From Actinotalea endophytica (GTDB lineage Bacteria > Actinomycetota > Actinomycetes > Actinomycetales > Cellulomonadaceae): 64,000 bases of DNA. The notes under the pieces are model-generated. The model searched no databases. It was not told where the DNA came from and saw only the letters and a program-made list of their open reading frames with translations. Position numbers and translations under genes: made by a program. Shown piece after piece: positions 1-64,000 of this stretch (the first letter of the stretch is position 1; every line of letters starts with the position of its first letter). The stretch is from contig NZ_JAOVZU010000007.1 of assembly GCF_025717005.1 (NCBI RefSeq), positions 124,001 to 188,000 on the forward strand. The letters run 5' to 3'.

Positions 1-216
1 ACCGTCGAAGACGCCCTCCGCGATAAGTGCCTTGTCGCGCGCGAGCTGACTCCGGGCCTGGGCACCGCGTCCCATCTTCGCCTCGAGCAGAATCCGTGCG
101 CCGTCTCGGATGTACTCGCCGTCGGGGAATCGCCGGAACGCCCCGATCGAGTCCGTCCCCGAGAACCAGACGCTGCCAGGCACGACGTCGGGGTCGATGC
201 CGCGGAACTCGCGCAT
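1..216 (-). CDS. Partial gene for a PD-(D/E)xK-like nuclease or toxin domain (C-terminus outside window)
   Basis: Seventy-two codons are visible from an ATG at 216, and the frame stays open to the window edge. The protein contains SVWFSGTDSIGAFRRF, then GEYIRDGARILLEAKMGRG. An acidic residue followed by an E-x-K triad resembles PD-(D/E)xK nucleases, including C-terminal toxin domains of polymorphic toxins; this is a motif-level guess. An in-frame stop lies about 70 bases upstream of the ATG with no other start between, and no good ribosome-binding site precedes it. It may therefore be the stranded tail of a longer toxin gene rather than an intact gene. Confidence 0.4.
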   Translation of the reverse strand, partial: MREFRGIDPDVVPGSVWFSGTDSIGAFRRFPDGEYIRDGARILLEAKMGRGAQARSQLARDKALIAEGVFDG

Positions 217-281
217 GTACCGCCGGCGAGGACGGGTCGTGTTCGGCCGGCCCGACGGCGAACAGTCGGCAGCTACGGTCG

Positions 282-539
282 ATCAACGCCACGGTCGAAC
301 GGACTCCCCTGACGATCGACGTCGACCAGCTCCGGCAGCGCGTCGACGCCCTCCTGGTGCGGGCCAGGCTCGTGCCTCTGCCCGCCGCAGGGGCGCTCGC
401 GACGCCCCCGCTCTTCAGCGCGTCGTACTCGGCCAAGGGTTGGCTCGGGTTCATCGGCGGCGCCGTTGGCGCTGCGTTAGTGGCCTGGCTCACCGCACCT
501 TGGTGCGTGGAACCGATCAAGGTCGAGCGCCGGCGGTGA
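282..539 (+). pseudogene. Possible remnant of a small membrane protein
   Basis: The frame ending in TGA at 537-539 encodes a coherent C-terminus: a polar stretch (VDQLRQRVDALL), then a glycine/alanine-rich hydrophobic segment (GFIGGAVGAALVAWL) and a basic tail. No ATG with a ribosome-binding site opens it. The nearest candidate is a GTG at 357, and the frame is open upstream across the opposite-strand gene. Length, composition and missing start fit a decayed fragment, possibly from the same disrupted locus as the nuclease-like gene at 1-216. A genuine 60-residue membrane protein from GTG 357 cannot be excluded. Confidence 0.2.
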
Positions 540-581
540 TTGCGCTCGCCCCGTCCGCCGCGGCGGGGAGACACTCCTTCG

Positions 582-1145
582 ATGACACCCCAGACCCCTG
601 AGCGCTGGACCCGAGCGCAGCAGTACCCGGACACGTGGGTCGACCCGGCCGAGGACCCGCGGGAGAGCCAGCGCCCGCTGGTCACCGAGCGGGACGTCCT
701 CGTGGAGTACCTGCGGCGGTACCGGCTGACGCTGGAGCTGAAGTGCGCGGACCTGAGCGCCGAGGACCTCGCCCGACGCTCGGTACCGCCGTCCACGCTC
801 TCGCTGCTCGGCCTGGTCAGGCACCTGTCGGAGGTCGAGCGCGGCTGGTTCAGGCGCACGATGGCGGGCCTGGACGCGCCGCCGCACTTCTACTCGAAGG
901 ACGACCCTGACGGCGACTTCGACAACGCGAAGCCCGATCCGGCCCTCGTGGACCAGGCGTGGCAGGCGTGGCGCGAGGAGGTCGCTTTCGCCGAGGGTTT
1001 CGTCGCGGACCACGACCTTGACCACGAGGGCGTGACCGGGGTGCGGCTGCGCGAGGTCGTCGTGCACCTCATCGAGGAGTACGCCCGCCACGCCGGGCAC
1101 GCGGACCTGCTGCGGGAGCGGATCGACGGGCGCGTCGGGCAGTAG
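582..1145 (+). CDS. DinB family protein (DUF664)
   Basis: The 187-residue protein has the DUF664/DinB four-helix signature: RDVLVEYLRRYR near the start, LLGLVRHLSEVERGWFRR in the middle and VVVHLIEEYARHAGHADLLRE near the end. The conserved histidines of the last two segments are the usual metal ligands of the family. DinB-like proteins are predicted metal-dependent enzymes, some of them thiol S-transferases; the substrate here is unknown. I chose the ATG at 582 because GGGGAG lies 11 bases upstream. A TTG at 540 would add 14 basic, low-complexity residues. It is a single gene, convergent with the next. Confidence 0.85.
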   Translation: MTPQTPERWTRAQQYPDTWVDPAEDPRESQRPLVTERDVLVEYLRRYRLTLELKCADLSAEDLARRSVPPSTLSLLGLVRHLSEVERGWFRRTMAGLDAPPHFYSKDDPDGDFDNAKPDPALVDQAWQAWREEVAFAEGFVADHDLDHEGVTGVRLREVVVHLIEEYARHAGHADLLRERIDGRVGQ

Positions 1146-1180
1146 CCCACCTGCGCGAGGCCCGCTTCGCGCTGCTCCGA

Positions 1181-1474
1181 TCAATCCGCCGTCGCGTGAT
1201 CGCGGACCACGGCACCCGCGCGCCGATGCCGGAGGGTGCGCCAGGAGTCGATCAGGGCCTGGAAGAAGGACCCGATCGCGAACGCCTGCACCGCCTGCGG
1301 GAGGAGGTCCGTCATGTTCACGGCGTGCAGCGCCACGGCGATGCCGATGGCCAGCACCCAGACGGGCATGAGCGCCGCCCACCGGCGCCAGTCCTGCGGA
1401 CCGAAACGGCCACCGATGAACCCGGCGTAGGCGACGCCGAGCGCGACGCCACCGACGGTCACGAGCAGGAACAT
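1181..1474 (-). CDS. Small membrane protein, unknown function
   Basis: This 97-residue protein starts with ATG at 1474. Residues 1-20 and 33-52 are hydrophobic (LLVTVGGVALGVAYAGFIGG and LMPVWVLAIGIAVALHAV), giving two predicted membrane helices. An amphipathic segment and a basic, histidine-containing tail follow (SWRTLRHRRAGAVVRDH). I recognise no domain. Its 5' end faces the start of the methyltransferase gene at 1593 across 118 bases, so the two are divergent. Codon usage matches the neighbours, which supports a real gene. Confidence 0.6.
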   Translation of the reverse strand: MFLLVTVGGVALGVAYAGFIGGRFGPQDWRRWAALMPVWVLAIGIAVALHAVNMTDLLPQAVQAFAIGSFFQALIDSWRTLRHRRAGAVVRDHATAD

Positions 1475-1592
1475 CTCAGCCCTTCGACGCGGAGAGATCA
1501 GCACCGGCCAGGCTAGCGCCGCCGCCTGGTCTGGCGCCGCGGAGCGAAGCCCCTCGAGTTGCCGAACCGGCGTGCGCGTCCACCCTGGTGGT

Positions 1593-2396
1593 GTGACCGA
1601 GCGCCCGGTGACCGACAGGTGGGAGCGCGGCGACCCGTACGAGCGGTACATCGGGCGCTGGAGCCGTCGCGTCGCGCCGCTGTTCCTCGACTGGCTCGAC
1701 ATCCCGCCAGGGCGACGCTGGCTCGACGTCGGCTGCGGCACCGGCGCGCTGAGCGCGGCGGTCGTGGACCGCTCCGCGCCGTCCGCCGTGACCGCCGTCG
1801 ATCCGTCCGAGGGCTTCCTCGCGACCGTCTCCGAGCACCTCGGCCCCCGGGTCGCCGCTCGGCGCGGCACGGCCGACGACCTCCCGCTCGACACCGCGTC
1901 GGTCGACGCCGCGGTGTCCGGCCTGGTCCTGAACTTCGTGCCCGATCCGCGGGCCGCGCTCGCCGAGCTGTCGCGGGTCACTGCTCCAGGCGGCACGGTC
2001 GCGGCCTACGTCTGGGACTACGCGGACGGCATGCAGCTGCTGCGGCTGTTCTGGGACGCGGCCGTCGGGCTCGACCCCGCCGCGGCGCCGCTCGACGAGG
2101 GCACCCGCTTCCCGCTGTGCCGGCCCGAGCCACTCGGCGCGGCCTTCCGGGACACCGGGCTCGAGTCCGTCGAAGTCGTCCCGATCGAGGTCGACACCGT
2201 GTTCGCCGACGTCGACGACCTCTGGGCCCCGTTCCTCGGCGGACAGGGCCCGGCGCCCTCCTACGTGGCGTCGCTCGACGACTCCGCCCGCACCGCACTC
2301 CGCGACCGGCTGCGCCACCGGCTCCCGACCAGCTCGGACGGGTCCGTCCCGCTACGCGCGCGAGCCTGGGCGGTGCGCGGCTTCCGCGGCGACTGA
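1593..2396 (+). CDS. Class I SAM-dependent methyltransferase
   Basis: The Rossmann methyltransferase core is clear: motif I WLDVGCGTGALS near residue 40, an acidic motif II (VTAVDPSEGF), DLPLDTASVDAAVS for the catalytic strand, and a LSRVTAPGGTVAAYVWD segment typical of the UbiE/Methyltransf_11 group. The C-terminal third probably forms a substrate lid. The acceptor is unknown. I prefer the GTG at 1593 (267 residues), preceded by GGTGGT, over the GTG at 1572. The last 45 bases of the gene overlap the opposite-strand gene 2352-2780, tail to tail. Confidence 0.85.
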   Translation: MTERPVTDRWERGDPYERYIGRWSRRVAPLFLDWLDIPPGRRWLDVGCGTGALSAAVVDRSAPSAVTAVDPSEGFLATVSEHLGPRVAARRGTADDLPLDTASVDAAVSGLVLNFVPDPRAALAELSRVTAPGGTVAAYVWDYADGMQLLRLFWDAAVGLDPAAAPLDEGTRFPLCRPEPLGAAFRDTGLESVEVVPIEVDTVFADVDDLWAPFLGGQGPAPSYVASLDDSARTALRDRLRHRLPTSSDGSVPLRARAWAVRGFRGD

Positions 2397-2780
2397 GCCG
2401 CCGGCCGCACCACGACCCTCGAGCCGCACCCGCCACGCCCCGACCGCACCGAGCGCGATCGCCAGCGCCTCGGACACGGCCGCGAGCCATACCGCGGGTC
2501 CACGCCACTGCTCGTGCACCCCGAAGAACCCCACCGTTGTGGACAGCACGAACGCCCCGAGCGTCGCGGCGCCGAACCCCGCCGACGCGAGCAGCGGGAG
2601 CCAGTGGTCCCACAGCTGGACCAGGACGCCGAGCGCCAGACCCGCGACCGCGTTCACCAGGAACGCCGGCCCGACGACGGACAGCCCGGACATGCCCTGT
2701 GCCCAGAGCACGAGGTGGACCACCCCGGAGAGCATCACCGAGGCCGACGTGAGGGACCGGATCACGGTGATCGATGACAT
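2352..2780 (-). CDS. Four-helix membrane protein, unknown function
   Basis: The 142-residue protein has four hydrophobic segments (about residues 10-30, 35-57, 60-82 and 97-115) and a short alanine/glycine-rich tail. This layout resembles small DoxX-like or other integral membrane proteins, but no diagnostic motif is visible. The ATG at 2780 is the first residue of MSSITVIRSLTSASVML, with GGGAGG just upstream on this strand. Its 3' end runs 45 bases into the methyltransferase gene on the other strand, in a different frame. Confidence 0.65.
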   Translation of the reverse strand: MSSITVIRSLTSASVMLSGVVHLVLWAQGMSGLSVVGPAFLVNAVAGLALGVLVQLWDHWLPLLASAGFGAATLGAFVLSTTVGFFGVHEQWRGPAVWLAAVSEALAIALGAVGAWRVRLEGRGAAGGSVAAEAAHRPGSRA

Positions 2781-2933
2781 CCCGACCTCCCTGGCGGGCT
2801 CCGACGACCCTCGTCGGCCCCACCCAGGACTACGGCGGAGGGCGATCCGCGGTTCATCCACCGTGTCGACCGGGAGTGAACCGATCGGACCTCCGGCCCG
2901 TATCAACCGGTGAGGACGGACCAGGGAGGCATC

Positions 2934-3479
2934 ATGGCGGTGACTGACGGAACGAGATCGTGGCGGACGGCCCGGCGGTGGGCGGTCCCCGTCGCGGCGC
3001 TGCTCGCCCTGAGCGCCTGCACGGCCCAGACCGGCTCGACCGGTGGGAGCTCGACTGGCGAGAGCTCGTCGGCCGCGGCGTCCACATCGTCCGGGGAGTC
3101 GACCGGCGCGACCTCGGCTGCGGCCGGCACGGCCGTCGACCTGGGATCGACCTCGCTCGGCACGGTGCTGGTCGACCAGAGCGGGCTGACCCTGTACACG
3201 TTCGACAGCGACACCCAAGGCAGCCCGAGCACGTGCTACGACGGGTGCGCCTCCGCCTGGCCACCGCTGCTCACGGACGGCACGCCCACCGCGGGCGACG
3301 GCGTCGACGCCGCCAAGCTCGGCACCGCCGACCGCACCGACGGCACCGTGCAGGTGACGTACGACGGCTGGCCGCTGTACTACTGGGCACAGGACTCGCA
3401 GCCCGGCGACGTGAACGGCGAGGGCGTCAACGACGTCTGGTGGGTGCTCGGGGCCGACGGCACGCCGATCCACGGGTGA
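2934..3479 (+). CDS. Lipoprotein with COG4315-type secreted repeats
   Basis: The 181-residue precursor has a basic N-terminus, a hydrophobic core and a lipobox-like LSAC, so it should be lipid-anchored outside the membrane. A Ser/Thr/Gly linker follows. The C-terminal half holds two copies of the 'secreted repeat of unknown function': GLTLYTFDSD...CYDGCASAWPPL and GWPLYYWAQDSQPGDVNGEG, ending WWVLGADGTPI. Family members occur beside ECF sigma factors, and here the sigma gene starts 23 bases after the stop, so the three genes probably form one operon. The ATG at 2934 has GGGAGG five bases upstream. Confidence 0.9.
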   Translation: MAVTDGTRSWRTARRWAVPVAALLALSACTAQTGSTGGSSTGESSSAAASTSSGESTGATSAAAGTAVDLGSTSLGTVLVDQSGLTLYTFDSDTQGSPSTCYDGCASAWPPLLTDGTPTAGDGVDAAKLGTADRTDGTVQVTYDGWPLYYWAQDSQPGDVNGEGVNDVWWVLGADGTPIHG

Positions 3480-3502
3480 GGACCGTGCGCGGAGGTGGTG
3501 GC

Positions 3503-4009
3503 ATGGCGACGAGCGCCGAGGACGTGCTCGTCGCCCTGCACGCCGAGCACGGGAGGGGTCTGTGGGGGTACGTCCTGCGGCTCACCGGCGGAGACCGGGC
3601 GCGCGCCGAGGACGTCGTCCAGGAGACGCTGATCCGCGCCTGGCGCCACCCCGAGGTGCTCTCGCGTCCGCCCGGCGCGGTGCGGTCGTGGCTCTTCACG
3701 GTCTCGCGTCACCTCGTGATCGACCAGTGGCGGGCGGGCCACGAGGTCGCCGTGGAGGACCCACCCGAGCCGACCGGCGTCGCCGACACCTGGACCGACG
3801 AGGTCCTGAACGGCTGGATCGTCGCCGACGCGCTCACCCGGCTCACCCCCGAGCACCGGCAGGTCGTCGTGCTCTGCTACTTCCGCGGGCTGTCGGTCGC
3901 GGAAGTAGCGCGCCTGCTCGGCGTGCCCGACGGGACGGTGAAGTCGCGCACCCACTACGCGCTGCGGGCCCTGCGCCTGGCGCTCGAGGAGAAGGGAGTG
4001 ACCCGGTGA
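3503..4009 (+). CDS. ECF RNA polymerase sigma factor (SigL/SigK-like)
   Basis: This 168-residue protein has only sigma regions 2 and 4, the extracytoplasmic-function architecture. Region 2 reads ARAEDVVQETLIRAWRH with RSWLFTVSRHLVIDQWR. Region 4 reads LTPEHRQVVVLCYFRGLSVAEVARLLGVP followed by GTVKSRTHYALRALR, the helix-turn-helix that reads the -35 element. The start ATG has GGAGGTGG six to ten bases upstream. The gene lies between a COG4315 lipoprotein and a zinc-finger anti-sigma factor whose GTG start overlaps this stop. It is probably held inactive by that protein and released by a membrane or redox signal. Confidence 0.92.
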   Translation: MATSAEDVLVALHAEHGRGLWGYVLRLTGGDRARAEDVVQETLIRAWRHPEVLSRPPGAVRSWLFTVSRHLVIDQWRAGHEVAVEDPPEPTGVADTWTDEVLNGWIVADALTRLTPEHRQVVVLCYFRGLSVAEVARLLGVPDGTVKSRTHYALRALRLALEEKGVTR

Positions 4010-4746
4010 ACGACCCATGGCGGCCCGATGCCGAGGCCTACGTGCTGGGCGCGGTCGACGAGCCCGAGCGCGCCGCCTTCGAGGCCCATCTGCGCGGTTG
4101 TGCGGGGTGCCGGGCCGCGGTCGAGGAGGTCGGTGCCCTGCCTGCGCTGCTCGACCTGGTCCCGCCGGGGCTGGTCGATCGGCTGGCGGCGTCCGATCCG
4201 GTGACCGCTTCGGTCCCCGAGTCGGTCGTTACGCCGGTGCCCGAGTCCGTACTGGCCGGGCTGCTGGGCTCGGCCCGCCGCCGAGCGGTCATCCGTCGGC
4301 GCCGGTTCGTCCTGGGTGGCCTGGTCGCCGCCGCGGCCGCGGTCGTGCTCGCGCTGGTGCTGCCGGCCTCACCGGTCTCCCTGATCGGGTCCCGGCCTCC
4401 GAACGTCCAGGTCGTGGCGATGCAGCCCGAGGCGCCGTCCGCCATCACCGCGTCGGTCAGCCTGGAACAGGTCGCCTGGGGTACGAGGATCGAGCTGACC
4501 TGCACCTATGCCGACGACGGATCGCCGAGCGCCGGGAGCGCCGGCCCGGCGAGCGGCTACGGTCCGACGACGTACGCGCTCGTCGTCGTCGGCGAGGACA
4601 GCTCGACCGAGCAGGTCGCCACCTGGACGGCCGTACCGGGGCGCACCATCACGGTGCCCGCCGCCAGCAGCCTGCCGGCGTCCCAGATCGACGCCATCGA
4701 GCTCGTGGCCGACGACGGCACGGCACTCCTGACCGCGCAGCCGTGA
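4006..4746 (+). CDS. Transmembrane zinc-finger anti-sigma factor
   Basis: The 246-residue protein begins with an anti-sigma domain carrying the zinc motif H-x3-C-x2-C (AHLRGCAGC, about residues 28-36). A cytoplasmic linker and one membrane helix (LGGLVAAAAAVVLALVLPAS, about residues 103-122) follow. The extracellular domain resembles the RskA C-terminal domain (QVAWGTRIELTCTY, TYALVVVGEDSS). It should bind the upstream ECF sigma factor at the membrane. The GTG start shares four bases with the sigma stop, so translation is coupled and the two proteins are made in step. Confidence 0.9.
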   Translation: MNDPWRPDAEAYVLGAVDEPERAAFEAHLRGCAGCRAAVEEVGALPALLDLVPPGLVDRLAASDPVTASVPESVVTPVPESVLAGLLGSARRRAVIRRRRFVLGGLVAAAAAVVLALVLPASPVSLIGSRPPNVQVVAMQPEAPSAITASVSLEQVAWGTRIELTCTYADDGSPSAGSAGPASGYGPTTYALVVVGEDSSTEQVATWTAVPGRTITVPAASSLPASQIDAIELVADDGTALLTAQP

Positions 4747-4845
4747 CCACGAGCCGGCCCCGGAAGAACGGCCCGGGCTGTCGAGCACGCCGCCGCGACG
4801 ACCGTGCGCTGCTCGCCCGACGACGGCCCTCCCCCGCGGTGCCCG

Positions 4846-5529
4846 TCAGTCGAAGCTGAACGGCGGGTACCGGTCGGTCACCAGCAACGTCGCGTACGCA
4901 GCGACCCGCAGCGACCACCGACCGACGCCGACCACGTAGTCGAACAGTCCGCGCGGGTACCGCCCGGTGAACAGGATCGCGAACCACGCGATGACGATCG
5001 CGAAGAACGACCCGACCCACAGGAACGCGAGCACCACGACGTGCGGCAGCACCAGCAGCCACTTGACCAGGGGCATCAGCGGGTTGAGCCGCTGGGCGTC
5101 CGGGTAGTCCAGCTCGAGGTGCACGGACTGCTCGTCCTCGGTGGACGGGTAGCGGTCGGTGAGCAGCGCGCCGTACGCCGCGACCCGCGCCGAGAAGCGC
5201 TGGAACTGGAGCGCGAAGTCGAACCACCAGCGCGGGTACCGCTGCCGGAACACGATCATGATCAGCGTCGCGAGGAACAGCCCTCCGGCGATCCCGCCAC
5301 CGGTCTGGCTGGTCTGCTTGATCACCTCACCGGTCTCGGTCAGGACGGTGTACGTCGAGGTCGCGGTCGCGGACAGCGCGCTCAGCACGATCGCGATCGG
5401 GATGATCCAGAGGAAGCGGAAGACGCTGGTCACCCGGTCCAGGCGCTCCGGGTAGTCGACCTGTAGACGTGCCGGGTACGGCTCGGGGCCGGGCGGCGGA
5501 GGGACTGGGTAGGGCTGGGGGGTGGCCAC
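4846..5529 (-). CDS. DUF4389 membrane protein
   Basis: The 227-residue protein opens with a proline-rich stretch (PQPYPVPPPPGPEPYPARL) and then has two copies of the DUF4389 pattern: VDYPERLDRVTSVFRFLWIIP and LDYPDAQRLNPLMPLVKWLL. Each is followed by membrane helices and an RYPRWWFDF or RYPRGLFDY block ending in LLTDRYP. Four helices are predicted. The function of this actinobacterial family is unknown. The GTG at 5529 has AGGAGG six bases upstream, which decides against the ATG at 5574. Confidence 0.85.
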   Translation of the reverse strand: MATPQPYPVPPPPGPEPYPARLQVDYPERLDRVTSVFRFLWIIPIAIVLSALSATATSTYTVLTETGEVIKQTSQTGGGIAGGLFLATLIMIVFRQRYPRWWFDFALQFQRFSARVAAYGALLTDRYPSTEDEQSVHLELDYPDAQRLNPLMPLVKWLLVLPHVVVLAFLWVGSFFAIVIAWFAILFTGRYPRGLFDYVVGVGRWSLRVAAYATLLVTDRYPPFSFD

Positions 5530-5643
5530 GGGGCCTCCTAGGTTCGGATGCCGGAGGGCCGACCCGTCGGGCACGGCCCGTGGGTCCCACGCAACGCCAA
5601 CCGCAAGCAGCGCACAAGGGCTGAACGGCTCAGCTCGGCCGCC

Positions 5644-6042
5644 TCACTCGCACGGGTGGTCGAGCTGCTCCCAGTTGTGCGTGAACCAGGCGACCGGCTC
5701 CTTGCCGGCCGGACCGGCCGCGAGGCAGAAGGCGTCGGACGCGGCCGAGACGAGCACCACGTCCACATCGTTCGTCGGCACCCAGCCCGCCTGGATCAGC
5801 GCACCCGGGTCGACGGTGTACCCACCGTGCAGGTCGTGGAACGACTCCTGCGCGGCCGCGGCCTCGGCGAGCGCCTCGCTCACCGACTCCGACGGCGTGG
5901 TCGTGGCGAACGGGGCGTTCCACAGCCACATCGCGGCGGTCACGAGCACGGCGGCGATCGACGCGGCGACGACGGTGGTCACGCGCAGCGCGGTGTGGTG
6001 CGACGCCTCGTGCGCCGGCACCCCCATCGCGACTGTGGCCAC
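5644..6042 (-). CDS. Single-pass membrane protein with an extracellular pilin-like domain, unknown
   Basis: This 132-residue protein has a short cytoplasmic N-terminus, one membrane helix (ALRVTTVVAASIAAVLVTAAMW, about residues 19-40) and an exported domain. The exported part (EALAEAAAAQESFHDLHGGY, VLVSAASDAFCLAA, FTHNWEQLDHPCE) resembles the globular part of type IV pilin-like proteins, with a conserved Tyr-Thr turn and two cysteines; this is a weak resemblance. GAGAGGGAG lies about eight bases before the ATG. A perfect GCCCCG/CGGGGC hairpin sits in the leader at 6075-6090. Confidence 0.6.
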   Translation of the reverse strand: MATVAMGVPAHEASHHTALRVTTVVAASIAAVLVTAAMWLWNAPFATTTPSESVSEALAEAAAAQESFHDLHGGYTVDPGALIQAGWVPTNDVDVVLVSAASDAFCLAAGPAGKEPVAWFTHNWEQLDHPCE

Positions 6043-6222
6043 GGCCGTGCTCCCTCTCGGTGCGAGTCCGCCGGGCCCCGGCTACGGGGCACGACCCTCA
6101 CTCCTAGGGATCGACCACTCGGCCGTCACCTTGAGCGCGAACGGCAAGAGTCGCGCCCGGACTTCACGCGCCGAGGTCGACTCCGCGGGGATCGACGCGG
6201 AGCTCGCTCGAGACCGGTGCTC

Positions 6223-6690
6223 TCAGCCGCGCTCCGCCTGGAACATCCAGCGGTGCTTCTCGAGCTCGGCCGCGATGCCGATGAACAGGTCCTGCGTGAT
6301 CGGGTCGGCCTTCTCGGTCTCCTCGACCTGCTCGCGCACCCGGCCGATCACGGCGCCGAGCTGGTCGACGAACCACGCGACGACGTCGGTGTCCGAGATC
6401 CAGCCCACCGGGTGCTCGGCGATCACGCTGTCGGCCGCCACGGTCGCGGCGCGCCCGTCCGGCGGGACCCCGATCGCCGCGGCCCGCTCGGCCACGGTGT
6501 CGGCGAAGTCGCGTGCTGCGGTCACGACCTCGTCCAGCTGCAGGTGCACGCTGCGGAACCTCGGACCCACCAGGTTCCAGTGCGCCTGCTTCGCGACCAG
6601 GCTCAGGTCCACCAGGTCCACCAGCACGGACTGCAGCGCGCTCCCCGCGATCCGCTGCTCGCCCTCCGCCAGGCTTCCGGTGATCTCCAC
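6223..6690 (-). CDS. dps: Dps family DNA-binding ferritin-like protein
   Basis: The 155-residue protein carries the Dps ferroxidase signature: KQAHWNLVGPRFRSVHLQLDE (His plus the following Asp/Glu) and the downstream GRVREQVEETEKADPITQDLFIGIAAELEKHRWM helices. Dps forms a dodecamer that oxidises and stores iron and can coat DNA under starvation or peroxide stress. The GTG at 6690 has AGGAGG six bases upstream and is a clear start. It is transcribed divergently from the EAL gene across 243 bases that hold no other gene. Confidence 0.93.
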   Translation of the reverse strand: MEITGSLAEGEQRIAGSALQSVLVDLVDLSLVAKQAHWNLVGPRFRSVHLQLDEVVTAARDFADTVAERAAAIGVPPDGRAATVAADSVIAEHPVGWISDTDVVAWFVDQLGAVIGRVREQVEETEKADPITQDLFIGIAAELEKHRWMFQAERG

Positions 6691-6933
6691 GACATCCTCC
6701 TTCGATCCGGGTCTCGGTCTCCTCGACGGTACGCCGAGCCGGCGACATCTTCCCGGGGAACGGGGGCCGAAGACGCTCGAGCGGCGTGGCGTGGCGGTTG
6801 CGCTGGTCAACCCGGTACCGGCACGACATAGTGAGCAGGTGCCGGGGCTGGCCCCGGTCTCAGGGGGCATGCCGGTCACTCCGACAGCCGAGGAGCCCGG
6901 TGCTCGAGGACCGTTCGACCGCCGTGGGGGCAG

Positions 6934-8151
6934 ATGAAGCTCGGCACCTCGTGGCCGCCGTCGTGGGAGCGCCCCACCGGCGTGCGAGAGCGCACCCTGG
7001 CGCGCCTCGTCACCATGCCCCCGATCGCGGCGGCCGTGATGATCGCCGCCGCGCTCGCCGTGTGCTGGGGCCTGGTCTGGGTGACCGGCGGCAGCCAGCG
7101 GGCCTTCAGCCACACCTTCTACGTGCCGATCGTGCTCGCCGCCGTCCGGTTCGGCCTGCGCGGCACCCTGGTCACGTCGGCGGCCGCGGCGACCCTCGCC
7201 GGCCCGCTGATGCCGCTCGACACGACGACCGGTGAGGCGCAGGCGCCCCACGCCTGGATCGTGCGGGCCGTGATGTTCCTGGCCGTCGGGACGCTGGTGA
7301 CGTTCGCCTTCGAGGCCCGGCGACGCGCGGCCGAGCGGCAGCTGGCCCGGGACGTGCGTGAGACGCTCACGCCGTTCGTCGTGCGGCAGGTCGACGCCGC
7401 GCTCGTGCCCCTGGTCGACGGCGTGCTCGCCGACAACACGTTCCACACCGTCTTCCAGCCGATCTACGCACTGCACAGCGGACGGCTGCTCGGCGTCGAG
7501 GCGCTCACCCGGGTCGACGTGGCTCCGTACCGCCCGCCGGACGCCTGGTTCGCCGCCGCCCGCGCGACCGGGCGCGGCACCGAGCTGGAGCTCGCGGTCG
7601 TGGTGCACGCCCTGGGCGAGGCGCAGGCGCTCCCGGACGGCATCGACCTCGCACTGAACGTCTCGCCGACCACCCTGGCCGACCCGCAGCTGGTGGACCT
7701 GCTGCGGGACGCGGGGCGGCCGGTCACGATCGAGATCACCGAGCACGCCGGGGTCGAGGACTACGACCTGCTGTCCCACCGGATCGACGAGCTGCGCGGG
7801 GCGGGCATCCGGATCGCGGTGGACGACGCGGGTGCCGGGATCGCCAGCCTGCAGCACATCGTCCAGCTGGCCCCGCACGTCATCAAGCTCGACATCTCGC
7901 TGACCCAGGGGGTCGCGGCGAGCCCGTTGCGGCGCGCGCTCGCGGGCTCGCTCATCGAGTTCGCGCAGCAGACCGGAGCACAGCTGCTGGTCGAGGGCAT
8001 CGAGGACGACGACGACCTGGAGACCTGGACGGCGCTCGGGGCGCACGCGTGCCAGGGCTTCCTCGTCGGTCGCCCGTCCGGCCTCCCGGTGCCCGCCGTG
8101 TCGCACGCGATCACCCGGCACCGCACGACGCTGGCGCGCCGGCCGGCCTGA
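6934..8151 (+). CDS. Membrane-anchored EAL domain cyclic-di-GMP phosphodiesterase
   Basis: The 405-residue protein has three N-terminal hydrophobic segments (about residues 30-50, 60-90 and 107-126), then a cytoplasmic EAL domain from about residue 165. EAL proteins hydrolyse c-di-GMP to pGpG. The residues needed for catalysis all appear: EAL at 189-191, Asn242 (LNVSP), Glu267/270 (TIEITEH), the Asp pair in DDAGAG (297-298), Lys318 (VIKLD), the later Glu in LLVEGIE and Gln in ACQGF. DDFGTG is altered to DDAGAG but keeps both aspartates. No GGDEF domain is present, so it is predicted to be an active, degradation-only enzyme. Confidence 0.88.
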   Translation: MKLGTSWPPSWERPTGVRERTLARLVTMPPIAAAVMIAAALAVCWGLVWVTGGSQRAFSHTFYVPIVLAAVRFGLRGTLVTSAAAATLAGPLMPLDTTTGEAQAPHAWIVRAVMFLAVGTLVTFAFEARRRAAERQLARDVRETLTPFVVRQVDAALVPLVDGVLADNTFHTVFQPIYALHSGRLLGVEALTRVDVAPYRPPDAWFAAARATGRGTELELAVVVHALGEAQALPDGIDLALNVSPTTLADPQLVDLLRDAGRPVTIEITEHAGVEDYDLLSHRIDELRGAGIRIAVDDAGAGIASLQHIVQLAPHVIKLDISLTQGVAASPLRRALAGSLIEFAQQTGAQLLVEGIEDDDDLETWTALGAHACQGFLVGRPSGLPVPAVSHAITRHRTTLARRPA

Positions 8152-8156
8152 GACGG

Positions 8157-8197
8157 CGCACGACCCGGTGATCGCGGGGCGATCACCGGGCCGTGCG
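8157..8197. terminator. Bidirectional hairpin terminator
   Basis: An 18-base arm at 8157-8174 pairs with 8180-8197 with a single mismatch around a five-base loop. It sits exactly between the convergent EAL gene and the HesB-like gene. There is no T run, as is common for terminators in very G+C-rich actinobacteria. Confidence 0.75.
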
Positions 8198-8202
8198 TGC
8201 GC

Positions 8203-8481
8203 TCACTGCTGCGGGGTCAGGGTGAAGCCGGTGCCCTCGCCGGTGGACCGGGCGTCGAGCTGCTGGTTCGCGAGCAGCTCGCCGGCGACCGGCTCGACGA
8301 ACACCCGGGCGCCGGACTGCTCGATGAGGGAGTCTCCCTCGACAGGGGCGGCGACGAGCGCCAGGTCGAAGGCCCCGTTCTCGGACGACTCGGCGATCCG
8401 CATCCCGCCGTCGGCCGGGAGCCCGGCGCGCTCGGTGAGGTCGTGGACCGCGTGGCAGGCGTTCTCGGTCAGGGTGAGCAT
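8203..8481 (-). CDS. HesB/A-type carrier-like small protein lacking the cluster cysteines
   Basis: The 92-residue protein has the fold pattern of A-type iron-sulphur carriers (MLTLTENACHAVHDLTERAG at the start, GGMRIAESSENGAFDL, and the SGARVFVEPVAGELLANQQLD block). The three cysteines that carry the cluster in IscA/ErpA are missing; the only cysteine is Cys9. Such actinobacterial proteins are often annotated HesB-like or Fe-S biogenesis protein, but this one is unlikely to ligate a cluster in the usual way. The ATG at 8481 has a purine-rich AGAAGAGAG upstream. Confidence 0.7.
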   Translation of the reverse strand: MLTLTENACHAVHDLTERAGLPADGGMRIAESSENGAFDLALVAAPVEGDSLIEQSGARVFVEPVAGELLANQQLDARSTGEGTGFTLTPQQ

Positions 8482-8601
8482 GGCTCTCTCTTCTTTCCGG
8501 GTACGTGCAGGCGGTGGCGCCTGCTCGTCCACCGTCACCCGCGGGCTGGAGGTGGGCAACCCAGGGCCCGGAGGCATCCCACCCAGCGGACCAGGTCCGT
8601 G

Positions 8602-9948
8602 TCAGCGATCGGACCGCCGGTCGTCCTGCCCGGGCGGGCGGAGCCCTTCCGCGTGGTGCTCACGGTCGGCGATCACCTGGTCGCCGGGACCGGTGAACGC
8701 CTTCGACCGCTCGAGGGCCGACAGGCTACCGGTGAACAGCCCGGCGTCGCGGCCGCCGTCGACCAGCACCGTCTCCGCCGAGCCGGCCGGGAGCTCGCGG
8801 GTCCCGGGTTCCGGTGCGGGTTCTGCGCTCGGCATCGCACGTCGGCCGGTCCCGCCGGCCGGGGTGACGGGGCCGGGGACGCCGGCGCCTCCGGCCGGTT
8901 CCCAGCGCGTCCGCGGCAGTGACTCCGGGTGCTCGCGCTGCAGCCACGCGACCAGCCCCTCGCGCACCGCGCACCGCAGGTCCCACAGGGTCGGCGCGTC
9001 CGCCGCCGACGCGAGCGCCCGGATCCGGACCTTGCCGTCGACCGCGTCGGTGACCTGGAGAACGCCGACCCGGTGGTCCCACAGCTCGCTGGTCTGCAGG
9101 ATCCGCATCAGCTCGGCGCGCATCCGGCCGACCGGCACCGTCCAGTCCACGTCGAGCTCGACCGTTCCGAGCAGGTCGGCGGCCCGCCTGGTCCAGTTCT
9201 CGAACGGCGTGGTCGCGAAGTAGGTCGACGGCAGGATGAGCCGCCGGTCGTCCCAGATGTGCACCACGACGTAGGTCATGGTGATCTCCTCGATCCTCCC
9301 CCAGTGCCCCTCGACCACCACGACGTCGTCGAGCCGGATCGCGTCGGTGAAGGCGAGCTGCACCCCGGCGAACACGTTGCCGAGCGAGGTCTGCGCCGCG
9401 AGGCCGGCGATCACCGACAGCACGCCGGCCGACGCCAGCAGCCCGGCGCCGATCGTGCGTGCGCCGTCGAAGGTGAGCAGTGCCGCGCCGATCGCGACGA
9501 CGGCGAGCACCAGCACGGTGAGCCGGCGGGCGACGCTGATCTGCGTCCTGACCCGTCGCGCGTGCCGGTCGTCCCGGCCGCCGACCTGGTAGCGCGCGAG
9601 CGCGGCGTCCTCGGCCACGAAGGCCAGTGCGGCGACCAGCCAGGCGCCGGCGAAGATCAGCGCGATGAGCAGCAGGTGCTGCACCCAGATCATCCAGTCC
9701 GGTCGCGGCCGGCTCGTCGCGATCAGCAGCGCGATCCACACGGCCGCCACGAGGAGCACGGCGCGCAGCGGTCGGCGGGCGCGCCGGGAGAGCGCCTCGG
9801 CGAGCCGGGTGTGCCGCCCGACCGCCCTGGTGAGGGCCGCGAGGACCTCGGCGAGCACGAGTGCGAGGATCAGCGCGGCCGCGACCGCGAGGATGATCGT
9901 GACGCCGTCGGTGACGGCTGGGGGGACGTCGACAGCTCGGTGCAGCAT
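8602..9948 (-). CDS. MscS family mechanosensitive ion channel
   Basis: The 448-residue protein has membrane helices around residues 15-40, 62-78, 88-112 and 145-160. The pore-lining MscS helix follows (IGAGLLASAGVLSVIAGLAA), then QTSLGNVFAGVQLAFTDAIRLDD, the beta-domain signature. The cytoplasmic domain includes GRIEEITMTYVVVHIWDDRR. About 110 poorly conserved residues are added at the C-terminus. It should open under membrane tension to release osmolytes. No ribosome-binding site precedes the ATG; instead TAGCCT lies six bases upstream, suggesting a leaderless transcript. Confidence 0.92.
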   Translation of the reverse strand: MLHRAVDVPPAVTDGVTIILAVAAALILALVLAEVLAALTRAVGRHTRLAEALSRRARRPLRAVLLVAAVWIALLIATSRPRPDWMIWVQHLLLIALIFAGAWLVAALAFVAEDAALARYQVGGRDDRHARRVRTQISVARRLTVLVLAVVAIGAALLTFDGARTIGAGLLASAGVLSVIAGLAAQTSLGNVFAGVQLAFTDAIRLDDVVVVEGHWGRIEEITMTYVVVHIWDDRRLILPSTYFATTPFENWTRRAADLLGTVELDVDWTVPVGRMRAELMRILQTSELWDHRVGVLQVTDAVDGKVRIRALASAADAPTLWDLRCAVREGLVAWLQREHPESLPRTRWEPAGGAGVPGPVTPAGGTGRRAMPSAEPAPEPGTRELPAGSAETVLVDGGRDAGLFTGSLSALERSKAFTGPGDQVIADREHHAEGLRPPGQDDRRSDR

Positions 9949-10053
9949 CGGTCCAGGCTAGACGCCGCAGCCGCAACCGCCGGACGGGTGACGGAACCAT
10001 CCGGCATGTGTTCGGTTTTGTTTGATTCTGATGACTCATGGGGGAAACTGCGC

Positions 10054-10059
10054 TAGCAT
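10054..10059 (+). promoter_or_regulatory. Probable -10 element of a leaderless galE promoter
   Basis: TAGCAT ends seven bases before the ATG at 10067. With this spacing transcription would begin at or next to the start codon. No convincing -35 element or ribosome-binding site at the right distance is visible. Confidence 0.4.
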
Positions 10060-10066
10060 GGCGGCC

Positions 10067-11062
10067 ATGACCTGGATGGTGACCGGCGGGGCCGGATACA
10101 TCGGTGCGCACGTGGTGCGCGCCTTCCTCGACGAGGGCATCGACGTCGTCGTGCTGGACGACCTGTCGAGCGGGCACGCGGACTTCGTCCCCGACGGCGT
10201 GCCGTTCGTGCGCGGCAGCATCCGCGACCAGCCCCTCGTCGCCGCAGCCCTGCGCGAGCACGCCTGCGAGGGCGTGGTGCACCTGGCCGGCTTCAAGTAC
10301 GCCGGGGTCAGCGTGCAGCGCCCCCTGCACACCTACGCCGAGAACGTCACCGGCACCGTGTCGCTGCTCGCCGCGATGGCCGAGGCCGACGTCACCGCGA
10401 TCGTCTTCTCCTCCTCCGCCGCCGTGTACGGCACACCCGACGTCGACCTGGTCACCGAGGAGACGCCCACCACGCCGGAGTCGCCCTACGGCGAGTCCAA
10501 GCTGATCGGTGAGTGGGTCATCCGCGACCAGGCCCGCGCGACCGCCGACGGCCCCCACCCGTTGCGGCACACGTCGCTCCGCTACTTCAACGTGGTGGGC
10601 TCGCAGGGCTCGTTGTACGACTCGAGCCCGCACAACCTCTTCCCGCTCGTGCTCGACGCGCTCGTCGCGGGCCGGACGCCGCGGGTCAACGGCGTCGACT
10701 ACCCGACCCCCGACGGCTCGTGCGTGCGGGACTACATCCACGTCGCCGACCTCGCCGCGACCCACGTCGCCGCCGCGCGGGCGCTCGCCGGTGGCCGCGA
10801 GCTCCAGCCGGTCTACAACCTGGGCAGCGGCGCCGGCTCGTCGGTGCTGGAGATCATGGCCGCGATGGCGGCCGGCACCGGGATCGACTTCACCCCCGAG
10901 ATCGCACCGCGCCGCCCGGGCGACCCGGCCCGGATCGTCGCCTCCGGCGAGGCGGCCGCACGCGACCTCGGGTGGCGCATGACGCACGATCTCGAGTCGA
11001 TGGTCGCCTCGGCGTGGCGCGCGCGACAGCTGCTCGAGGAGTCCACGGCCGGCGCTGACTGA
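10067..11062 (+). CDS. galE: UDP-glucose 4-epimerase
   Basis: The 331-residue protein matches GalE over its whole length: the NAD-binding GGAGYIGAHVVRAFL at the start, VVVLDDLSSGH, HLAGFKYAGVSVQRPL, the catalytic Ser in SSSAAVYG with YGESK (Tyr-x3-Lys) and the CVRDYIHVADLAATHV segment. It interconverts UDP-glucose and UDP-galactose for galactose use and cell-wall glycans. The usual start MTWMVTGGAGY supports ATG 10067 over ATG 10058, and a -10-like TAGCAT seven bases upstream fits leaderless expression. Confidence 0.95.
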   Translation: MTWMVTGGAGYIGAHVVRAFLDEGIDVVVLDDLSSGHADFVPDGVPFVRGSIRDQPLVAAALREHACEGVVHLAGFKYAGVSVQRPLHTYAENVTGTVSLLAAMAEADVTAIVFSSSAAVYGTPDVDLVTEETPTTPESPYGESKLIGEWVIRDQARATADGPHPLRHTSLRYFNVVGSQGSLYDSSPHNLFPLVLDALVAGRTPRVNGVDYPTPDGSCVRDYIHVADLAATHVAAARALAGGRELQPVYNLGSGAGSSVLEIMAAMAAGTGIDFTPEIAPRRPGDPARIVASGEAAARDLGWRMTHDLESMVASAWRARQLLEESTAGAD

Positions 11063-11095
11063 CCGGCCCGAGGACGGTCGAGCCGGGGCTCGCGC

Positions 11096-12004
11096 TCAGG
11101 CGCCGATCGCCTGCAGCTCGGCCAGCCGTTCGACCACCTGGTCGAGCACCCGCTCGCTGCCCGCGTACACACCGTCCGGGCGCGGCCAGTGCACCACCAC
11201 GTCGGTGAACCCGAGCGCCGCCGCCCGCTCGACACCCTCGGTGAGCACCTCGAGCGAGCTCATCGAGAAGACCGGTGCACCGTCCAGGCTCAGGTAGCGA
11301 TCCACCGACGCAGGGTCCCGCCCGGCCGCCTCGAACCGGGCCTCGGCCCGCTCGACGAGCGCCGCGAGCCCGGTCCACCAGCGGTCCTGGTCGTCGCCGT
11401 CGCCGCCCTCGCCGACCCCGCCGGCCGCCGGGCCGTAGGTGATCCAGCCCTGCCCGTACCGGGCGACCAGGTCCAACGCCCGGGGCCCCTGCGCGGCGAC
11501 CGCGAACGGCACCCGCGGCTGCTGCACGCACCCCGGCAGCATCCGGGCACCGCGGGCCTCGTACCACCCGCCGTCATGGTCGGTCACGGGCGCCGTGAGC
11601 AGGCGGTCGAGCAGCCCCACCCACTCGACGAACCGGTCGGTCCGCTCACGGGCGCTCGGCGCCGGGCCGAGCACCTCGGCGTCGAACCCCGAGCCGCCCG
11701 ACCCGAGCCCCAGCAGCAGCCGGCCGCCGCTGATGTCGTCCAGTCCCATCACGTCCTTGGCGAACGGCACCGGGTGGCGGAAGTTGGGGCTCGCGACGAA
11801 CGTGCCGAGCCGGATCCGCTCGGTCGTCGCGGCGGCCGCGGCCAGCAGCGGCACGGTGGCCAGCCACGGTCCGTCGGCCAGCGAGCGCCACGCCAGGTGG
11901 TCGTACGTCCAGGCGTGGTCGAAGCCCCACTCCTCGGCGGCCCGCCACCGCGCGGCGTCCGCAGCCCAGCGCTGCTCGGGCAGCAGCACGATCCCGATCC
12001 GCAT
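11096..12004 (-). CDS. LLM-class, probably F420-dependent, oxidoreductase
   Basis: The 302-residue protein has the luciferase-like TIM-barrel pattern: MRIGIVLLPEQ at the N-terminus, GFDHAWTYDHLAW, ERIRLGTFVASPNFRHPVPF, and the DDISGGRLLLGLGSGG loop typical of F420-binding members. The substrate is unknown. Its start lies 11 bases downstream of the metallopeptidase stop, so the two are probably one operon. The ATG at 12004 has GAGAGGGAG upstream. Confidence 0.88.
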   Translation of the reverse strand: MRIGIVLLPEQRWAADAARWRAAEEWGFDHAWTYDHLAWRSLADGPWLATVPLLAAAAATTERIRLGTFVASPNFRHPVPFAKDVMGLDDISGGRLLLGLGSGGSGFDAEVLGPAPSARERTDRFVEWVGLLDRLLTAPVTDHDGGWYEARGARMLPGCVQQPRVPFAVAAQGPRALDLVARYGQGWITYGPAAGGVGEGGDGDDQDRWWTGLAALVERAEARFEAAGRDPASVDRYLSLDGAPVFSMSSLEVLTEGVERAAALGFTDVVVHWPRPDGVYAGSERVLDQVVERLAELQAIGA

Positions 12005-12015
12005 CGTTCTCCCTC

Positions 12016-12372
12016 TCAGTCCCAGCCCAGCTCGTGCAGTCGCTCGTCGGAGATCCCGAAGTGGTGCGCCACCTCGTGCACGATCGTCACGGCGACCTCC
12101 TCGGCCACCTCCTCGACCGTGTCGCAGAAGGCCAGGGTCGGCAGACGGAACACCGTGATCCGATCCGGCAGCGACCCGGCGCCCCACCACTGGTCGCGCT
12201 CGGTGAGGGCGACCCCCTCGTACAGCCCGAGCAGGTCGTCCGGCTCACCCGGGGGCGGGTCGTCCTCGACGAGGACCACGACGTCGTCCATCATCTCGGC
12301 GAGGTCCGTCGGGATCAGGTCCAGCGCATCGCGCACGGCGTCCTCGAACTCGTCCCGGGACATCTGCACCAC
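12016..12372 (-). CDS. Zincin-like metallopeptidase family protein
   Basis: The 118-residue protein belongs to the minimal zincin family (DUF2695/MMP-like group). It has a helical N-terminus (FEDAVRDALDLIPTDLAEMMDDVVVLVED), LLGLYEGVALTER, ITVFRLPTL, and the zinc site HEVAHHFGISDERLHELGW (HExxH-x8-H). Physiological substrates of these proteins are not established. I chose GTG 12372 because GGCAGGATGG lies about six bases upstream; an ATG at 12363 in the same frame is an alternative. It is probably the first gene of a pair with the LLM oxidoreductase. Confidence 0.85.
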   Translation of the reverse strand: MVQMSRDEFEDAVRDALDLIPTDLAEMMDDVVVLVEDDPPPGEPDDLLGLYEGVALTERDQWWGAGSLPDRITVFRLPTLAFCDTVEEVAEEVAVTIVHEVAHHFGISDERLHELGWD

Positions 12373-12402
12373 GCGACCATCCTGCCCTGTGCGCGATCGA
12401 CT

Positions 12403-12432
12403 TTGGCGGTTCGGCACATGTGCCCGTATGAT
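12403..12432 (+). promoter_or_regulatory. Predicted promoter of the tRNA cluster
   Basis: TTGGCG at 12403-12408 and TATGAT at 12427-12432 are separated by 18 bases, close to the sigma-70 consensus. The spacer contains the perfect palindrome GGCACATGTGCC (12413-12424). The first tRNA starts 41 bases after the -10 hexamer. Confidence 0.6.
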
Positions 12433-12473
12433 TCCCGAGGTTCTGGGCGCGAGGCGTCCCGGGCGCCCACCCG

Positions 12474-12546
12474 GCCCCCATCGTCTAGCGGCCTAGGACC
12501 CCGCCCTTTCACGGCGGTAGCACGGGTTCGAATCCCGTTGGGGGTA
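12474..12546 (+). tRNA. tRNA-Glu (anticodon TTC)
   Basis: A complete cloverleaf is readable. The acceptor GCCCCCA pairs with TGGGGGT, the anticodon stem CCGCC/GGCGG encloses CTTTCAC with anticodon TTC, and the T arm is CGGG-TTCGAAT-CCCG. The discriminator is A and no CCA is encoded. It is the first of three tRNA genes with 29 and 34 base gaps, probably transcribed together. Confidence 0.97.
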
Positions 12547-12575
12547 CGAACGAAGCAGGACCTTGTTCCACACAA

Positions 12576-12649
12576 GGCCCCGTAGCGCAGTTGGTTAGCG
12601 CGCCGCCCTGTCACGGCGGAGGTCGCGGGTTCAAGTCCCGTCGGGGTCG
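12576..12649 (+). tRNA. tRNA-Asp (anticodon GTC)
   Basis: The acceptor GGCCCCG pairs with CGGGGTC through a G-T wobble. The anticodon stem CCGCC/GGCGG encloses CTGTCAC with anticodon GTC, and the T loop is TTCAAGT. The discriminator is G, as expected for tRNA-Asp. The gene follows tRNA-Glu by 29 bases. Confidence 0.97.
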
Positions 12650-12683
12650 CTCGTCGGTCCGGTCACACCGGACCGGAGGTCGA

Positions 12684-12756
12684 GGCCACTTAGCTCAGTT
12701 GGTAGAGCGTTCGACTGAAAATCGAAAGGTCGGCAGTTCGACCCTGCCAGTGGCCA
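12684..12756 (+). tRNA. tRNA-Phe (anticodon GAA)
   Basis: The acceptor GGCCACT pairs with AGTGGCC. The anticodon loop CTGAAAA carries anticodon GAA, the D arm reads GCTCAGTTGGTAGAGC and the discriminator is A. It is the last tRNA of the cluster and is followed by a hairpin terminator. Confidence 0.97.
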
Positions 12757-12768
12757 CCTCAGCGCCCC

Positions 12769-12790
12769 GCCCCGTTCCTCGGAGCGGGGC
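12769..12790 (+). terminator. Terminator of the tRNA cluster
   Basis: GCCCCGTTCC and GGAGCGGGGC form a ten-base-pair stem (one G-T pair) around a TC turn, 13 bases after tRNA-Phe, followed by GTCGTCGTTC. Confidence 0.65.
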
Positions 12791-12906
12791 GTCGTCGTTC
12801 CCACCCGATTGCCCGCCGGGAAGCACGTGCGTTGCGTCTCGCCGTGCGGGAGGATGATCGGACGAAGCCGGCCCCGACCTGGGTCGTTTGCGACGGAGGT
12901 GGTGAC

Positions 12907-13317
12907 GTGATCGGCCGCACCGAGACCAAGCCCTCGATCGGCGAGCTGGTGTCCTTGTTGTCCGAGAAGACCTCGAAGCTCGTGCGGGCCGAGATCGAGC
13001 TCGCGAAGGCTGAGATGGCCGACAAGGCCAAGCACGCCGGTGCCGGGATCGGCATGTTCGTCGGCGCGGGCCTGTTCGCGTTCTTCGCGTTCGGGACGCT
13101 CGTCGCCACCGCGGTCCTCGGCCTGGCCGAGGCGCTGCCCGCCTGGCTGGCGGCACTGATCGTGGCGGTCGTGCTGCTGCTGATCGCCGGAGCCCTCGGC
13201 TTCGTCGGCAAGACCATGCTCGACAAGGGCACCCCGCCCGTGCCGCTCAAGGCGCAGGAGAGCATCAAGGCCGACGTGGCCGCCGTGAAGGAGGGACTGG
13301 CGCATGAGCGGGACTGA
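12907..13317 (+). CDS. Actinobacterial holin-X family membrane protein (PF07332 type)
   Basis: The 136-residue protein has an amphipathic N-terminal helix (SIGELVSLLSEKTSKLVRAEIELAKAEM) and two membrane helices (about residues 54-80 and 85-110), the arrangement of the putative actinobacterial holin-X family. The family name is historical and most members are chromosomal proteins of unknown role, often paired with a DUF3618 protein, as here. The GTG at 12907 has CGGAGGTGG seven bases upstream. Its end overlaps the next start by 14 bases. Confidence 0.85.
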   Translation: MIGRTETKPSIGELVSLLSEKTSKLVRAEIELAKAEMADKAKHAGAGIGMFVGAGLFAFFAFGTLVATAVLGLAEALPAWLAALIVAVVLLLIAGALGFVGKTMLDKGTPPVPLKAQESIKADVAAVKEGLAHERD

Positions 13318-13579
13318 GGGCATCGAGGCCGACATCGAGCGCACCCGCGCCGAGCTTCAGGCCACGGTCGACGAGCTTGCCGAGCGGCTGAACCCCAAGG
13401 CGAACGTCCTGCGTGCCCTCGACGAGGCGAAGGTCGCCGTGGACGACATCCGCCGCCGGGTGACCCACGAGGAGCGCGGCCCGGAGGACCCGGAGCCCAC
13501 CACCACCGGTTGGGTGGTGCTCGGTGCCGGCGCCGCGGCCGCCGCCGCGATCGTGGCGGGCGTCGCCCGCAAGCTCTAG
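13304..13579 (+). CDS. DUF3618 family protein
   Basis: The 91-residue protein begins with the DUF3618 helix (GIEADIERTRAELQATVDEL, then AERLNPKANV) and ends with a glycine/alanine membrane helix (WVVLGAGAAAAAAIVAGVARKL). It overlaps the holin-X gene by 14 bases, so the two are translationally coupled and may act together at the membrane. The function is unknown. Confidence 0.85.
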   Translation: MSGTEGIEADIERTRAELQATVDELAERLNPKANVLRALDEAKVAVDDIRRRVTHEERGPEDPEPTTTGWVVLGAGAAAAAAIVAGVARKL

Positions 13580-13601
13580 CCGGAGCCCGCCGGGTTCCGG
13601 C
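13579..13601. terminator. Hairpin between convergent genes
   Basis: GCCGGAGCCCG and CGGGTTCCGGC form a compact stem with one G-T pair, starting at the last base of the DUF3618 stop codon and lying before the convergent AlkA stop. There is no T run. Confidence 0.5.
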
Positions 13602-13614
13602 GAGGGTCCGCGCC

Positions 13615-14445
13615 TCACGCGGACCAGAGGAGCTGCGCGGCGAACCCACGCCACGGGCGCCAACGATCCGCGATCGCGAGCGCCTCACGCGGGTCGGTCA
13701 CACCCAGTCGACGGCGCAGCACCAGGTCGTGCGCCGGGAAGGCGTCCAGGTCGCGCATCGCCCGGAGAGCGACGTACTCGACGGTCCACGGGCCGATCCC
13801 CGGCAGCGCGGCCAGCTCACGGCGCGCGGACGCCGGGTCTCCGGCGAGGTCCAACCCGTCGGCGAGCGCGGCAGCGAGGGCGAGCAGGGTGCGGGTCCGC
13901 CCGCCGGTGAGGCCCACCTCGCGCACCCCTTCCCCGGCCGAGGCGATCGCCGTCGGGGTCGGGAAGGCACGCAGGTCGCCCACGGGCTCGCCGAGTCGCG
14001 CGGCCAGCCGGCCTGCGAAGGTGGCCGCCGCGCCGAGACTGACCTGCTGGCCGAGCACGGTGCGCAGCGCGAGCTCAGCCGGGTCCACCGCCCCGGGGAC
14101 GCCGAGCGCGGGCCTCGCCGCGAGCAACGGAGCCATCAGGGGGTCCTCGGCGAGAGCCACGCGCGCGGGCCCGAGGTCGAGGTCGGCGCCGAGCCAGCGT
14201 CGCACCGACGCGAGGGACTCCGTCCCTGCCTGGATCTCCGCGCCGTTCGGGGGCCAGGCCCGCTCGCGGTGTACGAGCGCGTCGTCGGCGCCGTCGCTGC
14301 CGAGCCGGATGGTCACGGCCTGCGGACCCACCGGTGTCGGAACCAGGCGACGCACCGAACGCTCCGGCGGCTCACCCAGCCGTTCGACCCCTGGCACGGC
14401 GCGAGCCCGGACGAACTCCCACCACGCCGTGAGGTCGAGCGTCAC
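13615..14445 (-). CDS. alkA: DNA-3-methyladenine glycosylase II (AlkA-like)
   Basis: The 276-residue protein has the helix-hairpin-helix glycosylase core: LRTVLGQQVSLGAAATFAGRL, GLTGGRTRTLLALAAALADG, then LPGIGPWTVEYVALRAM (hairpin) and the catalytic Asp in DAFPAHDLVLRR. It excises alkylated purines to start base-excision repair. An N-terminal domain of about 90 residues precedes the core, as in AlkA, but no Ada-type methyltransferase domain is fused. Its GTG start overlaps the upstream bldC stop by four bases, so the two are coupled. Confidence 0.9.
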   Translation of the reverse strand: MTLDLTAWWEFVRARAVPGVERLGEPPERSVRRLVPTPVGPQAVTIRLGSDGADDALVHRERAWPPNGAEIQAGTESLASVRRWLGADLDLGPARVALAEDPLMAPLLAARPALGVPGAVDPAELALRTVLGQQVSLGAAATFAGRLAARLGEPVGDLRAFPTPTAIASAGEGVREVGLTGGRTRTLLALAAALADGLDLAGDPASARRELAALPGIGPWTVEYVALRAMRDLDAFPAHDLVLRRRLGVTDPREALAIADRWRPWRGFAAQLLWSA

Positions 14446-14651
14446 CGCTCCCGGGAGGGGGCCTGGTCCGGGACCCCCATCAGGGCGCGGACCTCGGACT
14501 CCAGGTAGCGACGGTGACCACCGAGGGTGCGGATGGAGCTGAGCTTCCCGCTCTTGGCCCATCGGGTGACCGTCTTGGGGTCGACCCGGAACATGGCCGC
14601 GACCTCGGCAGGAGTCAGCAGGTTCTCGGACTGCTCGGACCTCGTGTGCAC
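14442..14651 (-). CDS. bldC: BldC-type MerR-like transcriptional regulator
   Basis: The 69-residue protein is essentially a single winged-helix domain with the hallmark LLTPAEVAAMFRVDPKTVTRW and SIRTLGGHRRYLESEVRALM. In Streptomyces BldC controls entry into development and binds DNA head-to-tail; non-sporulating actinobacteria keep it with unknown targets. I chose GTG 14651, preceded by GGGAGG four bases upstream. The earlier GTG at 14663 lies inside that ribosome-binding site. The stop overlaps the alkA start, an arrangement that could tie BldC to a repair gene. Confidence 0.92.
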   Translation of the reverse strand: MHTRSEQSENLLTPAEVAAMFRVDPKTVTRWAKSGKLSSIRTLGGHRRYLESEVRALMGVPDQAPSRER

Positions 14652-14923
14652 GGCACCTCCCACGCTCTGGAACCACGACGTACCGTCGCCGCGAGCACGC
14701 CGGCCGGACGACCGTTACCGTGCTGTGACCACCGTACCCCGAGCCTCGCCGAACCGGACCGCGAGCGCCCGACCGCGTCCGCCGAGCGGGTGGGAGCCCG
14801 CGGGCTCCGGGGGGCGCGGTCGCAGGAAGCCCCCGGGACCCTGTAGCGTTAGGTCGGAACCAGCACTCCGGGGCCGCATCGTGATGGTGCCGCCCCGCTG
14901 CCACGTAAGAGGGGGTCGATGCC

Positions 14924-15112
14924 ATGGGGCGCGGCCGTCAGAAGGCGAAGCAGACGAAGGTCGCTCGCGAGCTGAAGTACTCGATCTACGAGCCCAACTA
15001 CAAGGCTCTGGAGCAGGAGCTCACCTCGGCGCAGCGACACGAGCACGCCGACGAGGACCAGTACGCATCGTGGGCCGACGACGAGGACGACGAGTCCGAG
15101 GACGACGACTGA
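14924..15112 (+). CDS. DUF3073 protein
   Basis: The 62-residue protein starts MGRGRQKAKQTKVARELKY, continues SIYEPNYKALEQEL and ends in a run of Asp/Glu. This matches the DUF3073 family, found beside purF/purM in many actinobacteria, as here. The basic head and acidic tail suggest nucleic-acid or protein contacts, but no function is established. The ATG at 14924 has AGAGGGGG about ten bases upstream. Confidence 0.9.
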   Translation: MGRGRQKAKQTKVARELKYSIYEPNYKALEQELTSAQRHEHADEDQYASWADDEDDESEDDD

Positions 15113-15138
15113 CCAACGGTCCGACCACCCGGGTCGCA

Positions 15139-15160
15139 CCGGGCGCCTCGTCGTGCCCGG
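15139..15160. terminator. Possible terminator between DUF3073 and purM
   Basis: CCGGGC (15139-15144) pairs with GCCCGG (15155-15160) around a ten-base loop. A weaker outer pairing joins CGGGTCGC at 15130 with GCGACCCG at 15172. It lies between convergent stops. Confidence 0.4.
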
Positions 15161-15167
15161 GCACTGC

Positions 15168-16265
15168 TCACGCGACCCGGTAGCCCCCCACCAGCCTGAC
15201 CCCGCCGCCCTGGACCCCCTTGGTGCCGCGGACCACGTCCGCCCCGGCGTCGTCCTGGCCGATCTCGCCCGCCACCCAGGCCGGCACGCCTGAGGCGGCC
15301 AGCGAGGCGAGCGCCGCGTCGGCGGCATCGGCCGGGACCACCGCCACCATGCCGACCCCCAGGTTGAGAGTGCCCTCGAGGTCGTCCCACGGGACCTGAC
15401 CGAGCCCGCGGACCAGCTCGAACACCGGCGGCACGGCCCACGTGCCGCGATCGACCGTCGCGACCAGGCCGGCCGGCAGCACACGTGCGAGGTTCGCGGC
15501 CAGCCCACCGCCCGTCACGTGCGACATCGCGTGCACCTCGACCGCGGCCGCGAGGTCCAGGCACGGGCGGGTGTAGAGCCGGGTGGGGGTCAGCAGCTCG
15601 AGGCCGAGGGCCTGGCCGAGCTCGGGGACCTCACGGTCCAGCGACCACCCGGCCACCTCGATGACGCGACGCACCAGCGAGAACCCGTTGGAGTGCAGCC
15701 CTGAGGACGCCATCGCGATGACGACGTCGCCTGACCGCACCCGGTCCGGGCCGAGCAGCGCGTCGGCCTCGACCACGCCGGTCGCGGCGCCTGCGACGTC
15801 GTACTCGTCCGGTCCGAGCAGCCCCGGGTGCTCCGCGGTCTCGCCGCCCACCAGGGCAGTCCCGGCCTCGGCGCAGGCCGCGGCGATGCCGCGCACGATC
15901 GCCGCGATCCGTTCGGGCACCACCCGGCCGCACGCGATGTAGTCGGTCATCACGAGCGGGCGCGCGCCCACCACCACGATGTCGTCGACGACCATGCCGA
16001 CGAGGTCGAAGCCGATCGTGTCGTGCACGTCCATGGCCTGCGCGATCGCGACCTTCGTGCCGACCCCGTCGGTCGAGGTGGCCAGCAGCGGTCGGCGGTA
16101 GTCCTTGAGCGCGCTCGCGTCGTACAGGCCGGCGAAGCCGCCGACGCCGCCGAGCACCTGCGGGCCGTGCGTCGCGCGCACGGCGTCCTTCATCAGCTCC
16201 ACGGCGCGGTCACCGGCCGCCGTGTCGACCCCCGCCGCCGCGTAGGTGATCGGCTGGTCGCTCAC
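15168..16265 (-). CDS. purM: Phosphoribosylformylglycinamidine cyclo-ligase
   Basis: The 365-residue protein is full-length PurM (AIR synthetase), which closes FGAM to aminoimidazole ribotide with ATP. Diagnostic blocks are GGFAGLYDAS, LLATSTDGVGTKVAIA, GFDLVGMVVDDIVVVGARPL, VGGETAEHPGLL and ASSGLHSNGFSLVRRV. The GTG start overlaps the purF stop by four bases, so purF and purM are translated as a coupled pair. Purine synthesis genes elsewhere in this window (purL, purQ, purS) are not adjacent. Confidence 0.97.
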   Translation of the reverse strand: MSDQPITYAAAGVDTAAGDRAVELMKDAVRATHGPQVLGGVGGFAGLYDASALKDYRRPLLATSTDGVGTKVAIAQAMDVHDTIGFDLVGMVVDDIVVVGARPLVMTDYIACGRVVPERIAAIVRGIAAACAEAGTALVGGETAEHPGLLGPDEYDVAGAATGVVEADALLGPDRVRSGDVVIAMASSGLHSNGFSLVRRVIEVAGWSLDREVPELGQALGLELLTPTRLYTRPCLDLAAAVEVHAMSHVTGGGLAANLARVLPAGLVATVDRGTWAVPPVFELVRGLGQVPWDDLEGTLNLGVGMVAVVPADAADAALASLAASGVPAWVAGEIGQDDAGADVVRGTKGVQGGGVRLVGGYRVA

Positions 16266-17794
16266 GGCTGCTCCAGGGCGGTGGCGCCGCCGACGCCACC
16301 CAGCAGGGTCGCGAGGCCGTCGTCACCGAGGGTCGGCTGGTCGACCAGCGTGGCGCCGAGCCGCTCGGCGGGCGGAAGCTCGATCGGGTACTCGCCGGTG
16401 AAGCACGCCGTGCACAGCCGGGTCCGCGGCTGGTCGCTCGCCGCGATCATGCCCTCGAGCGAGATGTAGCCGAGCGAGTCCGCGCCGATCGAGCGGCCGA
16501 CCTCCTCGGCGTTCAAACCGGTCGCGATCAGCTCGGCCCGCGTCGCGAAGTCGATGCCGTAGAAGCACGGCCAGCGCACCGGCGGCGACGAGATCCGCAC
16601 GTGCACCGCTGCCGCGCCGGCCTCGCGCAGCATCCGGACCAGGGCGCGCTGGGTGTTCCCGCGGACGATCGAGTCGTCCACCACCACGAGCCGCTTGCCG
16701 CGGATGACCTCACGCAACGGGTTGAGCTTGAGCCGGATGCCGAGCTGGCGCAGCGTCTGGGACGGCTGGATGAAGGTCCGGCCCACGTAGGCGTTCTTCG
16801 TCAGGCCCTGCGCGAACGGGATGCCGGACTCCTGGGCGAAGCCGACCGCGGCCGGTGTGCCGGACTCCGGCACGGGGATGACCAGGTCCGCGTCGACGGG
16901 GTGCTCACGCGCGAGCGTGCGGCCCATCTGGACGCGTGACGCGTGCACCGAGCGGCCCGCGATCGTGGTGTCCGGGCGGGCGAGGTAGACGTACTCGAAC
17001 ACGCAGCCGGTCGGCTGCGGCTCGGCGAACCTCGTGCTGCGCAGCCCGTTCGCGTCGATCGCGAGGAGCTCGCCGGGCTCGACCTCACGGACCAGGGCCG
17101 CGCCGATGATGTCGAGGGCCGCGGTCTCGCTGGCGACCGCCCAGCCGCGCTCGAGGCGACCGAGCACCAGTGGGCGCACGCCGTGCGGGTCGCGAGCCGC
17201 GTACAGCGTGTTCTCGTCCATGAACACCAGGGAGTAGGCGCCGCGCAGCCGCGGCAGGACCTCCAGCGCGGTGGCCTCGAGGGTCCGGTCCGGGTCGCCG
17301 GCGAGCAGCGCCGTGATCAGCGCGGTGTCGGTGGTGTTGCCCCGGCCGAGCTCGCCGCGCCGGCGCGAGCCGTACCGCTCGGCGACCAGGTCGATCAGCT
17401 CGGCGGTGTTGGTCAGGTTGCCGTTGTGGCCGAGCGCCACGGTGCCGGCCGCGGTCGGGCCGAGAGTCGGCTGGGCGTTCTCCCAGACGGACGCGCCGGT
17501 CGTCGAGTAGCGGGTGTGCCCGATCGCGATGTGCCCGGTGAGGGCGTTGAGCGCGGTCTCGTCGAAGACCTGGGACACCAGCCCCATGTCCTTGTAGACC
17601 AGCAGCTGGTCGCCGTTCGAGGTCGCGATGCCCGCGGACTCCTGTCCGCGGTGCTGCAGCGCGTACAACCCGAAGTAGGTGAGCTTCGCGACCTCCTCGC
17701 CCGGAGCCCAGACCCCGAAGACGCCGCAGGCGTCCTGAGGGCCCTTCTCACCAGGCAGGAGGTCGTGGGTCAGTCGTCCGTCTGGCCTCGCCAC
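16262..17794 (-). CDS. purF: Amidophosphoribosyltransferase
   Basis: The 510-residue protein catalyses the first committed step of purine synthesis, PRPP plus glutamine to phosphoribosylamine. A short propeptide precedes the catalytic cysteine (GPQDACGVFGVW, Cys23), which becomes N-terminal after processing. The glutaminase domain includes YALQHRGQESAGIAT and GHIAIGHTRYST. The C-terminal PRTase has the PRPP loop VVVDDSIVRGNTQRALV. CTACFTGEYP near the end fits Fe-S-type Gram-positive PurF. I chose GTG 17794; an ATG a few bases upstream is out of frame. Confidence 0.96.
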   Translation of the reverse strand: MARPDGRLTHDLLPGEKGPQDACGVFGVWAPGEEVAKLTYFGLYALQHRGQESAGIATSNGDQLLVYKDMGLVSQVFDETALNALTGHIAIGHTRYSTTGASVWENAQPTLGPTAAGTVALGHNGNLTNTAELIDLVAERYGSRRRGELGRGNTTDTALITALLAGDPDRTLEATALEVLPRLRGAYSLVFMDENTLYAARDPHGVRPLVLGRLERGWAVASETAALDIIGAALVREVEPGELLAIDANGLRSTRFAEPQPTGCVFEYVYLARPDTTIAGRSVHASRVQMGRTLAREHPVDADLVIPVPESGTPAAVGFAQESGIPFAQGLTKNAYVGRTFIQPSQTLRQLGIRLKLNPLREVIRGKRLVVVDDSIVRGNTQRALVRMLREAGAAAVHVRISSPPVRWPCFYGIDFATRAELIATGLNAEEVGRSIGADSLGYISLEGMIAASDQPRTRLCTACFTGEYPIELPPAERLGATLVDQPTLGDDGLATLLGGVGGATALEQP

Positions 17795-18128
17795 GGGCTC
17801 ATCGTCGCACACGGATCTGCGCAACCCGACCCGGGGACCAGCCCTCGGGCACGGCGATCGAGCCGCCCGCACCGCCGCGTCACCCCGGACGCCGTGCCGG
17901 CGCCCTGCCCGCTCGCGCGACGGCCGAGGCACTTCTTTCTCGCGGTCGACGCCGGGTCTACAGTGCTGCCACGGGGGCGTTGATGTGATGTCCGTCACAG
18001 CGTCTGTGCGACGCGGATCGCCGACGATCTCGCGTGGCACCTGGCACCCGCGTGCACGCGGGTGACGTCGTGGATCTACCGACCACGTGCGACCCGGTGA
18101 CCGCCGGGCCGCGGAACGCGAGACAGCG
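17795..18128. other. Long divergent intergenic region between purF and the lipase
   Basis: These 334 bases hold no convincing open reading frame. They contain a perfect CRP/GlxR-type palindrome at 17984-17999 and a TACAGT hexamer at 17959-17964 that could be a -10 element reading towards the lipase. I see no riboswitch-like fold by eye, although a purine-related element upstream of purF was considered. Confidence 0.5.
17984..17999. promoter_or_regulatory. Perfect CRP/GlxR-type binding site
   Basis: TGTGA-TGTCCG-TCACA matches the TGTGA-N6-TCACA consensus of the cAMP receptor protein family (Crp in mycobacteria, GlxR in corynebacteria) at all ten specific positions. It lies 130 bases before the lipase start and 190 before purF. 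Relative to the TACAGT at 17959 it would fall just downstream of the transcription start, which favours repression. Confidence 0.65.
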
Positions 18129-19760
18129 ATGTCGAACCCAGCAGTCGCCCCGACCGGCCCCCGCCCCCTGATCCTGATCCGCGGCTTCGGCGGACCCGAC
18201 GTCTCGGACGAGACGGCCAGCCCCTACCAGGGGTTCAACGACGGCACCGTCTACCCGGACCGTCGCGGCGAGAACTACATCTACGAGGGCTTCGTGCTTC
18301 GGGCCCTCAAGTCCGCCGACCACCCGTACCGCGACGCGACGAACGTCGTCGGCTACTACGCCGACGACATCGCGGCGCCACCCGAGACCGGAGGCCTCGA
18401 GCCGGACGACGTCCACGGAACGGTCGTGCTCGACCCGGCCACGGAGGCCAAGGTCCTCTCGCAGGGAACCGCCGGCACGATCTGGATCTACCGCTACTAC
18501 GACCTACAACCTCGCGCTCTCGCGCGCTACGGCCAGGGGCTGCTGCGTCTGGTCCACCTCATCGAAGCCTGCGCCCAGCGACGCGGCGAGCAGTTCGACG
18601 GCGTCGACGTCGTGGCGCACAGCATGGGTGGCCTGGTCGCACGCGAGGGCGTGCTCGCCATGGACGCCGCCGAGCCCGGGTACGCCAAGCGTGCGATCCA
18701 CCGGATCGTCACGCTCGGCACCCCGCACCGGGGCATCTCCTTCCAGCGGGTGCCGGACTGGCTGCTCCGCGTCCTGCCCGGGGTCGAGAAGGCCAGCGAC
18801 GAGCTCGCGTCCTTCGACCCGAGCTCGACCCGGTTCCGCGAGTGGAACCACGCCTTCGACCCGCGACACGTGCTGACCGTCGTCGGGACGAACTACCGCA
18901 CCTACGGCGTGCGGGTAGCGACCAAGCTGAACCGACTCTCGAGCCTGCTCGACGACGGCTCGCTGGTCTACAACCGCAGCGACGGCCTGGTGAAGCAGGC
19001 CTCCGCGCAGCTGCCGGGCGCACCACGCACCTTCGTGAACAAGTGCCACGGCGGTCACGACTCGCTGGTCACCTCGCGCGAGGCGTTCGAGATCGCCATG
19101 CGCTTCTTCCACGGCACCCACCGCGTCGCACTCTCGCTGGACAGCGGGGCGATCAAGCGCGGCGGCGACTGGTTCGGCCGCAGCGAGTTCTACCTCGGGG
19201 TGTCGGTCAAGCCGCGCTACGTCGACTTCGAGCTCTTCCACCAGAGCCCGGATGCGGAGAACTGCTACGGGCCGTTCCACGAGAACGACCTGAGCGACGA
19301 CATGCCCGACCTCGCCACCGAGCTCGACAAGCCCCTCGCCGAGTTCGGCGACCGGACGACCGGCTGGGCCGGACCCGGCCGCCTGATCTGGGAGGGCTGG
19401 GTCGACGGCCAGGTCAAGCCCGACCAGGCCCAGGGCCTGGTGTTCCGCCTCGACTTCTACATCGGCGAGCGCGACACCTTCGGCATCGGCTTCTCCGACA
19501 ACGTCGTCTACCGGAAGCAGTACTACGTCCAGGCCTTCCCCGGCTCACCGCCCGAGCTCTTCATCCACACGGGCGAGAAGTACCTTGCCGGCGACCTCGC
19601 GCTCGACCAGGCGGGCCTGCGGGCCAAGGCCGGCGCCGGCGCCGGGTCCGAGGTCCAGGCGGCCGCGCCGATCGACGGCTCGCCCGGCGAGTGGACCTTC
19701 GACATCGGCGGCACGGGGTTCGACGGGCGCTTCCGGATCAGCATCCACGCCGACGCGTAG
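18129..19760 (+). CDS. Alpha/beta-hydrolase (PGAP1/lipase-like) with an uncharacterised C-terminal domain
   Basis: The 543-residue protein starts with a lipase-like fold: LILIRGFGGPD (oxyanion region), then the nucleophile elbow VVAHSMGGLVAREG with Ser165, IVTLGTPHRG and a late HGGHDSL that supplies the catalytic His. From about residue 340 a beta-rich domain of some 200 residues follows (FYLGVSVKPRYVDFELFHQ, GFSDNVVYRKQYYV) that I do not recognise. No signal peptide is visible, so it is probably cytoplasmic. The ATG at 18129 lacks a strong ribosome-binding site. The CRP-type site upstream suggests catabolite control. Confidence 0.75.
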   Translation: MSNPAVAPTGPRPLILIRGFGGPDVSDETASPYQGFNDGTVYPDRRGENYIYEGFVLRALKSADHPYRDATNVVGYYADDIAAPPETGGLEPDDVHGTVVLDPATEAKVLSQGTAGTIWIYRYYDLQPRALARYGQGLLRLVHLIEACAQRRGEQFDGVDVVAHSMGGLVAREGVLAMDAAEPGYAKRAIHRIVTLGTPHRGISFQRVPDWLLRVLPGVEKASDELASFDPSSTRFREWNHAFDPRHVLTVVGTNYRTYGVRVATKLNRLSSLLDDGSLVYNRSDGLVKQASAQLPGAPRTFVNKCHGGHDSLVTSREAFEIAMRFFHGTHRVALSLDSGAIKRGGDWFGRSEFYLGVSVKPRYVDFELFHQSPDAENCYGPFHENDLSDDMPDLATELDKPLAEFGDRTTGWAGPGRLIWEGWVDGQVKPDQAQGLVFRLDFYIGERDTFGIGFSDNVVYRKQYYVQAFPGSPPELFIHTGEKYLAGDLALDQAGLRAKAGAGAGSEVQAAAPIDGSPGEWTFDIGGTGFDGRFRISIHADA

Positions 19761-19836
19761 CGGTGCGCCCGGCGCGGAGCCGGCACGCCTGCCACGTCCG
19801 GGCTCGGCACGTCGGCGGCACGGGAACGCGGCCCGG

Positions 19837-19886
19837 GGCAGGCCCGTCGGGTCGTCCGCTCTCCGGACCGACCCGACGGGCCTGCC
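19837..19886. terminator. Strong bidirectional hairpin terminator
   Basis: An 18-base arm from 19837 (GGCAGGCCCGTCGGGTCG) pairs perfectly with its complement ending at 19886, with three more pairs inside. It sits between the convergent lipase and nuclease genes. Confidence 0.8.
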
Positions 19887-19892
19887 GCGCCG

Positions 19893-22016
19893 TCAGTCGG
19901 TGACCTCGCAGGTGTGCCCGTCGAGCGCGAAGCCGGTCGGTGTGCCCGGACCGCTCCGCCCGGTCAGGCCGAGCGCCACGAACCCGATCCGGTCGTCCGG
20001 CACGGACGTGGCGCGCACCGCGGAGACCGTCACCTGGTCGCCGGACTGGTGCAGCCGGACCCCGAAGGCGGTGAGGTAGCGATCCTGGTCCGCCGCGGTC
20101 CAGGTGAGCTCCCAGCCGGCGCGGAGCTCGGGCGAGCTGAGCCGGACCTGGGACAGGAACGTCCGGTGGAACCCGGTCGCGCGGTAGCTCACCGTGCAGT
20201 ACGCCGGGACGTCCACACCGACGACGATCGGGTCGTGGTCGGAGGCGCGGTACGGCGTCCCGATCTCCGGGAAGCCGCCGTAGTAGCCGAGTGCGGACCA
20301 CTCGTCGGCGTTGATGTCCCACACGTCCGCGCCGGTCAGGCGCTCGGCGAGCGCCGGCGTGGCCAGGACGTGGTCGAGCGAGCCCTGCTCACCGTCGTAC
20401 GTGTAGGTGTACTGGCCGGCCGCCAGGCTCGGCACGACGTCGGTGTAGCCGGCGTCCAGGAACACCTGGACCGGGTCCTCGTGCGCGTAGGCGTTGAGGT
20501 CGCCCATCACCGCGACGTCGGCGACCCCGGTCGAGGCCGTGATCTCGGCCGCGAGGTCGCGGACCGCCTGGGCCTGCTCGACCCGCTCGGCGTTGAACAG
20601 GCCCTGGCCGTCGGCCGGCTCCTCGCCGTCACCGCTCTTGGACTTGAAGTGGTTGGCGATCACGACGAGCTCGCCGCCGCTGCCCTCGACCGGGTCGAAG
20701 ACCTGCGCGACGGGCTCGCGGGCGATGTCCCACACGGTCTCGTCGACGTCGGTGATCGCGTCACCGACCGGCGTCACCGCGGCGGGCCGGTAGATGAGCG
20801 CGGTCATGATCACATCGGTCTCGGGTGCGCCGTCGCCGTACAGCGCCGTCGGCGTGGGGACATAGGCCCAGGTGCCGGCGCCGGCCGCGGCGTTGAGGCC
20901 GTCGACGAGGTCCGCGAGCGCCTCGTCGGGGGTGGCGGCACCGAAGTGGATCGAGTTCTCGACCTCCTCGAGCGCGACGACGTCGGCACCGAGCCCGTTG
21001 ATCGCAGCGACGATCTTGGCCTTCTGGATGTCGAACTGCGCCTGGTCGTCGGCGCCGCGGGCCAGGTCGGACTCGGACCGGAACGTGGTGAAGTAGTTGT
21101 AGACGTTGAACGTCGCGAGGTGCAGGTCCCCGCCCACGTCGGCGGGGGTCCGGGGCCGGGGGTTCAGCGCCGTGAACGACGCCTTCTGGTCGGCCGGGGT
21201 GTCGGCGTCGATCGGCTCGGTCGGCTGCAGCCGCCACTCGTCGTACCCGTAGGAGAGCACGTAGGCGAGGTCACCCGAGTCCAGCTGGTCGCCGACCCGG
21301 ACGACGGTGCCCGGTGTCAGGTACGGCTGGGTCGCAGCGGTGACCTGGTTGCTGCGTCCGTCGTCGAGGAGCAGCCGGCGTGCGGCGTTGTCGGCCGCGA
21401 TCGCGTCGGCCTCGGCGCCCGGCCGGGTCTGCTCGGTGCTCTTCACCATCGGGTCGAGGCCCGCCGACAGCCAGACCGTGCCGTACCGGTCCACCTCGTG
21501 CAGCGACGCGACCAGGTAGTCGTCGGTCGGGTCGACCAGCATGCCCTCGTACTGCTCACGGTCGGCCCCGGTGACGGTCGCAGGCAGGACGACCGGCTCG
21601 GGCAGCGGCGCGGTGCCGACCACGTCGACGCTCGTGCCGGTGCGTGAGGCGTTGATCTCGGTGAGGCCGAAGTACTCGGTGACCGCGCCGGTGACCTGGA
21701 CCAGGTCACCGATGACTGCGGCCGTCGTGCGGCTGCCGAGGTACACGAACACCCCGTCGGACGCGCCGGGAGTGGCGTCGGACGAGCCGCCTGAGCCGGC
21801 GGTCTGCACGTAGACACCGCGGTACCCGCCGACCCGGTGGTCAGCAGTCACGACGCCCTCGACGGTGACGGTCGCTCCGACGAGGGCGCTGACGTCACCG
21901 GTGCCCTGCACGTCGGCGATCGTGGTGTCGGGCTCGGCGACGGCTGGAAGTGCGACGGCAGCGGAGAGCACCAGCGCTCCCGACGCCGCAGCGGCGATGC
22001 GATGAGTGATGGACAC
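19893..22016 (-). CDS. Secreted ExeM/NucH-type endonuclease with a CBM2-like C-terminal domain
   Basis: The 707-residue protein has a cleavable signal peptide (AASGALVLSAAVALPAVAEPD), an OB-fold of the YhcR/ExeM type (residues about 33-150), then an endonuclease/exonuclease/phosphatase domain: DLHLATFNVYNYFTTF, DVVALEEVENS, VVIANHFKSKSGD, VAVMGDLNAYAHEDP and YRASDHDPIVVG. It should degrade extracellular DNA. The last 100 residues resemble a family 2 carbohydrate-binding module: Cys near YCTVSYRATGF, AGWELTW, SGDQVTVSAV and TPTGFALDGHTC. The exposed tryptophans that bind cellulose in CBM2 appear replaced. Confidence 0.9.
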   Translation of the reverse strand: MSITHRIAAAASGALVLSAAVALPAVAEPDTTIADVQGTGDVSALVGATVTVEGVVTADHRVGGYRGVYVQTAGSGGSSDATPGASDGVFVYLGSRTTAAVIGDLVQVTGAVTEYFGLTEINASRTGTSVDVVGTAPLPEPVVLPATVTGADREQYEGMLVDPTDDYLVASLHEVDRYGTVWLSAGLDPMVKSTEQTRPGAEADAIAADNAARRLLLDDGRSNQVTAATQPYLTPGTVVRVGDQLDSGDLAYVLSYGYDEWRLQPTEPIDADTPADQKASFTALNPRPRTPADVGGDLHLATFNVYNYFTTFRSESDLARGADDQAQFDIQKAKIVAAINGLGADVVALEEVENSIHFGAATPDEALADLVDGLNAAAGAGTWAYVPTPTALYGDGAPETDVIMTALIYRPAAVTPVGDAITDVDETVWDIAREPVAQVFDPVEGSGGELVVIANHFKSKSGDGEEPADGQGLFNAERVEQAQAVRDLAAEITASTGVADVAVMGDLNAYAHEDPVQVFLDAGYTDVVPSLAAGQYTYTYDGEQGSLDHVLATPALAERLTGADVWDINADEWSALGYYGGFPEIGTPYRASDHDPIVVGVDVPAYCTVSYRATGFHRTFLSQVRLSSPELRAGWELTWTAADQDRYLTAFGVRLHQSGDQVTVSAVRATSVPDDRIGFVALGLTGRSGPGTPTGFALDGHTCEVTD

Positions 22017-22171
22017 GGGACCCCCTTCGCTTCCCGGGCCCCGCGGGTGGCGGCGACCCGGAATCGGACGCAGGGGTCGGTCGCCCCCGCGCCGGGCACG
22101 CTAACCCGAACGGGTGATCGCGAAACAGAGGACGACCTGACGTGCGACGAACCGTTCGACCCGGGTTCACC

Positions 22172-22513
22172 TCAACGTCGGGCGCGTGCCTCCAGGCCCA
22201 GGGCGACCAGGAGGCCGAGGAGCGCGCCGAGGCCGCCGAGCCCTACGAGCGTGGCCAGGACGAGCAGCAGGCTGGCCGGGACGTCCTGGGTGGCGGCGCT
22301 CACCAGGAGCACGACCACCGCCACGAGGAGCCCGACGGCGATGCCGGTCATGGCGAACGCGCGGTACTGCGGCACGCGGCGCACCGTCCCCGGGACGGCG
22401 ATCCGCTCGAGCTCGACCGGGTCGGGCACAGCGGGGTCAGGCACAGCGGGGTCGGGCGCAGCGGGGTCAGGCACAGCGGGGTCAGGCACAGCGGGGTCGG
22501 GCTGGTCGGTCAC
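22172..22513 (-). CDS. Two-helix membrane protein with a PDPAV repeat head
   Basis: This 113-residue protein begins with five PDPAx repeats followed by PVELERIAVPGTVRRVPQYRAFA. Two membrane helices follow (about residues 55-75 and 82-105) and a basic end (LEARARR). The helical pair resembles small actinobacterial membrane proteins of unknown function. The repeats are encoded by 15-base DNA repeats and may vary in number between strains. The start is GTG 22513. Confidence 0.65.
   Translation of the reverse strand: MTDQPDPAVPDPAVPDPAAPDPAVPDPAVPDPVELERIAVPGTVRRVPQYRAFAMTGIAVGLLVAVVVLLVSAATQDVPASLLLVLATLVGLGGLGALLGLLVALGLEARARR
22421..22495. repeat. Five tandem 15-bp repeats
   Basis: The unit GTCAGGCACAGCGGG occurs five times with one or two substitutions per copy, in frame with the PDPAV repeats of the gene at 22172-22513. 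Near-identity of copies suggests slippage-prone DNA. Confidence 0.85.
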
Positions 22514-22523
22514 GGGGACGAGC

Positions 22524-22901
22524 CTACGGTCGGCGCCGAGCGGCCTGCAGCGGGAGCAGCCCGGACAGGTCGGCGCGCTCGCCGGACGCGTCCACCCGCC
22601 CGTCGGCCACCGCGTCGAGCCACGCCACCTCTCCGGTGACCAGCCCCAGCCACGTGACCGGGTCCGTCTCGATCACGTTGGGTGGGGTCCCGCGGGTGTG
22701 CCGCGGGCCCTCGACGGCCTGCACCGCCCCGTCGGGCGGCACCCGGACCTCGACGGCGTGGCCGGGTGCGACGTCCGCGAGCTCCTCGAGCGTGAACCGG
22801 ACCGCGGTGCGCACGGTGACCCGCGAGCACCCCGGGTCGGCGAGCCACGCCTGCACGGCGGCCCGGCCCTCGACGGGGTCGGTACGGCGACGGGGTGGCA
22901 C
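22524..22901 (-). CDS. Sterol carrier family protein (bacterial SCP orthologue type)
   Basis: The 125-residue protein matches the actinobacterial 'sterol carrier family protein': RTDPVEGRAAVQAWL, TVRTAVRFTLEELADVAPGH, VEVRVPPDGAVQAVEGPRHT, RGTPPNVIETDPVTWLGLV and GEVAWLDAVADGRVDASGERADL. It is a soluble SCP2-like fold; a hydrophobic ligand is presumed, not shown. GAGGGAG lies about eight bases before the GTG at 22901. The much longer reading to 23078 would cross the trp leader region and is rejected. Confidence 0.8.
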   Translation of the reverse strand: MPPRRRTDPVEGRAAVQAWLADPGCSRVTVRTAVRFTLEELADVAPGHAVEVRVPPDGAVQAVEGPRHTRGTPPNVIETDPVTWLGLVTGEVAWLDAVADGRVDASGERADLSGLLPLQAARRRP

Positions 22902-23054
22902 GGGCCGATTCTCCCTCGGGCCGGGGACGGAGCGCACCGCGGGGCGGTTCGCTGCAGGTGCGGGCTGCGCGCGCCGTGCACCACCGGTGCCGGCGCGGCC
23001 CGGGGCAGACCGCTCGGGGGCAGACCGCGGGCTCCGGGACGTCCCCGCCACCCG

Positions 23055-23060
23055 TAGGCT
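23055..23060 (+). promoter_or_regulatory. Probable -10 element of the trpS leader transcript
   Basis: TAGGCT ends seven bases before the leader-peptide ATG. No ribosome-binding site lies in between, so the leader peptide may be translated from a leaderless transcript. Confidence 0.45.
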
Positions 23061-23067
23061 TGGCCCC

Positions 23068-23100
23068 ATGTTCCGCACGACCTCGTGGTGGCTGCGCTAA
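23068..23100 (+). CDS. Trp leader peptide upstream of trpS
   Basis: A ten-codon open frame reads MFRTTSWWLR and ends in TAA. The two adjacent Trp codons (23086-23091) are the hallmark of a ribosome-mediated attenuator: scarce charged tRNA-Trp would stall the ribosome there. Tryptophanyl-tRNA synthetase starts 89 bases downstream. Trp leader peptides before trpS are known in other actinobacteria from comparative genomics. The peptide has no role of its own. Confidence 0.85.
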   Translation: MFRTTSWWLR

Positions 23101-23170
23101 GCAGCCGAGGTCCGCATGTCCCCGAGCTGCTCCGGCAGCTCGCGGGTTCCGCGTGCGCGTCGAGCAGCTC
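23079..23170 (+). promoter_or_regulatory. Transcriptional attenuator region of trpS
   Basis: Three mutually exclusive pairings can be drawn. GACCTCG (23079-23085) plus GCTGC (23091-23095) pairs with GCAGC plus CGAGGTC (23101-23112), a hairpin spanning both Trp codons. GAGCTGC (23124-23130) pairs with GCAGCTC (23135-23141). GAGCTGCTC (23124-23132) can instead pair with GAGCAGCTC (23162-23170). A ribosome stalled at the Trp codons would break the first hairpin. No T run marks the terminator, so which fold stops transcription is unresolved. Confidence 0.6.
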
Positions 23171-23189
23171 CCGTCTCCCTGGAGTCTCG

Positions 23190-24308
23190 ATGAGCATCAC
23201 CCTTCCCACCACGCCCGCGCCCGTCCCGCCGTCCGGCCAGACCTCCGGTCTGTCCTCCAGCCTCGACCTCGCTGCCGAGCGCGCCGTCGACCGTGGCCTG
23301 CACCTCGAGGGCGAGGTCGCGGCACACCCGGAGCGGTTCCGGGTGCTCACCGGCGAACGCCCCACCGGACCCCTGCACCTGGGGCACTACTTCGGCACGG
23401 TCGCCAACCGGGTCCGCCTGCAGCAGCTCGGGGTCGAGGTGCTCCTGGTCGTCGCCGACTACCAGGTGATCACCGACCGCGAGGTCGCCGGGGACGTCCG
23501 CGGCGCGGTGCACGAGATCGTCCTGGACTACCTGGCCTCAGGCCTCGACCCGGCCCGCACGACGGTCTTCCAGCACAGCGCCGTCCCGGCGCTGAACCAG
23601 CTCATGCTGCCGTTCCTGTCCCTGGTCACCGTGGCCGAGCTGGACCGCAACCCGACGGTGAAGGCGGAGCTCGCTGCCTCGGGCGCCGCGAGCATGAGCG
23701 GGCTGCTGCTCACCTACCCGGTGCACCAGGCGGCCGACATCCTGTTCTGCCACGCAAACCTGGTGCCGGTGGGCAAGGACCAGCTGCCGCACCTGGAGAT
23801 GACCCGGCTCGTCGCCCGCCGGTTCAACCAGCGGTACGGGGCCGGCTACTTCCCCGAGCCGGACGGGCTGCTCTCCGCGGCGCCGACGGTGCTCGGCACG
23901 GACGGGCGCAAGATGTCGAAGTCCGGCCGCAACGCGATCGCGCTCCGGGACGACGCCGACGCCACCGCCCGGGCGATCCGTTCGGCCCGCACCGACTCCG
24001 AGCGGGAGATCACCTACGAGCCCGACCGACGGCCCGAGGTCGCGAACCTCCTGCTGCTCACCGCGCTGAGCACGGGCAGGAGTCCGCAGGAGATCGCCGC
24101 CGAGGTCGGCGGTCGCGGCGCGGGGCAGCTCAAGCAGCTCACGACGGATGCCCTGGTCGCGCACCTCGCACCGGTCCGCGCCCGGCGGGCCGAGCTGGCG
24201 GCCGACCCGGCCGTCGTGGCCGAGACGCTCGCTGCGGGTGCGGCGCGCGCGAACGCCCTGGCCGACGCGACGCTCGCCGACGTGCGCCGCCTCATGGCGA
24301 TGGCATGA
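23190..24308 (+). CDS. trpS: Tryptophanyl-tRNA synthetase
   Basis: The 372-residue protein is a class I synthetase of the longer TrpS type. It shows the HIGH motif GPLHLGHYFGTVANR, VVADYQVITDRE, the tryptophan-site block LLTYPVHQAADILFCHANLVPVGKDQLPHLEMTR in segments, and GRKMSKSGRNAI (KMSKS). It charges tRNA-Trp. The ATG at 23190 has CTGGAG five bases upstream. Expression is probably controlled by the Trp leader peptide and hairpins directly upstream. Confidence 0.96.
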   Translation: MSITLPTTPAPVPPSGQTSGLSSSLDLAAERAVDRGLHLEGEVAAHPERFRVLTGERPTGPLHLGHYFGTVANRVRLQQLGVEVLLVVADYQVITDREVAGDVRGAVHEIVLDYLASGLDPARTTVFQHSAVPALNQLMLPFLSLVTVAELDRNPTVKAELAASGAASMSGLLLTYPVHQAADILFCHANLVPVGKDQLPHLEMTRLVARRFNQRYGAGYFPEPDGLLSAAPTVLGTDGRKMSKSGRNAIALRDDADATARAIRSARTDSEREITYEPDRRPEVANLLLLTALSTGRSPQEIAAEVGGRGAGQLKQLTTDALVAHLAPVRARRAELAADPAVVAETLAAGAARANALADATLADVRRLMAMA

Positions 24309-24315
24309 GCGGCCG

Positions 24316-25191
24316 TCACGGCTCGGCGTACGTGTCCCCTCCGGTGACGCCGAGGGTCTCCTCGAGCGTGGTCAGGTCGTGCTCCGCCATGTACTGGACC
24401 AGGTCAGTGCCGACGTAGCGCAGGTGCCAGGGCTCACCGGAGTAGCCCGTGACGTCGGCGTTGTCGTCGGTGTACCGGATGATGAAGCCGAACTCCTCGG
24501 CGTGCGCCGCGACCCACTGCCCCTCGACCGTGTCGGCGAAGCAGAGCTTGAGTCCGCAGCCGGGCTGGGTGGTGCTGTCGAGGTCGAGCGCGAGCCCGGT
24601 CTGGTGCTCGGAGTAGCCGGGGCGGGCCGAGTACTTCTCGGCGTGCTCGTAGCCCTTGCGCGCCTCGAGGTCGGCCCGGATCGCGGCCTGCTGGTCGTAC
24701 GAGCGATAGCCCGTGCGCAGCCCGATGTGCACGCCGTCCGCCGATGCCGCGTCGAGCAGCTGCTGCAGGTGCTCGGCCGCCTCGGCGCGCAGGCGCAGCG
24801 ACCCGACGGCGACCAGGTCGTCCGGCGCCCAGGTCAGCGGCGTGACCGGGTGCTGCTTGTTCACCACGACCCAGATGCTCGAGGGGTCCGAGGCCGAGTA
24901 GGTGGTGAGGTCGAGCCCCGGGGGCGTCGAGGGCTCGGCCGGCGCTTCCGACGTCACGCTCGGGCTGGGCGTGCTCGGTGTGGCCGTCGCCGTGGCGGTC
25001 TGGGTCACCGCGGTGACGGATGCGTCGGCCGTCTCCCCGGCGCCCGGCTCGGCCGCCATCGCCCAGGCGCCCCAGCCGGCGAGCGCGGACGCGACGACGC
25101 CCACCACGAGCAGGGCCGGGCGTGCGCCCGCCCCGCGCTTCGGGGCCACGTGCGCGACCGTCCGACGGCCGGGCCTGCCCCGTTCACCCAC
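24316..25191 (-). CDS. D-Ala-D-Ala carboxypeptidase, VanY family, membrane-anchored
   Basis: The 291-residue protein has a basic head, one membrane helix (ALLVVGVVASALAGWGAWAMA), a Ser/Thr/Pro linker and a C-terminal peptidase M15B domain. Zinc and catalytic residues appear in YSEHQTGLALDLD (SxHxxGxAxD) and EPWHLRYVG, with GYRSYDQQAAIRADL upstream. It should trim D-alanine from peptidoglycan stem peptides outside the membrane. The GTG at 25191 lies eight bases after the purL stop and its only ribosome-binding sequence overlaps the end of purL, so it is probably cotranscribed. Confidence 0.88.
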   Translation of the reverse strand: MGERGRPGRRTVAHVAPKRGAGARPALLVVGVVASALAGWGAWAMAAEPGAGETADASVTAVTQTATATATPSTPSPSVTSEAPAEPSTPPGLDLTTYSASDPSSIWVVVNKQHPVTPLTWAPDDLVAVGSLRLRAEAAEHLQQLLDAASADGVHIGLRTGYRSYDQQAAIRADLEARKGYEHAEKYSARPGYSEHQTGLALDLDSTTQPGCGLKLCFADTVEGQWVAAHAEEFGFIIRYTDDNADVTGYSGEPWHLRYVGTDLVQYMAEHDLTTLEETLGVTGGDTYAEP

Positions 25192-25199
25192 GAGGGGCC

Positions 25200-27551
25200 T
25201 CAGGCGAACTGGGCGGGCAGGGTCGCGCGGGACGCCTCGGCGAGCTCGGCGAGCGGCAGGCGGAACAGGCCCTCGACCTCGAGCGCCGGTCCGGCCTCGT
25301 CGTCCTCGACGTCGTCGGTCACGCCGATGCGCAACGCGGGCACGCCCCGCGCCGTGCACAGGTCGACGAACCGCACCTCCTCGGTGCCCGGGACGGCCAC
25401 GACGGCTCGTGCGGTCGACTCGGAGAACAGGGCCGTGAACGGGCTGATCCCGTCCCGCTCGCACACGGCGTCGAGCCGGACGCGAGCCCCGGTCCCGTAC
25501 CGCAGGCACGCCTCGGCGAGGGCGATGCCCAGGCCGCCCTCGGACAGGTCGTGCGCGGCGTCGACCAGGTTGTCCCGCGCTGCGTTGACCAGCACGCCGG
25601 CGAGCGCGCGCTCGGCGACCAGGTCGACCCGTGGTGGCAACCCGCCGAGCTGGTGGTGGACCACGTCCGCCCAGGCCGAGCCGTCCAGCTCGTCCCGGGT
25701 CCGGCCGAGCAGGTAGATCGCCTGACCCGGCGCGCGCCACCCGGACGGCGTCGCCCGCTGCACGTCGTCGAGCACACCGAGGACGCCGACCACCGGGGTC
25801 GGGAAGATCGAGGAGTCGATCCGGCCGGCCTCGCCCGAGGTGTTGTACAGCGAGACGTTGCCGCCGGTCACCGGCACGGCCAGGGCCTGGCACGCGTCGG
25901 CGAGCCCGGTGATGACCTGGACGAGCTGCCACATGCCGTCCGGGTGCTCGGGCGAGCCGATGTTCAGGCAGTCGGTCACCGCGAGGGGGCGAGCCCCGAC
26001 GGTGGAGACGTTGCGGTAGGCCTCGGCGAGGGCGAGCTGCGCACCGGTGTACGGGTCGAGCTGCGAGTAGCGGCCGTTCGCGTCGGTCGCGAGCGCAACG
26101 CCCAGGCCGCTGGACTCGTCGACCCGGATCACGCCCGCGTCGTCGGGCTGCGCGAGGGCGGTGTTGCCCTGCACGAAGCGGTCGTACTGGTCGGTGACCC
26201 ACGCCTTCGAGGCGAGGTTCGGCGCTCCGACCAGGCGTACCAGCGTCGCTCGCAGCTCCTCGCCGGTGGCCGGACGCGGGTACCGCGAGGCGCCGTCCTC
26301 ACCGGAGACCGTGTCGGCCTGGAGCGCGTCCTGCCAGCCGGGCCGGGCGTAGGGGCGGTCGTAGACCGGGCTGTCGACCGCGACGGTGCGCGGGTCGACG
26401 TCCACGATGCGGTGCCCGTGGTGGTCGATCGTGAGCCGGTCGCCCTCGGTGACCTCGCCGATCACCGCGGTCTCGACGTCCCACTTGCCGGTGATCGCAA
26501 GGAACTCCTCGAGCCGGTCGGGGCGGACGATCGCCATCATCCGCTCCTGCGACTCCGACATCAGGATCTCGCCCGCGGTCAGGGTCGGGTCGCGCAGCAG
26601 GACCTTCTCCAGGTCGACGTGCATGCCGCCGTCACCGGCCGAGGCCATCTCGCTGGTCGCGCACGAGATGCCCGCGGCGCCGAGGTCCTGGATTCCCTCG
26701 ACCACACCCGCGGCGAACAGCTCGAGGCAGCACTCGATGAGCACCTTCTCCATGAACGGGTCGCCGACCTGCACGCTCGGCCGCTTGGACGGCTTGGAGT
26801 CGTCGAACGTCTCCGACGCGAGGATCGAGGCCCCGCCGATGCCGTCGCCGCCGGTGCGTGCACCGAACAGCACGACCTTGTTGCCGGGGCCGCGGGCGGC
26901 CGCGGTCTGCAACTCGTCGTGCCGCAGCACGCCCAGGCACAGCGCGTTGACCAGCGGGTTGCCCTGGTAGGCCGGGTCGAACACGACCTCGCCGCCGATG
27001 TTGGGCAGGCCGAGGCAGTTGCCGTAGCCGCCGACGCCGGCGACCACGCCGTGCACCACCCGCGCGGTGTCCGGGTTCTCGATCGCGCCGAACCGCAGCT
27101 GGTCCATCACCGCGACCGGGCGGGCGCCCATCGCCATGATGTCCCGCACGATCCCGCCGACGCCGGTCGCGGCGCCCTGGTACGGCTCCACGAAGCTCGG
27201 GTGGTTGTGCGACTCGACCTTGAACGTGACGGCCCAGCCGTCGCCGATGTCCACGACACCGGCGTTCTCGCCCATCCCGGCGAGCAGGTGCTCACGCATC
27301 TGGTCGGTGGTCTTCTGGCCGAACTGGCGCAGGTGCAGCTTCGAGGACTTGTACGAGCAGTGCTCGGACCACATCACCGAGTACATCGCCAGCTCGGCGG
27401 CGGTGGGGCGACGGCCCAGCAGCCCGACGATCCGCTCGTACTCGTCCTGCTTGAGCCCCAGCTCCGCCCACGGCAGCTCGACCTCGGGGGTCGACGCGGC
27501 GTTCTCGACGGTGTCCGGCAGGTGCTCGGCGGTCTGCTCAGGGGTGCTCAT
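25200..27551 (-). CDS. purL: Phosphoribosylformylglycinamidine synthase, small-type PurL
   Basis: The 783-residue protein has the length of the PurL subunit that works with separate PurQ and PurS (both encoded at 50.3-51.4 kb). It shows [64 protein letters not shown] and the repeat-half equivalents [16 protein letters not shown] and HDLSEGGLG. With ATP and PurQ-supplied ammonia it converts FGAR to FGAM. The ATG at 27551 follows a short leader; TAGCCT about 45 bases upstream may be its -10 element. Confidence 0.97.
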
Positions 27552-27682
27552 CGACGGTGTCGTCCCGACGTCGCAGTGGCGCTGACGTGGCTCAGGCTAC
27601 CGGTGCAGGCGCGAGCGGAGGCGCGCGGTCCTTCATCCGCATGGCGGCCCCGCGGAGCGGGCCGAGCCGCTACGGTCCCACC

Positions 27683-29371
27683 GTGACGGAGGCAGCTGGC
27701 GGCGGGTGGCGCGACCCGCACGTCACGGAGGTGGACGGGATCCCGACGGTCTGGGTCGACGATCCGGGTCCCTACTCCGGCGGACTCCTGCTTCGGATGG
27801 GCACCGCGGACGAAGAGCTGCCGACCCGCGGCCACAGCCACATGCTCGAGCACCTGGCCCTCTTCGGGCTGGGCCGACCCGGCGACCACAGCCTCGGCGA
27901 GGTCGATGCGACGACCACCCACCTGCACACCGTCGGCACGCCCGACGAGGTCGCGGACTTCCTCTCCAAGGCGGCGCGGCAGCTGGTGGACCCGCCGGTC
28001 TCCCGGCTGCAGGACGAGAAGGGAGTACTTCGGGCCGAGGCCGCGCGCCGAGCACCGTACGTGCTGGCGGAGGCATCGACGTGGCGCTGGGGGACGCGCG
28101 GCTACGGCCTCGAGTCGTCGCAGGAGTGGGGCCTGACGTCGATGACGGCTGACTCGATCCGCGCCTGGTCGGCGAGGTTCGTCGGCCGGCACAACGCCGT
28201 GCTGTGGTTCACCGGCCCGCCACCTCCCAGCCTGGTCCTTGGGTTGCCCGACGGCACGCGCCACCAGGCACCGGACCCCTGGCCGACGGTGCTACCACAG
28301 CTTCCCGCCTACTTCCGCTCCCAGAGCGGCATCGTCACGCTGCACGGGCTGCTGCCGCGAAGCACCCCCGGGAACGTGCTGGTCGGAGTCCTCAACGACC
28401 GACTCGTCGACGATCTGCGGACCGCACGGGCCGCCGCCTACTCGCCGGAGGCCCGCTACCGGCGCCTCAACGGCAGCACCGCCGCGCTCGTCGCAGTCTC
28501 CGATACCGTCGAGTCCCGGGAGAGCGAGGTCGCAGGCCGCATCGCCGAGATCATCGGTGGACTCGCGACGGCCGAGCATGCGGCACGCATCGAGGAGATC
28601 GCGGACGTCCGGAACCGGGTGCTCCGCTCGGTGGAGCACCCCGGCCACGCCGTTGCGCTCCTTCCCACGGCTTGGGACCTCCTCCACGACCGTGAGCCGC
28701 AGCCGCTCGAGGGCCTGCGCGGCGAGCTCACCGCTCTCGAACCCGACGACCTCGTCCGCGCGGCAGCCCAGGTCACGACGACGCTGGTCCTGCAGGTGCC
28801 CGGCGGGGCCGACGCACCCGAGGGGTGGGCGGAGGCCCCGCTGTGCGCGGTAGCGCCTGTGTCGGGGACGACCTACGAGCACCGGAACATCGATCGCAGG
28901 CTCATCGTGGGTGACGAAGGCGTCACGCTTCGGGGCGGCGATGGTCACGTGACCGTCCGCTTCGACACCTTGAGTGGACTTGGGGTCCGGCCCGACGGCG
29001 GCCGGCTGCTCATCGGCGGCGATGGCGTGCACCTGAGCGTCGAGCCGACGATGTGGTACCACGGCGCGAGCGCCGCGCGCGCGATCGACGAGGCGGTTCC
29101 GATGGGCCTCAAGATCCCAATGGACCGTCGCCAGCCGAAGGAGATCCCGCAACCGGGGCCGCGGAGCCGCCAGCGAGCCTTGGCCCCGGCACGCGAGCTA
29201 CTGACCTGGGGTACCGGAATCCTCGTGTGGTTCGGGCTCACCTTCGGCGCCTTCGCCCTCGCCGATACGGACAGCCTGGGCGGCGCAGATCCCGGCACCG
29301 TCAGCGGCGTGGCCGCCGGCGCCATGCTGGCGATTGCGCTCGTGCGCAGTTGGCGGTCGCGCCGAGGCTAG
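27683..29371 (+). CDS. Membrane-bound M16-like (insulinase-type) peptidase
   Basis: The 562-residue protein has an inverted zinc motif HMLEH (H53-x2-E56-H57) followed by VSRLQDEKGVLRAEAAR with Glu119 aligned to the third M16 ligand. A second M16-like half lacks the motif (TLHGLLPRSTPGNVLVGVL onward). Next comes a beta-rich PH-like stretch (VTLRGGDGHVTVRFDTLSG), then two C-terminal membrane helices (WGTGILVWFGLTFGAFALA and VSGVAAGAMLAIALV). Standard M16 proteases lack the last two parts. No ribosome-binding site precedes GTG 27683, but TACGGT six bases upstream suggests leaderless expression. Substrate unknown. Confidence 0.7.
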   Translation: MTEAAGGGWRDPHVTEVDGIPTVWVDDPGPYSGGLLLRMGTADEELPTRGHSHMLEHLALFGLGRPGDHSLGEVDATTTHLHTVGTPDEVADFLSKAARQLVDPPVSRLQDEKGVLRAEAARRAPYVLAEASTWRWGTRGYGLESSQEWGLTSMTADSIRAWSARFVGRHNAVLWFTGPPPPSLVLGLPDGTRHQAPDPWPTVLPQLPAYFRSQSGIVTLHGLLPRSTPGNVLVGVLNDRLVDDLRTARAAAYSPEARYRRLNGSTAALVAVSDTVESRESEVAGRIAEIIGGLATAEHAARIEEIADVRNRVLRSVEHPGHAVALLPTAWDLLHDREPQPLEGLRGELTALEPDDLVRAAAQVTTTLVLQVPGGADAPEGWAEAPLCAVAPVSGTTYEHRNIDRRLIVGDEGVTLRGGDGHVTVRFDTLSGLGVRPDGGRLLIGGDGVHLSVEPTMWYHGASAARAIDEAVPMGLKIPMDRRQPKEIPQPGPRSRQRALAPARELLTWGTGILVWFGLTFGAFALADTDSLGGADPGTVSGVAAGAMLAIALVRSWRSRRG

Positions 29372-29545
29372 CCCCCGGAGGACGAGCACATCCGGGCCGG
29401 ACCCGCTCCACACTGCAGCTGACGACGACCGCGTCCCCGCGCCACGACGCGACCGGCGGCGACGTTGATCCGGTTCCTGACCGCGGCCGCCGAAACAGCG
29501 CGCGAGTGGCGCCGTAGCCGGGCTAGGCACGCCTACGCTCGGTCC

Positions 29546-30388
29546 ATGGCCGACGACGGCAAGCACGGCAAGCACCACGGCGCCGGGGACAAGAAGGCGC
29601 GCTACCCCAAGGCCCTGTACGAGCGCGAGCTCTTCCGGCTCCAGGCCGAGCTGGTCACGATCCAGGAGTGGGTGCGCGCCGAGGGCAAGCGCCTCGTCGT
29701 CGTGTTCGAGGGGCGTGACGCGGCAGGCAAGGGCTCGACGATCAAGCGGGTCAGCCAGTACCTCAACCCGCGCGTCGCGCGGATCGCCGCACTGCCCACG
29801 CCCACCGAGCGCGAACGCACCCAGTGGTACTTCCAGCGGTACGTCGCACACCTGCCCGCCGCCGGGGAGATCGTGCTGTTCGACCGGTCCTGGTACAACC
29901 GCGCCGGCGTCGAGCGCGTGATGGGGTACTGCACCGCGGACGAGTACCACCGCTTCCTGCACCAGTGCCCGATCTTCGAGCGGATGCTCGTCGAGGACGG
30001 GATCATCCTGCGCAAGTACTGGTTCTCGGTCTCCGACGCCGAGCAGGAGGCCCGGTTCCGCTCCCGCCTGGAGGACCCGATGCGGCAGTGGAAGCTGTCG
30101 CCCACCGACGTCGAGTCGATCACCCGCTGGGAGGACTACTCCCGGGCCAAGGACCAGATGCTCGTGCACACCGACATCCCCGAGGCGCCCTGGTGGGTCG
30201 TGGACAGCGACGACAAGCGGATCTCGCGGCTGAACATGATCCACCACCTGGTCTCGAGCATCGACTACCACGACGTGCAGCGGGTGCCGATCAGGCTGCC
30301 GGAGCGGCCCGGACCGACCGGCTACCAGCGCCCGCCACGCGACATGCAGCGCTACGTGCCGGACCACGCGGCAAGCCTCCTGGGCTGA
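29546..30388 (+). CDS. ppk2: Polyphosphate kinase 2
   Basis: The 280-residue protein is a one-domain class I PPK2. It has Walker A in FEGRDAAGKGSTIKR, YLNPRVARIAALPTPTERERT, QWYFQRYVAHLPAAGEIVLFD, Walker B/lid in FDRSWYNRAGVERVMGYC, and IILRKYWFSVSDAEQEARF. PPK2 uses polyphosphate to make GTP or ATP from the diphosphates, or the reverse. The ATG at 29546 has no ribosome-binding site; TACGCT six bases upstream suggests a leaderless mRNA. It stands alone between the M16-like gene and a convergent reductase. Confidence 0.95.
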   Translation: MADDGKHGKHHGAGDKKARYPKALYERELFRLQAELVTIQEWVRAEGKRLVVVFEGRDAAGKGSTIKRVSQYLNPRVARIAALPTPTERERTQWYFQRYVAHLPAAGEIVLFDRSWYNRAGVERVMGYCTADEYHRFLHQCPIFERMLVEDGIILRKYWFSVSDAEQEARFRSRLEDPMRQWKLSPTDVESITRWEDYSRAKDQMLVHTDIPEAPWWVVDSDDKRISRLNMIHHLVSSIDYHDVQRVPIRLPERPGPTGYQRPPRDMQRYVPDHAASLLG

Positions 30389-30438
30389 GCACGGGCCGCG
30401 CCGCGCGAACCGGCCGCCGACCCGGGCCCGAATGCGCG

Positions 30439-31044
30439 TCAGCCGGCCCGGCGGTAGCGGACGTGGGTGGCGAGCGGTGAGTGGAGCACCTCGGCGGGCT
30501 CGAAGCCGAACGACTCGACTCCCCTGAACAGTTGCTCGCCCGCGCCGAGCAGGACCGGTGCGATGTCGAGGGTGAGCTCGTCGATCACGTCGGCGATCAG
30601 CGCCTGCCGCACGGTCGAGGCGCCGCCGGCGATGTCCACGCCACGACCTCCGGCAGCCTCACACGCTGCCGTGTAGGCCGCGTCGAAGCCCTCGGTCACG
30701 AAGTGGAACGACGTACCCCCATCCATCTGGATCGGTGCACGTGGGTGGTGGGTCAGCACGAACACGGGCGCGTGATAGGGCGGTTCCGGCCCCCACCAGC
30801 CCGACCACTCCTCGTCCCAGTCCCCGCGGATCGGGCCGAACATGTTCCGACCCATCACGTACGCGCCGCGAGGGCGCATGAGCCACTCGGCCGCGATCGC
30901 GTCGGCATCAGTGGCCCGGGGGTCACCGATGTGCCAACCGTGCAGCTCGACGCCACGCAGCCCCAGAGGGTTCTCCCGGCTCTGGTCCGGCCCCGCGACG
31001 AAGCCGTCCAGCGAGATCGACATGTGACAGGTCGTGTCCGGCAT
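30439..31044 (-). CDS. Dihydrofolate reductase family protein (RibD C-terminal type)
   Basis: The 201-residue protein shares the fold of DHFR and the RibD reductase domain: CHMSISLDGFVAGPDQS, GAYVMGRNMFGPIRGDW, APVFVLTHHPRAP, VDIAGGASTVRQALIADVIDEL and IAPVLLGAGEQLFRG. It should bind NADPH, but the substrate of these stand-alone members is unknown and it is not the folate enzyme. AGGAGG lies seven bases before the ATG. Confidence 0.9.
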   Translation of the reverse strand: MPDTTCHMSISLDGFVAGPDQSRENPLGLRGVELHGWHIGDPRATDADAIAAEWLMRPRGAYVMGRNMFGPIRGDWDEEWSGWWGPEPPYHAPVFVLTHHPRAPIQMDGGTSFHFVTEGFDAAYTAACEAAGGRGVDIAGGASTVRQALIADVIDELTLDIAPVLLGAGEQLFRGVESFGFEPAEVLHSPLATHVRYRRAG

Positions 31045-31149
31045 CGAGAACCTCCTGGTGATCGCGACACAGGTGTGCGGACGCCGGCGTTCGCGGCGGC
31101 GCTCGCCCTACCGCTCAGGGGCTCGCCCCGGCGGCGACGGCCGGCGGGC

Positions 31150-32625
31150 TCAGCCCGCCGCGGGCACCGTACGTCCCGTCGCCCACGCTCGCAGCGCGGC
31201 GATCCGCTCGGCCATCACGACCGACAGCGGCCGGGTCGCGCGCAGCTCGCCGAGCACGTGGTCGGCGGTGACGGCTCCCCCACCGGCGTAGGCCGCGTAG
31301 CGCGCGGAGACCACCGCGTGCTCGAGCTCGGCCCCCGAGAACCCGGCGGATGCGTCGGCGAGGAGCGCGGCCTGCGCCTCGTCGAGCACCAGGCCTCGCC
31401 GGGCGGCGTGCACCCGCAGGATGTGGGCGCGCGCTGCGGCGTCGGGCAGGTCGACGAAGAACAGCTCGTCGAACCGGCCCTTGCGCACCAGCTCCGGCGG
31501 CAGCGCGGACACGTCGTTCGCGGTGGCGACCACGAACACGCTGGACCGGCGCTCGGCGAGCCAGGTGAGCAGCGTGCCGAGGACCCGCCGGGCGGCCCCG
31601 GACTCGTCGTCGGCGAGCGCCTTCTCGACCTCGTCGACCCAGACCACGCACGGCGCGAGCACGTCGGCCGTAGCCAGCGTCTCGCGCAGGATCCGCTCGG
31701 ACTCGCCGACGTACTTGTTGTGCACCGCGGCGAGGTCGAGGTGCAGCAGCGGGACCCCGAAGACCCCGGCGGCGACCTTGGCGGCCATCGACTTGCCGCA
31801 GCCCTGCACGCCGACCAGGAGCACGCCGCGCGGCGGTTCGAGGCCGGCGCCCGAGCCGTCGAACGCCGCCCGGCGAAGGCCGAGCCAGCGGACCAGGGCG
31901 GCCATCCCGCCGAGGTCCGCGACGTCCGGCACGTCGTGCTCGTAGCGCAGCACGCCACCGCGGTTGAGCAGCTGGTACTTCGCCTGCATCACGACCGGCA
32001 GGTCCGCCGGGACGAGTGCGCCGTCGGCGACCGCGCCGCGGGCCAGCCGCTCGGCCTCCCCGATGGACAGCCCGCCGAGGTTCTCCACGAGCAGGTCACG
32101 GGCGTGCGGGTCCACCACGAGCGGGCCGCCGTGGTGCCTGCTCGCCTCGGCGATCGCGCGGTCGACGACCGTGGCGCGCTCGACGCGATCCGGCACCGCC
32201 ACGGTGAGGCGGGCGACGAGGTGCTCGAGCTCGACGGGCACCGGCACCGCGTGGCTGACCAGCACGACGGTGCGCGGGACGGCCCCGTAGCCCTGGCCGA
32301 TGTCCTTGAGCAGCCGCACGTGACGCGGGTCGTCGAGGTAGGGGTGGAAGTCGACCAGCACGTACACGCCGGGCAGGTCGGTCCCCCGGACGAAGTTGAG
32401 CACGTCGGCCGGCTCGGTGTTGAACCGCTGGGGACCGAGGTGCACGTCCTGCCGGGCCAGGCCCTCGGTGACCGTCCACCGGAACACCGGCAGGTTCCCG
32501 GCACTGGCCGCTGCGGCACCGACCACACCCAGGGCGCGCGCCTCGTCGCGGGTCTCCATCACGACGATCGGCACGCGGGAGGCGAGCAGCGCGACGAGGT
32601 CCTGCCCCGAACCGAGCTGGGTCAT
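31150..32625 (-). CDS. AAA-family ATPase (Ycf46-like)
   Basis: The 491-residue protein has a degenerate N-terminal NTPase-like half (residues 1-230, RVPIVVMETRDEARAL and VYVLVDFHPYL, without a P-loop) and a complete C-terminal AAA domain. The latter has Walker A GVQGCGKSMAAKVAAG, Walker B CVVWVDEVEKAL, sensor 1 FVVATANDVSALP and the arginine finger region LVRKGRFDELFFVDLP. This matches the Ycf46-like group, whose role is unclear. GGAGG precedes the ATG. It is a single gene divergent from the ArsR gene. Confidence 0.88.
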   Translation of the reverse strand: MTQLGSGQDLVALLASRVPIVVMETRDEARALGVVGAAAASAGNLPVFRWTVTEGLARQDVHLGPQRFNTEPADVLNFVRGTDLPGVYVLVDFHPYLDDPRHVRLLKDIGQGYGAVPRTVVLVSHAVPVPVELEHLVARLTVAVPDRVERATVVDRAIAEASRHHGGPLVVDPHARDLLVENLGGLSIGEAERLARGAVADGALVPADLPVVMQAKYQLLNRGGVLRYEHDVPDVADLGGMAALVRWLGLRRAAFDGSGAGLEPPRGVLLVGVQGCGKSMAAKVAAGVFGVPLLHLDLAAVHNKYVGESERILRETLATADVLAPCVVWVDEVEKALADDESGAARRVLGTLLTWLAERRSSVFVVATANDVSALPPELVRKGRFDELFFVDLPDAAARAHILRVHAARRGLVLDEAQAALLADASAGFSGAELEHAVVSARYAAYAGGGAVTADHVLGELRATRPLSVVMAERIAALRAWATGRTVPAAG

Positions 32626-32767
32626 CGGCGATCCTCCACGCCGGGCACCCTACCGGCGCCGCGGCCGCGGGCTCCCTCGACACCGGGTGACCGTCGACGC
32701 GCGGACCGTGACCGCCGTGGCCGTCCGCACCGCGGACCGTTGACAGCAGGCCGGGACCTCCGTAACG

Positions 32768-32785
32768 TACAACCACATGGTTGTA
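32768..32785. promoter_or_regulatory. Perfect operator palindrome over the arsR-type start codon
   Basis: TACAACCA-CA-TGGTTGTA is an 18-base perfect inverted repeat that contains the ATG at 32777. A TAACGT -10-like hexamer (32763-32768) touches its left edge. A protein bound here would block both initiation of transcription and a leaderless start, which fits autorepression by the ArsR product. Confidence 0.65.
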
Positions 32786-33169
32786 GATCAGTCATCGCTG
32801 ACCGACGCGGAGGTCGACCGGATCTTCCGGGCACTCGCCGACGCGACGCGACGCGACATCGTGCGCCGCACCCTGCTCGGCGAGGCCTCGGTCAGCGAGC
32901 TCGCCACGGCGTACGCCATGAGCTTCGCCGCCGTGCAGAAGCACGTCGCCGTGCTCGAGGGTGCGGGGCTCGTGACCAAGCAGGCCCGCGGCCGCGAGCG
33001 GATCGTCACGGCTGACCCGGACCGGATCGCCCAGGCCAGGCAGCTGCTCACCGCCCTCGAGGAGCTCTGGCGCGCCCGGTTCGGCCAGCTGGACGCGGTC
33101 CTGGCCGACCCGCCCACCGCGCCTCGCTCACCGGCCGGCCCCGGGCCGACGCCCGACCCGACCACCTGA
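32777..33169 (+). CDS. ArsR family transcriptional regulator of the SRPBCC-linked type
   Basis: The 130-residue protein is a winged helix: IFRALADATRRDIVRRTLL, GEASVSELATAYAMSFAAVQKHVAVLEGAGLV in segments (recognition helix AVQKHVAVLE) and a wing KQARGRERIV. No cysteine metal site is present, so it is not a metal sensor. ArsR proteins of this group are routinely paired with AHSA1/SRPBCC genes, as here 33 bases downstream. The ATG lies inside a perfect 18-base palindrome, probably its own operator. The C-terminal 20 residues are proline-rich. Confidence 0.9.
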   Translation: MVVDQSSLTDAEVDRIFRALADATRRDIVRRTLLGEASVSELATAYAMSFAAVQKHVAVLEGAGLVTKQARGRERIVTADPDRIAQARQLLTALEELWRARFGQLDAVLADPPTAPRSPAGPGPTPDPTT

Positions 33170-33202
33170 GCCACCACCTCACCCACCGTCGAAGGAACCA
33201 CC

Positions 33203-34180
33203 ATGCCCATCACCACGGTCTCGTCCGACCCCACTGCCCTCACACTCACCGTCGTGGGCGACTACCCCGTCCCGACCGAGCGCCTCTGGGACGCGTGGGC
33301 CGACCCGCGCCAGCTCGAGCGCTTCTGGGGCCCGCCCACCTGGCCCGCCACCGTCACCCGGCACGACATGGCCGCCGGCGGTCGCACCGAGTACGTGATG
33401 ACCGGCCCGGACGGCGAGCGCGCGGGCGGCTACTGGCAGATGCAGGCCGTCGACCCCGGCCGCAGCTTCGAGTTCGTCGACGGCTTCGCCGACGAGCACG
33501 GCGCACCCGACCCCGCCCTGCCGACGTCGCGGACCACGGTCGTCATCGAGCCGACCGCGACCGGGTCCCGGTTCACGGCGGTCACCACGTTCCCCGACCT
33601 CAGCGCGATGGAACGACTCGTCGCGATGGGCATGGTCGACGGCATGCGTGAGGCGCTCGCCCAGATGGACGCCGTACTGGCCGACCTTGCCGCGTTCGCC
33701 GCCGGGAACGGCACGACCACCACGATGCTCACCGACTCGCGCGTGCGGGTGACGCGGACCATCCGCGGCACGGTCGAGCAGGTCTGGCGGGCTCACCACG
33801 ACCCCGACCTCATGCGTCGTTGGCTCCTCGGCCCCGACGGCTGGACCATGCCGGTCTGCGAGATCGCGACCACGGTGGGCGAGCGCTACCGCTACGAGTG
33901 GGCTGCCGAGGACGGCAGCGCCCGGTTCGGCTTCGAAGGCGAGCTGCTCGAGCACGTGCCGCCGGTGCGAGCGGTGACGACCGAGCAGATGATCAGCACC
34001 GACGGGCCGGCGACGACGAACGAGATGACCCTCACCGCGGTGAGCGGCGGCACGCTGCTCAGCATCGTCATCACCTACCCGAACGACGAGCTGCGCGACC
34101 AGATCCTCGCGACCGGCATGACCGAGGGCATGGAGGCGTCGTACCGCCGGCTCGAGGACCTCGTCCTCACGCCCGCCTGA
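33203..34180 (+). CDS. Tandem SRPBCC (AHSA1-like) protein
   Basis: The 325-residue protein consists of two AHSA1/START-like domains joined end to end. The first has YPVPTERLWDAWADPRQLERFWGPP and ends TTFPDLSAMERLVAMGMVDGMREALAQMD. The second has IRGTVEQVWRAHHDPDLMRRWLLGP and ends TYPNDELRDQILATGMTEGMEASYRRLED. Each would form a ligand-binding helix-grip cavity; the ligand is unknown. It is cotranscribed with the ArsR regulator (33-base gap, AAGGAACC before the ATG). Two domains in one chain suggest fusion of duplicated genes. Confidence 0.88.
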   Translation: MPITTVSSDPTALTLTVVGDYPVPTERLWDAWADPRQLERFWGPPTWPATVTRHDMAAGGRTEYVMTGPDGERAGGYWQMQAVDPGRSFEFVDGFADEHGAPDPALPTSRTTVVIEPTATGSRFTAVTTFPDLSAMERLVAMGMVDGMREALAQMDAVLADLAAFAAGNGTTTTMLTDSRVRVTRTIRGTVEQVWRAHHDPDLMRRWLLGPDGWTMPVCEIATTVGERYRYEWAAEDGSARFGFEGELLEHVPPVRAVTTEQMISTDGPATTNEMTLTAVSGGTLLSIVITYPNDELRDQILATGMTEGMEASYRRLEDLVLTPA

Positions 34181-34253
34181 GCGCGACCGCCGTCGCGGGC
34201 ACACCGGGCTCGCCACCAGCGGCTCGCCCCAACGGCGCGGGCACCCCGGCGCT

Positions 34254-34289
34254 GCACCCCGGCTCGCCCCACCGGCCGTCCCGGGGTGC
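34254..34289. terminator. Possible terminator after the SRPBCC gene
   Basis: GCACCCCGG (34254-34262) pairs perfectly with CCGGGGTGC (34281-34289) around an 18-base loop that has a small stem of its own. It lies in the 183-base gap before the cupin gene. Confidence 0.5.
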
Positions 34290-34363
34290 TCGCGTGCCCA
34301 CGGCTTGCGATGATCGGACCGACGCGCCGCGGCCGTCGCGTCCGGCCGGCCGAGAGGACCCCG

Positions 34364-34759
34364 ATGAGCGCAGCAGAACCCGTGCCCCGTTCCCGTGCGA
34401 TCCCGGCGGACGCCCTGCGCCTGCCCGGCTCCCGCACCCTGAAGTTCGTCGGACGCGAGCACGGTTCCGGCGTGTCCTTCTTCCTCGTCGACAACGACCC
34501 GGGCCAAGGGCCGGCCCTCCACCGGCACCCCTACACGGAGACCTGGTCGGTCTTGGCCGGCACGGCGTCGATCACCCTGGGCGACGAGGTGGTCCAGGCG
34601 AGCGCGGGCCACACGGTCGTGGTCCAGCCGGGCACCTGGCACGGCTTCACGAACACCGGCGAGGACGTGCTGCGGATGATCTGCATCCACGCGTCGGACG
34701 TCATGATCCAGGAGGAGTGGTCGGACGTCGCCGGCCGGGACGAGGAGGCGGGCGCGTGA
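34364..34759 (+). CDS. Cupin-domain protein
   Basis: The 131-residue protein is a single cupin_2 domain: GQGPALHRHPYTETWSVLAG (motif 1 with G-x5-H-x-H-x3,4-E) and VQPGTWHGFTNTGEDVL (motif 2 with P-x-G-x2-H). It should hold one metal ion; the activity is unknown. CGAGAGG lies nine bases upstream of the ATG. Its stop overlaps the start of the DNA ligase gene (TGATG), so the two are coupled. Confidence 0.88.
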   Translation: MSAAEPVPRSRAIPADALRLPGSRTLKFVGREHGSGVSFFLVDNDPGQGPALHRHPYTETWSVLAGTASITLGDEVVQASAGHTVVVQPGTWHGFTNTGEDVLRMICIHASDVMIQEEWSDVAGRDEEAGA

Positions 34760-35823
34760 TGGAGCTACCAGTGATGCCACCCGTGGACCCGATGCTCGCG
34801 CGCTCGGTGCCGCAGATCCCGCCGGACCGGTGCTACGAGCCCAAGTGGGACGGGTTCCGCGCGATCGTCTACCGCGACGGCGACGACGTGGAGATCGGCA
34901 GCCGGAACACCAAGCCGATCACCCGCTACTTCCCCGAGGTGGTGGACGCCATCCGTCGCGAGCTGCCCGCCCGGTGCGTGGTGGACGGCGAGATCGTGAT
35001 CGCCACGCCGGACGCGAGCTCGCTGGACTTCGAGGCGCTGCTGCAGCGGATCCACCCGGCCGACTCCCGGGTGCGGCTGCTCGCCCGCGAGACCCCCGCC
35101 GTCCTGGTCGCCTTCGACCTCCTCGCGCTCGGTGACGACGACCTCACCGGGCTGCCCTACACCGAGCGACGAGCCCGGCTGGAGGCTTCCGTGCCGGGGA
35201 CCGGGCCCGGCGTCTACCGCACCCCGATGACCACCGACCTCGCCGAAGCGGGTCGCTGGTTCGAGGTCTTCGAGGGTGCCGGCCTGGACGGCGTCGTCGC
35301 CAAGGACCCCGCGTCGACGTACCAGCAGGGCAAGCGCGTGATGGCGAAGATCAAGCACGAGCGGACCGCCGACTGCGTCGTCGCCGGGTACCGGACGCAC
35401 AAGACCGACGACCGGGCGATCGGGTCGCTGCTGCTCGGCATCTACGACGACCAAGGCGCGCTCGCCTCCGTCGGGGTCACGTCGAGCTTCCCGATGGCCC
35501 GCCGCCGCGAGCTGTTCGACGAGCTCCAGCCGCTGGTCACCGACGCGGCCGACCACCCCTGGACCCGCGAGGCCCAGGCCGCCGGCACCCGCACACCGCG
35601 GGAGGCCGAGGGCAGCCGCTGGAACGCCGGCAAGGACCTGTCGTTCACGCCGCTGCGCCCCGAGCGGGTGGTCGAGGTGAAGTACGACCACATGGAGGGC
35701 CCGAGGTTCCGGCACACCACGCAGTTCGTCCGCTGGCGCCCGGACCGCGACCCGGCCTCGTGCACCTACGACCAGCTCGACCACCCGGTCCGCTTCTCGC
35801 TCGGCGAGGTCCTCGCCGGCTGA
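34759..35823 (+). CDS. ATP-dependent DNA ligase (LigC-like)
   Basis: The 354-residue protein has the nucleotidyltransferase motifs of ATP ligases: motif I CYEPKWDGFRAIVYRDG (Lys that takes AMP), motif III AVLVAFDLLALGDDDLTG, motif IV GLDGVVAKDP and motif V KRVMAKIKHERTADCVVAG, then an OB-fold with ERVVEVKYDHMEG. Length and order match the actinobacterial LigC group, thought to act in base-excision or short-gap repair. AGGAGG lies ten bases before ATG 34759; GTG 34756 is an equal candidate. Confidence 0.92.
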   Translation: MELPVMPPVDPMLARSVPQIPPDRCYEPKWDGFRAIVYRDGDDVEIGSRNTKPITRYFPEVVDAIRRELPARCVVDGEIVIATPDASSLDFEALLQRIHPADSRVRLLARETPAVLVAFDLLALGDDDLTGLPYTERRARLEASVPGTGPGVYRTPMTTDLAEAGRWFEVFEGAGLDGVVAKDPASTYQQGKRVMAKIKHERTADCVVAGYRTHKTDDRAIGSLLLGIYDDQGALASVGVTSSFPMARRRELFDELQPLVTDAADHPWTREAQAAGTRTPREAEGSRWNAGKDLSFTPLRPERVVEVKYDHMEGPRFRHTTQFVRWRPDRDPASCTYDQLDHPVRFSLGEVLAG

Positions 35824-35844
35824 CCCACACGGAGCAAAGCCCCC

Positions 35845-35955
35845 GAGTTCGCTGGCCAGAGCCCAGGGCGCGGGGGGAGGCCCGCGCACACGCCGACACC
35901 CCCCCCACACCCCGCTGGTCACGGCCAGCGAACTCGACGACACCCAGCGAACTCG
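35845..35955. repeat. 13-bp inverted repeat with a third half-copy
   Basis: GAGTTCGCTGGCC (35845-35857) recurs as its exact reverse complement at 35923-35935, 65 bases apart. A further direct copy of CCAGCGAACTCG follows at 35944-35955. The interval has a run of eight C and no open frame. It lies between the convergent ligase and acyl-CoA oxidase genes. It could act as a terminator or be a dispersed repeat element of this genome. Confidence 0.7.
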
Positions 35956-35978
35956 CGGGAGGAGCCCCGCGACGCAGC

Positions 35979-38027
35979 TCAGCGGGGCTTGGTCTGCTTC
36001 TCCAGGCGGGGCGCGGTGCCCGAGGCGCGCTCGGCGCGGGCGTGGGCGCGGGCCTCGTCCTGGCGCTGCGCCTCGGCGCCGGTGGCGATCGCCGCACGCA
36101 GGTGCGCGGGGCCGTAGCCGAACGCGTCGACCAGGTCCTGGGCGTGCGGGCGGAGCCGCTCCAGCAGCCGTTCGACGTACGAGCCGACGACCCGCGCACG
36201 CTGCGCCGTGAGCCGGCCGTGGATCAGGTACCAGGCGAGGTTGCGCTCGACGAGCGTCAGCCCGAACAGGTCCCGCAGCCAGATCAGCACCTGGCGCGTC
36301 CCCGGGTCGGACACCTGGGACACGCCCGCGGTGAACGCCTCCCACTGCAGCAGGTCGGCGTGCGCCCGTGCGGCCTCGATCAGGGCGTGCTGGTGCTGGT
36401 CGAGCAGGCGGGCCGCCTCCGCACGCGACGCCTTCGCCGCGGGCCGGAGCGCCATGACCAGCTCCTCGACCATGGTCTCGACCCGGTCGGTGAGCAGCTC
36501 GCGCTGCGCGTCGACGTTGCGCACCTGGCCCACCGAGCGGCGGGCGTCGTACCCGTCGGAGAGCGTCTGGACCACGCGCCGCAGCGGGGTGCGGTGCATC
36601 GCCGCGTCGGCGGCGCGCTCGGCGACCAGACGGGCCATCCCGCTCGCGTCGATGTGTGCGAGCTCCTTGGCCGCGTCCGCGAGCAGCCGCTTGGCCACCA
36701 GCTGCAGCAGCACCGTGTTGTCGCCCTCGAAGGTCACGTACACGTCGAGGTCCGCCCGTAGCGAGACGAGCCGGTTCTCGGCGAGGAAGCCCGCGCCGCC
36801 GCACGCCTCGCGGCAGGCCTGGAGCGTGTCGAGCGCATGCCACGTGGAGGACGCCTTGAGCGCGGCGGCGATGGTCTCGAGGTCCTGGCGGTCGTCGTCG
36901 GAGTCGGCGCGACCGGAGAAGACGTCGTCGAACGCGGCGAGCAGCCGCTCGTGGGCGAACGTCTGGGCGTAGGTCTGGGCGAGTCGCGGGAGGAGCCGAC
37001 GCTGGTGCTCCTGGCGGTCCAGCAGCACGACCTCGTCGGTGTCCGTGGCACCGGTGAACTGCCGTCGCTGGTTCGCGTAGGTCACCGCGATCGCGAGCCC
37101 GATCTTGCTCGCGTTGACGGCTGCGCCGTCCAACGACACCCGGCCCTGGACGAGCGTGGACAGCATCGTGAAGAACCGCCGGCCGGGGCTGGCGATCGGC
37201 GAGCTGTAGGTGCCGTCCGCGGCCACGTCGCCGTACCTGTCGAGCAGGTCGGTGCGCGGGACGCGGACGTGGTCGAAGTGCAGCCGGCCGTTGTCGATCC
37301 CGTTGAGCCCACCCTTGACGCCGTCGTCGTCGCCGCCGATCCCGGGCAGGAACGCGCCGGTCTCCGGGTTGCGGATCGGGACGTAGAACGCGTGCACGCC
37401 GTGGTTGACCGGTTCGCCACCGGGCCGAGCCGTGATCAGCTGCGCGAACACCACTGCGGCCGTGCCGTGCAGAGCCGCGTTGCCGAGGTAGTCCTTCCAC
37501 GCCCCCCGGAACGGGGTGTCGATGACGAACTCCTCGGTGGCCGGGTCGTACGTCGCGGTGGTGGCGATGCTCGCCACGTCGGAGCCGTGCCCGGTCTCGG
37601 TCATCGCGAACACGCCCGGCACGTCGACGCTCATCGCGCCCGGAAGCAGCCGGGCGTGGTGGTCGGCCGTGCCGAGGTGCAGGATCGCGGAGGCGAACAG
37701 CCCCCACTGCACACCGGCCTTGATCTGCAGCGACGGGTCTGCCGCGATGAGCTCCTCGAACCGCGCGAGCGAAGCACCGTGGTCGTCGGCGCCGCCGAGG
37801 GCGGTCGGGAAGGCACGCAGCACGTCACCCTCGACCGCGAGGGTCTTGAGCTGGCTGAGCACCCGGTCCCGGTGCTCGGCGACCGGCATGCCCTCGACCT
37901 TGTGGAACCGCGGGTCGGCCACGGTGGCGCGAGCGGCCCGGCGGATGTCGGCCCAGCGCCCGAGCAGCAGCTGCTCGAGCCCGGCGACGTCGACGGCGGC
38001 CTCGGCGGTGGGTGTCAGCGTGGTCAT
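35979..38027 (-). CDS. Acyl-CoA oxidase / acyl-CoA dehydrogenase family flavoprotein
   Basis: The 682-residue length and domain order (alpha, beta, then two helical domains) fit peroxisomal-type acyl-CoA oxidases better than 380-residue dehydrogenases. Diagnostic parts are QWGLFASAILHLGTADHH, FAMTETGHGSDVASIATTATYD, LDGAAVNASKIGLAIAVTYANQRRQF and LQACREACGGAGFLAENR (the catalytic-Glu region). It would oxidise acyl-CoA to trans-2-enoyl-CoA. Its ATG overlaps the tetR stop by four bases, with GAGGAG upstream, so regulator and enzyme are coupled. Confidence 0.9.
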   Translation of the reverse strand: MTTLTPTAEAAVDVAGLEQLLLGRWADIRRAARATVADPRFHKVEGMPVAEHRDRVLSQLKTLAVEGDVLRAFPTALGGADDHGASLARFEELIAADPSLQIKAGVQWGLFASAILHLGTADHHARLLPGAMSVDVPGVFAMTETGHGSDVASIATTATYDPATEEFVIDTPFRGAWKDYLGNAALHGTAAVVFAQLITARPGGEPVNHGVHAFYVPIRNPETGAFLPGIGGDDDGVKGGLNGIDNGRLHFDHVRVPRTDLLDRYGDVAADGTYSSPIASPGRRFFTMLSTLVQGRVSLDGAAVNASKIGLAIAVTYANQRRQFTGATDTDEVVLLDRQEHQRRLLPRLAQTYAQTFAHERLLAAFDDVFSGRADSDDDRQDLETIAAALKASSTWHALDTLQACREACGGAGFLAENRLVSLRADLDVYVTFEGDNTVLLQLVAKRLLADAAKELAHIDASGMARLVAERAADAAMHRTPLRRVVQTLSDGYDARRSVGQVRNVDAQRELLTDRVETMVEELVMALRPAAKASRAEAARLLDQHQHALIEAARAHADLLQWEAFTAGVSQVSDPGTRQVLIWLRDLFGLTLVERNLAWYLIHGRLTAQRARVVGSYVERLLERLRPHAQDLVDAFGYGPAHLRAAIATGAEAQRQDEARAHARAERASGTAPRLEKQTKPR

Positions 38028-38788
38028 GACGGCTCCTCGACGGTGAGTGCGGTGTCTGCGCTGGGTACGTCTGCGGTGGCGCCCGCTGCGCGGGTCTGCC
38101 GGGGTGCGCCTGCGGCGTCCTCGGCGACCTCGCCGCTGCGGGCGAGCGCGCTGACCGGGCCGGTCCACAGCCAGGTGGTGACCCGCTCGGTGAGCTCGGC
38201 GCGGGTCGGCGCGTCCGGGTCGTCGCGGTGCGCGAGCCACCACTCGCCGGCGCCGCGGACGAAGCCGACCGCGCCGCTGCCCCACAGGTCCGCGAGCGCG
38301 CCGTCGCCGTGTCCCGACAGGAGCCGGGCGAAGGGGCGCGCGACCAGGGTCGCGACGGCGTCCATGAAGTGCCCGAGCGGCGCCGACGCGTGCTCGCTGA
38401 CCGGCCGGGTCACGAACCAGTAGACGTTCGGCGAGGCCTCGACCATCGCGAGGTAGGCGTCGATCATGGCGCGCAGACCGTCACGCGGGGTCACGCCACG
38501 GCGCCCCGCCTCGTCGAGCGCGACGTTGAGGTCGGCGACCACGGCGGCCCCGACGGCGGCCTGCAGACCGGGCTTGTCGACGAAGTACCGGTAGACGATC
38601 GACTTGGAGGTCCCGGCCGCGGCGGCGATCTCGTCCATGGACACGTCGGGCCCGCGGCGGTGCACGGCGCGGCGCGCGGCGCGGGCGAGCTCGGCGCGAC
38701 GGGCCTCGCGGTGCGCCTCCCACCGCGTGGAACGTCCGTCCGCGGCGACGTCCTGCGCCGCCGATCGCTCCGGTGCTGATCGACTCAC
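38024..38788 (-). CDS. TetR family regulator of the acyl-CoA oxidase gene
   Basis: The 254-residue protein has an N-terminal TetR helix-turn-helix (GPDVSMDEIAAAAGTSKSIVYRYFVDK, written here as the region about residues 55-80) and a helical ligand domain. A GTG start at 38788 places a 15-base inverted repeat directly before the gene. In that repeat TACCGT could be the -10 element of a leaderless transcript, so binding would repress its own synthesis. The operon with acyl-CoA oxidase suggests that an acyl-CoA is the inducer; this is inference. The same operator recurs before the thiolase operon at 42.8 kb. Confidence 0.88.
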   Translation of the reverse strand: MSRSAPERSAAQDVAADGRSTRWEAHREARRAELARAARRAVHRRGPDVSMDEIAAAAGTSKSIVYRYFVDKPGLQAAVGAAVVADLNVALDEAGRRGVTPRDGLRAMIDAYLAMVEASPNVYWFVTRPVSEHASAPLGHFMDAVATLVARPFARLLSGHGDGALADLWGSGAVGFVRGAGEWWLAHRDDPDAPTRAELTERVTTWLWTGPVSALARSGEVAEDAAGAPRQTRAAGATADVPSADTALTVEEPS

Positions 38789-38803
38789 GATACTGACGGT
38801 ATC
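38789..38803. promoter_or_regulatory. TetR operator copy 1 (GATAC-N5-GTATC)
   Basis: GATACTGACGGTATC abuts the tetR GTG start. Read on the minus strand it contains TACCGT seven bases before the start. The pattern GRTAC-N5-GTAYC is shared with two copies at 42764-42794. A palindromic AAGTACTT follows at 38804-38811. Confidence 0.65.
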
Positions 38804-38837
38804 AAGTACTTTCGGTTCCGGACACCCGAGGAATCGA

Positions 38838-38851
38838 TGGGATCGGTCCCA
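38838..38851. promoter_or_regulatory. LacI-type operator resembling the CebR/CelR box
   Basis: TGGGA-TCGG-TCCCA, embedded in the longer perfect repeat CGATGGGA-TCGG-TCCCATCG (38835-38854), matches the TGGGA-nCGn-TCCCA form of the cello-oligosaccharide regulator box (TGGGAGCGCTCCCA) except at two central bases. It lies 146 bases upstream of the sugar-binding protein gene. The cognate LacI regulator is not next to it. Confidence 0.6.
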
Positions 38852-38902
38852 TCGACCCAGCACAGCCGCGCTCGGACGTTATGGAACCGTGGCCTGTGCT
38901 TG

Positions 38903-38931
38903 TTGCCGGATGTCATCGACGGGGCAATGAT
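38903..38931 (+). promoter_or_regulatory. Possible promoter of the sugar ABC operon
   Basis: TTGCCG (38903-38908) and AATGAT (38926-38931) are 17 bases apart and 66 bases before the binding-protein ATG. The LacI-type palindrome is 52 bases further upstream, more distant than usual for direct repression of this promoter. Confidence 0.35.
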
Positions 38932-38996
38932 CGAAGAGTTCGCCCGTACGACGCGCTTGCGCGCCGGGAGACAACGACGTCAGACGAGGAGAGAAC

Positions 38997-40370
38997 ATGA
39001 GGTCTATCGGTCGCCGACGCACGATGATCGTCGGCTCCGCCGTGGCCGCCATGGGCTTGGTGCTCACGGCGTGTTCCAGCGGTTCAAGCGGAGGTGAGAG
39101 CAGCAGCAGCTCGTCGAGCAGCGACAGCGGTTCGGCCAGCGGTGACTGCGCGGCCTACGCCGACTACATGGGGCACGAGGGGACGACGGTGACCATGTTC
39201 GCCTCGATCCTGAGCCCCGAGTCCGATTCGCTCGAGGCATCCTGGGCCGACTTCAGCGACTGCACCGGCATCACGATCCAGTACGAGGGCACGAACGAGT
39301 TCGAGTCGCAGTTGCCCGTGCGGGTTCAGGGTGGCCAGGCTCCCGACCTGGCGATCATCCCCCAGCCCGGCCTGCTCGCTCGCATGGCCCCGAACGCTGT
39401 CGCGGCCCCCCAGGCTGTGGCGGACAACGTCGACACGTACTGGGCGGCCGGTTGGAAGGACTACGCCACGGTCGACGGAACCTTCTACGGCGCCCCGATG
39501 AGCGCGAACGCCAAGTCGCTCGTCTGGTACTCGCCTTCGATGTTCGCCGACGCGGGCTACGAGGTCCCGACCACGTGGGACGACCTGATGGCGCTGTCCG
39601 ACCAGATCGTCGCCGACGGCGACGTCAAGCCGTGGTGCGGCGGCATCGGCTCCGGGACCGCGACGGGCTGGCCGGCCACCGACTGGCTCGAGCAGATCGT
39701 GCTGCGCAACTCCGGGCCCGACGTCTACGACCAGTGGGTCAACCACGACGTGATGTTCTCGTCTCCGGAGATCAAGGACGCGATGAGCATCCTCGAGGCC
39801 TGGATGAAGAACCCTGACTACGTCAACGGTGGCCACGGCGACGTCGCCTCGATCGCGACCACGACCTTCCAGGACGCCGGTCTGCCGATCCTCCAGGGCC
39901 AGTGCTACATGCTGCAGCAGGCGTCGTTCTACGCCGCCCAGTGGCCCGAGGGCACCAACGTCGGCCCGGACGGCGACGTGTGGGCCTTCTACCTGCCGGC
40001 CATGAACGACACCTACGGCAAGCCGGTCGTCGGCGGCGGCGAGTTCGTCGTCTCCTTCGCCGACCGTCCCGAGGTCGCGGCCGTGCAGACCTACCTGTCG
40101 ACCCCGGAGTGGGCGACCAGCCGGATCGAGCAGGCCAGCGGCTGGGTGTCGGCGAACAACGGCGTGGACCCGTCGGTCTACACCGCGCCGATCGACCAGC
40201 TCTCCGCCGAGCAGCTGACCGACCCTGAGGCCACCTTCCGGTTCGACGCCTCCGACCTGATGCCGTCCGCGGTCGGCTCCGGCGCCGAGTGGACCGAGTT
40301 CACCAACTGGTTCGCCGGCAGCGAGTCGACCGACCAGATGCTGCAGAACATCGACGCAGCCTGGCCGTGA
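38997..40370 (+). CDS. Sugar ABC transporter substrate-binding lipoprotein
   Basis: The 457-residue precursor has a twin-arginine-like basic head, a hydrophobic core and lipobox LTACSSG, then a Ser-rich linker. The mature part is a family 1 (MalE-type) solute-binding protein: VTMFASILSPESDSLEASW, GGQAPDLAIIPQPGLLARM, APMSANAKSLVWYSPSMF and TPEWATSRIEQASGWVSAN. It resembles alpha-glucoside binding proteins (AglE type), a family-level guess. GAGGAGAGA precedes the ATG. Two permease genes follow after a hairpin; no ATPase is encoded nearby, so a shared MsiK-type ATPase is likely. Confidence 0.88.
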   Translation: MRSIGRRRTMIVGSAVAAMGLVLTACSSGSSGGESSSSSSSSDSGSASGDCAAYADYMGHEGTTVTMFASILSPESDSLEASWADFSDCTGITIQYEGTNEFESQLPVRVQGGQAPDLAIIPQPGLLARMAPNAVAAPQAVADNVDTYWAAGWKDYATVDGTFYGAPMSANAKSLVWYSPSMFADAGYEVPTTWDDLMALSDQIVADGDVKPWCGGIGSGTATGWPATDWLEQIVLRNSGPDVYDQWVNHDVMFSSPEIKDAMSILEAWMKNPDYVNGGHGDVASIATTTFQDAGLPILQGQCYMLQQASFYAAQWPEGTNVGPDGDVWAFYLPAMNDTYGKPVVGGGEFVVSFADRPEVAAVQTYLSTPEWATSRIEQASGWVSANNGVDPSVYTAPIDQLSAEQLTDPEATFRFDASDLMPSAVGSGAEWTEFTNWFAGSESTDQMLQNIDAAWP

Positions 40371-40412
40371 TCGGCTGACCGCCACCGACAGGTGACGACC
40401 TAGCGCAGAAGA

Positions 40413-40446
40413 GGCGCCCGGATCCGGTTCGCCGGGTCCGGGCGCC
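40413..40446 (+). promoter_or_regulatory. Intra-operon hairpin between binding protein and permease genes
   Basis: A 15-base arm (GGCGCCCGGATCCGG) pairs with its complement with one G-T pair around a TTCG tetraloop, 43 bases after the binding-protein stop. Such hairpins stabilise upstream mRNA or stop part of the transcripts, giving more binding protein than permease. A similar one occurs in the second sugar operon. Confidence 0.75.
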
Positions 40447-40516
40447 TGTGCTAGGGCTAGTACTGACGACAGCCGTCGGGGCGCAACGTCGCATCCCGAA
40501 CCCGAAGGAGGGACGC

Positions 40517-40567
40517 GTGTCCGACTCCACCACTTCCCCCGTTCCCGCGCTCGGAGGCTTGCCATGA
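40517..40567 (+). CDS. Candidate 16-residue ORF coupled to the permease start
   Basis: GTG 40517 has a strong ribosome-binding site (GAAGGAGGG, five bases upstream). The frame reads VSDSTTSPVPALGGLP and stops at TGA 40565-40567, overlapping the permease ATG (40564). The permease has its own weaker GGAGG within the small frame. This may be a translational-coupling device rather than a functional peptide. It is too short to judge by composition. Confidence 0.4.
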   Translation: MSDSTTSPVPALGGLP

Positions 40568-41727
40568 GCCAGAGCAGGACAGCCGTTCCCGAGACGGCCA
40601 CGACCCGTCGGGCGCCCGCATCGGCGGGCACCTCCAACCGCTCCTTCTGGATGTGGACCACCGGGTTCTTCGCCCTGGTGCTCCTGCTGATCGTGCTCGG
40701 CATGATGCACGTCATCTCGGTCCCGGTCTTCACGTCGCCGACGTCGCTGGTCGGGGCCTCGCTGTGGAAGCTCAGCGGCGGCGCCGCCGCGATCCTGGTG
40801 GTCGCCGCAGTGCTGTTCGTCGTGTTCTTCATCGCCGGCCAGGCTTCGGGTCGGGTGTCCCGACCCGTGGGCATCCTGGTCTTCCTCGGCCCGGCGGCGC
40901 TGTTCATGCTCGTCGGACTGGTGATCCCTGCGATCCGGACGTTCATGCTCAGCTTCTACGACGCGAGCGGCCAGGCCGCGGTCGGATTCGACAACTACGC
41001 CTGGGCGTTCACCAACTCGAACATGCAGACCGTGCTCATCAACACGGTGCTGTGGCTCGCGATCGCACCGACGGCGTCGACCGCGTTCGGACTCGTGCTC
41101 GCACTGCTCGCGGACCGGATGGGCAAGCGCAGCGAGTCGGCGACCAAGTCCCTGATCTTCCTGCCGATGGCGATCTCGTTCGTCGGCGCGAGCGTGATCT
41201 GGAAGTTCGTCTACGAGTACAAGGACCCGGCCCAACCACAGATCGGGCTGCTGTCCCAGATGTGCATCTGGCTGGGCTGGAAGAACCCGCCGAACTGGCT
41301 GCTCACCACACCGCTGAACACGTTCATGCTGATCGTGATCATGGTCTGGGTGCAGACCGGCTTCGCGATGGTGGTCCTCTCCGCGGCGATCAAGGCGATC
41401 CCGACCGACGTGCTCGAGGCGGCCTCGTTGGACGGCGCGACCGGCTGGCAGATGTTCGTCCGGGTCACCATCCCGATGATCCGCGGCACCCTCATCGTGG
41501 TGTTCACCACGATCCTCATCGCCGTGCTGAAGATCTTCGACATCGTCGCCACGATGACCGGCGGCAACTTCAACACCAGCGTGCTGTCGTACGAGATGTA
41601 CCGGCAGACCTTCGTCCAGGGTGACCAGGGCCACGGCTCTGCACTCGCCGTGATCCTCTTCGTCGGCGTGGTCCCCGTGCTGATCTACAACATCATGCAG
41701 CTGCGGAAGGAGCGTGCTGTCCGATGA
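40564..41727 (+). CDS. Sugar ABC transporter permease (MalF/AglF type)
   Basis: The 387-residue protein has about eight membrane helices, with a longer N-terminal hydrophobic region than usual (residues 28-110), then the binding-protein-dependent permease core. The ATPase-contact loop reads DVLEAASLDGATGWQMFVRVTIPMI (EAA motif, about residues 280-305). It forms the channel with the next gene, whose ATG overlaps this stop by four bases. The start overlaps a 16-codon frame. Confidence 0.9.
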   Translation: MSQSRTAVPETATTRRAPASAGTSNRSFWMWTTGFFALVLLLIVLGMMHVISVPVFTSPTSLVGASLWKLSGGAAAILVVAAVLFVVFFIAGQASGRVSRPVGILVFLGPAALFMLVGLVIPAIRTFMLSFYDASGQAAVGFDNYAWAFTNSNMQTVLINTVLWLAIAPTASTAFGLVLALLADRMGKRSESATKSLIFLPMAISFVGASVIWKFVYEYKDPAQPQIGLLSQMCIWLGWKNPPNWLLTTPLNTFMLIVIMVWVQTGFAMVVLSAAIKAIPTDVLEAASLDGATGWQMFVRVTIPMIRGTLIVVFTTILIAVLKIFDIVATMTGGNFNTSVLSYEMYRQTFVQGDQGHGSALAVILFVGVVPVLIYNIMQLRKERAVR

Positions 41728-42689
41728 GCACCGTCGACTCGCAGCAGACCACCAAGGTCGATGCCCACACGGTCACCTCGAGCACCGGGACCAAGGTTCG
41801 CACCACGCTGAGCAGCCGGCTCTCGTCCGTGCTGGTCGTCGTGCTGACCCTGCTCTGGACGATCCCGACGTTCGGGCTGTTCGTCACGTCGTTCCGGCCG
41901 GACACCGAGGTGGCGAGCTCGGGCTGGTGGACGGTCTTCACCAACCCGGTCTTCACCCTGGACAACTACAACACCGTGCTGTTCTCGGGCGGCTACAACG
42001 TCCAGGGCGGCCTCATCCCGTACTTCGTCAACTCGCTGGTGGTCTCGATCCCGGGCTCGCTCTTCCCGCTCGCACTGGCGACCATGGCGGCGTACGCACT
42101 CGCCTGGATCCCGTTCAAGGGCAGCAACACGATCTTCTTCATCGTGTTCGGTCTGCAGGTGGTCCCGCTGCAGCTCGCGCTGGTCCCGCTGCTCCGGCTG
42201 TTCAACACCGGCGTGCACATCGGTGACGTGACCGTGTTCCCGGCTCTGGGGATCACCGGCCACTTCGCGTCGTTGTGGGTGACCCACACGATGTTCGCCA
42301 TGCCGCTGGCGATCTTCCTGCTGCACAACTTCATGGCGCAGCTGCCGCGCGACCTGATGGAGGCGGCCCGCGTGGACGGGGCCAACTCCTTCCTGATCTT
42401 CCGCAAGATCGTGCTGCCGCTGTCCGCACCCTCGATCGCGTCCTTCGCGATCTTCCAGTTCCTGTGGGTGTGGAACGACCTGCTCGTGTCGTTGACCTTC
42501 GTCGGTGCGAGCAAGGAGTTCGTGTCGCCGCTGACCACCCGCCTGCAGGCGCTGGTCGGCAACTTCGGGTCGCACTGGGAGCTGCTGGCGCCGTCGGCGT
42601 TCGTGGCGATCGTCGTCCCGCTGATCGTGTTCTTCGCGCTGCAGAAGTACTTCGTGCGCGGGCTCCTGGCGGGGTCCGTGAAGGGCTGA
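41724..42689 (+). CDS. Sugar ABC transporter permease (MalG/AglG type)
   Basis: The 321-residue protein has six predicted membrane helices and the EAA loop DLMEAARVDGANSFLIFRKIVLPLS. FVTSFRPDTEVASSGWW after the first helix and a C-terminal FFALQKYFVRGLLAGSVKG are typical of MalG-type partners. It pairs with the upstream permease in the same importer. It is the last gene of the operon and is followed within 11 bases by a strong terminator. Confidence 0.93.
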   Translation: MSTVDSQQTTKVDAHTVTSSTGTKVRTTLSSRLSSVLVVVLTLLWTIPTFGLFVTSFRPDTEVASSGWWTVFTNPVFTLDNYNTVLFSGGYNVQGGLIPYFVNSLVVSIPGSLFPLALATMAAYALAWIPFKGSNTIFFIVFGLQVVPLQLALVPLLRLFNTGVHIGDVTVFPALGITGHFASLWVTHTMFAMPLAIFLLHNFMAQLPRDLMEAARVDGANSFLIFRKIVLPLSAPSIASFAIFQFLWVWNDLLVSLTFVGASKEFVSPLTTRLQALVGNFGSHWELLAPSAFVAIVVPLIVFFALQKYFVRGLLAGSVKG

Positions 42690-42699
42690 GACGCGCTCG

Positions 42700-42737
42700 G
42701 ACGAAGGGCGTCGCGCCGGTGCGCGGCGCCCTTCGTC
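42700..42737 (+). terminator. Terminator of the sugar ABC operon
   Basis: GACGAAGGGCG (42700-42710) pairs perfectly with CGCCCTTCGTC (42727-42737), and GCGC/GCGC forms an inner stem. A T-rich stretch is absent but the stem is long and isolated. Confidence 0.75.
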
Positions 42738-42763
42738 ATGTCCGGGTACCGACGTCGACGTGC

Positions 42764-42794
42764 GGTACCGCGGGTATCAGGTACCGTACGTACC
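42764..42794. promoter_or_regulatory. Two tandem TetR-type operators before the thiolase operon
   Basis: GGTAC-CGCGG-GTATC (42764-42778) and GGTAC-CGTAC-GTACC (42780-42794) both fit GRTAC-N5-GTAYC, the pattern at the start of the TetR gene at 38.8 kb. The second shares 11 of 15 bases with the minus-strand form of that copy and includes TACCGT as a possible -10 element. They lie 62 bases before the thiolase ATG. Confidence 0.6.
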
Positions 42795-42856
42795 AGGCAC
42801 TTAGCAGGCCGCACTCGCCCAGTCCAGAGTCGGACGTCCCGGAGGAGTCAGAGCAG

Positions 42857-44146
42857 ATGGCCGGAAGCAGGCGCCCCGTCGTCGTCGGGGGCAACCGCAC
42901 ACCGTTCGCGAGAGCCGGGGGCGCCTACGCCCACGTCTCGAACCTCGACCTGCTCACCGCAGCGCTCGACGGGCTGGTCGCCCGCTTCGGGCTCGCCGGC
43001 GAGCGGCTCGGCGAGGTCGCGGCCGGCGCGGTGCTCAAGCACACCCGGGACTTCAACCTGACCAGAGAAGCCGTGCTCGGCTCGGCGCTGTCGAACGAGA
43101 CCCCCGCCTACGACGTTCAGATGGCCTGCGCGACCGGCATGGAGACGATCGCCTCGATCGCCGACAAGATCCGCCTCGGCCGCCTCGACGTCGGCGTGGC
43201 CGGCGGCGTCGACTCCGCGTCCGACGCACCCATCGTGGTGACCGAGCAGCTCCGGGCCGCGCTGCTCGACCTCAACCGGGCCAAGACCGTGCAGGCGAAG
43301 CTCGCCGCGGTCGCCAAGATCCGGCCCTCGCACCTCGCCCCCGTCGCCCCCGACGTGGCCGAGCCGCGTACCGGGCTCTCGATGGGCGAGCACCAGGCCC
43401 TCACCACCGCGGCCTGGGGCATCAGTCGCGAGGAGCAGGACGAGCTCGCCCTGGCCAGCCACCAGCGCCTCGCGGCCGCCTACGACGCAGGCTTCTTCGA
43501 CGACCTCGTCACGCCCTACCGGCGCCTCGTGCGGGACGCCAACCTGCGGCCGGACACCTCGATGGAGAAGCTCGGCGCGCTGGCGCCCGTCTTCGGCAAG
43601 CGGCTCGACACCCCCGCCACGATGACCGCGGGCAACTCCACGCCGCTGACCGACGGCGCGTCCACCGTGCTGCTCGCCGACCAGTCCTGGGCAGCCGAGC
43701 GCGGTCTGCCGGCGCTCGCCGAGGTGGTCGACCTCGAGGCCGGCGCGGTGGACTTCGTGCACGGCAAGGACGGCCTGCTGCTGGCCCCGGTCCATGCCGT
43801 ACCGCGGCTGCTCGCGCGGCACGGCATGAGCCTCGCGGACTTCGAGATCGTCGAGATCCACGAGGCCTTCGCCGCCACCGTGCTCGCCACCCTCAAGGCC
43901 TGGGAGGACCCGGACTTCTGCCGCGACCGGCTGGGTCGGGACGGACCCCTCGGCTCGATCGACCGGGCCCGGCTCAACGTGCACGGCTCGTCGCTCGCGG
44001 CCGGGCACCCGTTCGCCGCGACCGGCGGGCGGATCGTCGCCACGGCGGCCAAGGAGCTCGCGTCCCGCGGCTCGGGCGCACGGGGACTCGTCTCGGTGTG
44101 CGCGGCCGGTGGGCAGGGCGTCGTCGCGATCCTGGAGGCAGTGTGA
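42857..44146 (+). CDS. Acetyl-CoA C-acyltransferase (thiolase, FadI-like)
   Basis: The 429-residue protein is a thiolase with the nucleophilic Cys in DVQMACATGMETIASIAD, TAGNSTPLTDGAS, EIHEAFAATVLATL, the active-site loop NVHGSSLAAGHPFAATGGR and the second Cys in VSVCAAGGQG. It would cleave 3-ketoacyl-CoA in beta-oxidation. GGAGGAG precedes the ATG. It heads a three-gene operon with a ketoacyl reductase and a MaoC dehydratase, all overlapping by four bases. Confidence 0.92.
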   Translation: MAGSRRPVVVGGNRTPFARAGGAYAHVSNLDLLTAALDGLVARFGLAGERLGEVAAGAVLKHTRDFNLTREAVLGSALSNETPAYDVQMACATGMETIASIADKIRLGRLDVGVAGGVDSASDAPIVVTEQLRAALLDLNRAKTVQAKLAAVAKIRPSHLAPVAPDVAEPRTGLSMGEHQALTTAAWGISREEQDELALASHQRLAAAYDAGFFDDLVTPYRRLVRDANLRPDTSMEKLGALAPVFGKRLDTPATMTAGNSTPLTDGASTVLLADQSWAAERGLPALAEVVDLEAGAVDFVHGKDGLLLAPVHAVPRLLARHGMSLADFEIVEIHEAFAATVLATLKAWEDPDFCRDRLGRDGPLGSIDRARLNVHGSSLAAGHPFAATGGRIVATAAKELASRGSGARGLVSVCAAGGQGVVAILEAV

Positions 44147-45492
44147 GCGACACCTACCTCGAGCTGGTCAACTCCGGGTTCACCGCGGAGCTCGCCAAGC
44201 GGCTCGGCCTGCCGCGTCCCGCCCGGCTGCGCCGGTTCCGGGCCGGCGACCAGCTGGTGCCCGGGCCGGTCCTGGTGCTCGCCGACGGTGCGGCCGGGGC
44301 CGACGCCGACGCGCTCGCCGCGACGCTGCTGGACCGGGACCTCGACGTGCGCCGACGCCCGGACGGCGACCACCGGTGGGGTGCGGTGGTCGTGGTGCTC
44401 ACCGGCGTCACCGGGCCGGCCGACCTGTCCGGCCCGGCGCTCGACCTCGCCGGAGTGCTCAAGAAGCTGGCGCACGGCGCACGCGTCGTCACGGTGTCCC
44501 GCGCAGCGGCCGAGGCCACCGACCCCGCGGCCGCGGCAGCCCGGCAGGGTGTCGACGGCCTGCTCCGCTCCCTCGCCAAGGAGCTGCGCGGTGGCGCCAC
44601 CGGCAACGGCCTGGTGCTCGCCGACGGGACCGCGGTGACCTCGCCGTCCGCGCTGGGTGCGCTGGAGTTCCTGCTGTCCGCGAAGAGCGCGTTCGTCGAC
44701 GGGCAGCTGCTCACGGTGCAGGGCACCGGCGGACACCCGCCGGCGGACCCCGACCGCCCGCTCGACGGCCAGGTCGCCCTCGTCACGGGTGCGGCGCGCG
44801 GGATCGGCGCGGCGATCGCCCGGACCCTCGCGCGGGACGGCGCCCGACTGCTGCTGGTCGACGTGCCCGCCGCAGGCGACGGTCTCGCCGCGGTGGCCAA
44901 CGAGACCCGCGGCACGGCGCTGCAGCTCGACCTGACCTCGCCGGACGCCCCGCAGCGCCTGGTCGAGCACGTGCGCTCGCGGTTCGGCCACCTCGACGTC
45001 GTGGTGCACAACGCCGGCATCACGCGCGACAAGCTGCTCGCCAACATGACGCCCGACCGCTGGGACAGCGTGCTCGCGGTCAACGTGATCGCGCCGTTGC
45101 GGGTGACCGAGGCGCTGCTCGACGCCGGCGTGCTGGGCGAGGCGCCGCGGGTCGTGTGCCTCGCATCCACCAGCGGGATCGCGGGCAACCGCGGCCAGAC
45201 GAACTACGCGGCGTCCAAGGCCGGGGTGATCGGCATGGTCCGGGCCCAGGCGCCGGTGCTCGCGTCGGCCGGCGGCACGGTCAACGCGGTCGCACCGGGC
45301 TTCATCGAGACCGAGATGACCGCACGGATCCCCGCCCTGACCCGGCAGGTCGCGCGGCGGCTGAACTCCCTGCAGCAGGGCGGCCTGCCGACCGACGTCG
45401 CCGAGGCGATCGCTTTCCTCGCCTCGCCGCAGGCGGGCGGGATCTCCGGCCAGGTGCTGCGGGTCTGCGGGCAGAACATGGTGGGTGCGTGA
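44143..45492 (+). CDS. 3-oxoacyl-[ACP/CoA] reductase, long FabG4-like form
   Basis: The 449-residue protein has an N-terminal Rossmann-like half without catalytic residues and a C-terminal SDR domain. The latter has GAARGIGAAIARTLARDGA (cofactor), HNAGITRDKLLANM, the Ser in CLASTSGIAGN and YAASK (Tyr-x3-Lys). This two-part layout is that of high-molecular-weight FabG4 proteins of actinobacteria, which reduce 3-oxoacyl-CoA or -ACP with NADH. The GTG start overlaps the thiolase stop (GTGA). Confidence 0.92.
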   Translation: MSDTYLELVNSGFTAELAKRLGLPRPARLRRFRAGDQLVPGPVLVLADGAAGADADALAATLLDRDLDVRRRPDGDHRWGAVVVVLTGVTGPADLSGPALDLAGVLKKLAHGARVVTVSRAAAEATDPAAAAARQGVDGLLRSLAKELRGGATGNGLVLADGTAVTSPSALGALEFLLSAKSAFVDGQLLTVQGTGGHPPADPDRPLDGQVALVTGAARGIGAAIARTLARDGARLLLVDVPAAGDGLAAVANETRGTALQLDLTSPDAPQRLVEHVRSRFGHLDVVVHNAGITRDKLLANMTPDRWDSVLAVNVIAPLRVTEALLDAGVLGEAPRVVCLASTSGIAGNRGQTNYAASKAGVIGMVRAQAPVLASAGGTVNAVAPGFIETEMTARIPALTRQVARRLNSLQQGGLPTDVAEAIAFLASPQAGGISGQVLRVCGQNMVGA

Positions 45493-46409
45493 GCGGCGCA
45501 GCGCACGGCGCGAGCCACCCGGGCCGCGCCGTGCACGGCGACGGCCCGGTGATCGAGCTCGGCTCGGTGCCGTCGCTCGGCGCATCGCAGCGGCGAGGAC
45601 TGGCCGGCTCGGCCGCTGCGGCCGCAACCCGCCGCCGCGACGTCGCGGCCGACGCCCTCGACGGAACCACCCTGCTCGCGCAGGGTCTGACCACCGACCC
45701 GGACCGGCTCACCGCCTACCAGCACCTGGTAGGCGCCCCGGCGCAGGACCGGCTGCCCGCCGGGTTCGTCCACGTGCTCGCGTTCCCGCTCGCCAACGCG
45801 CTCATGGTGCGCGACGGCTTCCCGCTGCCGCTGCTCGGCCTCGTCCACCTGGCCAACGAGGTCACCCAGCAGCGGCCGGTCGTGCTCGGCGAGGAGGTGG
45901 ACGTCGCGGTGCACGCCGAACGGCTCACCGCGCACCACCGCGGGGTGAGCGTCGACGTCGTGGCCGAGGTCGGCGTGGCCGGCGAGCCGGTGTGGCGCGG
46001 CGTGTCGACCTACCTCGCCAAGGGCTACCGGCTGGACGGCGCGACGGCCGACCGGGCCGAGCGGCCCGAGTGGCACGCCCCGCAGCCCACCGGGGCCTGG
46101 CGCCTGGAGGCCGACCTCGGCCGCCGGTACGCGGCGGTCTCCGGGGACCGGAACCCGATCCACACCTCGACGCTCGCGGCGAAGGCGTTCGGGTTCCCGC
46201 GGACCATCGCGCACGGGATGTACACCGCCGCCCGCGCGCTCGCCCACCTCGACGAGCCCGACGCATTCACCTGGCGGGCCGAGTTCGCCGCACCGATCGT
46301 CCTGCCGAGCACGGTGTCGGTGCGCGCCGGCACGGACGGCCCGGCCCGCGTGCTCGACGCGTGGGCCAAGCGGCACCAGCTGCACGTCACCGTCACCCCG
46401 CGGGGCTGA
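45489..46409 (+). CDS. MaoC-family hot-dog dehydratase
   Basis: The 306-residue protein has two hot-dog halves. The C-terminal half carries the hydratase 2 motif YAAVSGDRNPIHTSTLAAKAFGFPRTIAHGMYT (Asp, Asn and His of the active site, in segments of this block). The N-terminal half resembles FAS1-like dehydratase regions (LANEVTQQRPVVLGEEVDV). It would interconvert trans-2-enoyl- and 3-hydroxyacyl-CoA. The GTG start overlaps the reductase stop by four bases, completing a beta-oxidation set. Confidence 0.9.
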   Translation: MSGAAHGASHPGRAVHGDGPVIELGSVPSLGASQRRGLAGSAAAAATRRRDVAADALDGTTLLAQGLTTDPDRLTAYQHLVGAPAQDRLPAGFVHVLAFPLANALMVRDGFPLPLLGLVHLANEVTQQRPVVLGEEVDVAVHAERLTAHHRGVSVDVVAEVGVAGEPVWRGVSTYLAKGYRLDGATADRAERPEWHAPQPTGAWRLEADLGRRYAAVSGDRNPIHTSTLAAKAFGFPRTIAHGMYTAARALAHLDEPDAFTWRAEFAAPIVLPSTVSVRAGTDGPARVLDAWAKRHQLHVTVTPRG

Positions 46410-46431
46410 CCGGCACGCCTAGGCTCGGCGC

Positions 46432-47043
46432 ATGGCTGACGACCTGGAACCGTTCGCCGGCGAGCTCGAGCCGGAGGGCGACTACGACCTCGTCGCCTTC
46501 ACCGACCTCGATCTGTCCGGCGCGGACGGACGCGAGGCACGGTTCGTCGAGTGCCGGCTCACCGGCTGCACGCTCGACGAGACCCGCCTGGACGGCGCGC
46601 ACCTGATCGACACCACCGTCGAGCGCGCCCGCGCCACGACCGTGCACCTGCGCGACGGCGTGTGGCGCGGCGTGACGTGGACCGACTGCCGGCTCGGTGC
46701 ACTGCTCGCCAGCGGCGGCCGGCTCGACGACGTCACGCTGCGCGGCGGCAAGGTCGACTTCCTGTCCTTCGCGGGCGCCACGCTCGACCAGGTGCGCCTC
46801 GAGGGCGTCACGATCGGCGAGCTCGGGCTCGGCGGTGCGTCGATCCGCCGGCTCGTGGTGACCGACTGCCGGGTCGACCGGCTCGACGCCGCCGACGCCC
46901 GGATCCGCGACACCGACCTGCGAGGCGCGCTGCTGGACCAGGTCGACGGAGTGGCCGGGCTGGCCGGCGCGACCATCGGCCCGGACCAGGCTGCCGCCCT
47001 CGCGCCCGCCCTCGCGGCCGCGCTGCGGATCCGGGTGGAGTGA
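46432..47043 (+). CDS. Pentapeptide-repeat protein
   Basis: The 203-residue protein has a divergent right-handed beta-helix: repeated A(D/N)LxX-like pentads such as TDLDLSGADGREARFVECRL, CTLDETRLDGAHL, VDFLSFAGATLDQVRLEG and LDAADARIRDTDLRGALLD. The function of such single proteins is unknown; some mimic DNA and bind gyrase. TAGGCT lies six bases before the ATG and no ribosome-binding site is present, so it is probably leaderless. Its stop is only three bases from the opposing chemoreceptor stop. Confidence 0.85.
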   Translation: MADDLEPFAGELEPEGDYDLVAFTDLDLSGADGREARFVECRLTGCTLDETRLDGAHLIDTTVERARATTVHLRDGVWRGVTWTDCRLGALLASGGRLDDVTLRGGKVDFLSFAGATLDQVRLEGVTIGELGLGGASIRRLVVTDCRVDRLDAADARIRDTDLRGALLDQVDGVAGLAGATIGPDQAAALAPALAAALRIRVE

Positions 47044-47046
47044 GGC

Positions 47047-49266
47047 TCAGTCGTCGCCGAGCTCGAACTCCCGGACACCGGCCATGAGCTCCTCCGAGAC
47101 CGCACCTAGCTCGACGACGACAGCGCGCAGGTCCTCGACCTGAGCCTGGCCGCCACGCATCACCTGCTCGACCCCGGCGATGTTCTCGGCGATGCCCCGG
47201 CTGCCGTCGGCCGCCGCGACCAGGTTCCGCTCGATCTCGCTGGTCGTCGCGGTCTGCTGCTCGACCATCGCGGCGATCGACGACTGGTGCTCGTTGGCCT
47301 CGGTGATCGCCGAGGTGATCCGACCCACCGCGGCGCCGACGTCGGACGCATCCATCGTCACGGCCTCGAGGACCGGCGTGATGTCCTGGATCGCCTGCGC
47401 GGTCTGCTGGGCGAGCTCCTTGACCTCGCCGGCCACCACCGCGAAGCCCTTGCCGGCGTCGCCGGCTCGGGCAGCCTCGATGGTCGCGTTGAGCGCGAGC
47501 AGGTTGGTCTGCTCGGCGATCTGCGTGATCGCCTGCAGCACGGTGGCGATCCGGGTCGAGGACTCCTGCAGTCGCGCGGTGGACTGGGCGGCGTCGCTCG
47601 TGGTCTCCACGGCCTGGGCGACCTGCTGGCTCGCGGCGTGCACGTCGCCCGCGATCGCCTCGACGGAGGTGCGCAGCTCGGTGAGCGCGGCGGTCACCGA
47701 GCCCACCTCGCTCGACACCCGCTCCGCGACGCCCGCGGCGGCCGCGGACTCGGCGAGCGCGCCGCTCGCGCTCTCGGCCACCCCGCTGCTCGCGGTGTCC
47801 AGCGCGTCGGCCGTGGACCGCAGCTGGGTCGCGCCGGCGGCCATCCGGCCGAGCGCGTGACGCATCGCCTCGACGGCAGTGCCCACGGCGGTACCCATCC
47901 GCCCGACCTCGTCGAAGCCCTCGGCCTCGACGGTGCCGGTCAGGTCACGCTCGGCGACCTTCGCCATCGCGTCGGTGAGCCGGCGGACCCGGGCGACGGT
48001 GCGCCCGGTGAACAGCGCGAGCAGCACGCCGACGACGGCCACCACGCCGAGCCCGACGAGTAACGAGGTCCACAGGGAGGAGGTGACACCGGCCTGGAGG
48101 CGCTCGATCGGAACCATGTGGTCGGAGTCCATGCCCCAGGCGGCGATCGCCCAACCCCACGGGTCGAACGGGATCACCTCGACGCCGGCCAGGTCGTCGC
48201 TGAGCGGGATCTCGACACTGCTCGGGTTGCCGTCGGTCGACGCCGCGGCGGCGTCCAGGAGCGCCTGGCCGATCGATGCGCCGTTCGCGTCCACCGCGTC
48301 CACGGCGCTGTCGCCCTCGACCGCGCCCGGCGGCGGCACGACCCACGACCCGGCCTTGTCGACGACCGTGAAGTAGCCGTTCATGCCCACGCTCTGGGAC
48401 GCGAGCGCCTCGCGCAAGGGTGCGTCCACGACGGCCTGCGGGATGCCGACGAAGATCGCGCCCACGACCTCGTCGCCCTGGACGATCGGCGCGTACCCGG
48501 TGACGTACAGCTCGCCGACCACGGTGGCGGTGCCGGTGAAGACCTCGCCCGAGAGCAGGGCCTTGACGACGGCGTTCTCCGAGCCGTCCGCCATCACCCG
48601 CGGGATGTAGGTACCGATCGCGCGCTCGCCGTCGGCCGTGACGATGCTGGTCGCCACCCGCAGCATGTCGCCGTCGCCCACCTTCTCGAAGATCGTGACG
48701 GCCTCACCGGTGAGGTTCGCGATGTCGTCGACGACCGGGACGTACGCGTCCGTCGCACGGTGCTGGCCGAGCCACTGCCCGCCGACCAGCATGGCGGGCG
48801 CCACGACCTCCGACTCGTCCCCGGTGAACTGGTTGACCGCGGTCCAGGTGACCGGCTCGCCGAACGAGTACTTGCCGGTCTGCGCCGCGGCCGCCTCCGC
48901 GACCCGCAGGTCGGACTCGATCCGGTCGGTGACGGTGCCGACCTGGGTCTCGACCAGCGTCGTCGCGTAGCGGGCGGCTTCGCCGACCGACATGTCGGCC
49001 ATCGTCATGATGTCCTGCGTCGCGCCGTCGACGACGCGCGCGGTCTGCCACGCCGAGAGCCCGCCCACCAGGACGGCGGCGATCGCGACGGCACCGACCC
49101 CGGCCATCGTGAGCTTCGCGCGCAGGCCGAGGTGGCGGCGCGTGGCGGACGCGGAGCCCCGCGGGACGGCGGAGGGCTCGGCGCCTGGGGACGTGGCGCG
49201 AGCCGGGGCGGAGGTGGTCGCCGGGGTCGTGGTCGGATGGGTCTCGGTGGTCGTCGCGACGGTCAT
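47047..49266 (-). CDS. Methyl-accepting chemotaxis protein with Cache sensor
   Basis: The 739-residue protein has a Thr/Pro-rich head, one membrane helix ([22 protein letters not shown]), a large extracellular Cache 3/Cache 2 sensor (about residues 80-400), a second helix ([20 protein letters not shown]), HAMP and a signalling domain. The hairpin tip [41 protein letters not shown] is diagnostic (in segments). It should couple a ligand to CheA/CheW, so the organism is probably motile. ATG 49266 is preferred because GAGG lies six bases upstream. Confidence 0.94.
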
Positions 49267-49360
49267 GCTCATCCTCGTTCGGGGGGAACGGCCACCTCGC
49301 GAGGCGGCCCGGACTACCGAACCGATCGGCCGCGGCGCCCACGGCCTGAGACGTTGGGCG

Positions 49361-50344
49361 CTACCAGCCCGCGGCGTCGAGCACCCGTTCCGCCACCCGG
49401 TCCACATCACCGACGCCGTCGACGACCGCGTCGTCGGCACCTGCGCGACGCAGGATCGCCTCGAGCTCGACGGTGCGGGCGAGCTCCCCCGGGTCGGGTG
49501 CGGTCGCGCGCGTCCGGAGCCGGTCCAGCCGCACGTCCTCCGGCACGCTCAGCCGCACGACGCGCACGTCGGCGCCGTCGAACGCCCGCTCGTAGTCGGC
49601 ACGGTCGGCGGGCTCCTCGACGACGCGCGGCAGCACCACGTGACGCAGGCCCCGTTCGCGGTAGAGCGGTGCCAGCCTGGCCAGTGCGTCGAGAGCCAGT
49701 CGCTGGTGGAACGGGTCGTCGGGCGGCACGGGCGCGGCCGAGGTCAGCGCATCGACGTCGAGCACGACGTGCGGCACACCGCGGTCGGCGAGCAGGCGTC
49801 CCACCCGGTCGCCGACCGTGGTCTTGCCCGCACCGAGGCTGCCGTTGATCACCAGGACACGCGTGCGGTCCTCGTCGTGCAGCCACCGGCCGAGGCACAC
49901 CGACCCGGGCTCGTCCACGTAGGGGCCCCAGCTCGGGATCCGCCGGTAGCCCGCCGACGCGTAGAGCCCGAGAGCCGCGGTCTGGCGCAGCCCGGTCTCC
50001 AGGACCAGCCGGCGCAGGCCGACCTCGCGGGCGGCACCCTCCAGCGCCACGAGCACCTGCCGGGACAGCCCGACGCCGCGCCAGGCAGGCCGGACGTACA
50101 TCCGCTTCAGCTCGCCCGTCCCGGTCGGCAGGTGCGGCTCGAGGCGGAGCGAACCGGTCGCGACCGGTTCACCGTCGACGCGCACCAGGACCGTGCGCAC
50201 CATCTGCTCGGCCGGCAGCTCGGGCTCGATGTCCTCGACCCCGTCGTAGAGCTCGGCGAGCCCGGCCTGCTGCTCGGCGCGCAGTGCCGCCGCGTCCTGG
50301 TCCGCCCAGGGCACGACCGTGAGGTCGGGCCCCGCGCCGCTCAT
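49361..50344 (-). CDS. Fusion of a GNAT acetyltransferase and a P-loop kinase
   Basis: The 327-residue protein joins two enzymes. Residues 1-155 form a GNAT domain: [40 protein letters not shown] (acetyl-CoA loop R-x-x-G-x-G/A) and [19 protein letters not shown]. Residues 165-327 form a P-loop kinase: [31 protein letters not shown] and [20 protein letters not shown]. Acceptors are unknown. The ATG overlaps the purQ stop by four bases, so it is made with PurS and PurQ, though it is not a purine enzyme by family. Confidence 0.85.
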
Positions 50345-51087
50345 CGGTGCAGCAGGGCGTTGAGCGCCGAGGAGAAGAAGCGCAGGCCGTCCGTGCCGGT
50401 GCGCGGGCCGTTCGGGCCGTCCGGTCCGAACCCGACCTCGACCGCGTGCTCGGGGTGCGGCATCAGCCCGACGACGTTGCCCTTGGCGTTCGTGATGCCG
50501 GCGATGTCCCGGCGGGAGCCGTTCGGGTTCCACCCGACGTACCGGAACACGACCCGGCCCTCGCCCTCGAGCTCGTCGAGGGTGTGCTCGTCGGCGACGA
50601 ACTGGCCGTCCTGGTTCTTCAGCGGGATCGTGATCGTCTCGCCGGTGCGGAACTCGTGGGTCCACGCGGTGTCGACGTTCTCGACCGCGAGGACCTGCTC
50701 GCGGCAGACGAACGTGCGGTGGTCGTTCTTGATCATCGCCCCGGGGAGCAGATGGGCCTCGGCGAGGATCTGGAACCCGTTGCAGATCCCGAGCACCGGC
50801 ATCCCGCCGTCCGCGGCGTCGACGACCTTCTCCATGACCGGCGCGAACCGGCTGATCGCGCCGGCCCGCAGGTAGTCGCCGTAGGAGAAGCCGCCCGGCA
50901 GCACCACGGCGTCGACATCGTGCAGGTCGGCGTCGGCGTGCCACAGCGCGACCGGTGTACCCCCGGCGAGCCGCACGGCACGCGCGGCGTCCCGGTCGTC
51001 CAGCGTGCCGGGGAACGTCACGACGCCGATCCGGGCGTCGGCCGCGGTGCGGGACGGCGCGGGGGGTGGCGCGGCGACGTGGCTCAC
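50341..51087 (-). CDS. purQ: Phosphoribosylformylglycinamidine synthase glutaminase subunit
   Basis: The 248-residue protein is PurQ, a class I glutamine amidotransferase that feeds ammonia to PurL. Motifs are [39 protein letters not shown], the nucleophile in [20 protein letters not shown] (Cys) and [14 protein letters not shown] (His/Glu). The GTG start overlaps the purS stop by four bases. PurL itself is 23 kb away at 25.2 kb. Confidence 0.97.
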
Positions 51088-51356
51088 GCGCCGGCTCCCT
51101 CGGCCTCGTCGGGCTCCTCGGTGACCCGGACGACGTCCTCGATCACCGGGTTCGACAGCAGCGTGATCGCGGCCTCCCGCACGGTGGCGAGCACCTCGTC
51201 GGTGATCGGACCGTCCACGGTCAGCTCGAACCGGCGGCCCTGGCGGACCCCGGTGAACCCGGTGAACCCGAGCCGCGGCAGCGCCGAGGCGACGGCCTTG
51301 CCCTGCGGGTCGAGGATCTCCGGCTTGGGCATCACTTCGACGACGACTCGTCCCAC
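51084..51356 (-). CDS. purS: Phosphoribosylformylglycinamidine synthase subunit PurS
   Basis: The 90-residue protein matches Pur[38 protein letters not shown] and a C-terminal [13 protein letters not shown]. It bridges PurL and PurQ in the FGAM synthase complex. GTG 51356 has GGGAG upstream. TACGCT at 51420-51415 on this strand may be the -10 element of the purS-purQ-fusion operon. Confidence 0.96.
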
Positions 51357-51464
51357 GGGTGCTCCCTGAGGTGGCGGTGCTGCGCTGTGGTGGGCGGCGC
51401 GCTGGACGGTGGCCAGCGTACCGATCGCGGCGTGCCGGGTGCGCCCTCAGCCCGCCGCCTGGAC

Positions 51465-52118
51465 CTAGCGCGCCGTGCGGCGGGCGCGGAGCACCGAGTC
51501 GTGGGGGTGCCGAGCGTGCTCGCCGTCGGCGTGCGGCCGGCTCTCCAGGACCTCGACCTGCCAGCCGTCGTCGAGCAGCGCGGCCACGTCGGACGGTTGC
51601 ACGCGCTCGGCCGGGTCCTGGCCACCCACGGCGACCGGCCGGCCGTCCTCGAGCGCGTGCCCGACGAACAGCAGGGTCCCGCCGGGTGCGACCGCGGCGA
51701 GCACGGCCCGAGCAGCCGCGTCGTCGTGGTCGTGCGACAGGGCCGGGTAGTGCGTGACGACCAGGTCGTACGCCTCGGCCCGCGGCGGGCCGTCGGTGAT
51801 GTCGGCGACCAGCCACTCCACCTCGACGCCGTGCTCCGCACCGGCCCGTTCGGCGCGCTCGACCGCGACCCGCGAGATGTCGGTCGCGGTGACCCGCCAG
51901 CCCCGCGCGGCCAGCCAGACGGCGTCCGCGCCCTCGCCGCAGCCGACGTCCAGCGCACGCCCCGGTGCGAGGCCTCCGGCCTCGGCGACCAGCGTCGCGT
52001 TCGGGCGTCCGCTCCACACCCGGTCGCTCTCCGCGTAGCGCCGGTCCCAGTCGGCGGCGGTCTGCGGGTGCGTCGGCGGGTGGCTCGAGTGGTCGTGGCT
52101 CGAGTGGTCGTGGCTCAC
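51465..52118 (-). CDS. Class I SAM-dependent methyltransferase with a His-rich head
   Basis: The 217-residue protein starts with a histidine/serine repeat ([16 protein letters not shown]). A compact methyltransferase core follows, with [17 protein letters not shown], motif [44 protein letters not shown] and [15 protein letters not shown]. It resembles TehB/thiopurine-type methyltransferases; the acceptor is unknown. The histidine repeat comes from two near-identical 15-base DNA repeats (GAGTGGTCGTGGCTC) at 52087-52118. The start is GTG 52118. Confidence 0.85.
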
Positions 52119-52177
52119 TGTCGGGTCCTTCGGCTCGGCACGGCGAGGGGCAGCCCGACGGTACCCGCGGCGCGGCG

Positions 52178-52696
52178 TCAGTACGGCTTGGACGGACCCC
52201 AGATGCTGCCGGCCGGCGGTGGCTCGTCCTGCATCAGGTGCCACTTGCGGGCCCGGCGTCGGGTGGGCCGCGCCACGACCGGCACCGCGCCGATCGCGAC
52301 GAACCCGAGGTACTGCCAGAACGTGTGCGCACCGGGCGAGCGGACCGCCGCCACGACGGCGATCGCGACGAAGACCCAGGCCAGCCCCACGTGGCGGAGG
52401 TAGTACCACCGACCTTCGATGTCGTCGGACACCCAGTCCGCGTGGCTGGTGATCGGCAGGTCGAAGAACCGGTACATCACCCAGGACACGGGGTCGGGGC
52501 GGGTGCGCCACCGAGTCGCCCAGCCGCTGCGCGCGAGGTCCCAGGCGGTACGCCGGTCCAGCCGCCGCGCGCCGTCCGGCGCGAGGTCCTCGAGCAGGCC
52601 GAGCACCTCGTCCTCGTGGAACCGGCGCCAGCGCGCCGGGTAGGCGCGCAGCCACCAGCGCGCACTGCGCTCGAATGCCTCCCGCTGCTCGGTCAT
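52178..52696 (-). CDS. Membrane protein of a PadR-linked family, unknown function
   Basis: The 172-residue protein begins [30 protein letters not shown], a head typical of PadR-associated actinobacterial proteins. It continues [15 protein letters not shown], then has two membrane helices ([17 protein letters not shown] and [17 protein letters not shown]) and ends [18 protein letters not shown]. The ATG overlaps the stop of a shorter paralogue by four bases, so both follow the PadR gene in one operon. Function unknown. Confidence 0.75.
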
Positions 52697-52857
52697 GTCG
52701 GCATCACCCCGAACCCGAACCGTGCGATCGGCGGCGGGTCGTCCTGGAGCACGTGGCGACGACGGGCCCGGTCGAAGAAGCGGTGGAGCGCCCAGGACAG
52801 CGGGTCCGGGTAGGCGCGGAGCCAGAAGCGGGCGCTGCGCTCGAGGTCGGGGCTCAT
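52693..52857 (-). CDS. 54-residue internally shortened paralogue of the downstream gene
   Basis: The protein reads MSPDLERSARFWLRAYP, DPLSWALHRFFDRARRR and [20 protein letters not shown] in sequence. Each part aligns with the head, middle and tail of the 172-residue neighbour, but the linker and both membrane helices are missing. It starts and stops with four-base overlaps to padR and to the neighbour, so it keeps the operon spacing. It may be a decayed duplicate kept for translational coupling, or a short regulator. Confidence 0.6.
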   Translation of the reverse strand: MSPDLERSARFWLRAYPDPLSWALHRFFDRARRRHVLQDDPPPIARFGFGVMPT

Positions 52858-53189
52858 GACGCACCGCCGAGCGCGGGGCCGCCCAGCATCCGGCCTGCCC
52901 GGTTGGCGAGCGCGGTCAGCCGGGCGGTCTCGGCGGCCGCTGCTGCGCCGCCCTCCTCGGTCATCCGGTAGTAGCGCCGCAACCGGCCGTCGACGACCTC
53001 CTGGCCGGCCTCGGCGATGAGCCCGGCGGTGAGCATCCGGTCGAGCAGCCCGTAGAGCGTGCCGGCACCGAGCCGCACCTCCCCCTCGGAGAGGTCGAGC
53101 ACGGTCTGCACGATGCCGTAGCCGTGCCGTGCCCGTTCGGAGAGCGCGAGCAGGACGAGGTAGGCCTTGTTGGTCATCCGGAACGCCAT
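52854..53189 (-). CDS. PadR family transcriptional regulator
   Basis: The 111-residue protein is a small PadR winged helix: LVLLALSERARHGYGIVQTVLDLS, VRLGAGTLYGLLDRMLTAGLIAE and the wing RLRRYYRMTEEG. PadR proteins of this group repress their own operon, and a 12-base palindrome sits three bases before the ATG. It heads an operon with two related genes. No ligand is apparent. Confidence 0.92.
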   Translation of the reverse strand: MAFRMTNKAYLVLLALSERARHGYGIVQTVLDLSEGEVRLGAGTLYGLLDRMLTAGLIAEAGQEVVDGRLRRYYRMTEEGGAAAAAETARLTALANRAGRMLGGPALGGAS

Positions 53190-53192
53190 GAC

Positions 53193-53204
53193 CGATATAT
53201 ATCG
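53193..53204. promoter_or_regulatory. Perfect PadR operator palindrome
   Basis: CGATATATATCG is a perfect 12-base palindrome just before the padR ATG and the most AT-rich spot nearby. It overlaps TATATA, a -10-like element six bases before the start, so bound PadR would block the promoter. Confidence 0.7.
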
Positions 53205-53295
53205 CCAACCGACCTATGGCGGCGAGGGCGGAAGGTCCCTGCCGGGCCTCACCCCGGCTTCGGCCGAGCGCCGCAGAACCGGCCGACCGCGCCGG

Positions 53296-54339
53296 TCAGG
53301 GCACCACGACGGTCATCCGCGGGTGCGCCGCGCCCTCGAGTGCGGCGAGCGCCTCGGCCGCCTCGCCCAGCCCGACCGTGCGGCCGACCAGCACCGACGG
53401 GTCGAGCCCGCCCGAGGCGACCCGGGCCAGCATCGCCGGGTACTCGTGCGCGGCCATCCCGTGGCTCCCGTACAGCTCGAGCTCCCACGCCACCACCCGG
53501 TCCATCGGAAGTGCGGTGCGGGCGTGGTCGGCGAGCAGCAGCCCGACCTGCACGTGGCGCCCGCGGCGGCGCAGCCCGAGCACCGAGGCCAGCGCCGTCC
53601 CCGGATGACCGAGCGCGTCCAGCGACACCGCCGCGCCGCCGTCGGTCGCCTCCACGACCGCCGCGGCGAGCAGCTCGGGCGCGAGGCCGGTGGGGTCCAG
53701 GGCGGCCACGGCACCCAGCTCGAGGGCCGCGGCCCGCGCACCCGGCGACGGGTCGACCGCGACCACCCGCCCTCCCTCGGCGGTCGCGATCATCACGGCC
53801 GACAGCCCCACGCCGCCACAGCCGTGCACCGCGACCGGGTCACCGTCGCGAACCCGACCGTGCACCGTGATCGCGCGGTACGCGGTGGCGAACCGGCAGC
53901 CCAGCGAGGCCGCGGTCACGGCGGTCATGCCCACGGGCACCGCGACCAGGTTGACGTCCGCCGAGCGCAGCGCGACCAGCTCGGCGAACGATCCCCAGTG
54001 CGTGAAGCCCGGTTGGGTCTGGTTCTCGCAGACCTGGTGCTCGCCCGCGGCGCAGGCGTCGCAGCGGCCGCAGGCGCACACGAACGGGACGGTGACCCGG
54101 TCGCCGACGGACCACCGGCGGACGTCGGGTCCGACCGCCGCGACGACCCCGGCCAGCTCGTGGCCGGGCACGTGCGGGAAGACCACGTCCGGGTCGTGAC
54201 CCTGCCAGGCGTGCCAGTCGCTGCGGCACACGCCGGTCGCGTCCACCCGCACCAGCACGCCGTCGGTGGGGCAGGCCGGGTCCGGGAGCACGGCGACCCG
54301 GGGTGCGGCGCCCGGGCCGTCGATCAGCAGACCGCGCAC
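53296..54339 (-). CDS. Zinc-dependent alcohol dehydrogenase (MDR family)
   Basis: The 347-residue protein has the catalytic zinc ligands (GVCRSDW Cys; GHELAG His-Glu), the four structural cysteines CACGRCDACAAGEHQVC, and the Rossmann loop HGCGGVGLSAVMIA. It oxidises an unknown alcohol with NAD(P). It is the second gene of a pair: GTG 54339 lies eight bases after the stop of a related dehydrogenase. A three-codon in-frame lead gives VRGLLIDGPGA. Confidence 0.9.
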   Translation of the reverse strand: MRGLLIDGPGAAPRVAVLPDPACPTDGVLVRVDATGVCRSDWHAWQGHDPDVVFPHVPGHELAGVVAAVGPDVRRWSVGDRVTVPFVCACGRCDACAAGEHQVCENQTQPGFTHWGSFAELVALRSADVNLVAVPVGMTAVTAASLGCRFATAYRAITVHGRVRDGDPVAVHGCGGVGLSAVMIATAEGGRVVAVDPSPGARAAALELGAVAALDPTGLAPELLAAAVVEATDGGAAVSLDALGHPGTALASVLGLRRRGRHVQVGLLLADHARTALPMDRVVAWELELYGSHGMAAHEYPAMLARVASGGLDPSVLVGRTVGLGEAAEALAALEGAAHPRMTVVVP

Positions 54340-54346
54340 AGGACGC

Positions 54347-55384
54347 TCACGGCCGCAGCAGCACCTTGGTCGCGCGGCGCTGGTCCATCGCCGCATACCC
54401 CTCGGGTGCCTCCTCGAGCGACAGCTCCAGGTCGAACACCGGGGACGGGTCGATCGTGCCGTCCAGCACGTCGGCGAGCAGCTCCGGCAGGTACGCACGG
54501 GCCGGCGCGACACCCCCGCGCACGGTCACGTTGCGCCGGAACAGGACGGACAGGTCCAGCCCCTCGTCCACGCCGTTGGGCACGCCGACGTAGCCGATCG
54601 TGCCGCCGGGCCTGGCGATCCGCACCGCGGTGTCCCACGAGCCCTGCATGCCGACGCACTCCATCACGTGCGGTGCGCCGAGGCCGTCGGTCCGCTCGAG
54701 CACGGCGGCCACCGCGGCCTCGCCACGCTCGGCGATCACCTCGGTCGCGCCGAACCGGCGCCCGATCGCTGCGCGGTCCTCGTGGGTCGAGAGCAGGGTG
54801 ATCCGCTCGGCCCCGAGACGGTGCGCGGCGAGCACGCCGCACAGCCCGACCGCGCCGTCCCCGATCACCACCACGTGCGAGCCGGCCCCCACCCCGGCCG
54901 ACACCGCGGCGTGGTGCCCGGTGGCCATCACGTCGGACAGCGTGAGCAGCGCGGGGAGGCGGGGGTCGTCCTCGCCGACCGGCGCGGCGACCAGGGTGCC
55001 GTCGGCCAGCGGGACCCGGACCACCTGCCCCTGGCCACCGCCGATCGACTCCGACCCGTAGAAGCCGCCGCGCACGCACGAGGTCTGCAGCCCGGCCCGG
55101 CAGAACTCGCAGTCGCCGCACGAGTACATGAACGGCGCGATCACCAGGTCGCCGACCGCGAGGGTGCGGACGTCGGCGCCCACCTCCTCGACCACGCCGA
55201 GGAACTCGTGGCCGATCCGATGGGCGTGCTCCGGCGCGTCCTGCCGCCGGTACGGCCACAGGTCCGACCCGCAGATGCAGGACAGCGTGACGCGAACGAT
55301 CGCGTCGGTCGGCTCGAGGAGGACAGGGTCGGGCACGGTCTCGACGCGGATGTCGCGCGGCCCGTGGTGCAGGACGGCTCGCAT
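54347..55384 (-). CDS. Zinc-dependent alcohol dehydrogenase (MDR family)
   Basis: The 345-residue protein has CICGSDLWPYR (catalytic Cys), IGHEFLGVVEEVG, the structural cysteine block CGDCEFCRAGLQTSC and the cofactor loop VVVIGDGAVGLCGVLAAHRLGA (in segments). It resembles threonine/sorbitol-type dehydrogenases; the substrate is unknown. ATG 55384 (MRAVLHHGPRDI) is the usual start for this group; ATG 55393 adds three residues. It is transcribed with the following dehydrogenase and both may act on related substrates. Confidence 0.9.
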   Translation of the reverse strand: MRAVLHHGPRDIRVETVPDPVLLEPTDAIVRVTLSCICGSDLWPYRRQDAPEHAHRIGHEFLGVVEEVGADVRTLAVGDLVIAPFMYSCGDCEFCRAGLQTSCVRGGFYGSESIGGGQGQVVRVPLADGTLVAAPVGEDDPRLPALLTLSDVMATGHHAAVSAGVGAGSHVVVIGDGAVGLCGVLAAHRLGAERITLLSTHEDRAAIGRRFGATEVIAERGEAAVAAVLERTDGLGAPHVMECVGMQGSWDTAVRIARPGGTIGYVGVPNGVDEGLDLSVLFRRNVTVRGGVAPARAYLPELLADVLDGTIDPSPVFDLELSLEEAPEGYAAMDQRRATKVLLRP

Positions 55385-55481
55385 GGCCTCCATCCTGGCC
55401 TGTTCCGGGGCGTGGTGTGTCGCTCGTCTCTGCGCGGCTGCATCCTCGAGCTGGTCCGACGGGGTCGCTACCCACCGGAGA

Positions 55482-57773
55482 TCAGGACCGAGCTGCCTGC
55501 TCCTCCACACGCACCTCCGCCAGTCCACCCCGGGACTCGGCGTTCAGCGTCCGGCCGTCGAGCAGCACGCGCAGGCTCCAGCGCATCGGGGAGTCGCTCG
55601 AGGCCCGGATCGTGCTGCCTGACCTGGTCACGACGAACGTGACGTCCTCACCGGGCATACCCGGGCCGCGCGGCACGCGCACGACCGTGCGGGAGCCGTC
55701 GGCCGGCTCGGCGACGTGAAGCAGCACGCCATCGGGCCAGTCGTACTCGGGTCGGTCGTCGACCGCCCCGATCGGCACGACCGCCCCGGGCCGCACCAGC
55801 AACGGCAGGGAGTCGGCGGGATGCCGCTGACGCACCCAGCGCGGGCCGACCACGCGCGACCCGTCGAGCAGGGACGTCCAGGTGCCCTCGGGCACGTAGA
55901 CGTCCACGTCGCCGTCGGCGCTGAACACCGGCGCGACGAGCAGCGAGTCCCCCAGCAGGTACTGCGTCTCCACCGTCGCCGCCGTCCGGTCCGTGGGGAA
56001 CTCCAGCAGCATCGGGCGCATCATGGGCACGCCGTCGGTCGCCTCCTGTGCCACCCGCGCGAGGTACGGCATGAGGGTCATCTTGAGTGTCGTGAACCGG
56101 CGGGCGACCTCCACGGCCTCCTCGTCGAAGGCCCACGGCACCCGGTACGACGTCGACCCGTGAAGCCGGCTGTGCGACGACAGCAACCCGAAGGCGAGCC
56201 ACCGCTTGAAGAGCTCCGGGTCGGGCGTGCCCTCGAAGCCCCCGATGTCGTGGCTCCAGTAGCCGAACCCGGACAGCGCGAGCGACAGGCCGCCGCGCAG
56301 CGACTCGGCCATCGACTCGAACGTCGAGTCGCAGTCCCCGCCCCAGTGCACCGGGAACTGCTGGCCTCCGACGGTCGCCGAACGGGCGAACAGCACGGCG
56401 TCGCCCTCGCCGCGCTCGTCGACCAGCAGCTCGTGGACCGCCTGGTTGTAGAGGAAGGAGTAGTAGTTGTGCATCCGCTCGGGGTCGGAGCCGTCGTGCC
56501 AGACCACATCGGTCGGGATCCGCTCGCCGAAGTCGGTCTTGAACGTGTCGACACCTTGGCGCAGCACACCGCGGAGCTTCTCGGTGAACCAGGCCGACGC
56601 GTCGGGGTTGGTGAAGTCCACGAGGGCCATCCCGGCCTGCCAGCTGTCCCACTGCCACACCGAGCCGTCGGCACGGCGCACCAGGTAGCCCTTCTCCTTC
56701 CCCTCGGTGAACAGCGCCGATCGCTGGGCGATGTACGGGTTGATCCAGACGCTCACCCGCAGGCCACGGTCGTGCAAGCGGGCGAGCATGCCCTCGGGGT
56801 CCGGGAAGACCGAGGGGTCCCACTGAAGGTCCGTCCAGTGAAACTCACGCATCCAGAAGCAGTCGAAGTGGAACACGCTCAAGGGGATGTCGCGCTGTGC
56901 CATGCCCTCGATGAAGGACATGACCGTCGGCTCGTCGTAGTCGGTGGTGAACGACGTGGACAGCCACAGCCCGAACGACCAGGCGGGCACGGCGGCGGGC
57001 CGGCCGGTGAGGGCCGCGTAGCGCCGCAGCACATCGGCCGGTGTCGGCCCGTCGATCACCAGGTACTCGATCACCTGGCCGGGCACCGAGAACTGGACCG
57101 ACGAGACCGTCTCGGACCCGACCTCGAAGGAGACCGGGCCCGCGTGGTCGACGAGGACTCCGTACCCACGGTCCGAGAGGTAGAACGGCACGTTCTTGTA
57201 CGCCTGCTCGCTCGACGTCCCCCCGTCGGCGTTCCAGATCTCGACGGTCTGGCCGTTCTTGACCAGCGGCCCGAACCGCTCCCCGAGCCCGTAGACGTGC
57301 TCACCGACCGACAGCCCGAGGCGCTCGTGGACCCAGTGGTTGCCCTGGTCGTCCGACACCGCGCCGATGGCCTTGGCCCCCGAGTGCGTCAGCAGGCGCC
57401 CGTCGGAGCGGAACTCCATCAGCCACGGGCTCCCCCGGCGGACGCTCACCTCGAGGTCCCCGGTACGCAGCACACCGCGGTCGGCGTCGATGACGACCTC
57501 CGGGACGTGCGCCGTGCCCGCCATCTCGAACCTCGGCCCCGGCTCGAGGCCACCCGCATGGTGCTCGACCCGCACCCGCGCGACGCCCGGGGCCGGCGAG
57601 CTCACCCGGACGGTCAGCGCAGGCAGGTTGAGCGTGTCGCCCCGGTGCCGCACGACCTTCGTGGACGCGTACGCGACCAGCGACCCGTCCGCTTCTTCCA
57701 GATCGCGGACATCGGCCGGGTGCAGCGACTCCATGCCCTCGCGCACCAGCCAGTACCCGTCGGTGAACTTCAT
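55482..57773 (-). CDS. Glycoside hydrolase family 31, probable alpha-xylosidase (YicI-like)
   Basis: The 763-residue protein matches YicI in length and in the subgroup motif SVFHFDCFWMREFHWTDLQWD. The catalytic nucleophile lies in DTFKTDFGERIPTDV (Asp414), and the acid/base region is HWGGDCDSTFESMAESLRGG with ALSGFGYWSHDIGGFEG. The FDCFWM and FKTDFGERIP forms separate alpha-xylosidases from alpha-glucosidases. No signal peptide is present, so it acts inside the cell, probably releasing xylose from imported xyloglucan oligosaccharides. It is the last gene of the sugar operon. Confidence 0.9.
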   Translation of the reverse strand: MKFTDGYWLVREGMESLHPADVRDLEEADGSLVAYASTKVVRHRGDTLNLPALTVRVSSPAPGVARVRVEHHAGGLEPGPRFEMAGTAHVPEVVIDADRGVLRTGDLEVSVRRGSPWLMEFRSDGRLLTHSGAKAIGAVSDDQGNHWVHERLGLSVGEHVYGLGERFGPLVKNGQTVEIWNADGGTSSEQAYKNVPFYLSDRGYGVLVDHAGPVSFEVGSETVSSVQFSVPGQVIEYLVIDGPTPADVLRRYAALTGRPAAVPAWSFGLWLSTSFTTDYDEPTVMSFIEGMAQRDIPLSVFHFDCFWMREFHWTDLQWDPSVFPDPEGMLARLHDRGLRVSVWINPYIAQRSALFTEGKEKGYLVRRADGSVWQWDSWQAGMALVDFTNPDASAWFTEKLRGVLRQGVDTFKTDFGERIPTDVVWHDGSDPERMHNYYSFLYNQAVHELLVDERGEGDAVLFARSATVGGQQFPVHWGGDCDSTFESMAESLRGGLSLALSGFGYWSHDIGGFEGTPDPELFKRWLAFGLLSSHSRLHGSTSYRVPWAFDEEAVEVARRFTTLKMTLMPYLARVAQEATDGVPMMRPMLLEFPTDRTAATVETQYLLGDSLLVAPVFSADGDVDVYVPEGTWTSLLDGSRVVGPRWVRQRHPADSLPLLVRPGAVVPIGAVDDRPEYDWPDGVLLHVAEPADGSRTVVRVPRGPGMPGEDVTFVVTRSGSTIRASSDSPMRWSLRVLLDGRTLNAESRGGLAEVRVEEQAARS

Positions 57774-57891
57774 GGGCGGGACCCCTCACATCGATGGTTT
57801 GTCGTGCCGGGCACTGGGCCGCGTCGCGGCGGCGGGTGGGCTCGGCGGCGGGAACTCGGTACAGGGCCGCGATACGCGCGGCCGTCGGTCG

Positions 57892-58782
57892 TCAACCCTT
57901 CAGCCCTCCGCTGAGGACATCCAGGCGCCAGTAGCGCTGCAGGACGACGAACAAGATGATCAGGGGCAGCACCGAGACGAGCGCTCCCGTGATGACGGTC
58001 GTGTACAGCGCGGGCTGCCCGGCGCCGCGGTTCAGCAGGCTGAACAGTCCCACGGTGAGCGGGAACATCTTCTCGTCGGTGATCATGATGTACGGCAGCA
58101 TGAAGTTGTTCCAGATCGCCACGAACTGCAGCAGGAACACGGTCACCAGGCCGGGGAGCATCAGCCTCAGCCCGACGCTCCAGAACAGGCGGAGCTCGCC
58201 GGCGCCGTCGATCCGACCGGCCTCGAGGATCTCGGTGGGCACCGAGGCCTGCGCGAACACGCGCGACAGGTAGATCGAGAACGGGCTGATCAACGACGGC
58301 AGCAGCACCGACCAGTAGCTGCCTGTCATGTGGACCTTGGACAGCAGCAGGTACTGCGGGATCGCCAGAGCGATCGGCGGGATCAGGACGCCGGCCAGGA
58401 TCACCTTGAAGATCAGCTCGCGCCCCAGGAACTGGAACTTCGCGAGCGCGTACCCGGCTGCGGCGGAGATCAGGACGGTCAGGAGCGTGCCCACGCCGGC
58501 GAACAGCAGGGTGTTGAGGACCCAGCGGCCGAACACGCCGTCGTTGTAGGCCAGCAGGTCGCGGAGGTTCTCGCCGAGGCCGCCGTTGAAGCTCGGGGCG
58601 AACGAGAACGTCGTGAACAGCTCGCCGGCGGTCTTCGTCGACGCAGTGACGATCCACGTGACGGGCAGCACGCAGTACAGCGCGCCGACGACGAGCACCG
58701 CCGTCGTGCTCAGGCCACGGCCGGTGCTGGTCCGGCGACCACCCGACGCGCGGGCGCCGACCGGCGCGGTTGCGACGGCCAT
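57892..58782 (-). CDS. Carbohydrate ABC transporter permease (MalG type)
   Basis: The 296-residue protein has six predicted membrane helices and the EAA loop EILEAGRIDGAGELRLFWSVGLRLM. Its C-terminal QRYWRLDVLSGGLKG is typical of the second permease of sugar importers. The ATG overlaps the preceding permease stop (TGATG), and 118 bases separate it from the GH31 gene. Confidence 0.93.
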   Translation of the reverse strand: MAVATAPVGARASGGRRTSTGRGLSTTAVLVVGALYCVLPVTWIVTASTKTAGELFTTFSFAPSFNGGLGENLRDLLAYNDGVFGRWVLNTLLFAGVGTLLTVLISAAAGYALAKFQFLGRELIFKVILAGVLIPPIALAIPQYLLLSKVHMTGSYWSVLLPSLISPFSIYLSRVFAQASVPTEILEAGRIDGAGELRLFWSVGLRLMLPGLVTVFLLQFVAIWNNFMLPYIMITDEKMFPLTVGLFSLLNRGAGQPALYTTVITGALVSVLPLIILFVVLQRYWRLDVLSGGLKG

Positions 58783-59753
58783 CAGTCCTCCACCCCCTGG
58801 AACCGGCGCGTCGCGCGCATCACACCGAGCGACACACCGAGCGTCAGCAGCGCGAGGAGGACCGACTCGGCGGCGGCCAGGAAGGTGTTGTTGAGCACGA
58901 AGGCATCGGAGTAGATCTTCATCATCGGCATCCAGGTGCTGGTGATGGCGTGCGACAGCGTGGACAGCGCCGTGGGCTCGTTGTAGACCTGGATCATCGC
59001 GATCAGCGCGAAGATCATGGTCATCACCATGGCGGGAGCGATCATCGGGATCTTGATCGAGAACGCGATGCGCAGGTCGGAGCACCCGTCGATCCGCGCG
59101 GCCTCGTAGATCTCGCTCGGGATCGCACGCAGCGCCGTGTAGAGGATGATCATGTTGAACCCGGTGCCGCCCCAGATCGCGATGTTCGCGGTGGAGAACA
59201 GGACGGTCCCGCTGCCGAGGAAGTCCGGCGGGGCCAGGCCGAGCGCCTCGAAGGCCGACACGATCGGGCTGACCGCCGGCAGGTAGATGAATCCCCACAT
59301 CAGCGACGCGATGACGCCTGGCACCGCATACGGGATGAAGATCGAGGTGCGCCACAGACCCGCAGCCCGGGTTCGCGGGTGGTCGAGGAGCAGCGCGAAC
59401 GTCAACGCCAGGCCGAACATGATCACGACGACGATCACGCCGTAGACGACCATCCGCCCCATCGCTTCCCAGAACACGCGATCGGTCAGGACGGTCGTGT
59501 AGTTCGACAGACCTGCCGCCTGCTCGGTCCGTCGTCCGAGCAACGAGCCGTCCGCCACCTTCACCGTCCGGAAGCTCAGCCACACCGAGTATCCGATCGG
59601 GATCAGCATGAAGGCGGTGAGCAGCGCGAGCGCGGGAGCGAGCAGCACGTAGGGCGCGGTCTTGGCGTTGAGCCTGCGGCGCGTCCGGCGAACACCCGGC
59701 ACCGGGGCCTCCGGTCGCCCGACCTCCGCTGCCATGGACTCCACCGTTCGCAC
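58782..59753 (-). CDS. Carbohydrate ABC transporter permease (MalF type)
   Basis: The 323-residue protein has six helices, starting AKTAPYVLLAPALALLTAF, and the EAA loop EIYEAARIDGCSDLRIAFSIKIPMI. YAVPGVIASLMWGFIYLP is typical of this family. I prefer GTG 59753, with AGGAGAGAGG six bases upstream, over ATG 59735. A hairpin at 59781-59812 separates it from the binding-protein gene. Confidence 0.92.
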   Translation of the reverse strand: MRTVESMAAEVGRPEAPVPGVRRTRRRLNAKTAPYVLLAPALALLTAFMLIPIGYSVWLSFRTVKVADGSLLGRRTEQAAGLSNYTTVLTDRVFWEAMGRMVVYGVIVVVIMFGLALTFALLLDHPRTRAAGLWRTSIFIPYAVPGVIASLMWGFIYLPAVSPIVSAFEALGLAPPDFLGSGTVLFSTANIAIWGGTGFNMIILYTALRAIPSEIYEAARIDGCSDLRIAFSIKIPMIAPAMVMTMIFALIAMIQVYNEPTALSTLSHAITSTWMPMMKIYSDAFVLNNTFLAAAESVLLALLTLGVSLGVMRATRRFQGVED

Positions 59754-59780
59754 GACTACCTCTCTCCTCTCGTCGACCGA

Positions 59781-59812
59781 TCCTGGCCGGGACCCGTAGG
59801 CCCCGGCCAGGA
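59781..59812 (-). promoter_or_regulatory. Intra-operon hairpin between binding protein and permease genes
   Basis: TCCTGGCCGGG and CCCGGCCAGGA form an 11-base perfect stem around a ten-base loop, six bases after the binding-protein stop and 28 before the permease start. It mirrors the hairpin at 40413-40446. Confidence 0.75.
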
Positions 59813-59818
59813 CGGGCA

Positions 59819-61183
59819 TCAGTCTGCGACCGGGTAGCCCTGGTTCACGAGGTCGTCGACGCTCGCGGTCTGGACGCCGGCGAGGGTGTCCGTGAGGCTC
59901 GTGCCGTTCTCGATCGCGGTCGAGAAGGCGTCCTGCATCGTCGCGAACGTGAAGGCCACGTTCGGCGACCAGCGGAACGCGCGCGCGTTCGACGCGGACT
60001 CGGCGGACAGCTGCCAGAAGTCGGTCTGGTCGCCCAGGACGGCCGGAGTGGCGCTGGTGGCCGAGTACTCCTGACCAGGGATCGAGGCGGGGTACAGGGT
60101 GGCGACGTCGACGAGCTGCTGGACGCCCTCGTCGGAGGTGTAGAGCCAGGTCAGGAACTCGGCCGCCGCCTCCTTGTGCGTGCTCGTGTCGGCGATCGCG
60201 GCCGAGGACCCGCCCCACAGCCCGGTGTAGGTCTCGCCCGCGTTCCACTGCGGCAGCGGCACTGCCTGCCACGAGCCCGCCGTGTCAGGGGCGATCCCCT
60301 CGATGACGCCGGCGCCCCAGGTCGGTGCGATCCACGACAGGATCGTGCCGTCGGCCAGGGCGGTGTTCCACTCCGCGGAGTAGGTCGGCGAGGTGCTCAC
60401 GAGTCCGTCGGCGAGCAGGCCGCTCCAGTAGTCGGCGACCTTCTCGGTGGCCTGGTCGTCGATGTTCACGGACCACTCGTTGTCCTGCGCGGTCCACCAC
60501 TCGGCGCCCGCCTGCTGCGACAGACCGGCGAACCACCCGGGGTACGTCGCGTCGAAGGAGGTGATGGACACGCTCGGGTCGGCGGCGTGGATGGCTGCCG
60601 CGGCCTGCGCGAACTCGTCCCACGTGGTCGGGACGGGCACGCCGTACGTGTCGAAGAGATCGGTGCGCACGTACATCATCAGGGGGCCGACGTCGCCCGG
60701 GATCGCGTAGGTCGTGTCGCCCCAGCTCACCTGGTTCAGGACGCCCTCGGAGTACTGGCTCAACGCGTCGGGGGCGAGGTCGTCGAGCTCGGCGACGATC
60801 CCGTTCGAGACGAGGATCGGCAGGGACTGGTACTCGGCCTGGACGATGTCGGGGAGGTTGCCCGCCTTGGCCGCCGTCACCGTCCGGGTCACGAGGTCGT
60901 CTCCCTCGGCCAGGCGGTCGATCGTGACCTGGATGTCGGGGTGCTCGGAGTTCCAGACGGCGACGATGTCCTCGACGTTGGTCATCCAGGTCCAGTAGGT
61001 CAGCTCGATCGGGTCGGCGGCCGACCCGGTCTCCTCGTCGGCCGAGCTCGACGGGTCGGAGCTGTCGCCGGAGCCGCAGGCGGCCAGCATCAGGGCACTC
61101 GCGGCCGCCAGGGCGCCGAGCTGCGCGGTCCGGCGGTGGGACGCCGTCCGCGACGTTGAGGTTGTCGATCGTGAAAACAGCAT
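59819..61183 (-). CDS. Sugar ABC transporter substrate-binding lipoprotein
   Basis: The 454-residue precursor has a basic head, a hydrophobic core and lipobox LMLAACGSG. The mature protein is a MalE-type binding protein: IELTYWTWMTNVEDIVAVWNSEHPDI (in segments), VTAAKAGNLPDIVQAEYQSLP, AIPGDVGPLMMYVRTDLFD and LWGGSSAAIADTSTHKEAAAEFLTW. Its position between GH3 and two permeases implies an oligosaccharide ligand. GGAGGAG lies six bases before the ATG, which decides against the upstream ATG at 61207. Confidence 0.9.
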   Translation of the reverse strand: MLFSRSTTSTSRTASHRRTAQLGALAAASALMLAACGSGDSSDPSSSADEETGSAADPIELTYWTWMTNVEDIVAVWNSEHPDIQVTIDRLAEGDDLVTRTVTAAKAGNLPDIVQAEYQSLPILVSNGIVAELDDLAPDALSQYSEGVLNQVSWGDTTYAIPGDVGPLMMYVRTDLFDTYGVPVPTTWDEFAQAAAAIHAADPSVSITSFDATYPGWFAGLSQQAGAEWWTAQDNEWSVNIDDQATEKVADYWSGLLADGLVSTSPTYSAEWNTALADGTILSWIAPTWGAGVIEGIAPDTAGSWQAVPLPQWNAGETYTGLWGGSSAAIADTSTHKEAAAEFLTWLYTSDEGVQQLVDVATLYPASIPGQEYSATSATPAVLGDQTDFWQLSAESASNARAFRWSPNVAFTFATMQDAFSTAIENGTSLTDTLAGVQTASVDDLVNQGYPVAD

Positions 61184-61250
61184 TGTTCTCCTCCGGATAG
61201 CGCGCACGTCACGCGTCTTCTTGTCGCTCGTCGACCGGTGGGGCGGGCTG

Positions 61251-63035
61251 CTACCCGTACCGCAGGCCGTGACCGCAGCGGAACTGCGGGCGCTGTGTGT
61301 CGAACGGGACGTCCGACCGGCTCCGCTCGACCGCCTCCATCGAGCTGGGCAGGTCGAACGGGAGCGAGCCCTGAGGCGCGTCGGCGCCGAGCAGGACGTC
61401 GGCGAGCGCGGCGTCGCTGACCCCGAAGTCCGCTACCACCGCGCTCGCCACCTCGGTGAGACGTCCGAGGATCGCGGGGCGGTCCAGGTAGACCACCAGC
61501 ACGACGGGAACCTGGGAGGCGATCGCCTCGATGTGCTCCACCTGCTGATCGGGGAAGGCGAGGCTGCCGGTGTGGAAGCCGGCCGCGAGGCCGTCCCGGG
61601 GCTCGTAGGGGGCGCTGACGCGGATCACGGCGACGTCCGCGCCCTCCGGGTGTTCCGCGAGCACGGCGCGCGGCGTCAGCACGGAGCCGTCCACGCCCTC
61701 GACGTAGACCGACACGCCGGTGCGCAGCGGCAGGACCGGCTCGGTGGCGCCGTTGGTCAGGAGGGTGAGCGATCGCCGCTGCGCGGCCAGCCCCTCCTCG
61801 ACGAAGGCCGCGGAGCCCACCACCGCGTCCGCTCGATCCGCGTCGAGGAACGGCCGGTCGAAGAGCCCGAGCTCGAACTTCTCGCGCAGGATCCGCCGCA
61901 CCGACTCGTCGAGGCGCGCCTCGCTCAGGCGCCCGGTCCGCAGCAGGTCGAGGACCAGGTCCGTCCGATACTCGCCGCCGAACTGGTCGGCGCCGGCGTC
62001 CAGGACCTTGGCGACGCGCTCGATCTCGGTCAGGTGCTCGACGCCCCAGGCCCGAGCCGAGGTGTGGTCGTGCATCGCGACGTGGTCGGTCACCAGGCTC
62101 CAGTCCGTGCACACGATGCCGTCGAACCCGAGGCGCTCGCGCAGGATCCCGGTGACGACCGACCGGTTGAAGCCGAAGCCCACCTCCTCGTACTCGGTGC
62201 CCACCGGCATGCCGTAGTACGGCATCACCTGCCGGGCGCCGGCGTCGAGTGCGGCGACGAAGGGTGCGAGATGCGTCTCGAAGCGTCCGCCCGGGTACAC
62301 CTGTTCGCGTCCGTAGGGGAAGTGCGGGTCCTCTCCGTCGCGCTGCGGCCCGCCGCCGGGGAAGTGCTTGATCATGGCGGAGACCGAGTCCGGCCCGAAC
62401 GCGGACCCCTGGAGCCCGCGCACGTAGGCGCGGGCGAAGCGGGTCACGAGGTCGACGTCCTCGCCGAACGTGGTGAAGATCCGCGGCCACCGGGGCTCGG
62501 TGGCCAGGTCGAGCTGCGGGTGCAGGGCGACCGTGAGCCCCACCGCCCGGTACTCCTCCCGCACGATCGACGCGAAGCGCTCCACGAGCTGCTCGTCGCC
62601 GATGGCGGCGAGCCCCAGGGTGTCGGGCCAGCGGGAGAAGAAGCCTGCGGGCGACTCGCTCGCCGGGTCGCCGGTGAGGGCGTTGCGCGGATCCGTGGTG
62701 ACCGGGTGCCGGGTGTCCGTCGAGAAGGTCACCGGCACCCCGTGCCCGCTGGCCAGGGCGATGCGCTGGACGTGGTTGTGCCACTGCGCGAACTCGCGTG
62801 GCGTGGCGGTCGTCCCGAGCAACCCGTAGTGGGTGATGTGCTGCTCGACGATCGTGGGCCGCAGGGCCGGCAGGTCGAACTCCCGGTTCGGGGTGTCCAC
62901 GTCCTGAAGCGTCCCCATGGGGTGGAACAGCTGGCCGACCTTCTCCTCGATCGAGAGCCGGGACACCAGGTCCTCGACCCTCGCGCCGACGTCGAGGGCG
63001 GAGTCCTGGAAGGGGAAGCGGGCGTCAGCTGGCAC
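61251..63035 (-). CDS. Glycoside hydrolase family 3, probable beta-glucosidase
   Basis: The 594-residue protein has the GH3 TIM-barrel motifs KVGQLFHP, TFSTDTRHP, AMIKHFPGGGP (the conserved KH) and the nucleophile in GIVCTDWSLVTDH (Asp, about residue 311). The C-terminal sandwich domain carries VLVVYLDRPAILGRL and VADFGVSDAALADVLLGADAPQGSLPFD in segments. No signal peptide is present, so it is intracellular. Activity on beta-glucosides is assumed from context. GTG 63035 has AGGAG four bases upstream; ATG 63047 is an alternative. Confidence 0.9.
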   Translation of the reverse strand: MPADARFPFQDSALDVGARVEDLVSRLSIEEKVGQLFHPMGTLQDVDTPNREFDLPALRPTIVEQHITHYGLLGTTATPREFAQWHNHVQRIALASGHGVPVTFSTDTRHPVTTDPRNALTGDPASESPAGFFSRWPDTLGLAAIGDEQLVERFASIVREEYRAVGLTVALHPQLDLATEPRWPRIFTTFGEDVDLVTRFARAYVRGLQGSAFGPDSVSAMIKHFPGGGPQRDGEDPHFPYGREQVYPGGRFETHLAPFVAALDAGARQVMPYYGMPVGTEYEEVGFGFNRSVVTGILRERLGFDGIVCTDWSLVTDHVAMHDHTSARAWGVEHLTEIERVAKVLDAGADQFGGEYRTDLVLDLLRTGRLSEARLDESVRRILREKFELGLFDRPFLDADRADAVVGSAAFVEEGLAAQRRSLTLLTNGATEPVLPLRTGVSVYVEGVDGSVLTPRAVLAEHPEGADVAVIRVSAPYEPRDGLAAGFHTGSLAFPDQQVEHIEAIASQVPVVLVVYLDRPAILGRLTEVASAVVADFGVSDAALADVLLGADAPQGSLPFDLPSSMEAVERSRSDVPFDTQRPQFRCGHGLRYG

Positions 63036-63332
63036 GGTGCTCCTCATCGGTGCGTGCTGGACGGGCAGAGAACAGGACCCCGGTACCCCGGCCCTCGTGA
63101 TCGACCGAGCCGAAGCAGTCGCCGTCGATCATGGCCGGCGCATCGGACGCGGCCGACCGGGCAGCCATGTCGATGATCCCCCTGGATTTCGTCGAAGCGC
63201 TTCGCCAACGGCGTCGATGCCGAAGGTACACCGACCGACTGCGTCGCGTCCAGGACCTCCGCCTGACGGCTGAGTACAGTTGGGCGGTCACCGGTGCGGA
63301 GACGCTTGGCAGCCGGCAGATGGGGGTACCCG
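63036..63332. other. Divergent control region of the oligosaccharide locus
   Basis: About 300 bases separate the GH3 and lacI starts. They hold no gene. They contain the palindrome CGAAGCGCTTCG (63193-63204), a TTGGCG on the minus strand just before it as a possible -35, and TACAGT at 63275-63280 as a possible -10 for lacI. Confidence 0.6.
63193..63204. promoter_or_regulatory. LacI-type operator palindrome
   Basis: CGAAGCGCTTCG is a perfect 12-base palindrome with the central CG typical of LacI-family operators. It lies 158 bases before the GH3 start and 129 before lacI, so the regulator probably controls both directions. Confidence 0.7.
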
Positions 63333-64000
63333 ATGGCGACGATCGCCGACGTGGCGCGCCTCGCTGGGGTCGCGCCGTCGACGGTCAGCTACGTCCTGTC
63401 CGGCAGGCGGTCGATCTCCGACGCGACGCGCCTGCGCGTCGAGAGCGCGATCGCCGAGCTCAACTACCGACCGCACGCGGGTGCGCGGGCGCTGGCCTCT
63501 GCGAGATCGAACACCATCGGGCTCCAGGCTCCCTTCCGCGAGGGCGTCGACGTGAACGTGATCATGCAGTTCGTCGCCGGCGTGACCTCGGGGGCGCACG
63601 ATCACGACTACGACGTCCTGCTCGTCACCCAGGGCGACGGATCGCACCTGGCCAGGGTCTCGGCGTCCTCGATGATCGATGCGCTTGTCGTGATGGACGT
63701 GGAGGACTTCGACGCGCGGCTTCCCGCGCTACGGAACCTGACCATGCCGACCGTGCTCATCGGCCTGCCGATGGAGACCGCCGGCCTCACGTGCATCGAC
63801 CTCGACTTCTACCAGGTCGGCCTGATCACGGCCCGCCACCTGGCCGAACGGGGACACCGGTCGATCGCCCTCCTCGGCTCACCGGTCGAGGTGATCTCCA
63901 GGGGCACGTCCTACGCCATCCGGATCGATGACGGGTTCGCCACGGGCGCGACGCACGCGGCGACCCAGCACGTGATCATCCCGACCGGTGCCTCGGTCAC
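63333..64000 (+). CDS. LacI family transcriptional regulator (C-terminus outside window)
   Basis: The visible 222 residues begin with the LacI headpiece ATIADVARLAGVAPSTVSYVLSG and hinge region YRPHAGARALASARSN. A periplasmic-binding-like effector domain follows (TIGLQAPFREGVDVNVIMQF, VTQGDGSHLARVSASSMIDAL, LITARHLAERGHRSIALLG). ATG 63333 has GGGGG upstream. It is divergent from the GH3-ABC-GH31 operon and is its likely repressor, released by an imported sugar. Confidence 0.93.
   Translation, partial: MATIADVARLAGVAPSTVSYVLSGRRSISDATRLRVESAIAELNYRPHAGARALASARSNTIGLQAPFREGVDVNVIMQFVAGVTSGAHDHDYDVLLVTQGDGSHLARVSASSMIDALVVMDVEDFDARLPALRNLTMPTVLIGLPMETAGLTCIDLDFYQVGLITARHLAERGHRSIALLGSPVEVISRGTSYAIRIDDGFATGATHAATQHVIIPTGASV

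Follow-up and report, generated by a model that had tools for sequence, protein, structure and literature searches.

We analyzed a 64,000-nucleotide stretch of the genome of Actinotalea endophytica (the window). It encodes a TetR-family regulator and an acyl-CoA oxidase (ACOX) on the minus strand and a thiolase, an SDR-type reductase and a MaoC-type dehydratase on the plus strand, with the genes of a sugar-type ABC transporter in between. The features of this locus are:

35979-38027, minus strand: acyl-CoA oxidase (ACOX), with an ATGA overlap with the stop codon of tetR
38024-38788, minus strand: tetR regulator with TetR_N and TetR_C_32 domains; the GTG start is a prediction
38789-38819, minus strand: predicted double operator of tetR-ACOX, GGAAC-N5-GTACT-T-GATAC-N5-GTATC; 18/20; kept in relatives
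38789-38803, plus strand: exact copy of the repeat, GATACTGACGGTATC, by pattern match in the window
38796-38801, minus strand: TACCGT, candidate -10 element of a leaderless tetR promoter, from sequence and conservation
38805-38819, plus strand: degenerate fourth copy, AGTACTTTCGGTTCC, from sequence and double-site consensus score
38997-42689, plus strand: sugar-type ABC insertion with genes for one binding protein and two permeases
38997-40370, plus strand: sugar-type binding protein
40564-41727 and 41724-42689, plus strand: sugar ABC permeases
42764-42794, plus strand: predicted double operator of the thiolase operon, GGTAC-N5-GTATC-A-GGTAC-N5-GTACC; 20/20
42764-42778, plus strand: exact copy, GGTACCGCGGGTATC, by pattern match in the window
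42780-42794, plus strand: exact copy, GGTACCGTACGTACC, by pattern match in the window
42782-42787, plus strand: TACCGT, candidate -10 element of the thiolase promoter, from sequence and conservation of the mirror element
42857-44146, plus strand: thiolase (acetyl-CoA C-acetyltransferase); NF006740 above cut-off
44143-45492, plus strand: SDR 3-oxoacyl reductase; NF006110 / PRK08261 above cut-off
45489-46409, plus strand: MaoC-type dehydratase; PF01575 above cut-off

Because tetR and ACOX overlap, they very likely form a single transcript, and the thiolase, SDR and MaoC genes (42857-46409) likewise overlap one another. The reading frame of tetR stays open upstream to a GTG at 38863; relatives favor the start at 38788. 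The encoded protein belongs to the TetR family, as it matches PF00440 with 40.8 bits (threshold 24) and PF19344 with 55.4 bits (threshold 27), and its predicted structure is all-helical (mean pLDDT of 78.5). The sugar ABC operon has no ATPase gene among its members. Before its binding-protein gene lies a palindrome, GATGGGATCGGTCCCATC (38836-38853), which is slightly changed in two relatives with the same operon (L011 and L013) and which we take to resemble the CebR/LacI-type box TGGGAGCGCTCCCA. This likeness suggests that the sugar ABC operon may have its own control.

The initial annotation had pointed to an inverted repeat, GRTAC-N5-GTAYC, once directly at the start of tetR and twice in tandem before the thiolase operon. 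A pattern search of the window recovered all three copies. The one at tetR (38789-38803) ends immediately before the GTG at 38788, and the other two (42764-42778 and 42780-42794) together form a double site. Just 0.07 occurrences were expected by chance, and none of 100 shuffled windows reached three; the repeat is not a chance feature of the window. The list of copies was incomplete, as it overlooked the degenerate copy at 38805-38819. With this fourth copy, the tetR site becomes a double site like that of the thiolase operon, with one exact half and one degenerate half. When we scored the window against the 20 specified letters of GRTAC-N5-GTAYC-N-GRTAC-N5-GTAYC, the next best place after the two sites (with frames overlapping them set aside) reached 14/20, and the maximum in each of 20 mononucleotide-shuffled windows was 14-16. 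By sequence, two 15-bp inverted repeats in tandem with a 16-bp pitch, spanning 31 bp, make up the predicted operator unit.

Across the 4.25-Mb genome, GRTAC-N5-GTAYC occurs at 13 places, versus 8 for a reversed control pattern, and 6 of the 8 places that we examined (of 10 outside the locus) lie inside an open reading frame that passes a GC3 filter. A lone copy elsewhere therefore says little, and it is the clustering and the architecture that carry weight. A model of the double site, whose training set included both sites of the window, found no third place in this genome among the 150 of 796 first-look candidates that were scored. We reject a wider regulon in this genome, since the model gave two places only among the candidates scored and single copies are near background.

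We then asked how the double site fares in relatives. Searching named genomes for the regulator, we obtained 44 loci, the majority from Cellulomonas and Actinotalea and some from Cellulosimicrobium, Pseudactinotalea, Georgenia and others. (The locus sets overlap: L012, L013, L015, L020 and L044 occur in both this set and the G-labelled genome set.) In 42 of these loci tetR was detectable by tblastn. The thiolase unit begins less than 700 bp away on the opposite strand in 37 of the 42; two (L011 and L013) have the sugar ABC operon of the window in between; and three (L039, L050 and L051) have no thiolase within the stretch examined. Absence of the repeat before orthologous genes had been named beforehand as an outcome that would speak against the regulon. 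Instead, a double site scoring at least 16/20 precedes tetR in 41 of the 42 loci, and in the exception, L050, a contig end cuts it. Few relatives (4 of 44 loci) match the strict 15-bp pattern exactly, since they usually have one degenerate half-site, and we discarded this pattern as a sole search tool. In L039 (Cellulomonas fimi HM71), ACOX does not follow tetR but is transcribed divergently from it, perhaps owing to a rearrangement or to misassembly close to the end of the contig.

In relatives, then, thiolase-SDR-MaoC and tetR-ACOX usually diverge directly from a single shared double site, which implies that the two operons of the window were most likely one divergent unit formerly. Among genomes of the same genus in our family sample, 9 of 10 have this plain divergent arrangement and one (G066, which is L013) carries the insertion. 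Of 121 genomes of the family, 112 have an ortholog of tetR (a 113th match, in G022, reached only 30%). The operator (E ≤ 0.1) is present in all 112 of these and, weakly, in two of the nine genomes without the ortholog (E = 0.08 and 0.0015; Fisher p = 6e-10 for co-occurrence, kinship ignored). For adjacency we used a script on fetched loci, which cover a part of the 112 genomes: all 19 family loci fetched by their operator have a double site of at least 16/20 before tetR. Exactly the nine genomes that have no tetR ortholog also lack a PF02737 (3HCDH_N) protein. These genomes seem to have lost beta-oxidation as a whole; as four of the nine are less than 90% complete, the absences may partly reflect missing sequence.

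The operator extends to the order. Among 248 genomes of the order, tetR matches (E ≤ 1e-12) occur in 158, and the operator model (R1) matches 70 (E ≤ 0.003) and none of the other 178. Outside the family, 50 of the 52 best operator matches adjoin a homolog of tetR; the two exceptions are G184, which has no tetR match, and G164, in which the operator is located elsewhere. These order-level matches are not wholly independent of the model, because R1 was trained partly on loci from outside the family (L044, which is G205, and probably L045, L046 and L048). All 20 loci of the order that we retrieved through their operator have a double site of at least 16/20 before tetR. At the level of the class, R1 matched 6 of 296 genomes, with just two of these outside the order.

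Outside the family, 89 genomes of the order have a tetR match and no match to the operator model. We examined 60 of these loci, chosen by hand (20 with good tetR scores and then 40 towards the weak end), and scored them with the looser GRTAC/GTAYC consensus as picked in the initial annotation. A site of 15-20/20 precedes tetR in 57 of the 60, with seven perfect sites, whereas just 29 of 5,833 windows away from strong sites reached 15/20. The thiolase is directly divergent from tetR in 58 of the 60. R1 misses families with different spacer letters, such as GATAC-CCAGC-GTACC-T-GATAC-GCTGG-GTATC, and a GTAGC half-site is common in some families. As the spacer letters differ among families, the conserved part is the GRTAC/GTAYC letters and the 16-bp pitch. 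Of the remaining loci, L183 shows no clear site (14/20 at best) although its thiolase is divergent, and L203 and L209 have neither a site nor a nearby thiolase; the tetR matches in these last two are probably other regulators. In L135 the thiolase was not found within the 16-kb stretch. ACOX adjoins tetR in most of the loci examined and was not detected in 5 of the 40 loci of the weak-end set. In L048, L159, L161 and L162 the array appears to consist of three units spaced at the 16-bp pitch, on which three dimers could align.

The reported splitting of the locus by a sugar ABC operon was observed locally: among the loci compared, in the window, L011 and L013 (which is also L089) only. By comparison of these loci with their relatives, the operon between tetR-ACOX and the thiolase unit is a local insertion. 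We examined six split genomes (the window, L011, L013, L143, L139 and L140), which, in our reading of the gene content, represent three events. Sugar ABC genes are the intervening DNA in the first three. In L143 an oligopeptide-type ABC operon lies between tetR and thiolase (7195-12713), with sites on both sides. In L139 (7992-10950) and L140 (3300-8080) the genes in between encode HMG-CoA reductase and HMG-CoA synthase, and this mevalonate branch may belong to the regulon there. All six genomes retain the tetR site and have a further site before the moved thiolase. The thiolase-side sites score 20, 18 and 19 of 20 in the window, L011 and L013 and only 15/20 in L139, L140 and L143. The thiolase-side site of the window scores 25.1 bits under the model in the orientation of tetR, versus 16.2 bits in the other (the model was trained on both orientations), which fits a direct-repeat duplication of one ancestral site.

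The double site has dyad symmetry centered on its middle base, and it carries putative promoter elements. Both double sites contain TACCGT (38801-38796 on the minus strand and 42782-42787 on the plus strand), which had been proposed as a -10 element. In an alignment of 91 distinct rows, which excludes the 40 weak-end loci that were examined later, TACNNT appears in the direction of tetR in 80 rows (columns 19-24) and in that of the thiolase in 78 (columns 13-8). We consider it possible, from sequence, that TACNNT is a -10 element on each strand. A start codon directly follows the double site in 73 of the 91 rows, and 63 rows have it in frame with tetR and with no intervening stop. An in-frame start that abuts the site suggests a leaderless tetR transcript, including in the window. 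In L041 and L043 the abutting frame closes, and the start of tetR must lie further down.

On the tetR side, GTGA-N6-TCAC lies immediately next to the operator in 63 of 78 distinct loci, and in 41 of 91 loci of the wider order set under a stricter rule. This is the CRP consensus as quoted in PMC5327559 (excerpts), and the A. endophytica genome has five matches to Crp-type genes. This CRP-like box shares its letters with the opening codons of tetR, but constraint on the DNA itself is favored by the final A of TCACA, which is mostly constant, and by the loci in which the frame is shifted. The second half of the box is missing in the window (38775-38788), L011 and L013. It is missing too in L021, L030, L042 and L046, which are free of the insertion, so a tie between loss of the box and the insertion is only a suggestion.

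The sites, their conservation, their position, their co-occurrence with tetR and their presence on both sides of the splits are observed, and we propose a circuit that would account for them. The repeat would be the operator of the adjacent TetR-family regulator, which would repress both the operon that encodes it (tetR-ACOX) and that of thiolase-SDR-MaoC, and long-chain acyl-CoA would probably release it. Two dimers could bind next to each other across the -10 region as far as the start codon, and perhaps three could do so on the longer arrays; we infer the number of dimers as well as the function of the promoters. In most relatives, one dyad between the divergent operons, with TACNNT on each strand, would serve both; in the window, insertion of the sugar ABC genes would have parted the operons, and each side has its double site. 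The single fatty-acid regulon that the initial annotation envisaged is supported by the shared conserved site, by the divergent relatives and by the sites that flank the splits, and would be such a circuit. We think that this proposal as a whole (a tandem TetR operator, repression of both operons and release by acyl-CoA) is quite likely to be correct. We predict binding, the direction of control and induction by acyl-CoA from the relatedness of the regulator to FasR, FadR, KstR and DesT. More speculatively, the 31-bp dyad might serve at once as an array for the repressor and as two divergent core promoters that overlap, with a leaderless tetR transcript; the two halves of the pathway would then share a single polymerase site and compete for it, and splits would require duplication of the dyad. 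We hold this extension only tentatively. If it is true, the split loci are a natural experiment on operator function across an actinobacterial order.

The regulator might bind these sites and yet sense a special acyl-CoA (branched, aromatic or dicarboxylic), so that the module would serve a special substrate instead of fatty acids in general. The unit holds just four enzymes, three PF02737 matches lie elsewhere in the genome where the operator model found no place, and KstR, one of the solved relatives, binds a steroid-CoA. Against this, the titles of structure entries have FasR binding C20-CoA, FadR binding stearoyl-CoA and DesT binding palmitoyl-CoA, and the family genomes that lack tetR are the same nine that lack PF02737, a point weakened by the incomplete assemblies among them. 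We view a special substrate as unlikely, if the most serious of the alternatives. It is less probable still that the enzymes build lipids (in chain elongation or membrane lipid remodelling) instead of degrading them. SDR reductases and MaoC proteins also act in fatty-acid synthesis, the SDR protein matches FabG-type models, and some loci (including the five in the weak-end set) have no detected ACOX; but ACOX lies beside tetR in most loci, which points to degradation, and the unit is absent from the same family genomes as PF02737.

The direction of control could also be the reverse, as TetR regulators can activate: FasR, the closest solved relative, is described as the activator of fas-acpS (PMC7382501, in part), and acyl-CoA would then turn the operons off. 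The double site, however, spans the candidate -10 elements up to the start codon, a position that would block polymerase, and autoregulation beside catabolic genes is the pattern of FadR and KstR. We judge activation to be improbable, on a par with the building direction. Finally, the 31 bp might be conserved chiefly as a bidirectional promoter, with the symmetry due to two -10 elements and no protein site. The frequency of TACNNT on both strands fits this explanation, but four GRTAC/GTAYC half-sites are kept beyond what -10 elements need, spacer letters vary by family and the sites persist on both sides of splits, and we give it very little credence.

If the repression circuit that we favor is correct, it predicts how fatty-acid breakdown is controlled in Cellulomonas and in numerous related families, specifying an exact operator and a short target list, and the split loci serve as ready-made natural controls. 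The set of ACOX, SDR reductase, MaoC hydratase and thiolase presumably resembles the peroxisomal ACOX/MFE-2/thiolase route. Its control would illuminate a second, R-specific-looking route of beta-oxidation beside the PF02737 (FadB-type) route. We rule out that the module is the sole route, as 112 of the 121 family genomes encode a PF02737 protein.

Among solved structures, FasR of Mycobacterium tuberculosis (PDB 6o6n/6o6o/6o6p) is the best relative of the regulator by profile (E = 2e-22) and the top Foldseek match, and both matches cover most of its length. Structures of FadR, KstR and DesT rank high by fold as well, amid unnamed TetR proteins, and EthR, RamR and DarR, which are not linked to lipids, are lower. 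The regulator is not FasR itself, as it scores 41.7 bits against NF053731, whose cut-off is 330; other genes of the genome score higher, the best of them, a closer relative of FasR, at 152.5 bits, and none exceeds the cut-off. FasR is a TetR protein that is released from DNA upon binding long acyl-CoA, according to excerpts of PMC7382501. Relatedness to FasR and to other acyl-CoA binders makes a long-chain acyl-CoA ligand likely here too. In contrast to FasR, which activates the fas-acpS genes (same excerpts), this regulator has degradative neighbors: ACOX and, in relatives, thiolase-SDR-MaoC.

KstR of mycobacteria is a TetR repressor of lipid degradation encoded beside a fad gene; its palindrome overlaps the -10 element, and many of its sites lie between divergent genes (PMC1995591, in excerpt). 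In our prediction from sequence, the A. endophytica regulator is alike in all of these respects: a TetR protein of lipid degradation with a site over the -10 element and divergent genes. The KstR motif, TnnAACnnGTTnnA, is unlike the GRTAC-N5-GTAYC tandem, so the sites found here are not KstR operators, and the KstR regulon is large and scattered, whereas we found one locus. FadR of Bacillus is a TetR regulator of fatty-acid degradation as well, with low identity (13-15% in the fold matches). In open PMC literature, as far as the texts retrieved go, we found no account of this regulator or its operator (subscription papers and regulon databases lay outside this scope). FadRSa of Sulfolobus acidocaldarius has just four genomic sites, in one gene cluster, and responds to acyl-CoA, and it binds as one or two dimers depending on the operator (PMC6449355, in part). 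It differs in being an archaeal protein, and the operator here is a tandem with a 16-bp pitch. As in the FadR-like class, an operator of its own appears, by sequence, to be common to the beta-oxidation operons. The regulator is newly recognized and of a kind that is already known, that of FadR and KstR.
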